From positions 122,639,033 to 122,703,032 of the forward strand of contig CM048845.1 in NCBI GenBank assembly GCA_026545225.1: DNA of 64,000 nucleotides, read 5' to 3'. The notes under the pieces were generated by a model that was given only the letters and a program-made list of their open reading frames with translations, did no database searches and had not been told where the DNA came from. A program made the position numbers and the translations under genes. The first letter of the stretch is position 1. Every line of letters starts with the position of its first letter. The DNA is from Cornus controversa. Taxonomy: Eukaryota > Streptophyta > Magnoliopsida > Cornales > Cornaceae. Below, one piece after another: positions 1 through 64,000 of the stretch.

Positions 1-700
1 CCTATCTTTTCAATCTGTCTTCTCACCCCTTTCATCTGTCCTCTCATTTCCTTCTTCCAGCCTCATCTATTGTTCTGTCTTCTCATCTTCTGCTTTCTTT
101 CTGTCTTGCATCAAATTGGTATCATAGCAATCTGGTCCTACATACAAACAGTGCTCTGATACAAAAACTGATGCAGGCCAAACTGTGACACCAAATTAAT
201 GTAGGACCAATGAAAGCAGGGGATGAAAAGACAGAAGATGAGATGAGGCTGGAAGAGTGAGAGAGATGAAGACAAACGAATGGAGTGTGAAGACAGATTG
301 AAAAGATAGGTTGGATAGACTGAAGGGTTGAGAAAAGCAAGAATGATAAAGGAGAAGAAAACAAAAGAGAGAATTCTTAAACCACGATAATATTTCAATA
401 ATCAAAGCTGAATTATTTGATTACATATGGGCCTTTATATAGGCACAATATTAAGCAAACCCTAATAAATTACCCTAAGATATAAAAATACCAAAATAAC
501 CATAAAACTAAAACAATGTCAAAATAATAAAAATTGACCCTGATTACATCAAAATCCCTAATTTCATCTTTTTTTGCCCCTTCTCCAAGAGTAAAGGCAA
601 ATCATGTACGGTTCATGCATGCGAATCACGACTTGTTCTCCATCAAGTTGGTCTCGAGTCCTTGTCTTTTCAGTACTGGTCAAGTATAGACTTATTGGAT
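1..700 (-). mobile_element. Rearranged LTR-retrotransposon remnant with an inverted repeat
   Basis: Bases 1-143 and 310-201 form an imperfect inverted repeat: both arms read CCTATCTTTTCAATCTGTCTTC inward in shortened form and both reach GGTCCTACA. On the minus strand the right arm ends in GGTCCTACA near base 202 and is followed by TTTGGTGTCACAG, which resembles a tRNA primer-binding site. A second such site, TTGGTATCATAGCA, lies on the plus strand near 117-130. On the minus strand a TATA-like box (CCTATATAAAGGC, about 432-444) precedes an R/U5-like stretch. I infer an LTR oriented on the minus strand with a partial inverted copy beside it. The outer limit near 700 is approximate and no target-site duplication was found. 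Confidence 0.45.
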
Positions 701-2070
701 ATATTAAAGAAGAGGTCCAATTGCCATTATTCTAAGCTAATGATATAGTTTTAATTAACAAACTAATGTACCCATTCAAGCAGCCACTTGTAAAAATAAC
801 GCCAAAACTTATGTAAGTACCCAATCTACACCTCCGAGCACCCCTCATTGGCAAGCTAATGGTGTTTTCTTCAAAGAATGCTTTCAAATTGAAAACCTCT
901 AAGATTAGCACAAGGTAGAATGGAAATAATTTTAGTAATACTAGGAGAAATGAAATAACATCAATCATAAGATACCCAAAAGTGACAATTTCCACCATCT
1001 TTGATGGGTGGTTGTCCATAATATATGGGAGGTTGAGGTGGATATTGCTCGTGGCCTTAGAGTACTCTCAATAAACGAGAGAAATACATTTATATTTTGT
1101 GTTATTATCAAATATTGATCAAATTGGAAAAGAACCATTACACCAACAACAACAACAACAAAAAATCCTTTTTCTACACAAGAATTATTATTTAAAAGAA
1201 AAAAAGGAACTTAGTAACCATATTTTATTCACTTATAAAAAAAAATCATGTTTTATTGTGAATTATATACAACTATTAAAAGACAACATTTTCATAAAGT
1301 GCACATTTTTTAAATTAGGATATCAAGATGAATGACAGGTGGTGCAAAAAAGGAAGAGTAATGCATGATAGCAAACTGTAAGGAGCAATGGGTATCCAAA
1401 ATGAAAAAAGAAAAAGAGAAAAATCATACTTGATGCTTTAAACAATATCAATTTTTGCAACAACAAAGATAATCATGTTAAAATTGTTAGTTACAAAAAA
1501 AACAAGGAGAAAGCCAAAAAGACAATGAATCAAGACAATGGGAAAACACATGATGGCCTACACATAGCACAAGTAAAATACAAGGAAACCTTCAAACAAG
1601 TTTTATACCTCACAATAGCTATTTTAATAATAAAAATATCATAGAACAAATTCCATTTGGCAGTCCTTCATTAGTTTCCCCTCAAGAATACTCTTTATTT
1701 TACAGGTAATGCAGTATAGGGACAATACTCAAATGATTTCTTTTACAGGCAAAAATCCACCAATACAAATTTCAACAACTTCAGAACTAATTCAAAGACT
1801 GCCAAATTTGTTATTTACCCAGCTTTGAAAAAATTAAGCAAGAAAAGTAATAAAAGAGGTTCCTTTGCGATCAAATGAATCACTACAAATTTATTCTTTA
1901 ACAGATCAATGATATTCCATTGTGACATCAATATTCATCTGTAAAGAGAAACCTCTTAATGAACAAGAAGGGAAAAAAGAAAACAAAGGCCTAGGCTTTT
2001 GTGTTGGATAATTGGACCTAAAATATCAAAAAGAAAGTAACAATAAAGAAGCATTCTATACATACAAGAC
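701..2070. other. Intergenic, no gene recognised
   Basis: AT-rich sequence with short open frames only. No protein family, RNA gene or clear element boundary was seen. A purine-rich stretch at about 1380-1520 is low complexity. Confidence 0.5.
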
Positions 2071-3020
2071 TAGACTTGTCCTACGGATTGGATACAGACC
2101 GGATCATGGTCGATCCAAATCCAATAAGCAAAATAGGGGATCCGATCCGATAATCCGATGAATTTTCATTTAATGAATCCATATCCGATACACATATTAT
2201 AAAAATGTCCAATCCGATAATCCGACCCATTTAAAAAGCAAACAATATATTCCCTCTGTTACTCCTCAAAGAAACTAAAACCAAATCTCAGTATGGCATA
2301 ATTTACTGACAATATGTTAATATTTTCCATTTGAAGCCAGAACAAAGAATTTTTTTGTATCACTCATACACTTGGTTCTGTACTCTTTGTTAAAGAACAA
2401 AAATCACCATAAAGAGAAAAGGGATAATAAGAGAGAGGGGAGAAGAAGAAGAGAGGACAAAATGTGAAATAACTTTGTTGTAAAAGATGGAAAATTAGGG
2501 CTTCTAAATGGAGAAGAAGAAAAGGAAGAAGAGAAGGAAAAGGATTGAGAATACTCACTACATGAGGGTTTTGGCAAGAGTTCCATCGGTGCATCCACGA
2601 GCTCCCTTTTCTCTTCATCATTTTTCATGAAAGTAATACGGTACTGGAACTTCATTTTCTTGTGTATTGACTATTGAAGCTTTTAAATTTCTTGTGCATC
2701 GACTATTGAAGCTTTGGTGATATTACTGATATATATAAGGAGAAGTATTATTATGTGGGTGAGAACACCATACTTCTATACACATAAAATTGTGATTGGT
2801 CTTTTACATCAAATCTAGACAAATCTAATGGTTGATATATGATAATATATAAAATCTAAATAATATATATCTAATTTTAATCCGATCAGATCACCATAAA
2901 TCTATATCCAATTTGCTAAGGCATCGTGTTATCAGATTCAGATCATTATCGAATTATTGGATTTGCTACTTAATCCATATCCGGATAAAAGAATCAAAAT
3001 CCGATCCATTGAGAGGTCTA
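2071..3020. mobile_element. Non-autonomous hAT-like DNA transposon, about 950 bp
   Basis: The left end reads TAGACTTGTCCTACGGATTG and the reverse complement of the right end reads TAGACCTCTCAATGGATCGG, so the termini are imperfect inverted repeats. They are flanked by TACAAGAC (2063-2070) and TACAAGAA (3021-3028), an 8-bp target-site duplication with one mismatch. Both subterminal regions are rich in repeated ATCCGAT-type motifs, as is common in plant hAT elements. No transposase is present. The interior holds a pyrimidine/purine-biased segment with a minus-strand open frame (2404-2655) that could be captured host sequence. Assignment to hAT rests on the TSD length and the TAG start. Confidence 0.6.
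2404..2655 (-). other. Possible captured first exon inside the 2071-3020 transposon
   Basis: The minus-strand ORF opens MKFQYRITFMKNDEEKREL and continues to a short proline/cysteine segment. A good 5' splice site, GTGAGT, occurs at about 2560-2555, so coding sequence might stop there and the following serine-rich tail would be intronic. The first ~32 residues have ordinary protein-like composition, unlike the rest. I do not recognise the source gene. It may be a captured exon or a chance open frame. Confidence 0.25.
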
Positions 3021-3028
3021 TACAAGAA

Positions 3029-3665
3029 TCGTGATTTTTTAAATGGAGTTAGACATAGAATAGAAAATCCAAAAGTTCTATAGTGTGTATTGTAGCTTGC
3101 AACAATGACAAAGATTCAATGACTAAAAGCCTTCCCTATCAAATGCACTTCGCAGACAAGTGATCATTCTATTTCCTTTGTTAATATTTTTTTGTATATC
3201 TGCATACAAATAAGATTGCCAAAACCTGTAGTTCTAACCACCATTGTAACAAGAGAGGAGATCCCAAAGCGTCTTGATGAACAATTCAAGTCATGTAAAG
3301 GGAAAAAAGAGAGCCCCACTTTTCAATCCATGGCTTGCATCTTTACTTACCATGATTCCAAAAAGAGACAAAGAACAACACTATATTTACATGAGTAAAA
3401 CAAAATTATTAACATCACAAAGCCCCATAAAGCTTTAAAAGTTTTGCTTTATCTATATAATATTTCCGGTGTATAAGCACCATTACAACCAGATAGACAC
3501 AAAAAGGCACTTTATTGAATAGTGAAAATCAAAGAAAATCGCTCTAGTTACTTAACATTTCATAATTTCACCAATACAACAAACAAAATCATCAAAAGAC
3601 GTCATCAATATAACCAAAAAGATGTGAGTCTTTCTATATGTTATTTACATAGATAAAACATATTA
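3029..3665. other. 3' flank of the RING gene, no separate gene
   Basis: AT-rich sequence downstream of the minus-strand RING-H2 gene, presumably including its 3' UTR in the part next to 3666. Open frames here are short and match nothing recognisable. Confidence 0.45.
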
Positions 3666-5123
3666 TCAAGGTAATAGTTCAAAATTGAATCTGACCTGCA
3701 GATCCTGTAACAGGCCAATACCATCCCTTTGGGTTTTCCTCTGCTCATAATCCGGATCATCCGTGGGCAATTCATACCGACAAACAGGGCACGAATTACG
3801 AATACTCAGCCATGGGACGATGCAGTCCCCATGGTAATGATGTTGGCAAGGAAGCCTCGTCACTTTCTCTTCCACCAAAATCCCATCCTTACAAACAGCA
3901 CAAACAACATTGTTTTCCTTCAATTCTTCCTTCGTTAACACCACTGCCGGAAGATTTTCCACAACAGACTTGGCAGCCGGAGGACTACCCTTCAAAGCAC
4001 TTTCAGTCTGCAAAAATTGACCGAAGAGCGTATCATATTCAGCTGCCAATGTATAATCATCATGAACATCTAAATACGTGACACCACCATCACCATCATT
4101 TTCGAATTGGGAAATTCTATCTAAATTATTAACCGCCAAAAGAACTTCCCATTCTAAATTCCGCACAGCCTCTTCCCCAATACCCGTTTCTTCGTCAATT
4201 GACGTTTCAGAGGATACCGATAATCCTTCAATGCGATCAATGACTGAACTCAAACCTTCTCTGTCATCAACCCTCTCATCCACTTCCTCCCACTCCAATT
4301 CTTCATTGGCGACCCTTTGATCCTCAAATCCAAGACAATCCCAAAAAAGCGGAATATCCGAATCGCCAAGCTGGTCCATGCCCACATCGTGAACGCCAGA
4401 ATCGACATCCACCTCCGAATCCGACTCGGATTCAATTCCAACAACTCGAAGACCGCCTGTGCACGAATCCGCACCACGAATAGAAGCAGATTCATTCGAT
4501 TGAGAGGCAAAAGCAACTGTATCGAATTCGGTGCGAGTACCAAACCCTAACCGTAGATCCTCCGCGTAGTTCGAATCAAATTCACAACTTTCTCCGAAAA
4601 CCCTATAATTAGTATCCAAAAATGAATCTGAAACCGAACCTGGATCATCCACTACGTGTTCTTCGCGAGATTCGAACAAGTCAGTGACGAAATCCATTTG
4701 GTCGTCTCCGTAAAAGCAATTGGGATCGGAAGGTGAATCCGAGTAACCAGATTCAAGATCAGAATCAGAATCAGAATCGTAACAATTGGAATTGTGTGGA
4801 TGGGAGAAGGAGGATACGAAGGAGATATTGGGAGAAGAGAGAGCATCGAAATTGAAGGCGAAGGGGCCTTCGTCTTCGTCGTCGTCGTCATGGTTGTTGT
4901 TCTGAATGAAATCGAGGGTTTTTGAGTGCGAATGTTGTTGTTGTTGTTGTTGTTGTTGATGATGATGATGATGTTCCAATTCTTGCTGTTGGACAACGTT
5001 GGTATGATGAAAAACGTGATGGTCAGAGACCTCCGCCATTTGAGCTTGATGGTTTGAAACTCTGAATGCAACTGAAACCTCATTCGACATGTGAATGTAT
5101 GTGGTATACGTATGTGTGCGCAT
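3666..5123 (-). CDS. RING-H2 E3 ubiquitin-protein ligase (At5g08139-like)
   Basis: Intronless ORF of 485 codons. The C-terminal RING-H2 finger spans about residues 408-448 in the order CxxC, x14, CxH, xxH, xxC, x10, CxxC, with the motif PWLSIRNSCPVCR. Just before it is the PPAAKSVVENLP motif typical of the plant Praja/RING1-like E3 group. All eight zinc ligands are present, so E2-dependent ubiquitin transfer is expected; the substrate is unknown. The long N-terminal half is acidic and probably disordered. A His/Gln tract at about residues 51-68 is encoded by CAT and CAA codon runs (about 4930-4977). The start at 5123 is the longest. The ATG at 5090 (MSNEV) and the one at 5039 (MAEV) are equally or more likely, because the first 11 residues come from alternating purine-pyrimidine sequence that looks like 5' UTR. 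No transmembrane segment or signal peptide is seen. Confidence 0.9.
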   Translation of the reverse strand: MRTHTYTTYIHMSNEVSVAFRVSNHQAQMAEVSDHHVFHHTNVVQQQELEHHHHHQQQQQQQQHSHSKTLDFIQNNNHDDDDEDEGPFAFNFDALSSPNISFVSSFSHPHNSNCYDSDSDSDLESGYSDSPSDPNCFYGDDQMDFVTDLFESREEHVVDDPGSVSDSFLDTNYRVFGESCEFDSNYAEDLRLGFGTRTEFDTVAFASQSNESASIRGADSCTGGLRVVGIESESDSEVDVDSGVHDVGMDQLGDSDIPLFWDCLGFEDQRVANEELEWEEVDERVDDREGLSSVIDRIEGLSVSSETSIDEETGIGEEAVRNLEWEVLLAVNNLDRISQFENDGDGGVTYLDVHDDYTLAAEYDTLFGQFLQTESALKGSPPAAKSVVENLPAVVLTKEELKENNVVCAVCKDGILVEEKVTRLPCQHHYHGDCIVPWLSIRNSCPVCRYELPTDDPDYEQRKTQRDGIGLLQDLQVRFNFELLP

Positions 5124-5674
5124 ATGTTTGTGTCCCTAATTTCGTCGGCCTTTTTCCAACCCTTCTTTAAGAGGAAAGTAGTGTTGTTTTGACGCCTTGT
5201 TTCGTGTTGGTGGGTGAAGAGAAATGAGTGTTCAGTTAAAAATAATTAATTACCTTAGCACCCGTAAAAACTACCAATCCGGAAAAAAAAAATTAGTAAA
5301 TATCATCTATTTTTTTTGAGTTAAAATAATACACAGCTCTCATCTACATTTTATAATTTTACCTACTTCTCTTGAGATTTTATTCCGAATAACGCACTCT
5401 TTTCTTCCGTTACAGCAACTGACGTAGTCAAAGAGAATCTGCTTATGTCAACCACAGTAAACAAGTAAAAGGTTTATTTTGTCCCTATGACGCATCAAAT
5501 GACTCTTTTAACTTGTTGACCAACTAAATTTTACTTATATACCATTATGCATATTTACCACAATGCCCTTACCTTTGGTTACACATATACCTAACCTAGA
5601 GACCCATTTGGCCATTCTTATCTCTCTCGTTCCAACCATAGTAGCAGTTTTCTCTCTCTTTCTCCCCCCTTTGC
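5124..5674. other. Divergent upstream region between the RING gene and the MULE
   Basis: Holds the presumed RING promoter and 5' UTR (minus strand) next to 5124, then the left part of the Mutator-like element, whose exact outer end I could not fix. A T-rich, CT-rich leader (about 5620-5675, TCTCTCTCTTTCTCCC) precedes the GRF ORF on the plus strand. No terminal inverted repeat could be matched with confidence to the right side near 15.7 kb. Confidence 0.4.
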
Positions 5675-6106
5675 TTGCATAATATTAGGGTTTTTGAAGA
5701 TATCATTATGAAACTAAAGATGGAGTTTTCTAGTAGACATGCTAACCATGGTAGGGATCTAAGGTACAAAGAAATCTTCTGTCGTTGTGGTAGTGTGGCT
5801 GAAATTAGGGTTACCAATACCAATGAGAACAACAACAAAGGAAGGTTATATTATATGTGCTCCAATAGATCTTGCATTAAGTGGAAATAAGAATAGTGTA
5901 ATCCAATTGATGATGACTTGGAAACTTTATCAATCAATGAAGCAACCTCTTCTTTGAACCAACCTATGATGGATGCACATGCTATATTGACCCGTGTGGC
6001 AGTGGTTAAAGCAAACTCTTCTTCTTTGAAAATTTTGGGCATTGCATGCATGTTGTTGTCTTTCATGTCTTTTTTTATTTTCCTAACTTCTATTAGTAAG
6101 GATTAG
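5675..6106 (+). pseudogene. GRF-type zinc-finger / membrane ORF (At4g04775-like), broken by two stops
   Basis: The ORF runs 71 codons to a TAA at 5888; a TAG follows at 5894, and the same frame then continues to 6106. The first part holds a GRF-like zinc finger: CRCGSVAEIRVTNT, then NKGRLYYMCSN and CIKW, with Cys/Cys/Cys/Cys ligand spacing as in GRF fingers. After a short acidic linker, the C-terminal part has a hydrophobic span (LKILGIACMLLSFMSFFIFL) that should cross a membrane. Finger plus C-terminal transmembrane segment is the layout of the plant At4g04775-like family, whose function is not established. It sits inside a MULE, convergent to the transposase, so I infer it is or was an element-borne gene. 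The two stops 6 nt apart make this copy non-functional unless they are read through or spliced out. Confidence 0.6.
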
Positions 6107-6752
6107 TGGAAGGGAGATGTTGTAGTTCATGTCTGTTTTGATTCCCTAACTTGGGAATAGTTATGTATGTCTAGTCATTAACCTTTAGTTATGTATTTAT
6201 GGTGATAAACCTTTTGTTTGTTTTGTGTATTATATTATGAACCTTTTACAATTAATTAAGGTTATGCAGCAATATGTATTTATGGTCATGAACATTTTGT
6301 AATTAATTTCATGCATTCCTATAGTGTCCATTCTGCAATTAATTGCAATGTGTCTCAATACCAGGAATATCATGCATCTGCAACTAACTTAATATAAAGG
6401 ACAAAAACATAACAAATGGACAACTGACTTAATATAATGCATTTGCAAAAACACAACTAATTGAATATCACGCATCTGCAAAAACATTAAAAATGTAAAA
6501 ACTATCCAAAAATAACTGTTTAATAAAGTAGACAAAAACACACAAACATTCATCAAAGTTAAGCTACAAGCCTACCCAAAAACACAAACCAAACTACAAA
6601 AACCCCTCCTCCAAAATACCCAAACAGCCCAAACAGTTTTATGTTGCAAACTACCCAAAAATAAATAACATTGTTTACAACTGGTGTATGCCTTGATTTG
6701 ATGTACTATATTGATTTTGAGATCCTCCTATCCCTCTTCCCCTAGCTCCTAG
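6107..6752. other. AT-rich gap between the two convergent MULE genes
   Basis: Short repeated phrases such as TATGTATTTATGGT and CATCTGCAA recur within a few hundred bases. It lies between the 3' ends of two convergent element genes, where termination signals would be expected. Nothing coding was seen. Confidence 0.4.
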
Positions 6753-8618
6753 TTAGCCAAATACAGGTATGAATCTCCCTCTCCCCATAGCAGGTTGTGA
6801 TGAGCTGCGTCTTCCTCTTTGTGGTGGCACTGAGTTACCCCTTTCTCTGAGTGAAGATGCAGTCCCTCTCCCTCCTTGCACATTTGATGGAGCTGCAATG
6901 TTTCTACTTCCTCTTCCTCTTCCATATGTGAATGCAAAACCTCTTCCTCCTTATGTGTTTGATGGAGTTGCACTGCTTCCCCTTCCTCTTCCTCTTCCTC
7001 TTCCATGTGTGATTGCAACCCCTCTTCTTCCTTGTACATTTGATGGAGGTGCAGCCCCTCTTTCTCTCTATGCATTTGATGAAGTTGTTGTCCCTCTTCC
7101 TCCAATAACATTTGGTTTGCCTGCATCCCCTCTTCTTCTATGTGCATATGGTGGAGCTATAGTCTCTCTCCCTCTCTATGCATATGGCTGAGTTACAGTC
7201 CCTTTCCCTCTCTGTGGTGGGACTAAGCTCCCCCTTCCATGTGTGTCATTTTGTGACTATCACAAATAACAAAAAGAAATATGTCAAAAAAATTGTCAAA
7301 TGATTTGATAACAAGTTAGAAACCAACTCCATTTACTTGTTGGGTGACACATGGCTCTGATTGGGATACCCATGCACTTCCTATTCCTCTTCTAGCTTAT
7401 TGTGCCTAACATAACAGTAATACATTTGTTATTAACTGATTCATAAAAAATAGATATCATGCCAAAAAAAAAATTAAATTCATATCACATGTTCCTTTCT
7501 AGTTAGAGTTCTTTGACAAGTTCTTTTGTTATGCCCAAACCTTTAGCAAAGTGTGCATGCAAGAGTGAAACTCCTTCTACACAAACTAATACTTGGGGCA
7601 ACTTCATTAACATCTCTTCTTTTATTTTTCCTAGACCTTCCAAATAATTTTCCAGGAAGAGGAGGATCCAATAGTATTCCAGTATATGGCTGCCACAATA
7701 TTTGGTCAAGTATAAGATATATCATTTATTCATATGTCTTCATATATGTCTCAACAGTATAACATAAATCACAGTAAGTCTCAATATTATCATTGGTGTA
7801 ATATATTGCAGCTACTGCATGCTTACAAGGTAGGCCTGAGATTTTCCAACCATGACAGTCACATGTTCTGTCATTCAAATTGATGATATGCCTAAAAGAC
7901 TCATCCATTACCTCAACCCCCCCACCCCCCCACCTACAACCCTCACATTATATGTCCCTCTCTCAACAATTAGCTTATTTAATTGCTTCCTAATGTTTGG
8001 TGTAACCACACCATTCTAGCTACAACCCACTTAGTACCTCTTTTGAAATCTTTCCAAAAGTTTTGCTATAATCCTATCTAAGCATGAAAGTAAAGGCATT
8101 ATCCTAAGATCACCAACCCAATTGTTAAAACTCTCACTTATGTTGTTCGTTACATGATCATTCCTCACACTTGAATTAAATGCATGCCTAGACCAAGCTG
8201 ACAATTAAAAGTTATTCATGAGCCACTCATGAGCTCTAAGATCCAAGTTTCTCATTTGATCCATTGTCTCTTCAAATTTATATAACTTATAGTCTATAGC
8301 AGCCTTCTAAAAGTTTTTCCTTAACATGAACCCACCATGTTTTCTCTTAAATGCATTGTACAAATGCTTACAGTACAATCTATGAGTTGTCTGGAGAATG
8401 GTTTCTACAATTGTTTGGTCAAGGCCCTAACATATTTAACAAACTTAATTAAACAACATAAATATAATTTAGGACAATAATTGATTTTAAAAAATATAAT
8501 TTTGATTTACCTTTTGCATGTCTGATATGATGGTCCAAGGCTTGGAAAGTGCACCTGCTTCAATTACAGTGCTCAAGTGTTATAGAAAAAATATTCAACT
8601 GTCATTCCTCTCACTTTC

Positions 8619-11098
8619 TGTCACGCCCCTAAATTCGAGTCACCGGAATCCCCATTCCCGGGTCTAAATTTCGAGAGTGAATTCATTTATTTAACCACAT
8701 AGACTATCCCAAAACTTTACAACTACAGAAGCTAACCATACACACATGATTACATATGCGTATACTCATCACTACTTATCCCCACAGGCCCCACATTGGT
8801 CTATACATTTGTACATGTCCGTCCTCAATCCAAAATTTATGAAATTTCAAACCAGCCCTGTTTCGGTCGGCTAAAACCTGGATTCAGCTGACCCAATACA
8901 CAAGAATTCAATATATTTCAGATCAGTTAGTCGAGTGGAGAGTAGTTTTGGTCAGCTGAAAGGATGTTTTCGACTAGCTAAAACCCTTCTATGGTGGACC
9001 GAAACAGGTGCCCATTTCAAAATCTCTCGGGATCTCACATTTTTGGTTGGCCAATACAGTTCTATTAGGCAACCGAAACTCCCCAGAATGTTTAAAACCT
9101 GTTCAACTCAAGTCCAAATACATTTCATAGTTTCATACATTCATACACAACTCTAAACATGGATAAAACTCAACAAACCACACATCACATAAATACAATC
9201 TAAAAACATATTTTTTATACATGTTTTCTCAAGTCCTCAATACCTAAAAACATAGGTTGAAAACATACAACTCCCCATACATCTATATACACAAGTTTTC
9301 ATCCATAATTACATGTCATTTAAATCATTTTAACATGCCACAAGCTAGCATAGATAGCAATACATGTAATATCCAAAATAACTCAAAAATGTTACCGAGT
9401 GCTCCACGTGGCTACTCAAGTCCCATCCACCACCGGTGCCTTATCTGTAAAAAGGTTTGGGGGAGAGGGGTGAGTAAAACAACTAGCTCAGTAGAAATGC
9501 TCCAATCCACCTAAGCACTGACCCGACACCAACCTAGATGATATGCAATCATCATATCGTTCCTCTACATGACATTTCAATGTTTACATGTCAACTTAAT
9601 TCAATACAACTCATATATGTATTTAACACATTCATCATACTTAACAGTTAAACACATAAGCATCTTTAGATTGACATCTTTTTCGGTCATAATCCGATAC
9701 TTATGCATAATTTGTCATCTCTGACGATCATATAGGGTTGGTCAACTTCGATGACACTCGTATGATTGGGCAACTCTGAAGATCATACATTCTTGGCAAA
9801 ATATTAGTCTTGTCAATGTGATTAGACAACTCCGACAATCATCATATCGTGGTATAATTGGGCATCTCAGACGATCAAATCATTGTAGATATTTTATGAC
9901 TTTCATAACATGGTTAGACAACTCTGAATCTCGTGTATGACTCACTTGGACAAAACTTTGATTCCTATATGCACATTAGGCAACATATAACACATAACAT
10001 ATTTCTCATGCTCTCCTACATACATTCATGCTTTGTAGTAATTCTAGCATATACTATATTCTCACATACCACATATATACACCTATATGCCCATGTCATA
10101 CATATATCTCATACGTGTACACAATTCCACATATATCAATCATATATTCACAATTCTATACAAATAACATGTATAAGCTCACAACCGTCATATATCACAA
10201 TATGAACAACATTAACTTACATTAAACCATAATAAAAGAGAAGGAACATAATACACAATCCCACCATTTTCCCATACATGTTAAACTCAACCAAATTCTC
10301 CCAAACTCACCAATACCTATAAATCAATGATTAAGAAAAAAGAAACACCCCTGCCTCAAATCCAAACTTTTTCTAGCAAAACTCTAGAAATCACCAAGTT
10401 TCAAACTCCACCAAATTAAACTTCCTTTCCGTAGGATTGTAGATCGGAACAAAGAGAACAACTCTTCCTTCTTGGACAAGACCTGAATCCAAGCTTCAAT
10501 CTCACTCAATTTTTGAAAATTTTCAAAACGGAACTTTGAACCGACCAACTCGAAGAGGAAGGCAAGGAGAACAACTTTCTCTCTTAGAGCAAATTTCAAA
10601 TCTCACTCTAAGACCTTCAAAATGAAGAAAGAAAATGAAGAAGATAAAAGCTTAAGAAAGACAATAATGGCTGACTATCTCTTCTTCAAATCTGCCCAGC
10701 AATATACCCTTAAGAGTATTAATAATAAACTAGGTGTAAAATGACCATATTACCCCCAAGTCATTTAATGTACTTTTCGTACTCTGTTTTCGATTTCGAA
10801 AGTGGTTACGGCTTCGAAATCACTTCCTTAACTCTTAAAAAGTTTCAAATATTCTAAAACCAAAAATAATTTTTTTTCAAAAAAAATTCGATTTCCCGGG
10901 CCCACCTGACCCTTGTCTGGGGCCCTGTCGATTCGAAAATCTCAAATTTTTTCAAACGCTTTCAAAACTTTCCTGAACCTCTAAAGAAGTTCCCAAACAT
11001 ATTTTTCACATTCAAAACATACATAACATCATTTAAAATCCATTTATAACAAAAATGATGAATAAAAAAATCGGTCAAAATTAGACCCGGTCTTTACA
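8619..11098 (-). mobile_element. Solo LTR 1, about 2.48 kb, inside the MULE transposase
   Basis: Bounded by TGTCACGCCCCT and GGTCTTTACA, giving TG...CA ends. Flanks are CTTTC (8614-8618) and CTCTC (11099-11103), a 5-bp duplication with one mismatch. Dropping the LTR and one flank copy joins the MULE motifs FAVVE and SERNDS in one frame, which confirms the boundaries. The minus strand ends in GGGGCGTGACA, the usual U5 end of many plant Ty3 LTRs, so minus orientation is inferred. Internal imperfect repeats: a (G)GTC(A/G)GCTGAAA-like motif around 8860-9070 and a GACGATCAT motif about every 55 bp at 9723-9876. No gag-pol was seen. The ends are nearly identical to solo LTR 2. Confidence 0.8.
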
Positions 11099-11677
11099 CT
11101 CTCCACCACAGCAAATGGCACAGGAAATAAAGCATTATTGGCATCCAAAACAATGGCTGCCAATAGTACACCACCATATGGTCCCTTCAAATGGCAGCCA
11201 TCAACTCAAAAAATGGTCTGCAACCCAACTTGAATCCAGTTCTCATTACTTCAAATGAAATAAATATTCTTCTAAATATTAGATTCAAAGTAAAATCAGG
11301 TTGCCAATGGTTGAACTTAACTAATCTGCCTGGATTAGATTTTCTTATTTCATTTGCATATTGGAGCAGTAACCCATAGGAGACAGTATGACTGCCTTTA
11401 ACTTCATCCATTACTTTTCTCTTTGTCTTATACAACTTCATCTTTTTTAGTTAAAGTCCATGATTTGACTTAAGTGCCACTTTCAATCCCTTCACAGTCA
11501 ACTATAGATTCTCTTTAAACCTATCAACATACTTATTAGCTATCCACTTGGAATCTGACTCTGGATTGTCAGTGTCTGTAAATCTAACACAATTATGTGT
11601 GTGAACTTAATCATATATGTCATATTATATGGGAGAGGTGAAGCATGTATCCTCCATGGGTAGCCTACTATGCTACA

Positions 11678-14012
11678 TGTCACGCCCCAATTTTTAAGTC
11701 ATCAGAAACTCAGTCTCCAAGCCCAAATCCCGAAGGTGAGTTTGTCCATTAAATCCTAATGAACTATCTCAACATCTAAATATAGCGGAAGCATAATCAT
11801 ATACACATAGTTGTACGTGTGTGATTATACATCGACTCCTCTTAATGAACCCTATAAGTGACCACACATGCACACCCAAACCATATTTTTACCAACAGAC
11901 CAGTTGTGGATTACGATCCATCGTAATAGATATTAAGATGCATCGTAATCTACGATATATCGTAGATGTCTCGTAATATCTTGAGAAAAATGTTATTTTT
12001 CACCCATTTTCTCAACATTTTTAATATACATCGTAATAAGGATTATGATGCATCACTAGATTACAATCCATCGTAATAGGGATTACGATGCATCGTAATC
12101 ACTTGACTACAATTCCTACATAATTCTCAAAGTGCTCTAAACCTATATAATTTATGTCCAATTCTCATCCCCTATTATACATACATTCTCCATGAAGTGT
12201 AAAACATCTAAATTGATCCATAGCATGTATAGCATGGTCCAAATATAAAATTTACATCTCTAAATGGATCATGTCCATAATTACATACACCTTGGGATTC
12301 AAAATTCACCCGTCATACATATATTCATTCATTATTCGAGAGTTAAAAACATGCCACACATGGCTAATACATTTGAAGCTCAAACATATAAAGATTATCC
12401 AAATAGAACAACAACATTTCTAAAATAGTCAACATGCCATAACCCAGCATGGACATCTATATATGCAATCCAAAAGAACACCAAAAATTCCACTCGAGCA
12501 TTTCTAAGCTTTGTCCTCCACTGGTGCTTTATATGAAAAAGGTTTGGAAGGGGATGAGCATACAACTAGCCCAGTAGAGATGATCTACCTGACTCAATAA
12601 TAACTCAAACAGCCATGCATAAATGTAAAATGGGATCTTTATGCAACTACATGGCATGTTTCAATATTTGACAATGAAAGATATCACATGTCTTAATTAC
12701 ACATAAGAAGCTTAACATAAAATATGTTCACAATTAAACTTAACACCATATATACTTTGAAATCAAACCAACTGGGGACTTCTGATTATCACATCCATAG
12801 TAAGTGTCATTGAAGACCACATACTCTGATTACGCTTTACGGATTGCTAATCCGACGGTAGCGACATCCGCTTAGCCAAGTTTTGGGCCTTACACCCTAG
12901 AGCTCCGGGTCCTTCTTGTTTCTCACACACTTGTCCTAGAATCATCAATCACCACATAAGTGCACATTTATCACATATATGCACAAAACCAATTGTCACA
13001 AAACTCACTCTCAATGTATTACATTCAAATAGCTAATGCACCTCCAATTCATGTCACACATTTTCAATGTAAGACCATTTAAGACATGAAAATCCAAATC
13101 TTATGCATTTTCAAGAAAACCTCTTTCATGCATATATTCAATCCATAGAGTCAAAATTCACATATATCTCAAATAAACACAATTGACTCATATAAACCAT
13201 CTTATACATATATACATTATTTAGCATATATATGGCACACACACTCCACTTAGAACATGATAAGAGAATTAAATATCAAAGAAAAATCAACTTTTACCCA
13301 TACAATAAAGTCAAAAGCTACATGTCACAATTAAAAGACTTATAGAATCAATGTTAAGTAGGAATTCACACCCCTACCTCAAATTCCAAGCCTTTGAAAC
13401 TAAATCTTTGAAATCCCAACTTTCCCAACTTCACCCAAAATAAACTTTGTTTGTCTCAATATGTAATCCTTGCCGAGTAGAGCAAATCTTTGGCCTTCGA
13501 CATTTTCCAAATCCTACCTTAAGGCCTCTAAAATGAAGGAAGAAGAAAAATTGATGAAAGGAAAGGAGAGAGAATGTTTGGCCAGCTATTATTAGCTTCA
13601 CAAATGGATGAAATATCAGCCATATAGATATTTATTTATAATATCTTGGGATGCAAAATGACCGAAATATCCCTGGGCCACTTAACGTACCCTCCTGACC
13701 TCCGTTTTCGATTTCAAAAGTGGCTACTGCTCCAAAATCACTTCCTTAACTCTTTGAACATTTTGTTTTATTCAAAACTAAAAATAAATATTTCTCAAAA
13801 AAAATTCAGATTCCCCAACCCATTAGACCCGGGCCCCGCCAACTCAAAATTCTCAAATTTCACCAAATGCTCCCAAAACTTTCTCGAACCTCTAAATAAG
13901 TTTTCAAACATGTTTTTCACATTTAAAACATACATAACATCATTTAAATTCCATTTATAACAAAAATGATGAATAAAAGAAAAATCGGTCAAAATTGAAC
14001 ATGGTGTCTACA
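11678..14012 (-). mobile_element. Solo LTR 2, about 2.33 kb, inside the MULE transposase
   Basis: Starts TGTCACGCCCCAA and ends ATGGTGTCTACA. It is flanked by a perfect 5-bp duplication CTACA (11673-11677 and 14013-14017). The last ~90 bp match the end of solo LTR 1 closely, so both belong to one family and lie in the same orientation. Joining the host sequence across it, with one CTACA kept, restores the MULE frame through YRCSIVGYPWRIHAS. No coding domain is present. It carries a cluster of short palindromes at 11910-12105 (see findings). Confidence 0.85.
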
Positions 14013-14867
14013 CTACACCTGTAAGTCAATCTTGTTCTTTCATTTTTTTATTCTCCACAGTTTAAACCCCTCCTGAATTGTATAATCCTTCAATACTTTT
14101 CTAAAATGGTCTACATTATCAAAGATATGATACTGCTCCAGTTCAATTTTAACCATTTCAACTTTATGAAATTATTTTTCATACTTGTTATAATCATGCA
14201 CCCTAATCTTTGGTCTTCTCTTAATTTTTGCATTTTGCCTTGTCTTCCCATAATATCCCTATTCAACTTCATCTTCTTTTTCTTCTTCATCCCACCTATC
14301 ACTTGATGATTACCCACGGTCATCATTAGATTCATAGTCACTTAAGCCATCATCACTTCTGTTTAAATAGGCTTTGTTCCTAATTGTTCTTTCATCTACT
14401 AGAGTTTCATCACTGTTAGATGATTTAGATTGGGAACCACCTTCATTCTAGTCTTCATCTTCAGAGTTAAACCCATACACATAATTCTCTCCCTCATCCT
14501 CACTGTTATTATCAACCTCAACATCTTCTTGTTCATTATGAGTTTGATCAAAGCCCCCTTCATTCTTATTATCAACCTCAGCATTTTCCTGTTCATCCTC
14601 AACTTGATCACATTCCCTTTCATTATTCTGATTGAGATCAACACTAACAAGTGTCCCTAAATCAACAAATAAGTTTATGTCTCTTCTAGAAACATGAAAG
14701 CTAAACATGTCCAGCACATCAATATCATTACTGATCAACATCATATACTCATTATCAGGTAATTCATAATGTATTATTGGTGCTAAACCAACATTGCCAT
14801 ACAATCCAGTAAGGGCTTTATAACAATCCTCATTCAAATCAAGATCAAAATACTTATCAGAATCCAC

Positions 14868-15450
14868 ATTTCATATTGTACTAACTGAATTTAAATGAGG
14901 AATATGAAAGTCATGATATGTATCCATGACTTTGACATAGATACAAAATTACTACACATAAAAAATAAAGCAACATTACCATTATATATAATGATAATAA
15001 TTGGAATGAGTATAAAACCCCTAAATTGGAAGCCCTAATTGAAAACAGAAACAAAAAGGCCCAAATTGAAAGACCTACAAATTGGAAACCCTAATTGGAA
15101 GCAGAAACATAAATTTCCTAATTTGAAAGCCCTAATTGGAAGCAGAAACAAAAAACCCCAAATTAGAAGCCCTAATTGAAAGCTGAAACAAAACACTCAA
15201 ATCGTAAGCCTTAATTGATTGCAGAAACAAAAAAAATCCAAATTGGAAGCCCTAATTGAAAGCATAACCATAAAATCTCTAATTGAAAGCTCTAATTAAA
15301 AGCAGAAACATACAAAACTCTAATTAGCATCTCTAATTGAAGGCTTCAATCGAAAGCCCCAAATTAGAAGCCTAATTGATGGCTTCAATCGAAAACCTAA
15401 ACGACAGCCCCAATCGAAAGCAACCAATAGTGAAAATGAGAACAATATAA
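14868..15450. repeat. ~40-bp tandem repeat array at the 5' side of the MULE transposase
   Basis: From about 15028 to 15360 the phrase GAAGCCCTAATTGAAAGCAGAAAC recurs in shortened, diverged forms. The core GCCCTAATTG begins at about 15032, 15088, 15129, 15169, 15208, 15249 and 15288, so spacing is mostly 39-41 bp. The array lies upstream of the transposase start on the minus strand and therefore in its promoter or 5' UTR. Subterminal repeats of this kind are common in MULEs. The rest of the interval, between 14868 and 15027, is AT-rich with nothing recognised. Confidence 0.6.
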
Positions 15451-15826
15451 AAACTCTAAACTGAATGAAAATGTGAACAATATGAAAACCCTAAACTAAA
15501 TATGCAAACAAATATGAAAACTTAAATTGAAAATGCAAACAGAAAGAGTCGTATATATAAAAATATTTGGGTTTGTTACGTACCTCGCAGACACTAAGCC
15601 CAAATTGCAATATTCACCTAGTTCTGCTCCGATTAGGATATACGAGTAGCGAAATAGTCTAGATTGAATCAAAGATATCACATAATACAAATGACTAAGT
15701 CTGGATTACGAAGTACAACTAGATAAGAGGTACTTTAGTCATTTCTCATTTGGTACATAACTCAATATATAATAATATATAATACATGGGCATAACGGTA
15801 AAATCACAATTTCATTTAAATACAGA

Positions 15827-16132
15827 TCAAAAAAGATTACAATCTCTAATAGCCATCTCTTCTATAAAAGCATGAAATACATCAAAGAAACAAATTGTAT
15901 CCCTTCTTTGCATTGCATACCGAGCTAGATGATGAGCCATAGTGTTAGCTTGTCTCTTGATCCATCTTAACTGCCACTGATCATGCATTTGTAAAGTAGT
16001 CTGAATATCCTCGTAAATGGATGCAATGCTCATTGCAACATTTTTCGGTTGGATCACTAATTTGCAATCCGCCTCAATCACCACCTCAGATAAATTCCAC
16101 GTTGTCCACTTCAAGGCAAATCTAGCAGACAT
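15827..16132 (-). pseudogene. RNase H domain fragment of a LINE (RVT_3 type)
   Basis: An open 101-codon stretch resembles the C-terminal RNase H of plant non-LTR retrotransposons: SARFALKWTTWNLSEVVIEADCKLVI, shortened here to its key motif EADCKLVI, then later WIKRQANTMAHHLARYA, with the conserved Asp (EADC) and His-rich end (AHHLA). No reverse transcriptase or poly(A) tail was found next to it, so it is a fragment. It lies just outside the MULE. A domesticated RNase H gene is possible but unlikely given the lack of any upstream part. Confidence 0.65.
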
Positions 16133-17111
16133 AGTTTAGCTACTAAAGTTGATGCTACCATTGGGAAGAAGTGAATGACAACTTTCAAAACCTTTCCACT
16201 TTCAAAACCTTTCCACAGTGTCATCTTATTCCTCTAAGCATCCTTAAACTCATGCCACTGATTTGTTGTATGTTACACTATGTCAACCCAATTAATATTT
16301 TTTTTTTAAATGAAAAAACCTTCCAATCTAGGTAACTTTTTGACACACACTTTGAATATGTATAATTACCCGCAAATCACAAGTATCATTTAAACTCAGT
16401 CATTTTTACGCTACTTAGATATTTTTGCACTATGTGAGAATCGAATTCGGAACGTCATCCATTTTGGATTTTTTAAAAAAAAGTATAATTATAAAAAAAA
16501 TATATTTTCTCTCTTATATTTTAAATTGAAAATAAACACGTGTCGTTTTGTACACATTGACAGAGAGGCGGTGAGAAAACAACATTGTTCTATTCTTATT
16601 GAACAAATATATCACAAAAAAAATTTGTTTATCTTTCTAAGTAAATTGAAATGAAAAAAAAATTAGTTAAAGTACTCCTGATAATCACCAATTAAACATC
16701 CAATGCTCACGTGAACCATTAGGATCGGGTGGGTCATTTGTGGACCTAGAATTTGGGTCATCTACTCCATGGCTAAAAGCACTAGCCTAGCTCAGTTCAT
16801 AATGAGAATATTTTCATTTTTTCCATTCCACGCATAAAGGAATAATCGTATAAGATAAAACTCTCACGTTCGATTTTGGGCCGTTAGGTCTGCTTTTTGG
16901 GGATAAGAGCCCACTATACATACTTACTGATGAGCTAGGGCCTAGGTAATGGACATGTTCATCATCAAACCCACATCTTCTCCCATTTAGGCCGACTTCT
17001 CTTATGTTTTGGATCAAAAAATTAAGGGTTCAAGGTATTAGCATCTGTGAGTTTCTAAAAAGAAAACAAAAAAGAGAGAAGTTTTTTTAAATACCACACA
17101 TCCCAAATACT
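16133..17111. other. Intergenic, no gene recognised
   Basis: AT-rich sequence with poly(A) runs. A segment at about 16810-17020 gives a short minus-strand open frame without family resemblance. Confidence 0.4.
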
Positions 17112-17427
17112 ATGGGCCTGTTTGGCATGCATTTTGTTTTTGTTTTTTATATTTTGTTCGACATTGTAGAAACAAAGCATGTTTGGTTCCATCTGTTATA
17201 TTTTGAATAATATAAAAACGTTTCAAAAAATTGGGCCGAAATTGGAAACACCATTTTGCTGTTTTTATTGTATTTCGACTACTGTAGAAGGAAAAGAAAA
17301 CTTAAAACACATTTTCGTTACAAAACCATGTTTTCGATTACTATTCAAAACACTCATAACAAAGACATTTGTTCTATTTTAGGTAAAAACAAAAACGCGA
17401 AACACAAACTCATGTCAAACAGAGCAA
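17112..17427. mobile_element. Candidate MITE, about 315 bp
   Basis: The left end reads GGGCCTGTTTGGCATG and the right end, reverse complemented, reads TGCTCTGTTTGACATG, so the termini are related inverted repeats of a kind widespread in plant hAT and Harbinger MITEs. The interior is T-rich without coding capacity. No clean target-site duplication was identified. Confidence 0.45.
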
Positions 17428-17499
17428 TGTGATATTTGAACAACTATTACTCTTTTTGATAGTTTATAATAGAAAATTCTCTATTAGAAGTAAGGTGAA

Positions 17500-18185
17500 A
17501 AAATTGGACACGACACAAGTTAAGCGAGTTTGAATTTGAGATAAGCCGACACGTTTAATAAATAGGTTGAAAACGAACACGACACGCAAAAATTAGATTG
17601 GGTTTGGGTCTAAGCTATCTAACCCGCAACACGATTACGACATGAGTTATTCATATATTCTTGTTTTATTAAAACTTATATATACATAGTAGTATATATT
17701 ACAATTTTTGTAATCTATTTGTTTGTTTACAGAACTAATGCATGCATAAAATTCAATGATGAGATTGCTATGATGTCTTTTCAGGTGTTGAATCACCTTA
17801 GTATATTTTTGGAATTATATATAGATATAAAATTTATATATAGTTTGATTTTAGGGTTTATATATAGATATGTACTTTATATTTTATATGATCTTGAGAG
17901 AGATTTAGGGGTGGAAAAACTCATATCATAAGAGTTAAAAGAATTAAAAATGTTATTAAACAAGTCGTGTGATTATAGAACATGTTTATTAAACGAGTTA
18001 CACGGGTCAACCCGTGTAACTCGTTTAATAAACGAGTTGGATTAGTGTTAAGGATTTCTGACACGATTATTAATGAATCAGGTTAGGATTGAACTGTTTA
18101 GCAAAATACTCATAAATCGACACGACATGGGAATGCGAATTATGACCCATAATTGATAGTACAACTTCACCATATGCACACCTAG
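17500..18185. mobile_element. Possible hAT-like non-autonomous element with an internal palindrome
   Basis: Both edges carry the motif GACACGAC (about 17508 and 18119), and shared phrases such as CGACACG and AAACGAGTT recur inside. The middle holds a perfect 24-bp-arm inverted repeat (17984-18033). The boundaries are not fixed and no target-site duplication was confirmed. Confidence 0.35.
17984..18033. repeat. Perfect inverted repeat, 24-bp arms, 2-nt spacer
   Basis: The left arm 17984-18007 ends in ACGAGTTACACGGGT and the right arm 18010-18033 is its exact reverse complement, with CA between them. It can form a cruciform or a tight RNA hairpin. It lies within the likely hAT-type element. 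Confidence 0.85.
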
Positions 18186-19081
18186 GAGAACTAGGAATTT
18201 TTAGTTCAATTTCTTAAAAATAGTTATGAAACACTCAAAAAAAAATCGTTCTTCAAATAACTACAAAAGATAATATTTTGAAACGAGACATTTTAAAATT
18301 TAGTTTTAAGAGAATAATTTTTTATAAAATTCTCAGTAAAATAAATCTTCAAACTATTTTTTGTTTTTTAAGTTTTTAAATAACAGAAAGGTATTATCAA
18401 ATTGAATCCAAACATAAGTTAGTTTTCATGTATCACAATCCAGCTAATAGGACAAATATTGGGCCTAAGTATGGTGAAGAAACTAATTAATGGGCCCTTA
18501 ATTGTGAGGCCTATTACATTATTATAATGATGACGTTTCTAAGCTGGCTTCAAATCATTAGATTATTGCTTGCAACTTGTTTTATTCATTTATTTATTTC
18601 GAAAGAAAATAATTAATTATTCTTATACTTATATGCGTGTGTAATTATGAAAGCAATGATTTTAAGTTTAATGGGAATTACTTTCTACCTGACACTCCAC
18701 ATATTATTTATAGTTTGTCTTGACATTAATAATTCATCCTTCGCAAGTTGGATGTGCACCATCTCCTTTTATATAAACAATTATTTTTCCATTTTCAATG
18801 CAGAGTTGTTTAACTGAGGTTAATGTATCGCCAAATATTTTCAACAACATGATATGAAATTAGACTGAATAGATTAAGCTGTTTCCCTTAATTTTCATTT
18901 TATTATTTAAATTTTAATAAATTAGTTGAACTGTGACAAGGGTTTTTAAGTTTTGAAGATAAATTTTTTTTTTCCTTTGTGACAAGGGTTTTTAAATTTT
19001 GAATAATGCAGGTGGCAATTTGTATTTCTGAATTTATTTATGTGAAAACAGTTACAATAACACGATTATTAGTATTACACA
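18186..19081. other. Intergenic, no gene recognised
   Basis: AT-rich spacer; the phrase GTGACAAGGGTTTTTAA occurs twice (about 18930-18995). Nothing coding was seen. Confidence 0.45.
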
Positions 19082-19089
19082 AGCAATAT

Positions 19090-20037
19090 TAGGGGTGCAC
19101 ACGGTCCGATTCGGTCCGGTTTTGATATTTTTTGGAACCAAACTGTATGGTCCGGTTCTATTAAAAATAGAACCGGACCAAACCGTTTGACCGTATGGAA
19201 CCGGACCGGACCGAACCGCGAAGAACCGGTTTGGTCCGGTTCGGTCCTACGGTTCACCAATTTCAAAATTTTAAAATATAGGATCAAATTACTTAAATCA
19301 TTTTGTATTACTTATTAATAAAAAATCTTTTTATTTGTTTCAAGAAGAGGTGAGCTAGGAACCGGTCACTCTCCCTTGTAGTGAACAATGAAAAGAACCA
19401 AACCATAAATAGGGTCACTCTCCCTTGCAGGATCTGCCAGAGTCAGGAGAAGAATGGGATAGATTTCATATCTAAATATTATATCATATATTATATATGA
19501 GTCTTGTCCCAGCATATATATATTTATTATTTATTAAGTACATAACACTGTTATGATAACAGCCTAACAGGCATAGGGGGCTCATAGGTGTGAAATCTAA
19601 ATATTGTATCAAATATTATATATGAGTCTTGTGCTAGCATTTATATATTTATTAAGTACATAACAGGCATATAACAGGCATAGGGGGGCTCATAGGTCTG
19701 AACCTGTGAAGTATAGGGACATATTGTGAATTGACCGTGCGGTAGAAGTAAAAGAAGAGCAGGCAGTGCATTTATTTTTTGGTACAATTAAGTACTTGTG
19801 TAAATGTATAAGAGTATAGGTATAATATATTTTATATATATATATATTATACAGTAATGGTCCGGTCCGGTTCGGTCCGGTCCTAAGTGACTTGAAACCG
19901 TAACCGGACCGTTACTTAACGGTTCCAAAATTTTGGAACCGTGACCGAATCGGACCATGAAAAAACCAGACCGAATTGTCCGGTCCGGTCCGATTCAATT
20001 TGATTTTACGGTTTGGACGGATTTTTGTGCACCCCTA
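19090..20037. mobile_element. Non-autonomous hAT element, 948 bp, with perfect 8-bp TSD
   Basis: Ends in an 11-bp terminal inverted repeat TAGGGGTGCAC / GTGCACCCCTA. It is flanked by a perfect 8-bp duplication AGCAATAT (19082-19089 and 20038-20045), the hAT hallmark. Subterminal regions are full of GGTCCGGTTC-type repeats in both orientations. The interior has no transposase; it holds a ~130-bp imperfect tandem duplication (about 19460-19690) with ATATGAGTCTTGT and AACAGGCATAGGGG in each copy. Mobilisation would need a transposase from elsewhere. Confidence 0.85.
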
Positions 20038-20045
20038 AGCAATAT

Positions 20046-20786
20046 GACAAGATATATTTAATTAAAATTTTCTTAAAATTATTTAAAACACAGAATATTT
20101 ACTTGATGCATTAAACTAACTTGTTAATTTGAAGTTATCCTGAATCACACGACATATTTAACTAATTTATCAATTTAAATTAATATATCAATATGATTAC
20201 GAATGGAACACAAATTAATTTAATTTGGAGATATACAAATTCGAAATAAGAAAATAGCGTATCTGCATAATGGCGGGAGACTCACAACTATTAATCAATA
20301 GTTATCCTGTGTCACGTTCAAATCATATTAGAGTATCGTCACCCACTCACCCCCAATTTAACGGCAATTCTCGTTACCACTAATTATGAAGCTTAAAGAT
20401 GTATTTCAAACTCGAGCGGTTATATGCGCGTATAATGAGGGTGTCAGTTTTCAGTTAAGCGTGTGTGTGTGTGTGTGTATATATATATATTTACGGAAAT
20501 TAAGCGTATACGGAGTAATTTTTTTCTCGCGCATTCGTTCTTTTCAATGTCTTTAGAGAACCTCTGGTGAAAGTTATAACCTGAATTTGCTGGGAGTAGA
20601 GAGGACCAATCCATTGACAACGACGTCAATGGAGGTCCTTCATCTTTAATGAAAAGTATGCCCTAAAATCATTATGAAAAGAACTACAGTAATCGTTCCA
20701 CGTGATGTTCATGTCTCAGTCAAATCGTATATTTAAAAAACTGTAAGTATAATACATAAACATTACTTGAAGCTTTCTCTTTCTCG
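20046..20786. other. Upstream spacer of the AVT6 gene with a GT/AT microsatellite
   Basis: Contains a (GT)9(AT)6 run at about 20460-20491. No coding sequence was seen. The part next to 20786 presumably includes promoter sequence of the amino acid transporter gene. Confidence 0.5.
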
Positions 20787-21500
20787 ATATATATATTAGT
20801 ATTTACATATAGCCAAATCTCCGTACAAAGAAAGTAATCTTTTTTGTTTTTATGGTTCTTGGTTTATGATTCTTAAGGTTCTGATTGAAATATTCTTTTC
20901 TGTCAAATATATCAATTGACTTCAAAGCTCGATTGCGATCGTTCATTTCAGGTAGATCTATCGATTTTCGTCGCTTTTACGAACTAGGTTTTCCGAATTT
21001 AGTTGTTCTGTGCTTTGCTCGCCTTCTCATTTCATTGTTGAAAGCCTAATCATTATCAAAATCTTTGTCGTTTATTGGTTATCTTGAAAGGATTTAATTG
21101 ATTTGGAAGGTGTTTAGTATCTGGGTCTCCCAAAATTTATTTACTTGAAATATTAGGAAGTATTCACTTGATCTACATCTTTTTATTGCTAGGATTTTAT
21201 TGTTTTAAAGTCTTGGGGGAAAAAAAGTCTATTTTCAACTTAATCAGCTGAATTTAGAACCATATTCTTCACTTTTAAAGTACACAATTCAAATTGTTTG
21301 AAATTTTCAGGAAGTTTGAAATTTAGTCCAAAACTGTGCATCTGAAAGTTTCAAGGCTTTTTTTTTTTGGTGTTTTGAAGCTGATTTATAATCATTTTTT
21401 TCCGTACAGATCTTAAATTAAATCCTAGAAGGCTAGAAGTTTGAGCTGTTTGTCATAAAACCCATAAATCTTAATATTTACTTGGAGAGTTAAGTAGAAG
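20787..21500 (+). promoter_or_regulatory. Likely core promoter, 5' UTR and leader intron of the AVT6 gene
   Basis: A TATA-like run ATATATATATTAG lies at about 20787-20799. A splice donor candidate CAG|GTAGAT at 20951/20952 pairs with a strong acceptor TTTTTTTCCGTACAG ending at 21409, which suggests a ~458-nt intron in the 5' UTR. The coding start follows at 21501. All of this is inferred from sequence signals; no transcript was seen. Confidence 0.4.
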
Positions 21501-24500
21501 ATGACGATCGGAAGCCTTCAGCCAGCGAAAGAGAGGAACTCGCGAAAAAGCAAAGAAGTTGTTGATGAGAGAGTACCCCTGTTGCCCACTAAGCAAGAAG
21601 ATGTTGGGTTTAATGAGTTAAATGGGGCTTCCTTCACTGGGGCAGTTTTTAATTTGTCAACCACAATTGTTGGTGCCGGAATCATGGCCTTGCCGGCAAC
21701 CATGAAAGTTTTGGGTCTTGTTCTTGGTATTGCCATGATCATCTTTATGGCATTCTTGACGGAGGCTTCAATTGATCTGTTACTTAGGTCCAGTAGAGCA
21801 GGGGAATCAGTTTCTTATGGAGGTGTTATGGGGGATGCCTTTGGAAAGTATGGCAGGATTTTGCTGCAGATATGTGTTTTAGTCAACAACATTGGTGTAC
21901 TAATAGTGTACATGATTATTATAGGTATGAAACATCCACCAGATAGATTTATTTTTCATGTGAATTATGATTTCTTTTTTGATGAAGGATACTGCAACTT
22001 ATTAATTTTAGAAGAATTCTAATAATTTTCTATATTTATAGTTTTTGTAAACAAAAATTCATAATTATTTTGAAGGTGATGTGCTTTCTGGAACAACTTC
22101 TAGTGGAATTCACCATGCTGGTGTCCTGGAAGGGTGGTTTGGAGAGTACTGGTGGAATGGGCGTACCTTTGTTCTTCTTGTTACAACTCTTGCTGTATTT
22201 GCTCCATTGGCATCCTTAAAGAGAATTGGTCAGTCTTGCTTTGATTTGCCAATGATTAGCAAACTTGTGCTAGTTAATAGCTTCTTCATTAGCTGCTTTC
22301 TTATTCATTTGCATATTTAATTTAATTCTAATTAACTACCAAACGCTAAACATTACTAGGCTTAAGTAACATCAGATGCTCAGTTGTGATTCCATATGTT
22401 TCAATATCTTGGTTGTTGCTTCTTATAAATATATAATTCTGGCCTGATAGTTTTTTATTTTATTTTTTCTAAACAACAACTTGGCTACCTCTGACCTCTA
22501 TTTGATATCTGAAGCTGGCTTTTTGAGTAACAGAAGTAGTCATGGGTGTCTATTCTTTTTTATCTAGTTTCAAAGATCTCAGCAGGTTTGAATCTTTAAA
22601 ATGTATTACTTTTCTCATTTTAATGATTGAAGGTATATTCATGACCTCTGTTTGATAATTAGTTAACCCAACATTCACATTGAGCAGTAAGAGAACTTTT
22701 TTGTCCATGGATGGAAGAGAAAACTTCCATTTTATATGGAATTATTAAAAAAATTTGAGGGTTTGTTTGTCATATTCATACCTCCTTTTTCGAATGAGTG
22801 GATTCTTGAATTCTTGTGCTCTTCAACTGTCAATGCACCGTTTCCAAATTAGGTTGTTTTAATTCCTAAATATTATAATCGGTCAGTTTTATTGCACATC
22901 TACCTTTGCTTATCTCTGTGATGCAGTGATCATTCATATATGCCTTCTGTTTTGGGTGCAGATTCATTGAGATTCACATCTGCCTTATCAGTTGCGCTGG
23001 CTGTTGTGTTCCTTGTTATCACAGTGGGAATCACAATTTTTAAGTTGATAAATGGAAGCATCTTGATGCCGAGATTGCTTCCGGATGTCACTGATTTGAC
23101 ATCATTCTGGAAACTCTTTACTGTAGTCCCTGTTCTTGTCACCGCGTACATCTGCCACTACAATGGTATAAAAGATGAATATTTATTTATGTGATTGTTT
23201 ATGTGCAAACATCTTGTCTTTAACCGGCCAATGTTAGGACAATGAAATTTATTGAAAACCTTCTTTATATGACTACAAAATATAGTATGAACTATTCAAT
23301 ACTCAAAGAGTGAGGTTGTTGAGACTTGCTTACCAATTAGGTTAGGTTCCCTTAACCTGAATTCAATTTTGTTATATATGGTTGGGCTCGTACATCTGGT
23401 CTGATCAACATGAAATTAATGTAATTGTTTCTTCAATATCTTTGTTTCTTGGACTTCGAATTGATGCTTTCAGATCAAAGTTTGTTTTGGGTTGACCAAA
23501 TTAATGAATTATTGCTTACGCTGGATCTGATTCAACTGATTTTTTAATCAACTTAAACTAATCCTATCATGTTGAAATAAAGGCTGTCACCAAACTTTTT
23601 GATTAACTGCACAGTAAAATAAGTTGAATGAACGTTGAGAAAACACTCAATGTTGGCAATAATAAAATTTGTCTCTTAAAAAAATAGATTCTTAGTTTTC
23701 TGACAGTTGAGATTGCAAGTTTTGTTTTTAAAGTGCCTGGGTTGGTGGCACAAATCAAGTAAAGCAATTTGACCTCAATCCCAAGTAAAGTAGATTCATC
23801 TTTTTTAAGTTGAAGTGCTAAAATACCATAAGCCTGACCTTTCTGGGAACATCAAAATCTTGCTGTTCACTCAATACAATGAGCTTGAAGCCTTGAAGAC
23901 ACTACAGAAATAAAGACTGTTTTGCGAGTTTCACTTGCTCTCTGCTCCCCTTTATAAGTTTTGACTACTAGTTTTCAGTTTTCACCTTTTAAATTGAAAA
24001 TGCTAAGGCTTGGTTTGGTTGTTTAGAGTAGGAAATGAAAATTGTTGAGAGAGTAATTTTACATAACCACCTAAGTTTCCCAGAAAATTCTCTTGCACAA
24101 AACACACGGAAATTTTACTTTCTTGGGGAAGTTATGCAAAAGGTTGAACTTACAATTATGCCCTTTCTTTTTATGTCTCTAAAATAAGATTGGTTTATGC
24201 ATAATATTTTAGAAGAATGGTATAATTCACTCTTTGAATGTCCTAGAAAACTATTTATTTAGATTTTCACATTACTTTCATTTTTTGAAAAGACTAAAAA
24301 TTATTGAATGGAGACAAATCCATTTAGATTTGTTATTCTATTTAATATAAATGAGGACAATTTGGTAAACAATAATATATTCTTGTGATGTTCATGCTAT
24401 CCAATCCATTAAATGGAACTTTTCAACAACTTATAAAATTATCATTATGCCCAATACATGCTAGAAACTTATGTTCCTTTCTAAACATCACTTTCTATTA

Positions 24501-25992
24501 TTTTCAATTTCTAGTATTTCTTTTCTTTTAACCAAACGAAGCTTAAAATATCAAAAGCCTGACCTGTCTGGGAACATTGAAAATTTTGCAGTTCATACAA
24601 TAGACAATGAACTTGAAGACACTACGCAAATAAAGGCTGTTGTGCAAACTTCACTTGCTCTTTGCTCAACTGTATATGTTTTGACAAGCCTTTTTGGGTT
24701 CCTTCTATTTGGTGATGCAACCCTTGATGACGTACTCGCCAACTTTGACACCGACCTTAGAATTCCATTTGGCTCCCTGCTTAATGATGTTGTTCGTGTG
24801 AGCTATGCTGCCCACCTCATGCTTGTCTTTCCCATTGTTTTCTATCCATTGCGGCTGAACTTGGATGGCCTCCTCTTTCCGTCTTCAAGGCCTTTGGCTT
24901 TGGACAACTTGAGGTTTGCATTGATTAGCGGTGGGCTCATTACTCTCATATTTGTGGGTGCAAATTTCATACCCAGTATCTGGGATGCCTTTCAATTTAC
25001 TGGAGCAACTGCTGCAGTTTGCATCGGATTCATCTTTCCTGCTGCAGTTACTCTCAAGTAAGTTGCATTTTCCATTACTGGAGTAGCAGGAAGTTTAGTT
25101 ATCATTACCTTTTCAAGTCTGGAATTTGGAATCTGCCGTTTGTAGAAATATGTGATTTAGGCTTGGTATTCGTGGTTAGTAAATGATAATGGTTCTCTAA
25201 ATACTAAGAGAAAAATTTTCTTTTTGGATCCAGTACTGAGCTAACAACAGGGGCCATCCCTAGCCTCCCCCGGGGATGTCCAGAAATGATATATTGGCTG
25301 GTGATATCCTGTCAAGGGAAAATAAGCAATTTATTAAGTGGAACTTGAGGAGAAAAGAAAAAACCAATGGCATTGGTCAAGCGGGTGAAAATATGCAAAA
25401 TGCCTTTATTTAGTTGCTTTCTTTTTCTTTTTTAAGTTCTCTCTTCAAAATACAAAAATAAGAAAAGGACTTGCTATTCAACACCTTGCAATTACAGGGA
25501 AGAAATATGAATATTGAATTTATATAAACATGTATAAGATTTTTTAAGGTTTTGTTACCTTCTTGGAAGAGGATTACAGATTTTTTTTTTTAAAAAAAAA
25601 TCCCTTTGTGTTGTGGGGGCAATTGAGGCAATAGCAGGAAGGGTTGTAAAAGAAGTGAAGAAACTTTGTGAACGATTGCTGTGCAACTTATTTGGGGATA
25701 ATTATCGATTGTAGACTTCTCAGTTTTCAAACTGTTTCCTTTGTGCTAATATTGATAAATGTACTTCAACTGCTGACAGACATTGGAAAATTATGGCTAT
25801 GGTTGTATCCAAAATTTCTTTAATTACTTCTATGATTTCCTGCGGTGTTTCAGGAATCGTCATGGCATAGCAACAAAGAAGGACAAGATCTTGTGTGTTT
25901 TCATGATCGTCCTTGCCGTCTTCTCAAACCTGGTAGCCATATATAGTGATGCTTATGCCTTGTTCAAGAAGAATGCATCACTACGTGAATGA
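21501..25992 (+). CDS. AVT6A: AVT6-type vacuolar amino acid transporter (AAAP family), 5 coding exons
   Basis: Exons 21501-21924, 22076-22228, 22962-23165, 24592-25057 and 25854-25992 have GT-AG borders and join to 1386 nt without a stop, giving 461 residues; AVT6A of Arabidopsis is about the same length. The N-terminal ~44 residues are hydrophilic and end near a PLLPTK stretch. The first membrane span starts at FTGAVFNLSTTIVGAGIMALP, the family's signature, and about eleven spans are expected. Later landmarks are VYMIIIGDVLSG across junction 1, VTAYICHYN before junction 3, GFLLFGDATLDDVLANFD, YAAHLMLVFPIVFYPLR, and FIPSIWDAFQFTGATAA in exon 4. AVT6 proteins export acidic amino acids from the vacuole in an H+-dependent way (family knowledge). 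Convergent to the Furry gene. Intron 3 carries a decayed exon duplicate and a MITE. The paralogue letter is uncertain. Confidence 0.95.
23815..24006 (+). pseudogene. Decayed tandem duplicate of the start of AVT6 exon 4
   Basis: This intron-3 segment matches the end of intron 3 and the first ~100 nt of exon 4. Both copies read GCTAAAATA, then AAGCCTGACC and CTGGGAAC, then TTCA...CAATGA(A/G)CTTGAAG and TTTCACTTGCTC/ CTTCACTTGCTC. At the splice acceptor the real exon has TTTTGCAG, while this copy has CTTGCTG, so the AG is lost. The copy also has an inserted CCTTGAAG. It should therefore be skipped. The unit is about 190 bp. Confidence 0.8.
24007..24543. mobile_element. Tourist-like MITE in AVT6 intron 3, 537 bp, TAA duplication
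   Basis: Terminal inverted repeats GGCTTGGTTTGGTT and AACCAAACGAAGCT are flanked on both sides by TAA (24004-24006 and 24544-24546), the PIF/Harbinger target preference. No coding capacity. It splits the second copy of the duplicated exon segment 48 bp before the exon 4 acceptor, so it lies very close to the branch-point region. Confidence 0.75.
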
Positions 25993-27258
25993 TCTCTCCT
26001 GTTACTGTTACAAACCAATGGACTAGGAGTTTAGCCACATTTACTGTCACCACATGGAAAAGACAGGAAGATTTAGAATGAATTACAAAATCAGACCAGG
26101 ACTGATGAGCGCAACTTCAGTGAGGCAAACTCTGCTAATACATAATATAAGGTTGCTTAGCTAGAATTGTATGAAGGCGTGTATCCATTCTGGATTTTAT
26201 ATACCCTCCCCTGTGCATATTTGTATTATCCATTGTGATTAATATTGAATATTGTTGTGTGGATTGAAATTACAGAAATACAAGTGCATATCTTGGATCT
26301 GTTATGTTTTTCTCCTCCTCTTTACTAATGAGTCTTTGTTGATTTGAGGTTTCATGGAATTCTCTCACCTGCAAAAATTCCGAATGAGCTCATGTAAGTT
26401 GGAAATGTAGCAGTGTAGCCCTTTTTTTTCACAATAGATCATTTTTCGTATACTGGGTTATTAAATCTTTGGCGCGTGCGCATACCTTGCTTTGACAGGT
26501 CGATCAGAGACCATTCCGTCCAGGGGGTGACGATACATGGTCCCTACTCATTTCCATGTCTGAGGTGGTTACTCATACACTTACCACTGGGATCTGTAGC
26601 AGGTTCAGGAAACACAATACGCCGCTTGCCCTCCAAAGGGATTGGGATTGTTTTTATGCTGGAGCTGTTCTTCTAGGAGAGTGGAAGGAAGCTAAAGAAG
26701 GGTGATGTTAGGTTTTCATTTCTCTGTATTATTTTATCTTTGAATTCTTTTAGATGTGTTTTCTGACAGGTACATTATCAATAAATGCTCAATGTTTGAC
26801 GTGAACCGTTTCTATTTGTCATCCTTTAATAAATATCATGATATATGCTGATGTAAATTCCCACAAAATCTCATTAGATGAGCATAGCTGCTGTTTGCAA
26901 ATTTAGGGACATTGTTGGGGATAACTTGAGGATGTCATCGTTTTCTTTGTAGCTTTGATATCAAATGATGAGAACTCCAGGAAAATAGGGTGGTGGAGTT
27001 AACAGCAATACATTGCTAAAAGTGCTAACAACACCAGAAGAAATTGCATTGAAATGGTGGAAGTGATTAATTAACTAGAAAGGATAAAGACTACTACAAC
27101 AGTATATTGACTATCCATGTGTCGGAGGATATTTTACAAACTAAAAAGGACTACTATTCTAAGATAGATAGATGCCTATTTGCAAAACCAGCTTCCCAAG
27201 GACTTTTTGTCGTGTTCCATCTACCAACATAATATGTACAAAACGAAACAAAACAATC

Positions 27259-27315
<57 letters not shown>
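25993..27315. other. Convergent 3' flanks of AVT6 and the Furry gene
   Basis: Includes the AVT6 3' UTR next to 25993 and the Furry 3' UTR next to 27315. An AATAAA-containing sequence (TCAATAAATGCTC, about 26779) is a possible plus-strand poly(A) signal. A small open frame at 26476-26676 has no family resemblance. Confidence 0.5.
27267..27310. repeat. (AT)22 microsatellite in the Furry 3' UTR
   Basis: A pure AT dinucleotide run ends five bases short of the stop codon of the minus-strand gene (27318-27316). It should be length-variable. Confidence 0.9.
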
Positions 27316-27316
<1 letters not shown>

Positions 27317-30300
27317 TATGTGTTTCCAATACTAGTCACAAAAGGCACCAGCCTTCGGTAATCTCTCCTCCTCCCAAGTGCACAGCTATCGAGCACCCGC
27401 CCAAGTATGAGACGGGTATTCTGTAAAGCCAATTCTCTAGGTGACATCCCTGAATCAGTTGTGCTGCCTTGTGCAGTCGGTGTTGAACTTGCCCCAAACC
27501 CTGATCCCATTGCATACTGTAAAGGACCACTTCTAGCCTTAAATGACGTCTGAGGAGCAAGCATCTTCTCATCTGCTCCACCAAGTCCGTTCTCAAATGC
27601 CCCAGGATCATGTGGGTGGGACCCTGTCAAGGAGCTACAGCTCTGTAAAAGGGCTTCCAACACGCTAAGTGCCTCCCAACACAAAGTGCTCTCCACCAAC
27701 TGTGACACAATTGCGTACATATGCGGGCTCTGAGCAGCATCCATAGGAGTATGCTGGAGCAATGCCTTGAGCGTGAGAAGTATCACGCGCTGATATTCAA
27801 CTGGTCCTTTCTCCAGAAGTCGTAGCAGGTGTCCAAAAGCAAGAGCTGAGTGCTTTGGGAACCACTCGTTGGATAATAGTGGGGAGACGCAAGCCAGTAG
27901 GTTGCCTATACTCTTTATCTCACCACGGGAGTAAGCCATAAATACAGTGGCTAGTTCATCCAATGATTTTGCACGGCACCAAATTGCGAGGTTGGCTGCA
28001 ACAGAGCAAGCTTTTTGATACTGCTGTTGGAGTGGTGAAGAAGGACCACCAACCGATTCTTGGCTAAGCTGTAAGCAGAGCCAGGGAAGTAAGCCCATGA
28101 TATGCATCAAGAGACGTGTTTCCGCATCCCCAAAGATTGAATCACAAGAATGCACTGTGATCTGTGAGAGAACCTCAATGGAGACACCGTGACTAACAGA
28201 TGACATCAGTCCTTTAAGCACAAGAGGCTGAACTCCTTCAAAAACTGGAACTTTCCCACTGGATGGCGATGGCTCGCACATCCTTGATTCCAAGTGTTGA
28301 AACTCAGCACTGTCACAGACACTGGTGTCAAGCTCATCCCGGGGCATGCTTGAGAGGAGCACGTTCTCTGTTGTTCTGTCCAGGAATGATAAACGGTCAA
28401 TCACGCGAGAGAAGAGCTCAAGCACCTGACAATAAACATGAACGAAGTCTGTGTGCATCATGGCTACACACCCCCAGAAAAGCTGGGGATAAAGTATCAC
28501 CTTTTCTGGCTCCATATTCTCTACCATCACTTGCAATGTCAACAGAATTTCCATAATGAAACCTAAAACTGCCGGAACTGGATTTCCAAGGCATCTGTGG
28601 AGGCATCGGAGGAGTGATACACATGCATCACTGGTTACATGGGGCCGCAATGCACGATAAATCTGGTGCGAGCGGCAGGCAAGGTGTCTCGATGTGCACT
28701 CCATAGCCCATTTGAGTGCCTCAGTACCCCATGTTTCCCGGAGATCTCCTTGGAAAAATATAGCATCCACCATGCTCTGAACAAGGGCAGATAAAAGTGC
28801 TGCACTTGGAAGCTCAGTTCTAACAACCGTGGGGTCTTCATTCTCCCACATCATGCTCCCTCGCTTTGACTGAACATAGTTGATAAGGCTCACAACCTGT
28901 TGCTTGTTCTCCCCGTCACTGTTTTCCACCTCATACAACTCCAAGTGACGACCTGCAAGTGAATATAACAGATTAACAAGCAGGTGTTGGCAATGCTCCA
29001 GCACGATATCTTCCGAACTGTCCATTGAGACAAATGTGACATGAAAAAGCAAAGGTAAGTGCTCCCGAAAATCCTCATCATTTTCATATGCAATTTCTGC
29101 TAGTAGAATTAATGCTATGTCTGCATGAGTGAGTGAGTGTTGCTGGTGCCCTTGTAAGGCTGATTGAAGTTCTTTAGCACTAACACCGTGCATTCCAACC
29201 CCAGAATGCAACCCATCTTCACCAGAGTTTGGAGTGTCAATGAAGTAATCCCCACTGTCTCGAGAGACATGGCGACTCCGCAAGCTGCCCGTTGAACTGC
29301 GGACACCCATTAATGGCCCGGACATGTTTACCATAGCTGGAAGGAGCTGGCCGGACCGGCCAGCAGCTACAGGAACAATGTTCAACTCGGGAGGCATTGG
29401 GCTCAATGGCCCTGAGGCACTTCGGCCACCAACAGCCGCTGTTCTCCAGCTCAAGCTCCCACTGCTGTTCCTGAGCGGACCATCAAGGGAACCCCGTACA
29501 AGTAGTGGCGACATGTGAGGCTGGCTGTCCACAACAGAAGCAATTTGCGCCACGGTAGGCCCCTGAGAGAATTCCAAAATAAAATTTCCACCTGCATCAA
29601 CCTTATTTGCACTTGGCCTCAGTGGTTCCACACTATCCTCAAGCATCCTCTGAGACAATTGGTAAACCAGGTGATCAATTGTACGTTGCGGACAAATCCT
29701 AGCTAAATATAAACCTACCCTTTTTGCAACTGAAAAGTACGTAGCAAAAGCACCACTTATTTCTGCAGAGGCATTTGAATCACAATCTTCAATTCCTTTT
29801 GTGATCAAGAAATCCAAAACCGGACTAATATTTCTAGGTTTGCTAGCGATTGTGCTCCAAAGCTTCTCAATTTCATCAGGGAACTGGTCACCATGCCGCC
29901 ATGTCACATAGTAAAGGCTTTTCAATAATCTTTCACTCCAACCAGAATCCTTGAGTTTCCAGAAATCGAGATTCTCAATCCAAGGAGCCATGCACGTTAG
30001 AACCTGATGCTGAGCAATTATATCAACAGCATCAAGTTGCCTCTGCATGATCTCTTCACAAAGGAGCTGACTCAGCTCAGGATGATCTTTGGCAAGTTTG
30101 GATGAGAGTTTGTACTGGAACTGTTGGTAGGAATCAGGGAGGTTGCCAACAACAGCAGCTCGATAACTTCCTGATCCCTCAATACCATCCTCAGCCCATT
30201 CACGCACAGAAAGAGTCTCAAGCATCTGAAGAGCATCATCACGGATTTGTCTGGACGGGTCCACCACTTTGTAGAGGATCAGGCTCAACAATCTCTGAAT

Positions 30301-33300
30301 TTCACATTTCGGAATCTCTTGGCGCATGTAGACTTCAGCCAGTACACTGAAGTAGCCATCGGCGATGGCAGCATCAGAGTAGTAGCACTGAACAAAAATA
30401 TGAAATTGATTAGTCCTATGAATTTATTATGAAATTGAAATTAACAAAACTTCAAAAGGAATGAGACAAAAAAAGTAGTGAACAAAGTATTGGCAACCAT
30501 GCTGGTTCCTCGCATCTCAATGCATCTACTTGGTGGCGGTGTTCACAGGCTCAATTAAAGAGCTCAATTGTGTGATCAAGTGGATTAAACAGAAAATGAA
30601 GAAAAATGAAACATTAAAAGGACAACTAAATACTTTTCACATTTCTGGTACAAGTGATTGACTTGTGGACCAAAGAGTTGTGAGCATGCACCCTTCTCAT
30701 TACCACTCTTAACTGGGTAGTACAAAATTGTTGTAAGTTCCAGTTTGGGATCTGGCACATACAAAATCACCACATCAAGTAGATGGTCTCAGAGTATGCA
30801 TACCAATTGGGACAGGGTGCACCTCCAAGAATCAGCTCATCAACTAGATGATCTCAAACTATACTGTTTTGGATGTGATACACAATTAGAGGACAAAATT
30901 ATTACCTGATCAATGCAGGAAGGAAATAGGTCCAAATTTGTAAGAAGAAGATTTTTCAAAGCTATTTTAGCAAGGGAAACACGAAGGTGGCCACCTTTAT
31001 GCCTATCACGTCCAGTAGCTCCACGTCCACCTTCTCCTGTGAATTTGGAGTAAGACGGAGTTCTTGGATCAGCTGGAGAACAACCAAATGGAGCCCTAGG
31101 TGCAGGCTCGATGAACAAACTGTTAATCCAAGATATTACTCGACCACTCATTTTTCTTGCATTGTCATCAAAGCAAGGCCCATATAACAAAGCTGCCATA
31201 GCATTCATGGATGCCCACTGGATTGCCTCGACTTGTTCACTCACTTCTTTATCGAATGAGAGTTTGTCAATAGAATCTTTAGACCGACCGTGCTGAGTAG
31301 ACTTGTACCGTTCGACTTCACGTCGATAATCGTTTACACCATCCTGATTCCATGTACTGCCAGTGTCATCTGACCAGGACAAAAGAAGATCAAACAATCG
31401 CTTTCTTGATTTAGGATCAAATTTCTCTGATTTAGATTCGACAAATTCAGGGGCCAGTGATCTAAGAACAGAAGCAAGTGCATAACGGAGCGGTTGCATT
31501 TCTTGAAAGCTCTCAGCTGGCGCTGTTAAGATATGCCTGGTTGTGTCTTCAATGAACTTCAAATAATGAAGGCGGAAAACTGGTTTACGGCCTAGCATGC
31601 CAGGCCAGATATTCTCAGCAACAGTACGGTATATACTTGCAATGTGTATCCGGAGTTCTTCACGACGAGCCCTTTGACTCTGTATCCGTCAAAATGACAC
31701 ATTCTGTAAGTCTATTGACTGGAACGCAGCATTTGGGAAAAAAGCAGCAATTTAAATAATCATAAAAGCAAGAAAAAATATTATTTTTGAACAAGGGAAT
31801 TCTACAATATCGTGCCAAGCGAAAAAAAAAATGTACTATTTGATTATGGTAACATAAAATAGCGTATAAACCAATATCTAGGTTCAAGTGAACCAGTAAC
31901 AGAAAATGTAAGGACTATATAGAAACCAATTGTTTCTTTTCTTATTTTCTAAGAGCTGTCTATCATTGGAATTACATAGACTCTGGAGGTAGAATAGAGG
32001 AATTCTGTATGACAAATGAAGGGATATTCGATTAATTTTTTCAATTGGTATCCCAATGTGTGACAAGACATTGCACAGTGACCTCTCAAGTGAACCTCGA
32101 AGACAAGGGACATACAGTTACTAGAGGCAGTCTGGACTAAGCCAATCAAGGAACTGGCTCAACAGGTCATTGGTTCAACCACCAGGTCAATTGGTTGAAC
32201 CGGGGTATCATGAAATATTATTTTCTAAAACAATAATAATTACAAAAATTAATAAATGTTAAGGAAGTAGCACAATTGCTATTATTCATATTTATTCAAA
32301 TTTAATATGGAAACTAAAAAATTTCAATTCAAAAAAGAGAGTTTGTGGATACAAATGTATGTATCAATTAATAATATGTAATTTTGTACTATACAATACA
32401 TCTGTGTATGGAATGACCAGTTTGCCACATAGACAACATGCATTTGACAGAAGACCTGCACACATGTCCTCATGTATATATAAATCCATGTTTCATGCAG
32501 AGTTGTGTGACATGTTATTTTTATTAATGTAATTTCATGTTTTTGTTCCACAGGACCATGTTTTTGGTCCACAGGACCACAACAACGACACAAAGCAGTA
32601 CTCCTGTAAAAGCCCAACTACAAGGCACTCCCAAACGCCACCTTAACTAAAGTTTCATGTTTGTAACCTACTATATTTATTATTTATACCAACTAATTGT
32701 TTTAGAAAGTTTATTTTTCAACAATGATTGCTGTGGCCTGATTATTAAAATTTTCAATTACATAGCTTAGATAGTGTATTCAACTTCCACTGTCCACAAA
32801 TATGTGCATTTTTTAAGTTTTTAAAGGACAGTACCAAAGAAGGCCGGTTTTCTAAACCTGCCCAGTTCAGAAATAGAAGACAGAACCTGGCTAGGTCACA
32901 TGGATTTCCAATGTTTTCATCCTCGAGTTCTCTGATTACATAACCATCCCACAAAACAAGTTCCTTTACTAGTTTGATTGTCAAGGCCAAGCGGGGTTTA
33001 ATAACACGACATGGAAGTCAGTGGCAACCTAATATAATTTGCATACAGCATTTTTTTTCCTTAAAACTCCTTGCCCAGATATTTCCATTTATGCTGGAGC
33101 ATGCAATTTTTCTTTCAACAAAGTTGTAAGTGAGGCAAAACATAAAGCATATGACGATTTTTATTCTAAACTAGGTACAAAAGATGGAGAGAAGAATATA
33201 TATAAACTTGCCAAGCTAAGGGAGAGGAAAACTAGAGAGTTTAGCCATATTAAATGTATTAAGAGTGAAGATTCACAGGTTTAGTAAAGGATGATGAAAT

Positions 33301-36300
33301 TAAAGAAAGATGGAAAAGCTATTTTGAGAAATTGCTAAATGAAAACCATATAACAAATTTAGGCATGGAGGAAAATGTTAGAGATATTATATTTTTCCGT
33401 AGGATCAAGGAGTGGGAGGTTAAGAATGCCTTAAGGAAGATGAAATCGAGGAGGGCTTTAGGACCCGATGGCATTCTTATCGAGGTGTGGAAGTGTCTAG
33501 GAGAAGTTGACTTGTTTTGGTTAACAAAATTGTTTAATAAAATTATAACAACTAAGAGGATGCCAGATGAGTGGCACCAAAGTTTTCTTGTACCTATATA
33601 TAAAAATAAAAGGGAAGTACAAAGTTGTAGTAAATATCGTGGTATTAAAATAATGAGTCACATTATGAAACTCTGGGAGAGAGTGATTGAACAACGCCTA
33701 AGACGAGAGACGGAAGTGTCGGAGAATCAATTTGGATTCATGCTAGGTAGGTCAACGATGGAGTCTATTCACTTGTTGAGGAGACTAATGGAAAGATATT
33801 GAAAGAAGAAGAGAGATCTCCATATTATTTTATTGATTTGGAGAAAGCCTATGACAGGTAACTAGAGACCTAATATGGAAGGTTTTAGAAAAGAAAGGAG
33901 TCACAAAGGGACACATCGACACAATTAAGGACATGTATGATGGGTGTGTAACTATAGTGAGAACGCCTGTAGGGGAAACAAGCGAATTCTCAATCACTGT
34001 AGGCTTACACCAAGGGTCAGAATTAAGTCCATACCTCTTTGCTTTAGTGATGGATGAACTAACAAGACACATCCAAGATGATATTCCATGGAGTATGTTG
34101 TTTGCCGATGGTATTGTTTTAGTTGATGAGACTAGAGAAGGAGTTAATGCCAAACTGGGGGTTTAGAGAGAAGCTTTAGAACTAAAAGAGTTTAAGATAA
34201 GTCGAAATAAAACTGAATACATGGAGTGTAACTTTAGTAAATCTAGAAGGACAAATGAGGATGTAGTGAGGATTGAGAATCAAGAGGTACAAAAAAGTGA
34301 ACATTTTCGCTATTTAGGCTCAATTATTCAAAACGAGGGAGAAATTGGAGATAATGTTAATCATAGAATCAAGGCAGGATGAGTTAAATGGAGGGGTGCA
34401 TCTAGTATATTGTGTGATAGGCGTATCCCCTTACGATTGAAAGGGGAGTTTTATCGAATAGCTATTAGACCAGCCATACTTTATGATACCGAATGTTGGA
34501 CAGCTAGGCAACAACATTTGCATAAAGTGAGTGTCGCAGAAATGCGAATGTTGAGATGAATGTGCGGGAAGACTAGAAATGATAGAATTAGAAAGGAACA
34601 CATTAGGGAGATGGTTGGTGTAGCACCAATTGGAGATAAAGTGAGGAAAAATTGGTTAAGATAGTTTGGACATGTGCAAAAAAGACATTTAACTGCGCCG
34701 GTCAAGAAAAGTGACATAGTCCAAATTGAGGGCAATGCTAGGGGAAGAGGAAGACCAAAGCTAACATGGGTAGAGGTAGTAAAGAAAGATATGATAGCAT
34801 GTAAATTAACTGAGGAGATGACTTTAAATAGAGCGGAATAGAAACATCAGATTCATGTAGCCGACCCCAAGTAATTGGGAAAAGGCTTAGTTGTTGTTGT
34901 TGTAGAATCGTGTGATATAGATCATTGATGTACTCTAGGAAGCACGGACACACCAAAATGGGCGAAGAATCCGTGTCGAACACGGACACGCGTCGAACAC
35001 GCCCCGACACGTGTCGAACACGCAAAAAAACGTCTGAATTTTTTTCTTTTTTGAATTTTCGGACACAGCACGGACACGCCAAGGATACGCGTCTGACACG
35101 GCATGGGTGCGTGTCCGACACGTGTGTCTCATTCTTGGGGCATTTTTACAAAATTTTTAAAAAAAATTGGGTTTAAGTGTAAATATAAAGAGTTTTTTTA
35201 ATTACTTTTAGTAATATAGTGGTTAGTACGTAATTACTTAAAAAATACTAGTTTATAAAACAATTTGTTATTAAAACATCGATATTTAAGTCTGTACTCC
35301 AGTATACACGATTATATTTGGCTCTTCAACTTTGGGTCTCTTGCCCTCCACTGACGAAGTTTGCTGCCGCTGATCCGACGCTCTCTCCAGCCTTCTCCAG
35401 GTGATATTTCTTCTACTTCTTCCTATTTTCTTTCTTCTTCTTCTTCTTCTTCTTCTTCTTCTTCACAAACCCCAATTTCCTTTCACTCTTTTTTCTTTAA
35501 CCTCTTGTTTCCATAAATCTTTTTTTTTCCCCATGGATTCTTACTTTATGTTTCACTAAGCCCTAATTCTTTTCCAAACAAAACCCTAATTTCTTTGTTT
35601 TTTTTCCTCTTCTCTCTCTTGTTATACACTGTCAGTCTGTCAACTGCCATCTTCTACTGGTTTTTGTGTATGGATTGGTGGTACTATTTGTGTACTTGTT
35701 ATTTTTTTGCATGCAAACCTGCTACTTGTTGTATTTAGACAAATATGTGTTTTGTTAATGACAATTCAACATGCAAAGCTGTTGAAATTTTTTTGTTAGG
35801 TTGATGAAAAGTAATATTACCAAAATTAAGAGTACAACATAATATATATATATATAAAAATAAAACTATATATTTATTATTTGTCGTGTCCCCGCCGTAT
35901 CCGTGTCCTAATTTTTTAGGATTTGCCGTGTCCATGTCGTATCCGTGTCCGTGCTTCTTAGGATGTACTCCTCAGAGCTCATTACAGTAAACCTCAGGCA
36001 GAATGTTATTCCCTAACTCCTATACACTAATAGGAATCAACAGCATCAACTCCTAATCAGGAATCAACAGCATCAACTCCTAATCATTGAAAGTATTCCA
36101 CCATAACACCAGCATTGTTTTGGCAGCATGAATCAACTCTACCATTTTGGTATATTTAGGGAACTCAGTTTAATATGCTCACCCAAGAATTACTTTTTCC
36201 AGTTCATGATTACATGAATCACTAAGGGCACTACTACATGGCTAGATGCTCATTATGAAGCAACAAACGATAGTATGTTGAAGAAAGAACCTAGCCAGCT

Positions 36301-39300
36301 ACCTGGCTCCCCCATCCCCATGGCCGCCAAAACCTGGGAGTGGGGGTTTGGAAGAAAGAAAGAAAAATAAACCAAAAAAGGAACAAAAAGCATAGACGAC
36401 GAGGGGGCTTTTAGCCATTAAATCATCAACTGTACCTTCCACTTTGGTTTTTCCGCTTCCTGAGAAACCTCATCAATGAAAGATGCAAGCTCGCCAAACA
36501 TAATTTCACATATTTCCAGATGTGAGCGGCCAAGAGCCATGGTGGCTGATTGCTGAAAAAGAATGGAAAATAAACCAACTTAAAAATTGAATAAGTATTC
36601 TAGAAGCACATTAATAATGAATATTTTAAGAATACATACTTCTCTCTCTTTTTTCTTACGATACTCGTACTGAAAAGAAAAGTATTGAAAAAAAAAATGC
36701 CTGCATAAATTTAAAAACAATAACCTCAAACTAGATTTCATTTTAATCCTAGCACATGTCAAAGTCAAATGCATATCTAAGCAATTCCATAACCACCCCA
36801 CTTCCCTCAGTGCAGGCACAACATAATTGATACTACATTATTATTCCCTGTTGTCTACAAATTAGCACAACATGTTGCTTGGTGTACTCCACTCAAAAAC
36901 ATGCATTTAAAAAGATACTGATCGTTTAGATAATTACTGCCAGCCTACATATTCTGATGCAAATGATACACTCATGCTTCTTGCCAACAAAAAATCAAAG
37001 TGATAATATTAACCATGCCAATAGAATATCATTAGATAATATAAGGAAATGGTTTAATGAATGGTTAAGAAAAAAAAAGTTTCCAGGTCATCCTTGGTGG
37101 TAGACCCAAGGCACTGACTGCCAGCCGCAAGGTGTTTGTGTGGTACACCTCAAAACCATTAAATTATTCTCCTCAGCAATTTTCACTAAAATGTTAGTCA
37201 AGAAACTCCTCTTCACACGATCCAAATTGCATAAAGAATTGCTCGTAAGCAGAATCACCCCATCATAACAATAGAATCATTACGATTAGTAAAACCTTAG
37301 AATAACTACAAAAGTTGCAGCGTCTTACTTCCGTTCCTATGCGTGTGTCGTTGGAGTAATATCCTGCCTCTTGTGCTTCCTTAACAATGTTATTAGTGTA
37401 TTCTAAATTGATGGTTACTAAAACAATGATAAAACTTCAATTTGATGACTTATGTACTTCTTTTTCTTCTTCTTCTTCTTCTTCTTCTTCTACCCTTTTT
37501 TTTTTTCGGTTGTTGTTGTTTTGGGTTGAAAAGGGTGTTGGGAGGGGATGTGGAAACAAGCAGAATCTTGACTTCATTCAGAGAACCTAGTTTGTTAACA
37601 TTCATATTGGCAGATCATTTATCTGGATCAGACAACATAACTCTTCTGACTGAAAAGAGAGAAGTGAATTAAATTTGTAATAACCTAATCTGCTGGTCCT
37701 TAGATCGAATGGTAGACAGAACTACCCCTCTTCCCTTCCATACTACATAGCTCCGTCAGAAAAGAAAGGTCAATAACATTATCCAAGTTAAATCATGCAT
37801 TCATAGTTATTGACTACAAAGATTCATGTTGGCGTGCACTTACTATAGGTGATTCTGATCCAGATTTTAGTGAGGGGAAAATTAGACGGAAAAGATCCCT
37901 GGTTGTTGCTGAACCACCAGCTTCCCTAGTATCTGGTGGACATGAGCATGCAAACATTGCATACATGAGCCACTGATCTGTTTTGTTGTCTGCTTCTTGT
38001 GACTGATGAGCCTTTCCACCCAACTCAACGGGTGTTATATGAGCAAGACGCTGCACAACCTCTAACCTGAAACAAGGGATAATTTACAATGTTATATCAG
38101 GCTCTATAATTATATAATCCTTAAAATCTGGATCAGAAACTAGGCAAGCACATTACTGATGGAGCACGAAAAAAACAACAACATAAGCAGGGGAAAGTTG
38201 ACCAGTTCCTAACACGATTCTGAATCATTCATGAGAAAACAGTAACTTATAAGTTAACTGATACCTAACATCACTAGTTTTTTTGTTGCAGATATATAAG
38301 GAACTTGAAAGAGAGAGAATCATTTAGTTGAGCCACTGCTAAATCACCGCAGGTTAAATAAGAACTCTAAAATATTAATTTTACTCAAGATTTTACTGCA
38401 AGAATTTGTTGGTTGCATCACCAAAGTTGTGTAGGACAGTAAAAAAGTGATGGCATAAAATCTTAGAGGGAGGGAAGGGTTGAGGAAAATAAATAAATAA
38501 ATTAAGAGTCTTTTAGTTTTATAAGCAACTTCGATGATGATGTGAACAGAATCAGCATTTAGCAAAACATGAACATTTGTAAAAACTTACTTTGCTTCCT
38601 GAACAGAGTTTGGGCAAAGCTCAGCAGCGTATTTGACAAGCTCACTAAGACATCGAGCCCATCTGTTCTTATCAGGACTCTCAAATAGAATAGACTGAAG
38701 CGTCACATCTGGAGGTATTGCATCTGGTTCTCTTCTCAAATCAAATGAACGGCCAGACTCCCAATAGCAGCTCTGAACAATATCATCCTGTAAAACTCAT
38801 AGGCTCAAGTTTGAGACAAGGAAAAATATATCATAAAAAGGGATTTTTTTTCTTTACGGGATAGGGGGGTGTTGTTTAAGAAGGTGAAAGTACAACCCAC
38901 CCCATTCTCTTCTAAAACATCAATTATAAATATGGGCTCAGCTTCACTTTTTAAAACACGATCTGACTGCTCACGACTAGAAAGGTCCCGTATATCATTT
39001 CTTAAAGCACGAACACATCGCAGTAACTCCAACGCTGTATGCCTGATCTGATTATCCGCAGAACTAAGGAAGATAAGACCAACCGCATCTATCTCTGATG
39101 CACGAAACTCAAGTGCTTCTCCAGCCTGATGGAAAGTAGGCTTCTTAAATCCCTCTCTTCTCTGCACAAGGTTTGCATCTTGAGCATCAACTTCTAGCCT
39201 ATCATCAGATAGACAAGCTCTCCAGAAACGCATGAGTTCCAACAGGCGTCCCAATGACGTTTGTATGAGAAGAGGGAACTCATCAGGAAGACGTAAGATG

Positions 39301-42300
39301 AAGTTGGCCATCCCCCTCATAACTGCAAAGCGGCGATGAGGAAGGTCTCTCACAATCCGATTCAATACCTGTACTGCTTCCTCACGAACACCAGGATCAA
39401 TACTTATGCCATGTTGGGGTATTATTTCAGTGATTTTATCACTTCGGCCAACTTCCTCAATCAGATAAGGTATGCACTTCAGCACTGAACGGAAAAGATA
39501 TCCATGAGACTTTTCCTTGGTTACAGCATCTGGAGAGGCATACGTTCATTTTGGTAATGTGCCATCCCAGCAACAAAAGCATAAATTGCAAATAGTGTCA
39601 AGCATAAAGAGGACAATTAGGAAATAACAAAGAATATTAAAAGAAAAGAGGACAAACAAACTATTTAAAGGAAAATATGTTGATAGGCAGGAAGACATTG
39701 GTAAATGATATAGCAGTAACCGTTCTACGTGCCTAAGTATCAGAGTATTAACTGTATGGCAATTGGTGAATAAAATAAAAGTGATAATATCCCATCTCTG
39801 CAATTAGTTCATGGCTGACCACTCCATTATTATTCATTTTTATTTTTATTTTGGCCAGAAAAAAACAGGTAACCGACTACTGTTATAAAATGCCTAAATC
39901 TTTCATAAAAGTCCAAGGTCAGCGGTTCAAGTGGTGATTGTCTGTCAGCCAAGCCAAGCAAAGAGGAGAATGGTGAACCCTGCTCATGGAAGAACTGATT
40001 GTATTTATGGGGATACCTAGTCAATGAAACAAAGATTGAAACAACATTCAGAGGTGATTTGATAGCTAAGATGATTCAGGACAGTATATTTTTTTTCCTA
40101 GTTGGTATACAGTACACACGCGCGCGCACACAACCAAAGAATTGTTTGCACCCAAGAGGACTTGATTCTTAGACCAAATACTGATCAAAATTCGGCAATC
40201 AAACAGAGAAAAGCCTTAGTAATGCAATATAATGGCTGGAAATTGTAAAGCAGCCTCTGAAAACCTAATTAGACTAACCAGAAAGCCATCAAAGAGGCTT
40301 AAGTAGCATCAACATAATGGCCAAATATATGCACATGTGGTATGCCACCCCAATAACAGGTTAAGGGAAAAGCATAAGACACCCCATAGAGATTGGATTG
40401 GTCAATAATCAATATGAAAGCCCAGTTTGTAACTAAAAGAGGATGTTAGATACATGTGCCATATGTTGGCAAATTCCTACTCAAAACTAGTCTTGTAATG
40501 TGTCAAAGTGTCCTGAGTTGTTTGATGACATCTCTTGAAGACATGACAGACACAGAATTGTAAACACGGCAGAAAATTCACATCCTCAATCACATATCTA
40601 GGGAACAACTAAATTGACCTTCGAAAGGCCTTATGTGACTTATCTTTATCTTGATTGGGCTCATAAATATGTTTTGAAAGTGTTTTTCAAAAATAGTTTT
40701 TCAAAACTTAAGTGTATATATTTCTCAAAACTGATATTTAATCTGGAAAGTAGTATGCATCAATCGATTGAGAGGCTTCCAAAAGACATCGATTCAGAGG
40801 CTTCCAAAAGAGATGTTCCAAGAAAAATATGTTTCAGAACTAGAATGAATCGATCGAAGTACCGATCAATCAAGGAGTGTCTAAATAGGCTTCAACCTAA
40901 GGCTCGATCGAGTGAACCAGTCAGACACGAATTTTTGGTAACTCTCAAAATACAATTTTACAAGGAATTAATTACCTAAAACGTATGGGACTCCCAGTCT
41001 AAGGAGGAGTTGAACATCTCTAATCATCTTGTGAGAGAGAAAAAAATCTGATTTACTCAATTTAGGCTTTCCCATTGACTATACTGTGTAATTGTGGAGA
41101 AGCGGATTCGTGAGGAGTGAAGTCTATAGATGAGTGAGCGGACGGTCTCGAGACTTTTGGGAAAAATTCGGCGTCATCAAGGAGAAGATCGTCAATCCAA
41201 TCCTATTCATCTGATCAATTAAGAGCAGACAAGGGTGAGCAATCACCGGAGAAGCGGATTCGTGAGGAGTGAAGTCTATAGATGAGTGAGCGGACGTCTC
41301 GAGACTTTTGGGAAAAATTCAGCGTCATCAAGGAGAAGATCATCAATCCAATCCTATTCAACCAATCAATTAAGAGCAGACAAGGGCAAGCAATCACTGG
41401 AGAAGCGGATTCATAAGGAGTGAAGTCTATAGATGAGTGAGCGGATGGTCTCGAGACTTTTGGGAAAAATTCAGCGGTTGAGCAAACTGTTAATCTAGTT
41501 GTAATCTCTTTCTTGTATAGTGGATTGTACCTGATTGGACTAGATCATGTGGTTTTTCCCTTTTTGAGTTTTTTATGTAAAAATCGTTTCTTTGCTCTAC
41601 TCTACATTTTGTTTATCACTTGATTTGAGTATGATTGATGGAATTGAAAATTAATCAGAACTTAAATATCAATCTTCACAACTAACTAACTGAATTTGAA
41701 GATCAACAAGTTTGAAAAGTTAGTTAAAAATAGTGCAATATTTTTAAAGGCCTATTCACCCCCTCTGCCCTCTAGATCAAACTCACTGCTCTCACTCTAA
41801 CATATCAGAGCCTTGGGTAATGGTCTTGCGGTTTTTTTTTCCTAGTTGGTACACACACCCACCCCCAAAGAATTGTTTGCACCCAAGAGGACTTGATCCT
41901 TAGACCTAATACTTGCTAGGCAGTAGGCACTAGAACCTATTTCTTTATCCACTTGAGCCAACCCCTTGGGGTTAATGGTCTTACGGTTTTATCAGAGGAA
42001 GATGCAAAAAACACCCAAAATAAGCTTCATACATGCAAGTATGCACGTAGACCATAGAGTCCATGTCCCACAAGTAAAAATCATACAGTCTCAACAAAAC
42101 AAGGAAATCTCCCTCAAAAAGGGATGGTGAGGCGAGGATTTATATCAGATAAAAGAGGAAAGAGGATCTCACATAAAGAAAATCAGCCAACCCTTTGAAA
42201 GAACAATCAAGAAACATAAACGCATGTTCTCTCCATAAAGTAATTAATCCATCAAAATGAATTATATACATTACAGCAGAATGACGGGGACAAATTCTAA

Positions 42301-45300
42301 ATGATTACAACAATCTAAATTATCTACCATATCACAGAAAGTAAAAAGAAATATGTCATTGAATTACATCAAACCAACATATTTTAAATAAACATATGCT
42401 TTAACAAAAAGTAAATGGACATTTATGTATACAACAATTTAAATTTTTAATCTTTTGCTATAATAGGTTTATGTAGAATATGAAAATATACCTATGGTGG
42501 TCCTTGAAGAAGTAAGAAGAGCCTGACTAAAGGTTCTATGGCAAGACCTCAGGATTGACTCAATTGCAGCCTTCACTTTTGGAATGTAGTGGCCAATATC
42601 GTGACCTGCCAACACAACAGAAGTCCATATTAGTTGAGAAGTTTAAATGACAAGATATATACGAATACACATATCAAGGTTATAAAGTGAGTCATCAATC
42701 ACCATGAAGAATTTCCAAGCCAACATGCTGGCTTGTAGGAGACATAACAATGGCAAGTAAAGCACGGAGACCGATAACCTTAGCTTCACTTGGACTATCT
42801 TGCTTGAGAAGTTCCAATATCATATGGTTCACGGTAAAATCAAGGTTATGTTCTGCTATAGTTACACAGAATTCAACAAGTTTATCATGTTGGACATCCT
42901 GAGTTAGCATTCCCTTCCTGAGAATAGTTAGGAGTTGTGAGGTCACACTGTCTAGGTAGTCCCACACACGATTTGCCGGCTGGGAATCCCCATGAACACT
43001 CAAATAAAACCTCAAAACTCGATGGAGACAGTCCAAGGCCATGAAACGGTGGTTTTTGTCCTGCAAGATAAAGGCCGAATTATATCATATACAGAAAATC
43101 TGAAATGGAATGCCATTTCAGTATGCCTGTCACCCTCAACAAAACCACATGATAAAACTAACATAAAGGACAGAGGAAAGAACTAGTGTCCTTGCTTTGT
43201 TTGTCAGCTACACTGTACAGCAAATAATTGAACTCACCCTAAGATGCTTGTAGAGTTGCTCCATGTGAGGGCCAAAGTTACTGAGGAAAACATTAGGATC
43301 GCCAAGACAGAGAAGAAGGGTGACCAACGGGTAACCAACCTAACACATAAAAATGCTCAAGTGAGGAAAATACACTTAAGATAAAGACTCAATACACATA
43401 TACAGAGACGAAAACAAAAGGAAGTGTTAATCAAACAATAGTACCAAATAAAAAGTAATCTAAAGTTACGACTTGTAGTAAAACAAATTTTAGAGGCTGC
43501 TTGGGAAGGGAAAAACTGGTTCTATTGGATACACCTCAGGGCCATACAGAATGGCCCCTAGGTTGGTAATGCAAACTTCACATTAATCTCCTTTCATTTG
43601 CACAATTGCATGCAAGAAAAGGTGCACATGGAAACAAAGATGAGGTGGTTTTTATGAAAACCACATATCCCCCTGATTCTATTACTGCTGAACATTTCTT
43701 GTCTTCTCCTTAATATGGATTGATTGAGCCTACATCTCTCACCCAATGCAACAAAAGTAACATTTTTCCAAGAGCACCAATATTGCGTATCTTCAACAAC
43801 AAAACCAAACTCGTCTCCAATCTCCAAAGAGACAAAAAAGGTCACGGAAAACATCAGAGATGAAGGGAAGATATATAAGTATCTACTTGTGTGTATGTTT
43901 GTGCATATTGCTTGTGAGGAAGATAAATTACTACAAGAGGATTTTTCTATTTTTTTATCCCAAAAGAAGAAAAAAAATTAATTCTAAGAATAACAGATTG
44001 GTAGAAATTGGACTAAATTTCTTTGTGGTAAAAAAACCCTCTATGGTTTCTATGGCATTTTGTTTCTTATTTTTCATGAGCATAATAACACTCGTGGTGG
44101 TGGACAAACCAGGCAGTTGTGCAGGAGTCAGTGTTGGTTTCATTAAAGGAAGGTGTGGTGATAACTTCCATGTTTGGTTTTAGAGCTCCGATGGTGAAGA
44201 TGCAGTTAAAGCTGCTGTGTCTTTGTGTGTTGAAATTTTATGTTCCAAAAATAGCATGCAGAACATAAAACCAGATCACAATGAAAATCTTCTTGACTTG
44301 GACTAGACAGCAATTGGAATGAAAGTAAGTGTTTTGCGCCGCCAGAAATTCCTTTGACAATCTGCTAACAGACTCTTCTGCTGCACTTTAATCCAAAACA
44401 TAAAGGTCTAACAAGAAAGAAGAGTCCAACCATATGTCATAACAAGCCTACTCGTCCATACTCATCAATAAATAAATAAAATAAAAAAACAAGCCTATTC
44501 ATCCTCTCCTCTTCCTTCTCTGTTCTCTTCTTAGTTCTTTTCTCTTCCAACTCTCTAATATTCAGATTAATTTTGATTAAACTGTTTCAATGTCAGTAAA
44601 ATAACAAAAGAGGACCAGCGGTCACAAATATTGTTTGGGAACTCAATTTTATAACCTAAGCCAAGCACATATAAGCATCATGCCATCATCACCTCTAGAA
44701 CTTCAACTCTAGGTACAATCACCAAAACATTTCTCTGTATACACACAAACAAACACACATATGTATATATTGCTTATCACTTGTTATGGATCTCTAATTT
44801 CGCATATTCAAGAAAGAGAAGGAAAAAAAGAACACGGTCAGTACCATTGTTCTTATTTGATTGTGTATAAACGAAGAACAATTGACTGTTTTAAAAGGAC
44901 TTTAAAATAGTCATTCATCAAACACTCTTTTTCTTTAATTCCTTGTACCAAAGTTCATCCTATAGAGGCCTTCTCAGTGAAGGACTTCTAATATCAGGAA
45001 GCTCCCCCAAACACTATCTAAATAAATATGAAATTATAACTAAAATTTTAGTAACAAGTTCTAAACTATAAAGAAACATCTTGTGTGCTGACTGACTGTG
45101 CATCTACTCAAGAGATCTAAAATTTAGGGAGTAGAATAGCAATTGATTACAGGATCTGCCAATGCTGACTTGTGGAGGGTCCAATGAAATTTCTGAACAA
45201 GCTATTTAGTGATTGAAGAAGAAAAAAAAAATTAAATCAAATAAAAATTCCTCTGAAACAAACACCACAGATAAAACTCCTGAAATAGATTAGAAAGAAA

Positions 45301-48300
45301 ACTACTTATCCAAATAAAAGAATTTAGAAATCATTTTTTTTCTACTTTGTAGTTGTGTATTAAAATCCCTTGGAACTTTTTTCTTATCGAAAAAAGAAAA
45401 AAAAAAATTGAGAATTCAGAGGAAGGAATAACATTTTTTACAGTTGAAGAATCTGATAAGTTAGACTTAACTTCAAAGTGGCCAGACCTTGAATTTTAGA
45501 AATAGGAAAAGAACAAAGTGGTCATTGATATACTTACAGCTATATGTTTGCTCTGTTTGTCTATCCAATGCATGAGCTGCCCTCTTATTCGTGCAACAGC
45601 TTCATACCATAGGATAAGTGCAGGTTCTACTCCAGAAGGAGGCCACTGGCCCTTTCCACCATCTGCAAGCGGTGCTAGAATGTTTGAAAGCATATTGCAT
45701 AGCGCGTGGTGAAGTTCACTTTTTCTTTTATGGGGAGCACGATTAAGAGGATTTGCTTTTGCCACAAAGGACGCCGATGCATTCAATCCACCCTCGGTCT
45801 TAACCTGGCAATCAGCTTCTTGTTATATACTTCTTCTTTATGCAAATTTCACTAGAACTTAATTTTAGACGTACCCCTAGCTTCAGGTAACGCATCCCAT
45901 TAATGATACTAAGTGTTTCACTTCGGGCTACATTGGTATCAATCCGACGAGTATTGAGTTCCATAAAAAAGCGCTCAGTCACAGAACTGAACCTATTCAC
46001 AGAAAGAGAAAGCATTAACAAAAAAAATTACTATACTAATAAAAAACTAAGCATTAATGCTGCTTCAGCATCACTTATCAGTCATAACAATAATTCTTGA
46101 TAAGAGAATGTGAGTTCAAGTCTGAAGGCAAAGACTCTCTGCAAATAATACCAAATGTTAGGTCTATACCCAAACCTTCCCTTCCAGCACCATCAAGAAA
46201 CAGGAACCAACATTTGGTAATGATGCATGATTATAAGCTTTCAATTTAATTATCTGGTCTACATAATTCTATTGTATATAGAAATATAACTCAAAGATGA
46301 AAATATTTCCAAATCATGAAAGTAAATCATATTGTCAGCAAGGTACCAAGAAAAAGAGAACAAAATCAGCAATCCAGGCAGCGCAAGAAAGACTTCACTT
46401 ATTGCCTTAATTATTTCTTTATTCAATTAGTATCTTAACTAGGTTCCTATTAGTTTGAATTATCAAAATGATTCAAATTAATACGATGTTCTAATACACT
46501 ATAACAATAAAATTGACAAGAAGAAAATTAGATGCAGCAAATTTTGAGTGATTAAAGAAGTAGCAATACCCCTAATGGATACTGAAAAGGTGATGAAGAT
46601 CTAACAATAGGTAGTAGAAAACGAAAGCTAAATCAGATCATCCCCATGCAATGATTTTTTAGTTAGGACGAACGGTCAAACTTTTTCTTTCATGCCAGAA
46701 GGCTTCCTTGTAGAAAGGAGTCGTTGTATAGCCTCAAACAAGTCAGCACATGCAATAGACAGCTAAACCAAATTTTATATTATACAAAAATTGACAAAAA
46801 AATTGACAATTTTATATCTAGTCAATAAAGTAAAGCCAAATACATGTATTATAAGAAAATATTCTCACGTATAACAATGTAAACAATTATTGTAAAAGAT
46901 AGTGGAGCCTAAAGTGAAGAGCAGAGAGCCACTCGCTTGCTTCTCTCATAGTGCTCCTGACATTTATTGCCTTGTCAATTGTGACAAGGCAACATAGTAA
47001 TGCAACAGTGTTATTTACTGGGGGGAAAAAAGACAATTATTGTACAAGAAAAACCATATGCAATGTAGTTGACCAGCTTTAAGTTGTATCCCAGTTCCAA
47101 ATATCACTAGATAATTATTTAATTACCTAATCCTAGATAAAGCTCCAAGGAGTTGTGCAACGAGATCCAGAAGGAGGCTCCGCAAATCAACTAATGAGGG
47201 ATAGTCAACTTGGCTAACAACCCTGCAATAAGTACATATTGAGTTAATAACAAGTAAAAAATGAGTGGATGAGAGAGATTTCTACAGAACACAGACTCCA
47301 TGTCTCTCCAACTCTAAAAATAATATAAATAAGCTTACTTATCAAAATATATATACATATATATAAAGCACATTGCTTGACAAGATGTAAACACGAGATG
47401 CAGCTTAAATGCCAGGTGATTTAAACCATTTGATCCTAAAATTTTATCGTAGTAGAAGATGCTAAAAGGGAGGCTCCGCAAATCAACTAATGAGGGATAG
47501 TCAACTTGGCTAAAAACCCTGCAATAAGTACATATTGAGTTAATAACAAGTGAAAAAATGAGTGGATGAGATAGATATCTACAGAACAGAGACTCCATGT
47601 CTCTCCAACTCTAAATATAATATAAATAATTTTACTTATCAAAATATATATACATATATATAAAGCACAATGCTTGACAAGATGTGAACACGAGATACAG
47701 CTTAAATGCCAGGTGATTTAAACCATTTGATTCTAGAATTTATCCTAGAAGAAGATGCTAAAAGGAACAATAGAAAGGCCAAAAAGAACACGGTTGAAGC
47801 TTAGGGAAAAGGACATGATTTCTATGGAGCTAACCCAGAATATGGCTTTACAAAGACTCAACCAGAGACAATTAATCCTTGTAGCTGTACCCAAGTAATC
47901 AAAATTAAGGATTATTGAGTCAAGTTGAGTTCATGGTAACAGTTTGAAGCTAGACTCCAGAGTGCAGTGGACCCCCATTGATGCCTTTACCAGCACAGCC
48001 GCAAAAGAAATTTGATCTAATGATGAAAACCAAAACTGTTCATGTAGACAGTTCAAAGCTCCACAAGGAAAAGAGTAATAACTTGAGATTCATGATATAC
48101 TGCATGCAAAATCATCTCTTTTTTCCGGAAGTAACTAATGAGTCATTGATAATCTAAGTTATCCATGAATTTTTTGTTAGATTCTAAATCCATCTTAAAA
48201 CATTGTTACCTGTCAGCATTGATTAGCCAGTCAAAGACAAAATTCTCAAGTCCAATCCAAAGCTTCTCTGCAGTGAGAAAGATCATAGTTATCCGACTAG

Positions 48301-51300
48301 AAAATATCCCAATACAAATAAAATAATATAAATGACCATACCTGTAAGTCCCTCTTGTGGGCAGCACTCCACAAAGCGAATACATGCTGAGCAAAAAATG
48401 CACTCCACTGCAAGCTGAGGCCCATGTAAGAACATTATTGAACTTTGAATAATCGAAGTATATTTCCCAGACAAACAACTTGATAGCAATATGGCATAAA
48501 TGGAAGATGGTTGCTAGAATAAAAACATATTTCATGCGTCTCTTTTCCTAATACAAACCTCACAAAGACTGACCCAGCAATTTTTAGTATAACAAAGGGA
48601 AGACTACAGTCCACTGTACTTAGGGACCTTACTTTCACATAACCTGAATTTAGAAACATTGTCACTTATACATGGGAAAGCACTGTTCATATCATTTCTC
48701 TTCCAAAAGTGCCATTTTCAGCTTCAAACTTAAAAGACCCTTTAGCCTGTCATTTTTTTTCCGTAGGTGAAAAAAAAAAGGAACCGCATTGCTTCTTTTT
48801 TTCTTTTTCTTTTTGGTAGGTAACTTACACACCCCACTATTGCCCCCATTACTTCTCATCTAACATTCTCATTAACTGTTCCTCTAAAACTAAAAATGAT
48901 ACATGAATAAAATTGAAAGTTCATCACTGATGACATTGTTACAACTGCACAATTGCAATGTTATATGAGGTGGGGACTAAGAAAACTAAAGTTTTGGAGT
49001 TGAAATGGGCATCTAGGGCACCCTCTTGGTATCCTATATATGGACTCGCGTGTGGTAAAAGTGGTACACACAAAACATGTGTTTGAATATATGTGTTCTT
49101 CATGCATTTGATTTGTTGGATTAAAGAAATATGAAGCTTAGAGCTCCATAAACTCATTTAGGAGCAACTGGGGTAAGGTATACTAGAAGTGTTACCTGTG
49201 CATCCTAAAAGTAGTACTCGCACACTGAAAGTGGTATCTTAGTTTAATAAAAGTGATACCTGAACAAAATCTAAATTTCATCAACAATGACTTTGTTTAA
49301 GGAAATCAACTATACAATTGCAATGTCATATGAAGAGGTGGAATGAAAAAGTTCCAGTTTTTTGGAGTCATTAGAAGTGGGTGCCCACATCTTAGTCCCC
49401 TGCATATAGACTCTCATGGGTCATGTAGTAAAAGTGGTACACAATCACTGTGTGCTGAAACACACACATTCATTGTGCACTCAAAGTGTTGGACTTAGAA
49501 ATAAGAAATTTTGAGCTCCATAAACTCGTTCATGAGCAACTGGGGTACAATGGAATAAAAGTGGTACATCGGTTTACTAAAAGTGGTACCTTGAACCTAA
49601 ATTTGGCACATTGGTTTATCTATCTGAAACAAATCCAAATCCCATCAACAATGACTCGTTTTCTTGAATTCAATTACCCAATTGTATTGTCATATGAAAT
49701 TTACAGATTTTTTTTAAATTTTAGAGACATTAGAAGTGGATACTTGGGTACTCAAATCTTGGTCCACTATATAGTACTACCTCCGTCCCAAAATTCTTGG
49801 GCACTTCGGGAACTGTGACTCACAAATGTGAGTCACAGTTCCCGAAGTGCCCAAGAATTTTGGGACGGAGGGAGTAATGTTTTTTAAGTAATCTTCAGAT
49901 TTTAGTATACTTTAGTATAAACTTAAAATAATATCTAAAACTGGGTATATTCTGAAGAAGTGTCTATTTATTATACTATATATTTAGTAAAGACAAAAAT
50001 TCTAATCTACTAACTCCTATTACAACATTTTTGTGATTATATATATATATATATTTCTTCATTTTCCAGTGGGCTTTTGAGTGAGGCAGGGTTTTAAGTT
50101 GCCGAAGCGGTCACAATCGCAGTGTCGCAGTTGCTGGGATTTAAGGGCATTATATAATGGTATAGGTCATTGTAGTCATGAATCTTTTTCAACACTAAGA
50201 AACTTGATTAACACAAAACAATATGCAACTTTTACTCTAGAATGTTCCTAATGATTTTAATGAATTTTATTGAATATTTAAATTTCAAAGGTTATTTTAT
50301 ATGAGCGATGACCTATAAACATGGTTCACCCGAGTCGCACCGGTCTCGTCAAAGATTTAGGCCGACATAGTGGGGAGACTCGAGAATTGCTAGTGACTCG
50401 GGGAGAATCAGTGATGACTAGGGGTGAATCAGATGACTCGGGCCTGACTCAGGCGAGTCAACTTTGACTATGAAAGCTTGCTGACTTCTTCTTTTTTACC
50501 AATGTTCTCACCATTCTTTTCAATCTGCTAGCACTTTCATACTCACAGACAACTTAATCGGTAGGTTTTCAGTTTTTTTTTTTACCTTTTTCCTTCACCT
50601 AAATGGCTAAATCTAACATGATATTGTTCTTCTATACTAGATTATCAACAAGATTCCTTCATAAATCTTTCAAGGTTCAGATCTATTAATGTACTTCGAG
50701 TCATAAATTGTCGCTTCTTTCATGTTAATTTCTATTTTTACTCATTAATTTAGTAAAAGGTCTAAATAATTAAGCTTTTACTGGCAACGACGACTTAAAA
50801 TTCAAGTAAAATCCATTACTAGTATTAAATCATCTTTAAAAATTTAACAAAAATACTAAAATTTATTTTCTGTAGAAAAAAATTCTGTACCATTGCATTT
50901 TGGGCCCTAAATTAAATTTTGAGACGATGTAAGCAGTATTAATGATTTGCACTTTGCACTCAATTTATGGCCACAAATGTATATTAAAAACAAAACAAAA
51001 AAACATATTATATGCACTAAAAACTTAGAAGTTGGAAATGAGTAAACTTGTAGGCTGGGTTGGAAATCATATCCAATAAAAATCATATACTCTTACTTAT
51101 TTGCTTGTATTTGATTTTAAAATAATTTTTCAATTTGTTTTATTAATTTTCTGAATTTTTCACTTTTTTAATTATTTTTTTATGCAAAACAAATATATAT
51201 ATATAATATATTAGTATATGCATAATATATTAAAATGAAGTATGCTCATATTATACACATATATTAGTACTTTACTAATATGGATTTGGTTTCTCCTTAT

Positions 51301-54261
51301 TTTGGTCTTACGATTTTAGAAAAAAATTAAAAAATTGAGAAAGGGAAACTGAAAATGGGATTTTTAGACCCAGGCCACAAAACACGGCCGTCTTGCACAG
51401 TCAAGCCGAGACAATAGCGATTCTTATTCCGACTGAGATCAATGTCTGTCTCGGTCTTGACCTCGACGAGATGTGTCAAGTTCTAAAACCATGTTGGAGT
51501 AGGGTAGGGGCTATTCCCTATAAACTAAATTGGAACTATTAAAAGAGGTGAGCGCAGATTTTATTGGCTTTATGACATTTCTCATTGTGTTCACATCTCA
51601 TGGCAGTTTCTTCTACCTTCACAATAGTTGTGCGAATAATTGTGATATACAGTTCGATGCATGCTTTTGACATTCACTAATAGGTTTTCCAAGTAACCAG
51701 ATCTTCCTCATTCATACTTCTCCCAGTACTTTCCATTATTTAGCCATAACTTCCCCCACCTTGTAAATAATGGATCTTTAGAAACATACTGATTCTTCTG
51801 AGTCCCGCTTTAGAATAGTAAGAGGGAAACCAACAAATAGGAATATTCTGGAACAATGATTTAAAGTGTGATCATGCAAGTAACACTATGATGATGGCCT
51901 ATAAAGAACTACTAAAACAATCCATTGCAATGAGGATGGCAACAACTAAATACTACTTAATTGTTACTTAACCATGGTAGATTGCTCTATTCAAGGTGTT
52001 TCGGGTAAAAATAATGGTAAATCACCCATTCATGCTTTGAAATTTGATTTCCAGGTTCTCATTAATCACATTATCTTCATTTGTTTTATTTCCGGGTTCT
52101 CATTAATCACATTGTCTTCATTTCTTACTTCCAGAATTTTTCTAGGTTTAGTCATTATCCCCATAACCCAAACTTTTGCTTTTAACTTTTCAAAACACTT
52201 CTAACTCCACATTGAGCCCTGCTTCAAGAGGACATTAAAATGAGGCTACCAAGATGAATTGTGTTACAGGTCTTAATCTCTGAAAAGCTATAAATACAGT
52301 TGAAGCAGTGTATTTTTAGTCCTATGTTGCAAACTAAGTCTCTTTCTAAAAGTGATGAAGCAGATAATGTATACAGCCCCTATTCTTATTTATTGTAAGG
52401 CATATATTCATTAGTGGAATTAAGTTATAATTATCAAATTTCCCATTAATTCTCTGTTATTTTAGTTTCAAGAATAAAACATATATAGTTGTACTTTTCC
52501 TCAATAAGATACATTTAGTGATGAATGAAAGTACATGGAACAAGTATGGAAGATTTCGTGGTGGAAAAGTAAGCATATGATATGGCTAAATATAATAGCT
52601 ATACAAGAAAGTACACATGCAACTATATTTTCCAATTTTCTTATATTCATATCATTCTAAATCCTTGTTCTTCATATTATCTACACTTTTTATTTCCTTG
52701 TATTCTTATCATTTTACATCATTCTTTGTATACTATATATTATCTAATTTATGTAGCATATTCTTCAATGTGTTATATTTATTAAACTATAATTTTGCAA
52801 ATACGGAAAGTATTTCATCTATATTTGAAGTTTGAATTTTTTACATGAATATACTGACTGATTGAAATTGATGAAATGAAATCTAATTGAATCTAATCTG
52901 CATGATTTGCAAATTTGTATATAAGATGTAAGAATATGAACAGACACCAGATTAAAATATTCCTCAACATGCATTATATACATCAAAAAACCATTGAGTT
53001 TGCTAACAGAAATAAGATTTCAAGAAAAAAATCAATGTGTTACAAACCTTTCTCTGGAAGGTAAATGCATCATTTGCACCCTTTGGGGACTCACTGCAAC
53101 AAAAACCAGAAGCACAATATAATTGAAAAACATCGACTCAATTTCATGATGATGGCTGCTGTGATATAATATGGGTATGTTTCTGCCCTTTCTCATATAA
53201 AATGTCTTACGAGACAATAAAAAAGTAAATCATTCTAGATCTTTGATTAATAAATTCATGAGATAATCATAACAAAAACAAAAAAAAAAGTGCATGAAAG
53301 TTTCTCAATAAATTTCACTCAAATATTTCTTCAGAGACCGCAAGCAAAACCTTAAACGCAGGACTGTAGTTCATGCAGTTGATCTGACCAATAAGACAAC
53401 GTTAATTCATCTGCTATTTCTGAAAATTAAATCTCCAAAACAACTTTTGATTGTAACTTATAACTGACCAAATTCTATCTTCCATTTTATTACTCAAGAA
53501 AAATTAAAAATGCTTTTGAATAAAAGTTCCTTTCCATTTATCCACAACAATAGTGATGACAGAAACACAAATAAAGGTGCTATCTGCAAAATCTGTAAAC
53601 TTGAATTTAATCTCTATAGCACAATTTTAGTATTAAATATCCTGTTTGCAACATCAAGAGCAGAGATTCCTTGTTGCAGCCAAATAAATAAATAAACACA
53701 AGCCACGCACTACCAAACAAAGCTTAGGTCTGAGAAACTTGTACATTTGGGGTTTTAACAAAAGGCGAAAAACTTGTAGGCGATAAAGATGGAAAAGGGC
53801 TATGTTTTAGATTGTTGATTGCTGGAAATGCTTAACAACTTTGTAAGAATTCCGAACAGCTGTTATATTATGGTTTTGGGAATGATTCAAGGCCACGAGG
53901 CAAGGGGAAAAGTCAGGAACTTAGGATTGTTTAACGCTTGGTTATTTGTGGGACTATTCTTGTGCTGTGAGCCTGTGAATAATGATGTGGAGCTAAAGTA
54001 GAGTGTTTGGGTTGAGCGTTTGAAGGAGAAAGGTTGGAGCTTGTGAAATAGGATTTTAAAAATAAAAATAGGTCAACTTCGATATCATAGTAGGTTTTCA
54101 AAGGTTTAAAAAGTGCAGAAAAAAAACAAGAATAAAAGTACAAGAAGAACCTAAACAGCATACCTAGGTTTTTGAATTGTATCACACAGTCCACGAAAGA
54201 GCACAATCGCTGAATTTTTTTTTCAAATTTGCTTTGTTGAATTAAAACTAGTACTTAGATC

Positions 54262-54297
<36 letters not shown>

Positions 54298-57200
54298 CTT
54301 TTAACTAGTTCTAATTCTAATAGGTTCATATTTAAAAACAAAGAACTCTGATGAACAGAACTCGTGTAAACCTATTGAAGTCTAGAAATAAAGATCCAGT
54401 AGTATAGCTTCACCCAAAATACAACCTACTGACTCCTACCAGTTTCCATGCCCAACAAATCTCAAAAAAATCAAAATACTCTTTCTAATAGAACCACATT
54501 TAGAAATTTTGAGACTTTGACTACTAGGTCATATAAACCGACTGAAATCTGAAAATAAAGAACCAATAGAATAGATTGACCCAAAATATACCTATTGAGC
54601 CCTACTAGCTCCCATTTTCAGCAAATTCCAACATTATCAAAATACCCTTAACTCCTAAAACATATGAAAATATAATAAAAACTGGCAAACAGAATTCTGA
54701 CCTAAAATAAACAAAAAAGGACTCGACATAAGCTAATACTTTGTAATACAAGGTCCCAAGTGGATGCTTTCCTGATTTGGGACCGATTTCTTCCTCAGTT
54801 TTGTTTCTCTCAAACTTCTTATTAACTACATAACTAATCCACCACTCCAAACAACTCAAATTGGCAGTACCAACATTATGTGATTAGATAATGTCCTTTT
54901 TATTCAAGAACACATTTTGTTGGGGAAAAAAAAGGTGAACTATTTTCACCTGCCAAAAAAAAATTCTAGCCTTATATGTAGCATGGATTTCATCAGAAGT
55001 ACCCTTCCCACCCCATCCCACGCCCCACCAAAAAAAAAAAGGAAAGAAAGAAAAAGAAAAGTAGTAGCACGAATATTTCTTGTAGCCATGTCCAAACTGG
55101 ACACTGCTCCACCAAATCTCCTGGAGACATGCAAAGCAAGTCACAAACTTGATAAAATTTATAAAAAGAAGAATTGATATCATAGACATGCAGCTCAAAC
55201 ATGTAGCGGACAAAATTTGAAACAAGAAAATAATGTAGTTATGAAAAATAGAATGAGAGCGGCAGTAGTATTGCGGCGGTGGTGGTGATGGTATGCACAT
55301 GATATTAGTAGAGCTTCATCTTCCAAGTTACAATTCTTTTTCTTAAAGCAATTCCAAATTATTAGGTTGTTGAAATAAATTAAACAAAATTGATCAAAAT
55401 TTTGTATTTGCCTCATGTAGTATAAGTAGGTGCGTAATATATATGGGAGGCCACATCCTTCTCATGTCAGTTTCCTACTTATCCAAGATATGCTGTCTCG
55501 ATGTACAAACTTTGCATTGTATTCTACGCTCTTGCTTGAGTTCCATGTCTATGATTATGCTACATAACTAGCCTCAATACAGACAAAATATAACATTTAC
55601 CCTTTGGCACACATGCATCATCAATAACCACAAAATGAACAGTGGAACTATAAGTTAATGAATCCATCATAAAATGCACAATAAATCAAAACTTTACCAT
55701 TGAGAAGAAGAGGCTTACACTTTTGTAAGAGGCCACACTACTAGAATCAAGCACAACTGCAACTAGACATTGTATAAGACATGCTAATCATTGATAAGTG
55801 TCTATAGATCATAAAATTGTGATTATTCTAAACATGTGACTACAACTATTCGCATATATAAAACACATGCATAAGGAATAGCTTATCTTTAAAACAGGAA
55901 TTATAAAAGCATTCATGGATAAATTAGCTGAAACAAAAACAAAATCGATGCGACCCACCTCTCTCTCCATCTAAGAAGAGCTTCCAGTAAAGGTACAGGT
56001 GTGTGTCGTGCCACCATAGCCAAGGAATCCAATACCTGCTCATAGGCAGGGTCTGATGGTCTAAGGTACTGTCCATCCTGTAACTCCCCCACATAAAGCA
56101 AGAATAAATATGGAGAACTGTTACTGAATATAATCAGCAAATAGCATCTGATATCACGAAAGACTTTGTCATGCCCTCTGTAAAATCAATAATCTGTTGG
56201 TAAACTAATACTGGCACAAACATAATGTCCTACTTTTGAGAATCCAACCGTGTTGTCTGTATTGTAGTGACTATTATATTAAGGATAGTTTTAAGACTAA
56301 GGTTTTTAACTCTTACAAAACTTTCTTTGGATTTGTTAGCTTTTTCTCAACAACATATTGAAAATCTAATTGTGTCCAATGTATCATGGCCTATAAATAA
56401 AGGTGAGTAACATTAGGCTGTGAATTATCAAAGGGTATCAACACCAAGCTTATGACACGCATAAACCATTCTTCGTGACTCTTTTCTCAACAATTGCCAG
56501 CAGTTATATCAATGCTACACAATGTAATCGTGTAATACAAATTCATAATGATATCATGGACAGGAAATATTTTTCGCTATTTGATTAATTATAGGTGTCT
56601 CTTCAAAACTAACGAAGAGATGGTGGATAATTTGCTTTCATTGGCTGCTTGGAAAGATAACTACAATTATACAATTAAAAAACATTATTTGCTATAAGCT
56701 TGGTAGCTAAAGTAGCTAGCATAATGATGATGCTTGGAAAGATCTCGACAATTGACAACCTAGTGAATAGGTGTCTCTTCATAACTAACGAAGGGACTTC
56801 TCACTCTAACAACCCTTCAACTAAAGAAAAACCCAAAGCACAAAGAAAATCATCTCACCCTCACAAACAGACAAAGCAAATTATCCACCGTCTCTTCGTT
56901 AGTTATGAAGAGACGCCTATTCACTAGGTTGTCAAATGTCGAGATCTTTCCAAGCATCATCATCCACCCAAACAATGCCTCCGAGGGCAGCACTTCTGAC
57001 CGCCATATAAACCTTTCAAAGCAAATTACTAATAAGAAAAAAAACTCATATTTACCTATGGAACCTAGGATCCTAAATCACCCCACCCTCTGCCATCCTG
57101 ACATTATTTGCACTAGGGCTCCTGAGTGTTCAATCCAATAAAGATCCAGAAATATCCTCCTAATAAAATCCTCCCTGCACCAGTCCATGCCAGAATTTAA

Positions 57201-58129
57201 CCATTGCTCATTACAACCATAAACTTTAAGAGATCCTGCCACCTCTAGCTTAGGGTCTTCCATTAACCCACTCCATACAAGATGGTAATATCCGCTGCTC
57301 TCCTCTGCAAACTATTCGCTCCACCAAATACTTCCACAACCATTTAGCAAACAAGGCTTCATTAGACAACCTGGAGTTATCTAATGTCAAGAAGGTTTCA
57401 TAGTTCCAACACATGAAAACATTGACCAAAAACAAACTTAGCAATTATGAAATTGATGGTTTTCTTTTTTGTGAAATATACATATATATAGTTAATCGCA
57501 TAAAATAGGAGTTTGATCCTAAAGATACTGTTGTTTGAACACATCCAATGGTGATTGTAAGTCATGATTTCATGAGTACTATTAAGATGTTTTTTGGCCT
57601 TCCATACTGACACTACGTTGAATGATTAGAGCTTTCAAAATGATCTGTTCTTGATGCGGTTCACTTTTCAATAATTTCACAGTTCTAATGTTTCATGAAA
57701 TATGTGCTTCCCTTGTGCAAGGTTCACACACTCTTGGCAGCTTTAGTGGATTGGTTTTAGCAATCAAAAAAAAATGTTTTATGAAATATAAGTTTAACTC
57801 AATCAAGCTGCTATTGTTTTCGCGGGACGGTCGCTTGAAATTCAACTGCTTGACTTGCATTCTACGTGCCTAAATTTAGAATTGAAATAAATTCTGCCTT
57901 TGCCCAAATCCAAAAGAAAAGCTTCAAACTAAAAGCAAGATTTCTAATTTAGCATAGCTACATTACCAAATCAAATCCAGTAACAAAGCTCGATACAATT
58001 TACAATTGGCACAAAAGAAGAAGATGTTCTTACCTGTGCCTGAGCGGTTTCGATGCGACGCCTCGCAAGAGGAAGGAAGCGCTGCAGCAACGCATCGACG
58101 ATCAGCTTCGCCGCGCTCCCCGCTTTCAT
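27316..58129 (-). CDS. FRY: Furry / MOR2-PAG1-like cell morphogenesis protein (At5g15680-like), 17 exons
   Basis: Exons, 5' to 3': 58129-58034, 56077-55959, 53093-53048, 48414-48342, 48267-48210, 47222-47127, 45992-45875, 45804-45538, 43339-43238, 43060-42703, 42605-42492, 39529-38901, 38787-38591, 38066-37844, 36552-36436, 31679-30906, 30387-27316. All borders are GT-AG and the sum is 6459 nt, one open frame of 2152 residues, essentially the length of Arabidopsis At5g15680. It begins [20 protein letters not shown] and ends [14 protein letters not shown]-terminal landmarks are [18 protein letters not shown] and LETLS-type helical repeats throughout; the last exon alone gives 1023 residues. 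The family is made of HEAT/ARM-like repeats; in animals and yeast Furry/Tao3 scaffolds NDR-type kinases with MOB proteins in polarised growth. The plant role is little defined. Introns of up to 4.8 kb are full of transposons. Confidence 0.96.
33105..34906 (+). pseudogene. RTE-clade LINE remnant, antisense in Furry intron 15
   Basis: Reads [19 protein letters not shown], then a reverse transcriptase with [42 protein letters not shown] and [19 protein letters not shown]. The catalytic box is FADG where FADD/YADD is expected (about 34099-34110). The 3' part reads [17 protein letters not shown] and a GRGRPK motif, and ends at a (TTG)n tail (34887-34901), typical of RTE elements. The endonuclease is missing, so the copy is 5' truncated. 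It has stops near 33802, 34166, 34381 and 34557 and a frameshift near 33850. It is dead, and antisense to the host gene. Confidence 0.88.
34935..35961. mobile_element. Non-autonomous DNA transposon, 1027 bp, 8-bp TSD, in Furry intron 15
   Basis: Ends CTAGGAAGCACGGACAC and GTGTCCGTGCTTCTTAG, a 17-bp inverted repeat with one mismatch. It is flanked by a perfect 8-bp duplication GATGTACT (34927-34934 and 35962-35969). CGTGTCGAACACG-type repeats are dense at the left end, with CGTGTCC repeats at the right. The interior (about 35330-35640) looks like a host gene leader: GC-richer, a CTCTCCAGCCTTCTCCAG|GTGATATT donor-like site, then a TTC tract (35431-35464). Superfamily hAT or MULE is unresolved. 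It sits 29 bp after the LINE tail. Confidence 0.75.
37461..37490. repeat. (TTC)10 microsatellite in Furry intron 14
   Basis: A pure trinucleotide run, a GAA tract on the transcribed strand of the Furry gene. Confidence 0.8.
40091..40180 (-). mobile_element. 5'-truncated SINE copy in Furry intron 11
   Basis: The stretch CCTAGTTGGTA followed by AAAGAATTGTTTGCACCC and AAGAGGACTTGATTC matches the 3' two thirds of the full SINE at 41836-41972. On the minus strand it keeps the box B-like part and ends in a poly(A) run, but box A is missing. Confidence 0.6.
40444..41802 (+). mobile_element. LTR of a retrotransposon with adjacent primer-binding-like site, in Furry intron 11
   Basis: Bounded by the inverted repeat TGTTAGA / TCTAACA. 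The right end is followed at once by TATCAGAGCC, a truncated match to the initiator-Met tRNA primer site (TGGTATCAGAGC), so this is a 5' LTR in plus orientation. The internal region after it is only ~180 bp and non-coding, and no 3' LTR was seen. GAGGCTTCCAAAAGA occurs twice near 40775. A ~152-bp tandem repeat occupies 41096-41475. No 5-bp duplication flanks it, consistent with a truncated element rather than a solo LTR. Confidence 0.6.
41096..41475. repeat. ~152-bp tandem repeat, 2.5 copies, inside the LTR
   Basis: Copies start GGAGAAGCGGATTC at 41096, 41248 and 41399. Each continues with GAGGAGTGAAGTCTATAGATG and GAGACTTTTGGGAAAAATTC in shortened form; the third copy is cut off after about 77 bp. 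Differences between copies are few, so the duplication is fairly recent. Confidence 0.85.
41836..41972 (-). mobile_element. tRNA-derived SINE with an 18-bp target-site duplication
   Basis: On the minus strand it starts ACCCCAAGGGGTTGGCTCAA. It holds a box A-like TGGCTCAAGTGG (41960-41949) and a box B-like GGATCAAGTCC (41899-41889), and ends in poly(A). Flanks TAATGGTCTTGCGGTTTT (41818-41835) and TAATGGTCTTACGGTTTT (41973-41990) are an 18-bp duplication with one mismatch. It inserted just downstream of the LTR at 40444-41802, so it is younger. No tRNA cloverleaf function is expected. Confidence 0.75.
47175..47766. repeat. 296-bp tandem duplication including the Furry exon 6 acceptor
   Basis: 47175-47470 and 47471-47766 are near-identical (GGCTCCGCAAATCAACTAAT starts at 47176 and 47472). 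The first copy contains the first ~47 nt of exon 6 with its acceptor TATTGCAG. The second copy, in intron 5, keeps an intact acceptor and an open frame with a single Val to Phe change (VFSQVDY). No good donor follows it. Confidence 0.85.
48910..49773. repeat. ~370-bp diverged tandem repeat in Furry intron 3
   Basis: Three units begin near 48910, 49279 and 49648 (the last partial). Shared phrases are CAATTGCAATGT(T/C)ATATGA, AAAAGTGGTACACA, AGCTCCATAAACTC and GAGCAACTGGGGTA. Divergence is substantial, so the array is old. The sequence is non-coding. Confidence 0.65.
49775..49876. mobile_element. Stowaway-like hairpin MITE, about 100 bp
   Basis: CTCCGTCCCAAAATTCTTGG is followed by a reverse-complement arm ending GACGGAGGGAGTA, and the two arms pair almost over the full length around the centre CACAAATGTG. 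TA dinucleotides flank both ends (49775-49776 and 49875-49876), as for Tc1/mariner MITEs. Confidence 0.85.
50090..51495. mobile_element. Possible MULE-like non-autonomous element, about 1.4 kb
   Basis: The left edge GGGTTTTAAGTTGCC and the right edge, reverse complemented as GGTTTTAGAACTTGAC, are related inverted repeats. Next to both edges lie CG-containing motifs (GACTCGGG, GTCTCGGTC). No matching target-site duplication was confirmed and no ORF was recognised. Confidence 0.35.
54265..54296. repeat. (AT)16 microsatellite in Furry intron 2
   Basis: A pure AT dinucleotide run. Just downstream, about 54310-54660 holds two diverged copies of a ~180-bp segment sharing AACCTA(T/C)TGA and AATAAAGA. 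Confidence 0.8.
56725..56965. repeat. Foldback: ~70-bp inverted repeat with ~100-bp loop in Furry intron 1
   Basis: The left arm (56725-56792) runs GATGATGCTTGGAAAGATCT through TAACGAAG. The right arm (56892-56965) is its reverse complement with only a few mismatches. A third, partial copy lies at about 56593-56660 (GTGTCTCTTCAAAACTAACG). Transcribed with the intron, it would form a long hairpin. Confidence 0.8.
57064..57420 (-). pseudogene. L1-type LINE fragment in Furry intron 1
   Basis: On the minus strand a segment reads [16 protein letters not shown], close to the NKALLAKWLWRF motif upstream of the zinc-binding region of plant L1 reverse transcriptases. A frame change follows, and downstream residues are less clear. 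There is no tail or reverse transcriptase core here. The fragment lies in the same orientation as the host gene. Confidence 0.5.
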
Positions 58130-58636
58130 TTCCCTAATAACACACTTGGCTTCGGAGCGTGATCCTTATTAAGTAGGAGTAATAATTTTAGACAAATTAA
58201 CTATTACTCCCACAGTTCACACGTAATTGGGGGCTCAAATCGCCTCCAACTCAGGTGGCGATCTTAATCCACGCCCAGCCCTACCTACCGCATCTGTGCA
58301 TGTACACGACCATATAAATGTATGACTGTGCATATATATGCACACGATATATAATATGAAGAATATTAGGAGGGGGAGGGGTTTGGGCGTATTAGGAGGA
58401 GGCAGCGGTAACAGGCGCCGATGGGTTGTTGTGGCGCTGCGATTGGTTTGAAAGAAAGAGAGAGAAAAGGATAGAGAATTTCTAAAATCTCTCCATTTCC
58501 TCTTCTCACTCGTGAATCAGAGTTGCAAATCCCTCGCACGGCAGTGGTGATCCGTCTAATTATTGTCGTGTCGGAACTATTACTGTATACCCTATTGACA
58601 TTATCGTATTAAGTTTGATTGTCGTCTAATATCTAT
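58130..58636 (-). promoter_or_regulatory. 5' UTR and promoter region of the Furry gene
   Basis: Lies upstream of the ATG at 58129-58127. On the minus strand the stretch nearest the gene is GC-richer than its surroundings, with pyrimidine-rich CTCTCTTTC runs (about 58440-58500) of the kind found near plant transcription starts. No clear TATA box was fixed. The Harbinger element begins just outside, about 510 bp from the start codon. Confidence 0.4.
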
Positions 58637-59682
58637 TTAGGGGCAGTAGGATTTTATTTTCAATTTTTGATTTCAGAAAATTGGAATCTGAAAATGAGTC
58701 GCGATATTATTCCTACCAAAAATAGAATCTGTTTAACAATGTCAACTGCTGTCAAGATTTTAAAACTTGAAATTTAAAAATATGTTTGATAATCTAAAAT
58801 AAAAAATTTTAAAAAAAATAGTAATATCTTTGGTTATAAATTGTGTTTGGTACTATAGTTTGAACTCATTTTAAACTATATAAATAAACAATACATATTA
58901 TAACATTATTTTAATATTGCAAAGGTATATATTTGTCGTCGCATTTTTATGTTACGAAATCATATAACATATGATAATGTTAAATATTATATGTTCAATC
59001 TTATACAAAACATGTGTTCTATTAAGTATTCTAATTAAAATATTATATTGATTATTCTACTATATAGTTCATTTTGCAATCACTATTATAAGTACAAAAA
59101 ATATTACAATGATCATAATAAATAAAATGCTTTTAATAGCACACCCACAATAGCTACAAAAAATAAGTCTTTCCCTGGGTCGTGTTGCTAATAAGTTCGC
59201 AACTACTGAATTTAACTCTTCATCCTCGTAATCTTCAGTAGATTTTGTTGATTATCCAACCAATAAAAGGAATCGACATGATTTTACAAAATAGAACATA
59301 ATCATTATTAAATAGTAAAAGGAAAAAAAAATATAAATAGTTAATACCTTCCATGCCAGGCACCTATAAAAGTAACGACTATAATTTTGTGATATTTTAG
59401 TCATATAAAGTCTCATTGAGCCTCAACCACATGCATATGGAGGTCCACCTCTTTGTGGTTCAGACATTCTACACATTATACAAATCTAAGATAATAAATG
59501 AACAATTAAACAAAATACAATACACTACAAAGAAGATATAATCAAACATACCAAATACAATCATACATAATATTAATATCTAGTTAAAAAATAAATTCAT
59601 TATACATACATGTCCTTAATAAAAACCACACATCTTTAATAAAAACCATATATATCCTAAATAAAATTACAACAAATGATTT

Positions 59683-60946
59683 TCACACATTAGCATCATT
59701 CCATATTGCATTGGCAATAGAATCATGTAACTCATTTGATTCACGAAGTCGATTTTGAGAAATATCAAGTATTTTCATAAATATCTTATCTCGTTGTGCC
59801 TGCATTCCAATAAAATTATGAAGAGTACAACAAGCAATGACAATATATTTTTGAATAACTAAATCAAAAGGAGCCATCAGTTTAAGTATCAGATATCTCA
59901 TATTTAGTACTCCAAAACAACGTTCAATTACATTTCTTAAAAAGAAATGCCTAAAATTAAATAATTCCTCCCGACCACGGGGCCGCATTCGATTGAGCCT
60001 GTACTATTTCATATGGTATCTTTCATCCCGATATGGGATCAAATAATCAAGCAAGTTTGTGTATCCAAATTCACAAGATAATATTTCTCTGTAAATAGGT
60101 AACTAACTTAACATTCTATCGTCTAACATATATAAACAAAATCAAATATAATCTTCATAAAGAATCTATATACCTTCAGGTGGTCGTGGAAATTTATTAG
60201 CATCATTTTCTACACACTCCCTAAATACTCTGGCATCATTTACAGTCCCTTCCCAACCTACTATGACAAAAGTAAACCGCGTGTCGAATGAACATGCAGC
60301 CATAACATTCGTGGTAATGTTTGATTTCCTACCACGATAAGAAATTTGTTGATCCGAGGGAACCATGCAGATACATGTGTTCCATCAATAGCTCCAATGC
60401 AAATTTAAATAAAAAGAGTATACAAATGAGCGCATTAGCAATATAAATTCTTATAGATATTAAAACAATGATAATATGTGAGTCTCACCTCAAAGTAAGT
60501 ATAAGCTTTTAGATTATGTAAGATCTCTGGTAGAACCACGTCAAGATTTGGTGGGGTAATAATCCACTTCCCCAACTTACATATAGCCATTACGATAGTA
60601 TGAAAATACTTGGACACTGTCCATCTAGAGTGCTAAAATCTCTCAGCCACAACACGGTATCTCTAATTGTGAGCTAAAATATAAAGAAACATTGCAACTG
60701 TTCTTGAATTAAGAGATACCTAGAGTCTATTGTTCAATCATTCTTTAACTCATCACAAAAATTCAATAATACATGTTTCTCCATTCTAAACATTTATTGG
60801 TATATAGAGTCATGACCATTAATTATTTCAAGTATATAATAATGGCCTTGTAAAATATTGTTCCTACATGACCTATTAGATATCAAGTGTCTTTTATACT
60901 CCTCTATCATGCATATAATTATAATCTAGAATTGTGCATTTTCCAT
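59683..60946 (-). pseudogene. PIF/Harbinger DDE transposase, slightly damaged
   Basis: Minus strand. FRMEKHVLLNFCDELK near 60800-60750 is the N-terminal motif, followed by a segment containing VSKYFHTIVMAI. ISYRGRKSNITTNVMAACSF and GWEGTVNDARVFR (60366-60166) surround a catalytic Asp. An intron of about 90 bp (GTATATAG to TTTACAG) follows at about 60172-60085. Then comes GYTNLLDYLIPYRDERYH, and after a stop near 60005, RPRGREELFNFRHFFLRNVI with the ERCFGVL motif holding the catalytic Glu, and CCTLHNFIG. The stop is at 59683. Several in-frame stops near 60730-60620, 60900 and 60005 make it non-functional. It normally cuts and pastes the element together with the Myb-like partner. Confidence 0.82.
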
Positions 60947-61221
60947 TTCAGATATCACATAATATCTTTGGATATCCATCTATTAATAAATGACCAAAAT
61001 TAAATATAAGACAAACATTAATACATAATAAACTTTAATTCAAAACAAATAGATATCATAAATACAAAACAAATAGAAAGACATAAGTTTTCATATTACA
61101 TTACCAAATCCAAATTAGAAAGACATTATTACTACCAAATCCAAATCCAAATTAGAGTTTACAAACCAAAAACTACAACTGCAAGTTGCAAGTAGCCAAC
61201 AACAAGTAGACAATAAGGCCA

Positions 61222-62215
61222 TCACATATTCAATACCAACACCTTCCTCATTGGTTCTAGAAGTGTGACAAAGAACTCCCTCCACGATATATTCTCAAAC
61301 ACCTTATTAAGAGCTTTTGTCATATGGGCATCGTCAATGCCCTCAATAGCCTGCAAAGCATCAATACATTACTGAACCAAATACATCTTATTCACTTTTG
61401 AAGAGCATACATCAATTTTTCCATGCACGCTCTTTTGAGTAGTGGAGGAAGTGCCTACATTGAAAAGTTTCTCACAAATCCTTTTTAAATTTGCTTCAAA
61501 TTTATCCATAACTCTATCCATGGTCAATGCAAAACTATCTTCTTTTACCATACGACGAGGCACCCTCAGCTCTTCACTACGTTCCCTCTTAACTTCTTTC
61601 TTAGGCGAATGATTTTCATCACTATCAGAGGGGTTTAAGGTGGAAGGATGTGTCTTAGAAATAGTTGTATTTGTTCTATCAAAATTTTCACACAACCTAT
61701 CATAGTGCTTACAACCTTTTTTCTTGAACCGTTTCATTCTTGGCATGACCTACAATATGTAATTATTATGATCAAGATAAACTAAACATAAGCAAACTAA
61801 AAAAGTAAATAAATATAATACTATACACACCTTCTCCAATTTGTCCCACCTATCATCATCTATTATCACTGTCCCAGTGGTTGAGTTATATCTAACTCCA
61901 ATCTCTTGCAACAATCTTTTGAATTCTTTTTATGCAATCCTCAGTTGACTATACTTGTTTTTTAGTTGACGTTTATCGTAATTATAGTCAGTGAAACTTT
62001 TCATTCCCACGATGAGGTTATTATAACCATAATTGGAAAATGTAGTCATAAGCCTATTCCCTTTTTTTTATTTCTTCCTCCATCAGTTGGATAAACTTCT
62101 CTTCTTTGAAGGCATTCCATATGTTTTTGTCATCTTTACCAACCTCAATCACTTCATTATATCCACTAATCAAATTGGTAGTCATTTGAGACAATGAATC
62201 AAACTTTGTATCCAT
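61222..62215 (-). pseudogene. Harbinger Myb/SANT-like accessory protein, nearly intact
   Basis: Starts MDTKFDSLSQMTTNL at 62215. The Myb/SANT-like domain follows with NRLMTTFSNYGYNNLIVG, then RQLKNKYSQLR and TGTVIIDDDRWDKLEK. An intron of 81 bp (donor GTGTGTATAG at 61830, acceptor TATTGTAG ending at 61750) leads to MPRMKRFKKKGCKHYDRL. The C-terminal part, IEGIDDAHMTKALNKVFENI and WREFFVTLL, lies past an in-frame TAA at 61369 and ends at TGA 61222. Lesions seen: a frame slip in a T8 run at 62062-62069, a stop near 61930 and the TAA. In the family this protein helps the transposase bind DNA and enter the nucleus. A few lesions suggest the element died recently or that some are assembly errors. 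Confidence 0.75.
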
Positions 62216-64000
62216 CTATTAGATAAAACAGTATTCACGAGTAAGGATTCAGTCAAAATTACACCACTACCAAAAAACACACACCTTTTATCTTCTTCCA
62301 ACATATGCCTATAATTATTATATAACTAGCATGTAAATACTACATAAAAAGGAACAAAAAATAAGAATATTTATCCATCTACATCTAGAACCCAAGCCTC
62401 TAGTTACCACCCATATACACATATACAAACAAAAGACATATGACAATTAAAATGAAATGAGAAGGCCACAATATACACTGGGTTTCTAATTAGTCCCTGA
62501 ATTCATTTGTGTGTTTGGAATTTGAGTCTTGGTTTAAGCATTTCATCTTCACATTTCTTCAAAATTATTATTCTTCTAAGTTACATGTAATTTTTTTGCT
62601 TTTCTGGCCTTATTACAAAGCACATTTGAAACTATTATTTTTCTAACTCATTATGTTTTTCAGGTTTTGTAGGATTTCATTTGCCACAAAGAAAATTATT
62701 TTGTTAAATTTTTAGTGGGTTCTTTTTCCCCCTCAGAATTTCCCATTTTTTAAATTCTTTCAAAATTTTTTTATGATGATTTATTTCTAAAAATGTCTTC
62801 TCCCATTCAAATTCCAAGTTAATTTCCCATTTAGAAATAAATCACCCATTGAAACAAATCATAGAGATTGAGAAGAACAATAAGAGGGTAAAAGAATTAA
62901 CATCATGAATTTCTTAACAGGGTTATCAAAAGGTTCTTGGCAGCCAGTCATGACTGCCGATACAACCACCTCAAGTTACCGGCTAAACTGGAGAGTATTG
63001 CTTTGTTCCATATAGATCTTACTGTCAATGGTTCTTGTTTCCTTTCTTATCTTGAAATACGAAGGCCCCAACAATTCAAAACAAAGAAGCAGAGAAAATC
63101 GGGATAAACCCGCTAGAGTGTTGTATGATGATGAAGTTTGGAGGCCTTGTCTTAAACTATAATAGCATAAATTACACTAAAATTGAGGCATTAATTACAC
63201 TAAAATTTCAAAGGAAAATCTTATAAACACCATACAGATAATCTAACCTTGTAGAACTAGAAAAACTCAAATCTAAACAAAATTCAAGCATATCAAACAA
63301 GATATATAGAAAACTTGCCCCTTTGAAAGACATAAAATATAGAGAGAGAAAGTATGAACCTGAGTCTCACCGCTTGAAGATCGGAGAGAGACGAGTGAGA
63401 TGGGGTTGAAGATCGGCGAGAGTCGAGTGAGATGAGGCTTGTATATTAGGGTTAGATATAGCTTGTATAGGTTTATATATACGCCTCTCTCATTTAAGAC
63501 AGAGGTCTGTAAATATTAAGTGGACACTGTAGCTGCTACAGTGTCTACTTCAAAGTGGAATTAGATTTTGAAAGCTTGAATTTCTAGCTTTCATTTTTAG
63601 AAGAAAAGTGGCAGTCAATTATAACCTTGATTTTAAAATTTTGAAATGCAATTAAAGTTACCAAACATGATTATAAAATTTCACACCTGAATTTTGAAAA
63701 CGAAAATTAAAATCTGAAATCCACAACCTTTCCAAACAACCTCTTAATTTTAAGTTTTGAACTCCTAACTCGAAGTATTACGGGACAATTTTTACCGGAT
63801 AATTTTCCGTAATTCAAAATATGAAACATAAGATAAAATATTTGGTGAAAAAATCACTTAAGAAATCTCCCGAAGGAATTTCTAACTCTAAAATTTCTTC
63901 CATTTAGAAAGTATTTAAGAATTTCTTTAATATTTAAAAAAAAAATAGATTTCAGTGATCAAAATTAAAAAATATTGCTTATTAGTGACGTTAAACTCAA
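62216..64000. other. Right part of Harbinger and flank, no further gene
   Basis: AT-rich non-coding sequence. 62460-62870 and 63030-63480 have no recognisable family. Past 63746 the sequence is a plain AT-rich spacer to the window end. Confidence 0.45.

Follow-up and report, generated by a model that had tools for sequence, protein, structure and literature searches.

The window, the whole stretch of 64,000 nt that was analysed (Cornus controversa, CM048845.1, positions 122,639,033-122,703,032, forward strand), very probably contains a decayed MuDR-like MULE whose second, convergent gene codes for a GRF zinc-ribbon protein whose C-terminal tail is hydrophobic. The features of the element and of its right-hand border are as follows, in coordinates of the window.

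5294-15807 (left limit approximate): very probable decayed MuDR-like MULE, about 5.7 kb long without two inserted LTR-like stretches, right terminus gone
5294-5375, plus strand: remnant of the left terminal repeat (several relatives begin GGGTAAATATC, the window TAGTAAATATC)
5708-6106, plus strand: frame of the GRF-membrane protein (ATG at 5708, broken by TAA at 5888 and TAG at 5894, final stop TAA at 6104)
5777-5872, plus strand: GRF zinc-ribbon domain (Pfam PF06839 9.4e-7, PF23549 1.3e-6, query 5708-5887)
6032-6088, plus strand: hydrophobic C-terminal stretch, tail-anchor-like, beyond both internal stops (Kyte-Doolittle 2.38 over 19 residues, five from the end)
6756-7256, minus strand: RG-rich C-terminal tail of the transposase (translation; same in L050, 1299-1748, minus strand)
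7729-7947, minus strand: SWIM zinc finger of the transposase (Pfam PF04434 7.1e-11, above cut-off)
7971-8426, minus strand: transposase stretch following the catalytic segment (tblastn matches to the transposases of L013 and L050)
8619-11098, no strand: first solo-LTR-like insertion, inside the transposase (duplication CTTTC/CTCTC, 4/5)
11083-11677, minus strand: transposase from the DNA-binding to the catalytic segment (tblastn: 68-85% to L050, 30-49% to L013)
11678-14012, no strand: second solo-LTR-like insertion, related to the first, inside the transposase (duplication CTACA, 5/5)
14016-14246, minus strand: beginning of the transposase's MuDR DNA-binding domain (70% to L050)
14451-14870, minus strand: N-terminal part of the transposase, PB1-like by position (translation)
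15009-15377, no strand: degenerate repeats of the CCCTAATTGAAAGC type, located upstream of the transposase (families D1 and D4, with counterparts in L050)
15827-16135, minus strand: RNase H fragment (RVT_3, LINE-like) outside the element, beside its lost right end (PF13456 2.6e-6)

A broken element and its intact relatives

The preliminary description had proposed a plus-strand GRF/transmembrane ORF convergent with a minus-strand transposase. The arrangement was borne out, with Pfam matches placing the two genes tail to tail, but the frame is not open, as it is interrupted by the two internal stops. The GRF ribbon scores 29.3 bits and thus passes the curated score of 25.9, and 69 codons, including the hydrophobic stretch, run from after the second internal stop to the final one. 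The same frame is uninterrupted in the sibling copies L050 and L055.

The transposase is of the MuDR-like kind, i.e. MULE-type with a MuDR DNA-binding domain and a SWIM finger, and is split in the window by the two solo-LTR-like insertions. Weak Pfam matches below cut-off were obtained for the MULE catalytic domain (0.0055, 11080-11205, minus strand) and for DBD_Tnp_Mut (0.043, 14043-14171, minus strand). The Pfam search of the window gave no match for the N-terminal part, and five of eight other window pieces in the same search had no match or matched something else. The L013 transposase shows a weak PB1 match (0.0066). In L050, the DNA-binding domain (7.3e-17) and the SWIM finger (2.4e-9) are accompanied by a MULE match just below cut-off (3.2e-5).

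The limits of the element were determined with the help of relatives. Positions 5353-15807 are collinear with positions 25-6082 of the full-length sibling L050. The left end, at about 5294, was placed where homology to relatives (among L035-L040) begins, and the inner limit of the repeat remnant, 5375, is borrowed from the repeat length of ~81 bp in L050. The homology to L050 stops at 15807, 121 bp before the right end of that sibling. The MuDR-like element described earlier at 5600-15450 is present, but those limits need to be replaced. Only the left end of the terminal repeats was located, via the relatives; we found no right terminal repeat in window positions 15400-24000, and local alignment within the window alone gave a best score for terminal repeats of 28, where shuffled sequences scored 25 at the median and 29-30 at the top.

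In the relatives, the GRF gene is enclosed by terminal repeats. L050 has terminal repeats of ~81 bp that are 93% identical. Its target duplication, which in MuDR-like MULEs spans 8-11 bp, matches at eight of nine positions, and its GRF-membrane frame, facing the transposase, is open. All five MuDR-like elements for which both ends were fetched harbour 44-54 bp terminal repeats and exact 9-bp duplications that enclose the GRF gene. Both FAR1-type elements have terminal repeats, those of element B being ~70 bp long with an exact target duplication, ATTAAAAAC, whereas copy A is devoid of one. In the window itself, where the right terminus is lost, the left terminus of the element lies outside the GRF ORF (5675-6106) that the preliminary description placed within it.

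Association of GRF genes with MULEs across the genome

In the window's family, a GRF gene is found on the expected side and in the expected orientation at 37 of the 39 listed transposase loci. Pairing 39 GRF pieces with 39 transposase loci gave distances of at most 3 kb in 31 cases. The GRF pieces come from 40 scored candidates out of 186 (104 rows, of which 39 main pieces were kept, at least two covering only part of the frame), and the transposase loci from 40 scored candidates out of 51 (41 rows, 39 kept, as two rows gave a second piece of a locus already listed). The two parts of the window's element are more than chance neighbours because they recur together at nearly all transposase loci of the family. 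Taken alone, the window could be read as a MULE with a chance neighbour, a GRF gene or pseudogene of the host, as both genes are broken and no pair of terminal repeats is detectable. This reading is rejected as extremely improbable for the window's family, in view of the conserved order, orientation and short distances, and of the terminal repeats and target duplications that surround both genes in relatives.

The association extends to other elements. For another MuDR-like transposase (L013-type), a GRF gene lies within 10 kb at at least 19 of 48 loci, or 18 without one window-family GRF piece, always convergent; the chance expectation is 0.155, from a random control on contigs C1-C10, with C7 taken as 62 Mb (a guess), and on the 115 listed GRF matches. 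The remaining 29 of the 48 loci have no GRF gene within 10 kb among the matches listed. In the FAR1-type family, 21 of 46 close loci have a GRF gene, all convergent, as opposed to none of 54 distant FAR1-type loci with a convergent one; 25 of the 46 are without a GRF gene within 20 kb among the matches listed. The sole non-convergent co-location is at a distant FAR1-type locus, with the GRF gene 9.3 kb away. Otherwise, every co-located case across the three element sets is convergent. In this genome, GRF ORFs thus occur near MULEs well above chance, contrary to what would have refuted the preliminary description.

The FAR1-type MULE is a 16-kb element with a transposase that combines FAR1 (8e-25), MULE (2.2e-27) and SWIM (1.1e-6) domains, the FAR1 and MULE domains lying within terminal repeats. 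It covers 10 of the top 20 GRF regions over 8.6-10 kb. This set first appeared to be unrelated to MULEs because a distance of 5-8 kb mostly separates the transposase from the GRF gene and places it beyond the 10-kb stretches initially inspected; that idea was rejected once the transposase was found, by extending two copies and by coordinates in all ten regions.

Genome-wide, 150 of 378 GRF candidates were scored, and 115 matches were listed. At least 40 of these 115, and 28 of the best 40, are in a convergent MULE context, in agreement with the earlier proposal that part of a plant GRF family would be transposon-borne. L019, the GRF match of rank 11, had neither a transposase match nor an element match. 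Some L013-type or FAR1-type elements may lack the GRF gene, and some of the transposase loci without one are search misses, given the proportion of GRF candidates scored.

In this genome, therefore, the GRF gene is located inside the terminal repeats and moves with the element, its order and orientation being kept, in several MULE families, both MuDR-like and FAR1-type. As it travels inside these families, a good part of this family of plant GRF genes consists of transposon genes and not of host genes.

The GRF protein and its possible role

The GRF ribbon scores 39.7 bits in L012 and 38.1 bits in L027. That of L050 passes with PF23549 (29 vs 27) and is below threshold with PF06839 (25 vs 25.9). 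According to hydropathy scores, the hydrophobic segment ends at most one residue from the C-terminus in five of the six GRF proteins examined, and at most five residues from it in the window segment. The hydropathy profile of the L016 GRF ORF shows no hydrophobic tail. Searches outside the plant yielded three bacterial matches over 21-37 residues in genome contigs and none in viral contigs, i.e. nothing relevant.

The GRF ORF has evolved under purifying selection. The dN/dS values were 0.27-0.46 for the five pairs tested among those listed (one-sided Fisher p 8e-6 to 2e-3). Some young GRF pairs, with few changes, gave 0.64 and 2.26, and L016 pairs gave values of up to 0.64.

We also compared the relationships of the two genes. 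The GRF domains of the L012-L020 set share 52-59% identity with those of the FAR1-type elements and 31-41% with those of the window family. Conversely, the catalytic segment of the window family is 50% identical to that of the L012-L020 set, whereas the FAR1-type one was not detected by BLASTP. The GRF identities do not track the transposases, which points to several acquisitions of the gene or to its exchange.

This discordance speaks for an alternative in which MULEs took up a host GRF-membrane gene in the manner of Pack-MULEs and carry it along without a role in transposition; that MULEs capture genes is well established, as outlined in PMC13317346. Such passive cargo is nevertheless improbable, as the ORF is under purifying selection between element subfamilies, the gene is retained almost constantly in the window's family, and, but for the one distant FAR1-type locus, all co-located genes in the three element sets are placed convergently.

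Alternatively, the GRF protein might oppose host silencing of the element in the manner of VANC, an anti-silencing factor encoded by a second gene of VANDAL MULEs (passages of PMC6446971 and PMC13317346). GRF-type fingers are also mentioned in papers on plant repair and demethylation enzymes (PMC4191409, PMC9743578). However, a membrane tail is unexpected in a chromatin factor, and we consider this counter-defence function rather unlikely.

We tentatively favour a helper protein that occupies the position of mudrB, a role that we infer and hold to be possible rather than probable. Its GRF ribbon would bind intermediates of excision or integration in which the DNA is single-stranded or forked. 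The hydrophobic tail might anchor the protein in the nuclear envelope or ER membrane, and the anchored protein could hold the complex at the nuclear periphery or aid integration. Extracts of PMC9168764 indicate that an Abermu element without its reverse ORF shows recent polymorphism; such a gene may thus be dispensable, which counts against a helper.

More broadly, there is a nearly even chance that the GRF-membrane protein is a widespread plant MULE accessory present in two long-separate clades, the MuDR-like and the FAR1-like, through exchange between the two or through repeated acquisition. It would then fill the place of mudrB and be the hidden identity of some reverse ORFs, and most 'host' GRF-membrane genes would be transposon-borne or transposon-derived.

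The second gene of a MULE hereby obtains a domain identity, in a class about whose function little has been learnt since mudrB; its role is now testable. Many plant genes that carry a GRF zinc-finger annotation may be mobile, and MULEs should be masked before GRF 'expansions' are counted in plant genomes. A part of PMC10359422 lists GRF-type and other zinc fingers among expanded families, next to (retro)transposon domains.

Comparison with known systems

We found no report in the open-licence literature that links a GRF zinc finger to plant MULEs. With NEIL3 and APE2, the MULE GRF proteins share the GRF ribbon, and the GRF profile matches NEIL3 GRF structures (7omk 4.9e-7, 7jl5 1.5e-6). In contrast to those proteins, they have ~130-155 residues and, in most cases, a C-terminal hydrophobic tail, their other Pfam matches being weak and below cut-off.

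Jittery belongs to the FAR1-type MULEs. The 16-kb relatives resemble this type in their FAR1, MULE and SWIM transposase and their terminal repeats. Jittery is described in a section of PMC9168764 as having one gene only, whereas the 16-kb relatives add a convergent GRF gene. VANDAL/Hiun elements (vanA-vanC) and Ulp1-carrying MULEs also harbour extra resident genes, but their second gene is VANC or Ulp1 (excerpts of PMC13317346).

The Abermu MULEs, described from barley as well as other plants, have a MuDR-related transposase and, in some types, a reverse ORF (ORFR) of unknown function; most of those listed have 9-bp duplications, and ORFR is under purifying selection and fast evolving (parts of PMC9168764). 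A difference is that the word 'grf' does not occur in the text of PMC9168764. Finally, maize MuDR (mudrA/mudrB) has the same layout of a transposase and an opposite second gene between terminal repeats, with a 9-bp target duplication (portions of PMC9168764 and PMC6446971), but the product of the second gene here combines a GRF zinc ribbon and a hydrophobic tail.

The window element and its full-length sibling

The GRF gene and the transposase of the window element are oriented tail to tail, and the parts of the transposase follow one another as expected for a MULE transposase:

5708 (ATG), + strand: GRF frame (PF06839, 29.3 bits, E 9.4e-7; PF23549, 28.5 bits)
14870-14451, - strand: N-terminal part of the transposase
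14171-14043, - strand: start of the MuDR DNA-binding domain (Pfam match below cut-off)
11205-11080, - strand: start of the catalytic domain (Pfam match below cut-off)
7947-7729, - strand: SWIM domain (E 7.1e-11)
7256-6756, - strand: RG-rich tail
8619-11098 and 11678-14012: solo-LTR-like insertions, related to each other, that split the transposase

The DNA-binding and catalytic assignments, below the Pfam cut-offs in the window itself, rest on sibling copies. The preliminary description had a GRF/transmembrane ORF on the + strand convergent with a transposase on the - strand; this layout stands, but the frame is not intact. It is broken by TAA at 5888 and TAG at 5894, after which 69 codons run up to 6104, with a 19-residue hydrophobic stretch close to their end. 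Stops recur in the Trp-rich WKWKW directly after the GRF domain in siblings L052 and L054 and at 5888-5896 in the window, mutation of methylated cytosines being a possible cause. Both insertions have the form TGTCACGCCCC...ACA, share 78% identity across their final 380 bp and lie ~580 bp apart in the same transposase gene.

No terminal repeats were detected from the window sequence alone. A DNA search of the 772-Mb genome with 5200-6640 yielded 104 rows among the matches listed (40 of 186 candidates scored); the main GRF-side pieces number 39. Among seven left ends fetched, several begin their homology at GGGTAAATATC or nearby, equivalent to ~5294 in the window. One sibling, L050, is a full-length element:

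L050 25-6082: element with terminal repeats of ~81 bp (93%)
L050 451-879: open GRF-membrane frame of 143 codons

Its target duplication agrees at 8 of 9 bases, and its transposase lies on the strand opposite to the GRF frame in several open pieces. L050 and the window are collinear over window 5353 to 15807; the window lacks the element's final 121 bp, and an RNase H fragment comes next. The bounds first proposed, 5600..15450, are thus to be revised to a left end at ~5294 and homology up to 15807. The idea that terminal repeats enclose the GRF gene is supported: this left end lies outside the 5708 frame, and the L050 GRF gene lies inside the ~81-bp repeats.

Other features were noted around these elements. 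A 489-codon open frame (3666-5135, - strand), coding for an acidic protein in which a RING-type finger pattern was recognised by eye at the C-terminus, is likely a host gene; the distance to the left end of the element is ~160 bp. FolD (folate dehydrogenase/cyclohydrolase)-like host-gene frames, also identified by eye, occupy L050 7115-9332 (- strand), ~1 kb beyond the sibling's right end. Elsewhere in the window are a MITE-like, near-perfect 50-bp palindrome (49775-49876) with CTCCGTCCCA close to both ends, presumably of the Stowaway family, and nested long hairpins (56591-56963; 74 nt with 96% complementarity, 48 nt with 94%).

Pairing of GRF genes with MuDR-like transposases

When the genome was searched with the 7380-8620 fragment of the transposase, the matches listed comprised 41 rows at 39 loci (40 of 51 candidates scored). 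Of these loci, 37 (window counted) have a GRF piece no more than 40 kb away whose side and relative orientation are those expected, against a chance expectation of ~0.004 per locus. The distance is at most 3 kb in 31 of the 39 loci, and no listed locus has its GRF piece on the opposite side or strand; the 69%-identity matches are the two devoid of one. Among eight sibling GRF regions, the frame is open throughout in L050 and L055, stopped in L052, L054 and L056, and was not recognised by our script in L051, L053 and L057.

Searching the genome for the GRF family gave 115 rows among the matches listed (150 of 378 candidates scored), and 10-kb surroundings were fetched for the best 20. Nine contain a MuDR-like transposase, always downstream and convergent, never upstream or on the same strand; ten lie within one other large repeat, and L019 has neither. 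The right ends of five of the nine MuDR-like elements were fetched. Each of the five is bounded by terminal repeats of 44-54 bp (slight variants of GGGTAAAGTGCAAAAAACACCCC or GGGTTAAGTGCAAAAAACACCC) and flanked by an exact 9-bp duplication; their lengths are 5.8-6.7 kb.

With the MuDR-like transposase of L013 as query, 85 rows representing 48 loci were obtained among the matches listed (53 of 1290 candidates scored). A GRF match is found within 10 kb in 19 of them, including all of the best eight, and is convergent in every case at 0.9-2.4 kb; 18 of these matches come from the 115-row list, the nineteenth being a piece of the window family. When the 48 loci were placed at random and compared with the 115 rows, the mean over 1000 trials was 0.155 and the maximum 3. 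The other 29 loci have no GRF among the matches listed, a figure that is an upper bound on absence. In both families of this genome, GRF ORFs occur near MULEs above chance.

A FAR1-type carrier and the share of the GRF family in MULEs

The large repeat is a 16.2-16.4 kb element with terminal repeats of ~70 bp. Copy B is flanked by an exact 9-bp duplication, ATTAAAAAC; no 9-bp target duplication was found for copy A. Its transposase is of FAR1 type (FAR1 8e-25, MULE 2.2e-27, SWIM 1.1e-6) and convergent with the GRF gene, mostly at 5-8 kb; this arrangement recurs in all ten large-repeat regions of the top 20, at 5.8-14.7 kb. The corresponding genome search gave 105 rows and 100 loci among the matches listed (102 of 710 candidates scored). 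Loci with at least 80% identity to the query have a GRF match within 20 kb in 21 of 46 cases, all convergent, whereas those below 80% have one within 40 kb in a single case of 54, not convergent. This internal control ties the gene to particular element families: it does not accompany FAR1-type transposases generally. Upstream of the GRF gene the FAR1-type elements also have a conserved additional ORF (HDIHTILGLPKG...; L018 1321-1920, L022 1437-2030), for which a Pfam search gave no match; there may be more than two genes in the 16-kb elements.

A convergent MULE context applies to at least 40 of the 115 listed GRF matches; among the best 40 the figure is 28. This supports, for this genome, the suggestion that part of the GRF family is transposon-borne. 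Unassigned are 12 of the best 40 and 63 of the remaining 75, which could represent host genes, decayed copies or elements of other kinds.

The GRF protein and known second genes of MULEs

Intact GRF proteins are ~130-155 residues long. Their GRF domain follows a short N-terminus and is itself followed by a variable middle part and a hydrophobic C-terminal stretch; this stretch is present in five of six proteins scored, L016 being devoid of it. The dN/dS ratios are 0.41 (L012-L020), 0.46 (L012-L014), 0.36 (L014-L020), 0.35 (L022-L026) and 0.27 (L026-L027), with one-sided Fisher p values of 8e-6 to 2e-3 for these five chosen pairs (uncorrected, counts rounded). Two very close pairs with few changes gave 0.64 and 2.26, and pairs involving L016 reached 0.64.

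The GRF domain of the FAR1-type elements is 52-59% identical to those of the L012, L020, L014 and L016 proteins, versus 31-41% for the window family in the same comparison. These identities do not parallel the relationships of the transposases, and we read the pairwise values as suggesting exchange of the GRF gene between MULEs or its repeated acquisition.

The GRF profile matches NEIL3 structures. Our preferred reading of a tail-anchored GRF protein encoded beside a transposase is a helper that would keep strand intermediates membrane-bound while they are repaired or reinserted, the nuclear envelope being the most plausible membrane; we propose this role tentatively, giving it somewhat less than an even chance. 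Two rival readings are that the protein counters silencing, as one does in VANDAL elements, and that the GRF gene is passive cargo of MULEs.

Our search of the open-licence literature turned up no paper that connects GRF fingers with MULEs. Second genes facing the transposase are already known, namely mudrB and ORFR of Abermu, the latter described as unlike mudrB and of unknown function (PMC9168764); other MULEs carry VANC or Ulp1 genes (PMC6446971, PMC13317346). The window-type MULE thus resembles known elements in its layout but differs in its second gene, and what is new here, in the C. controversa genome, is the identification of that gene as GRF.
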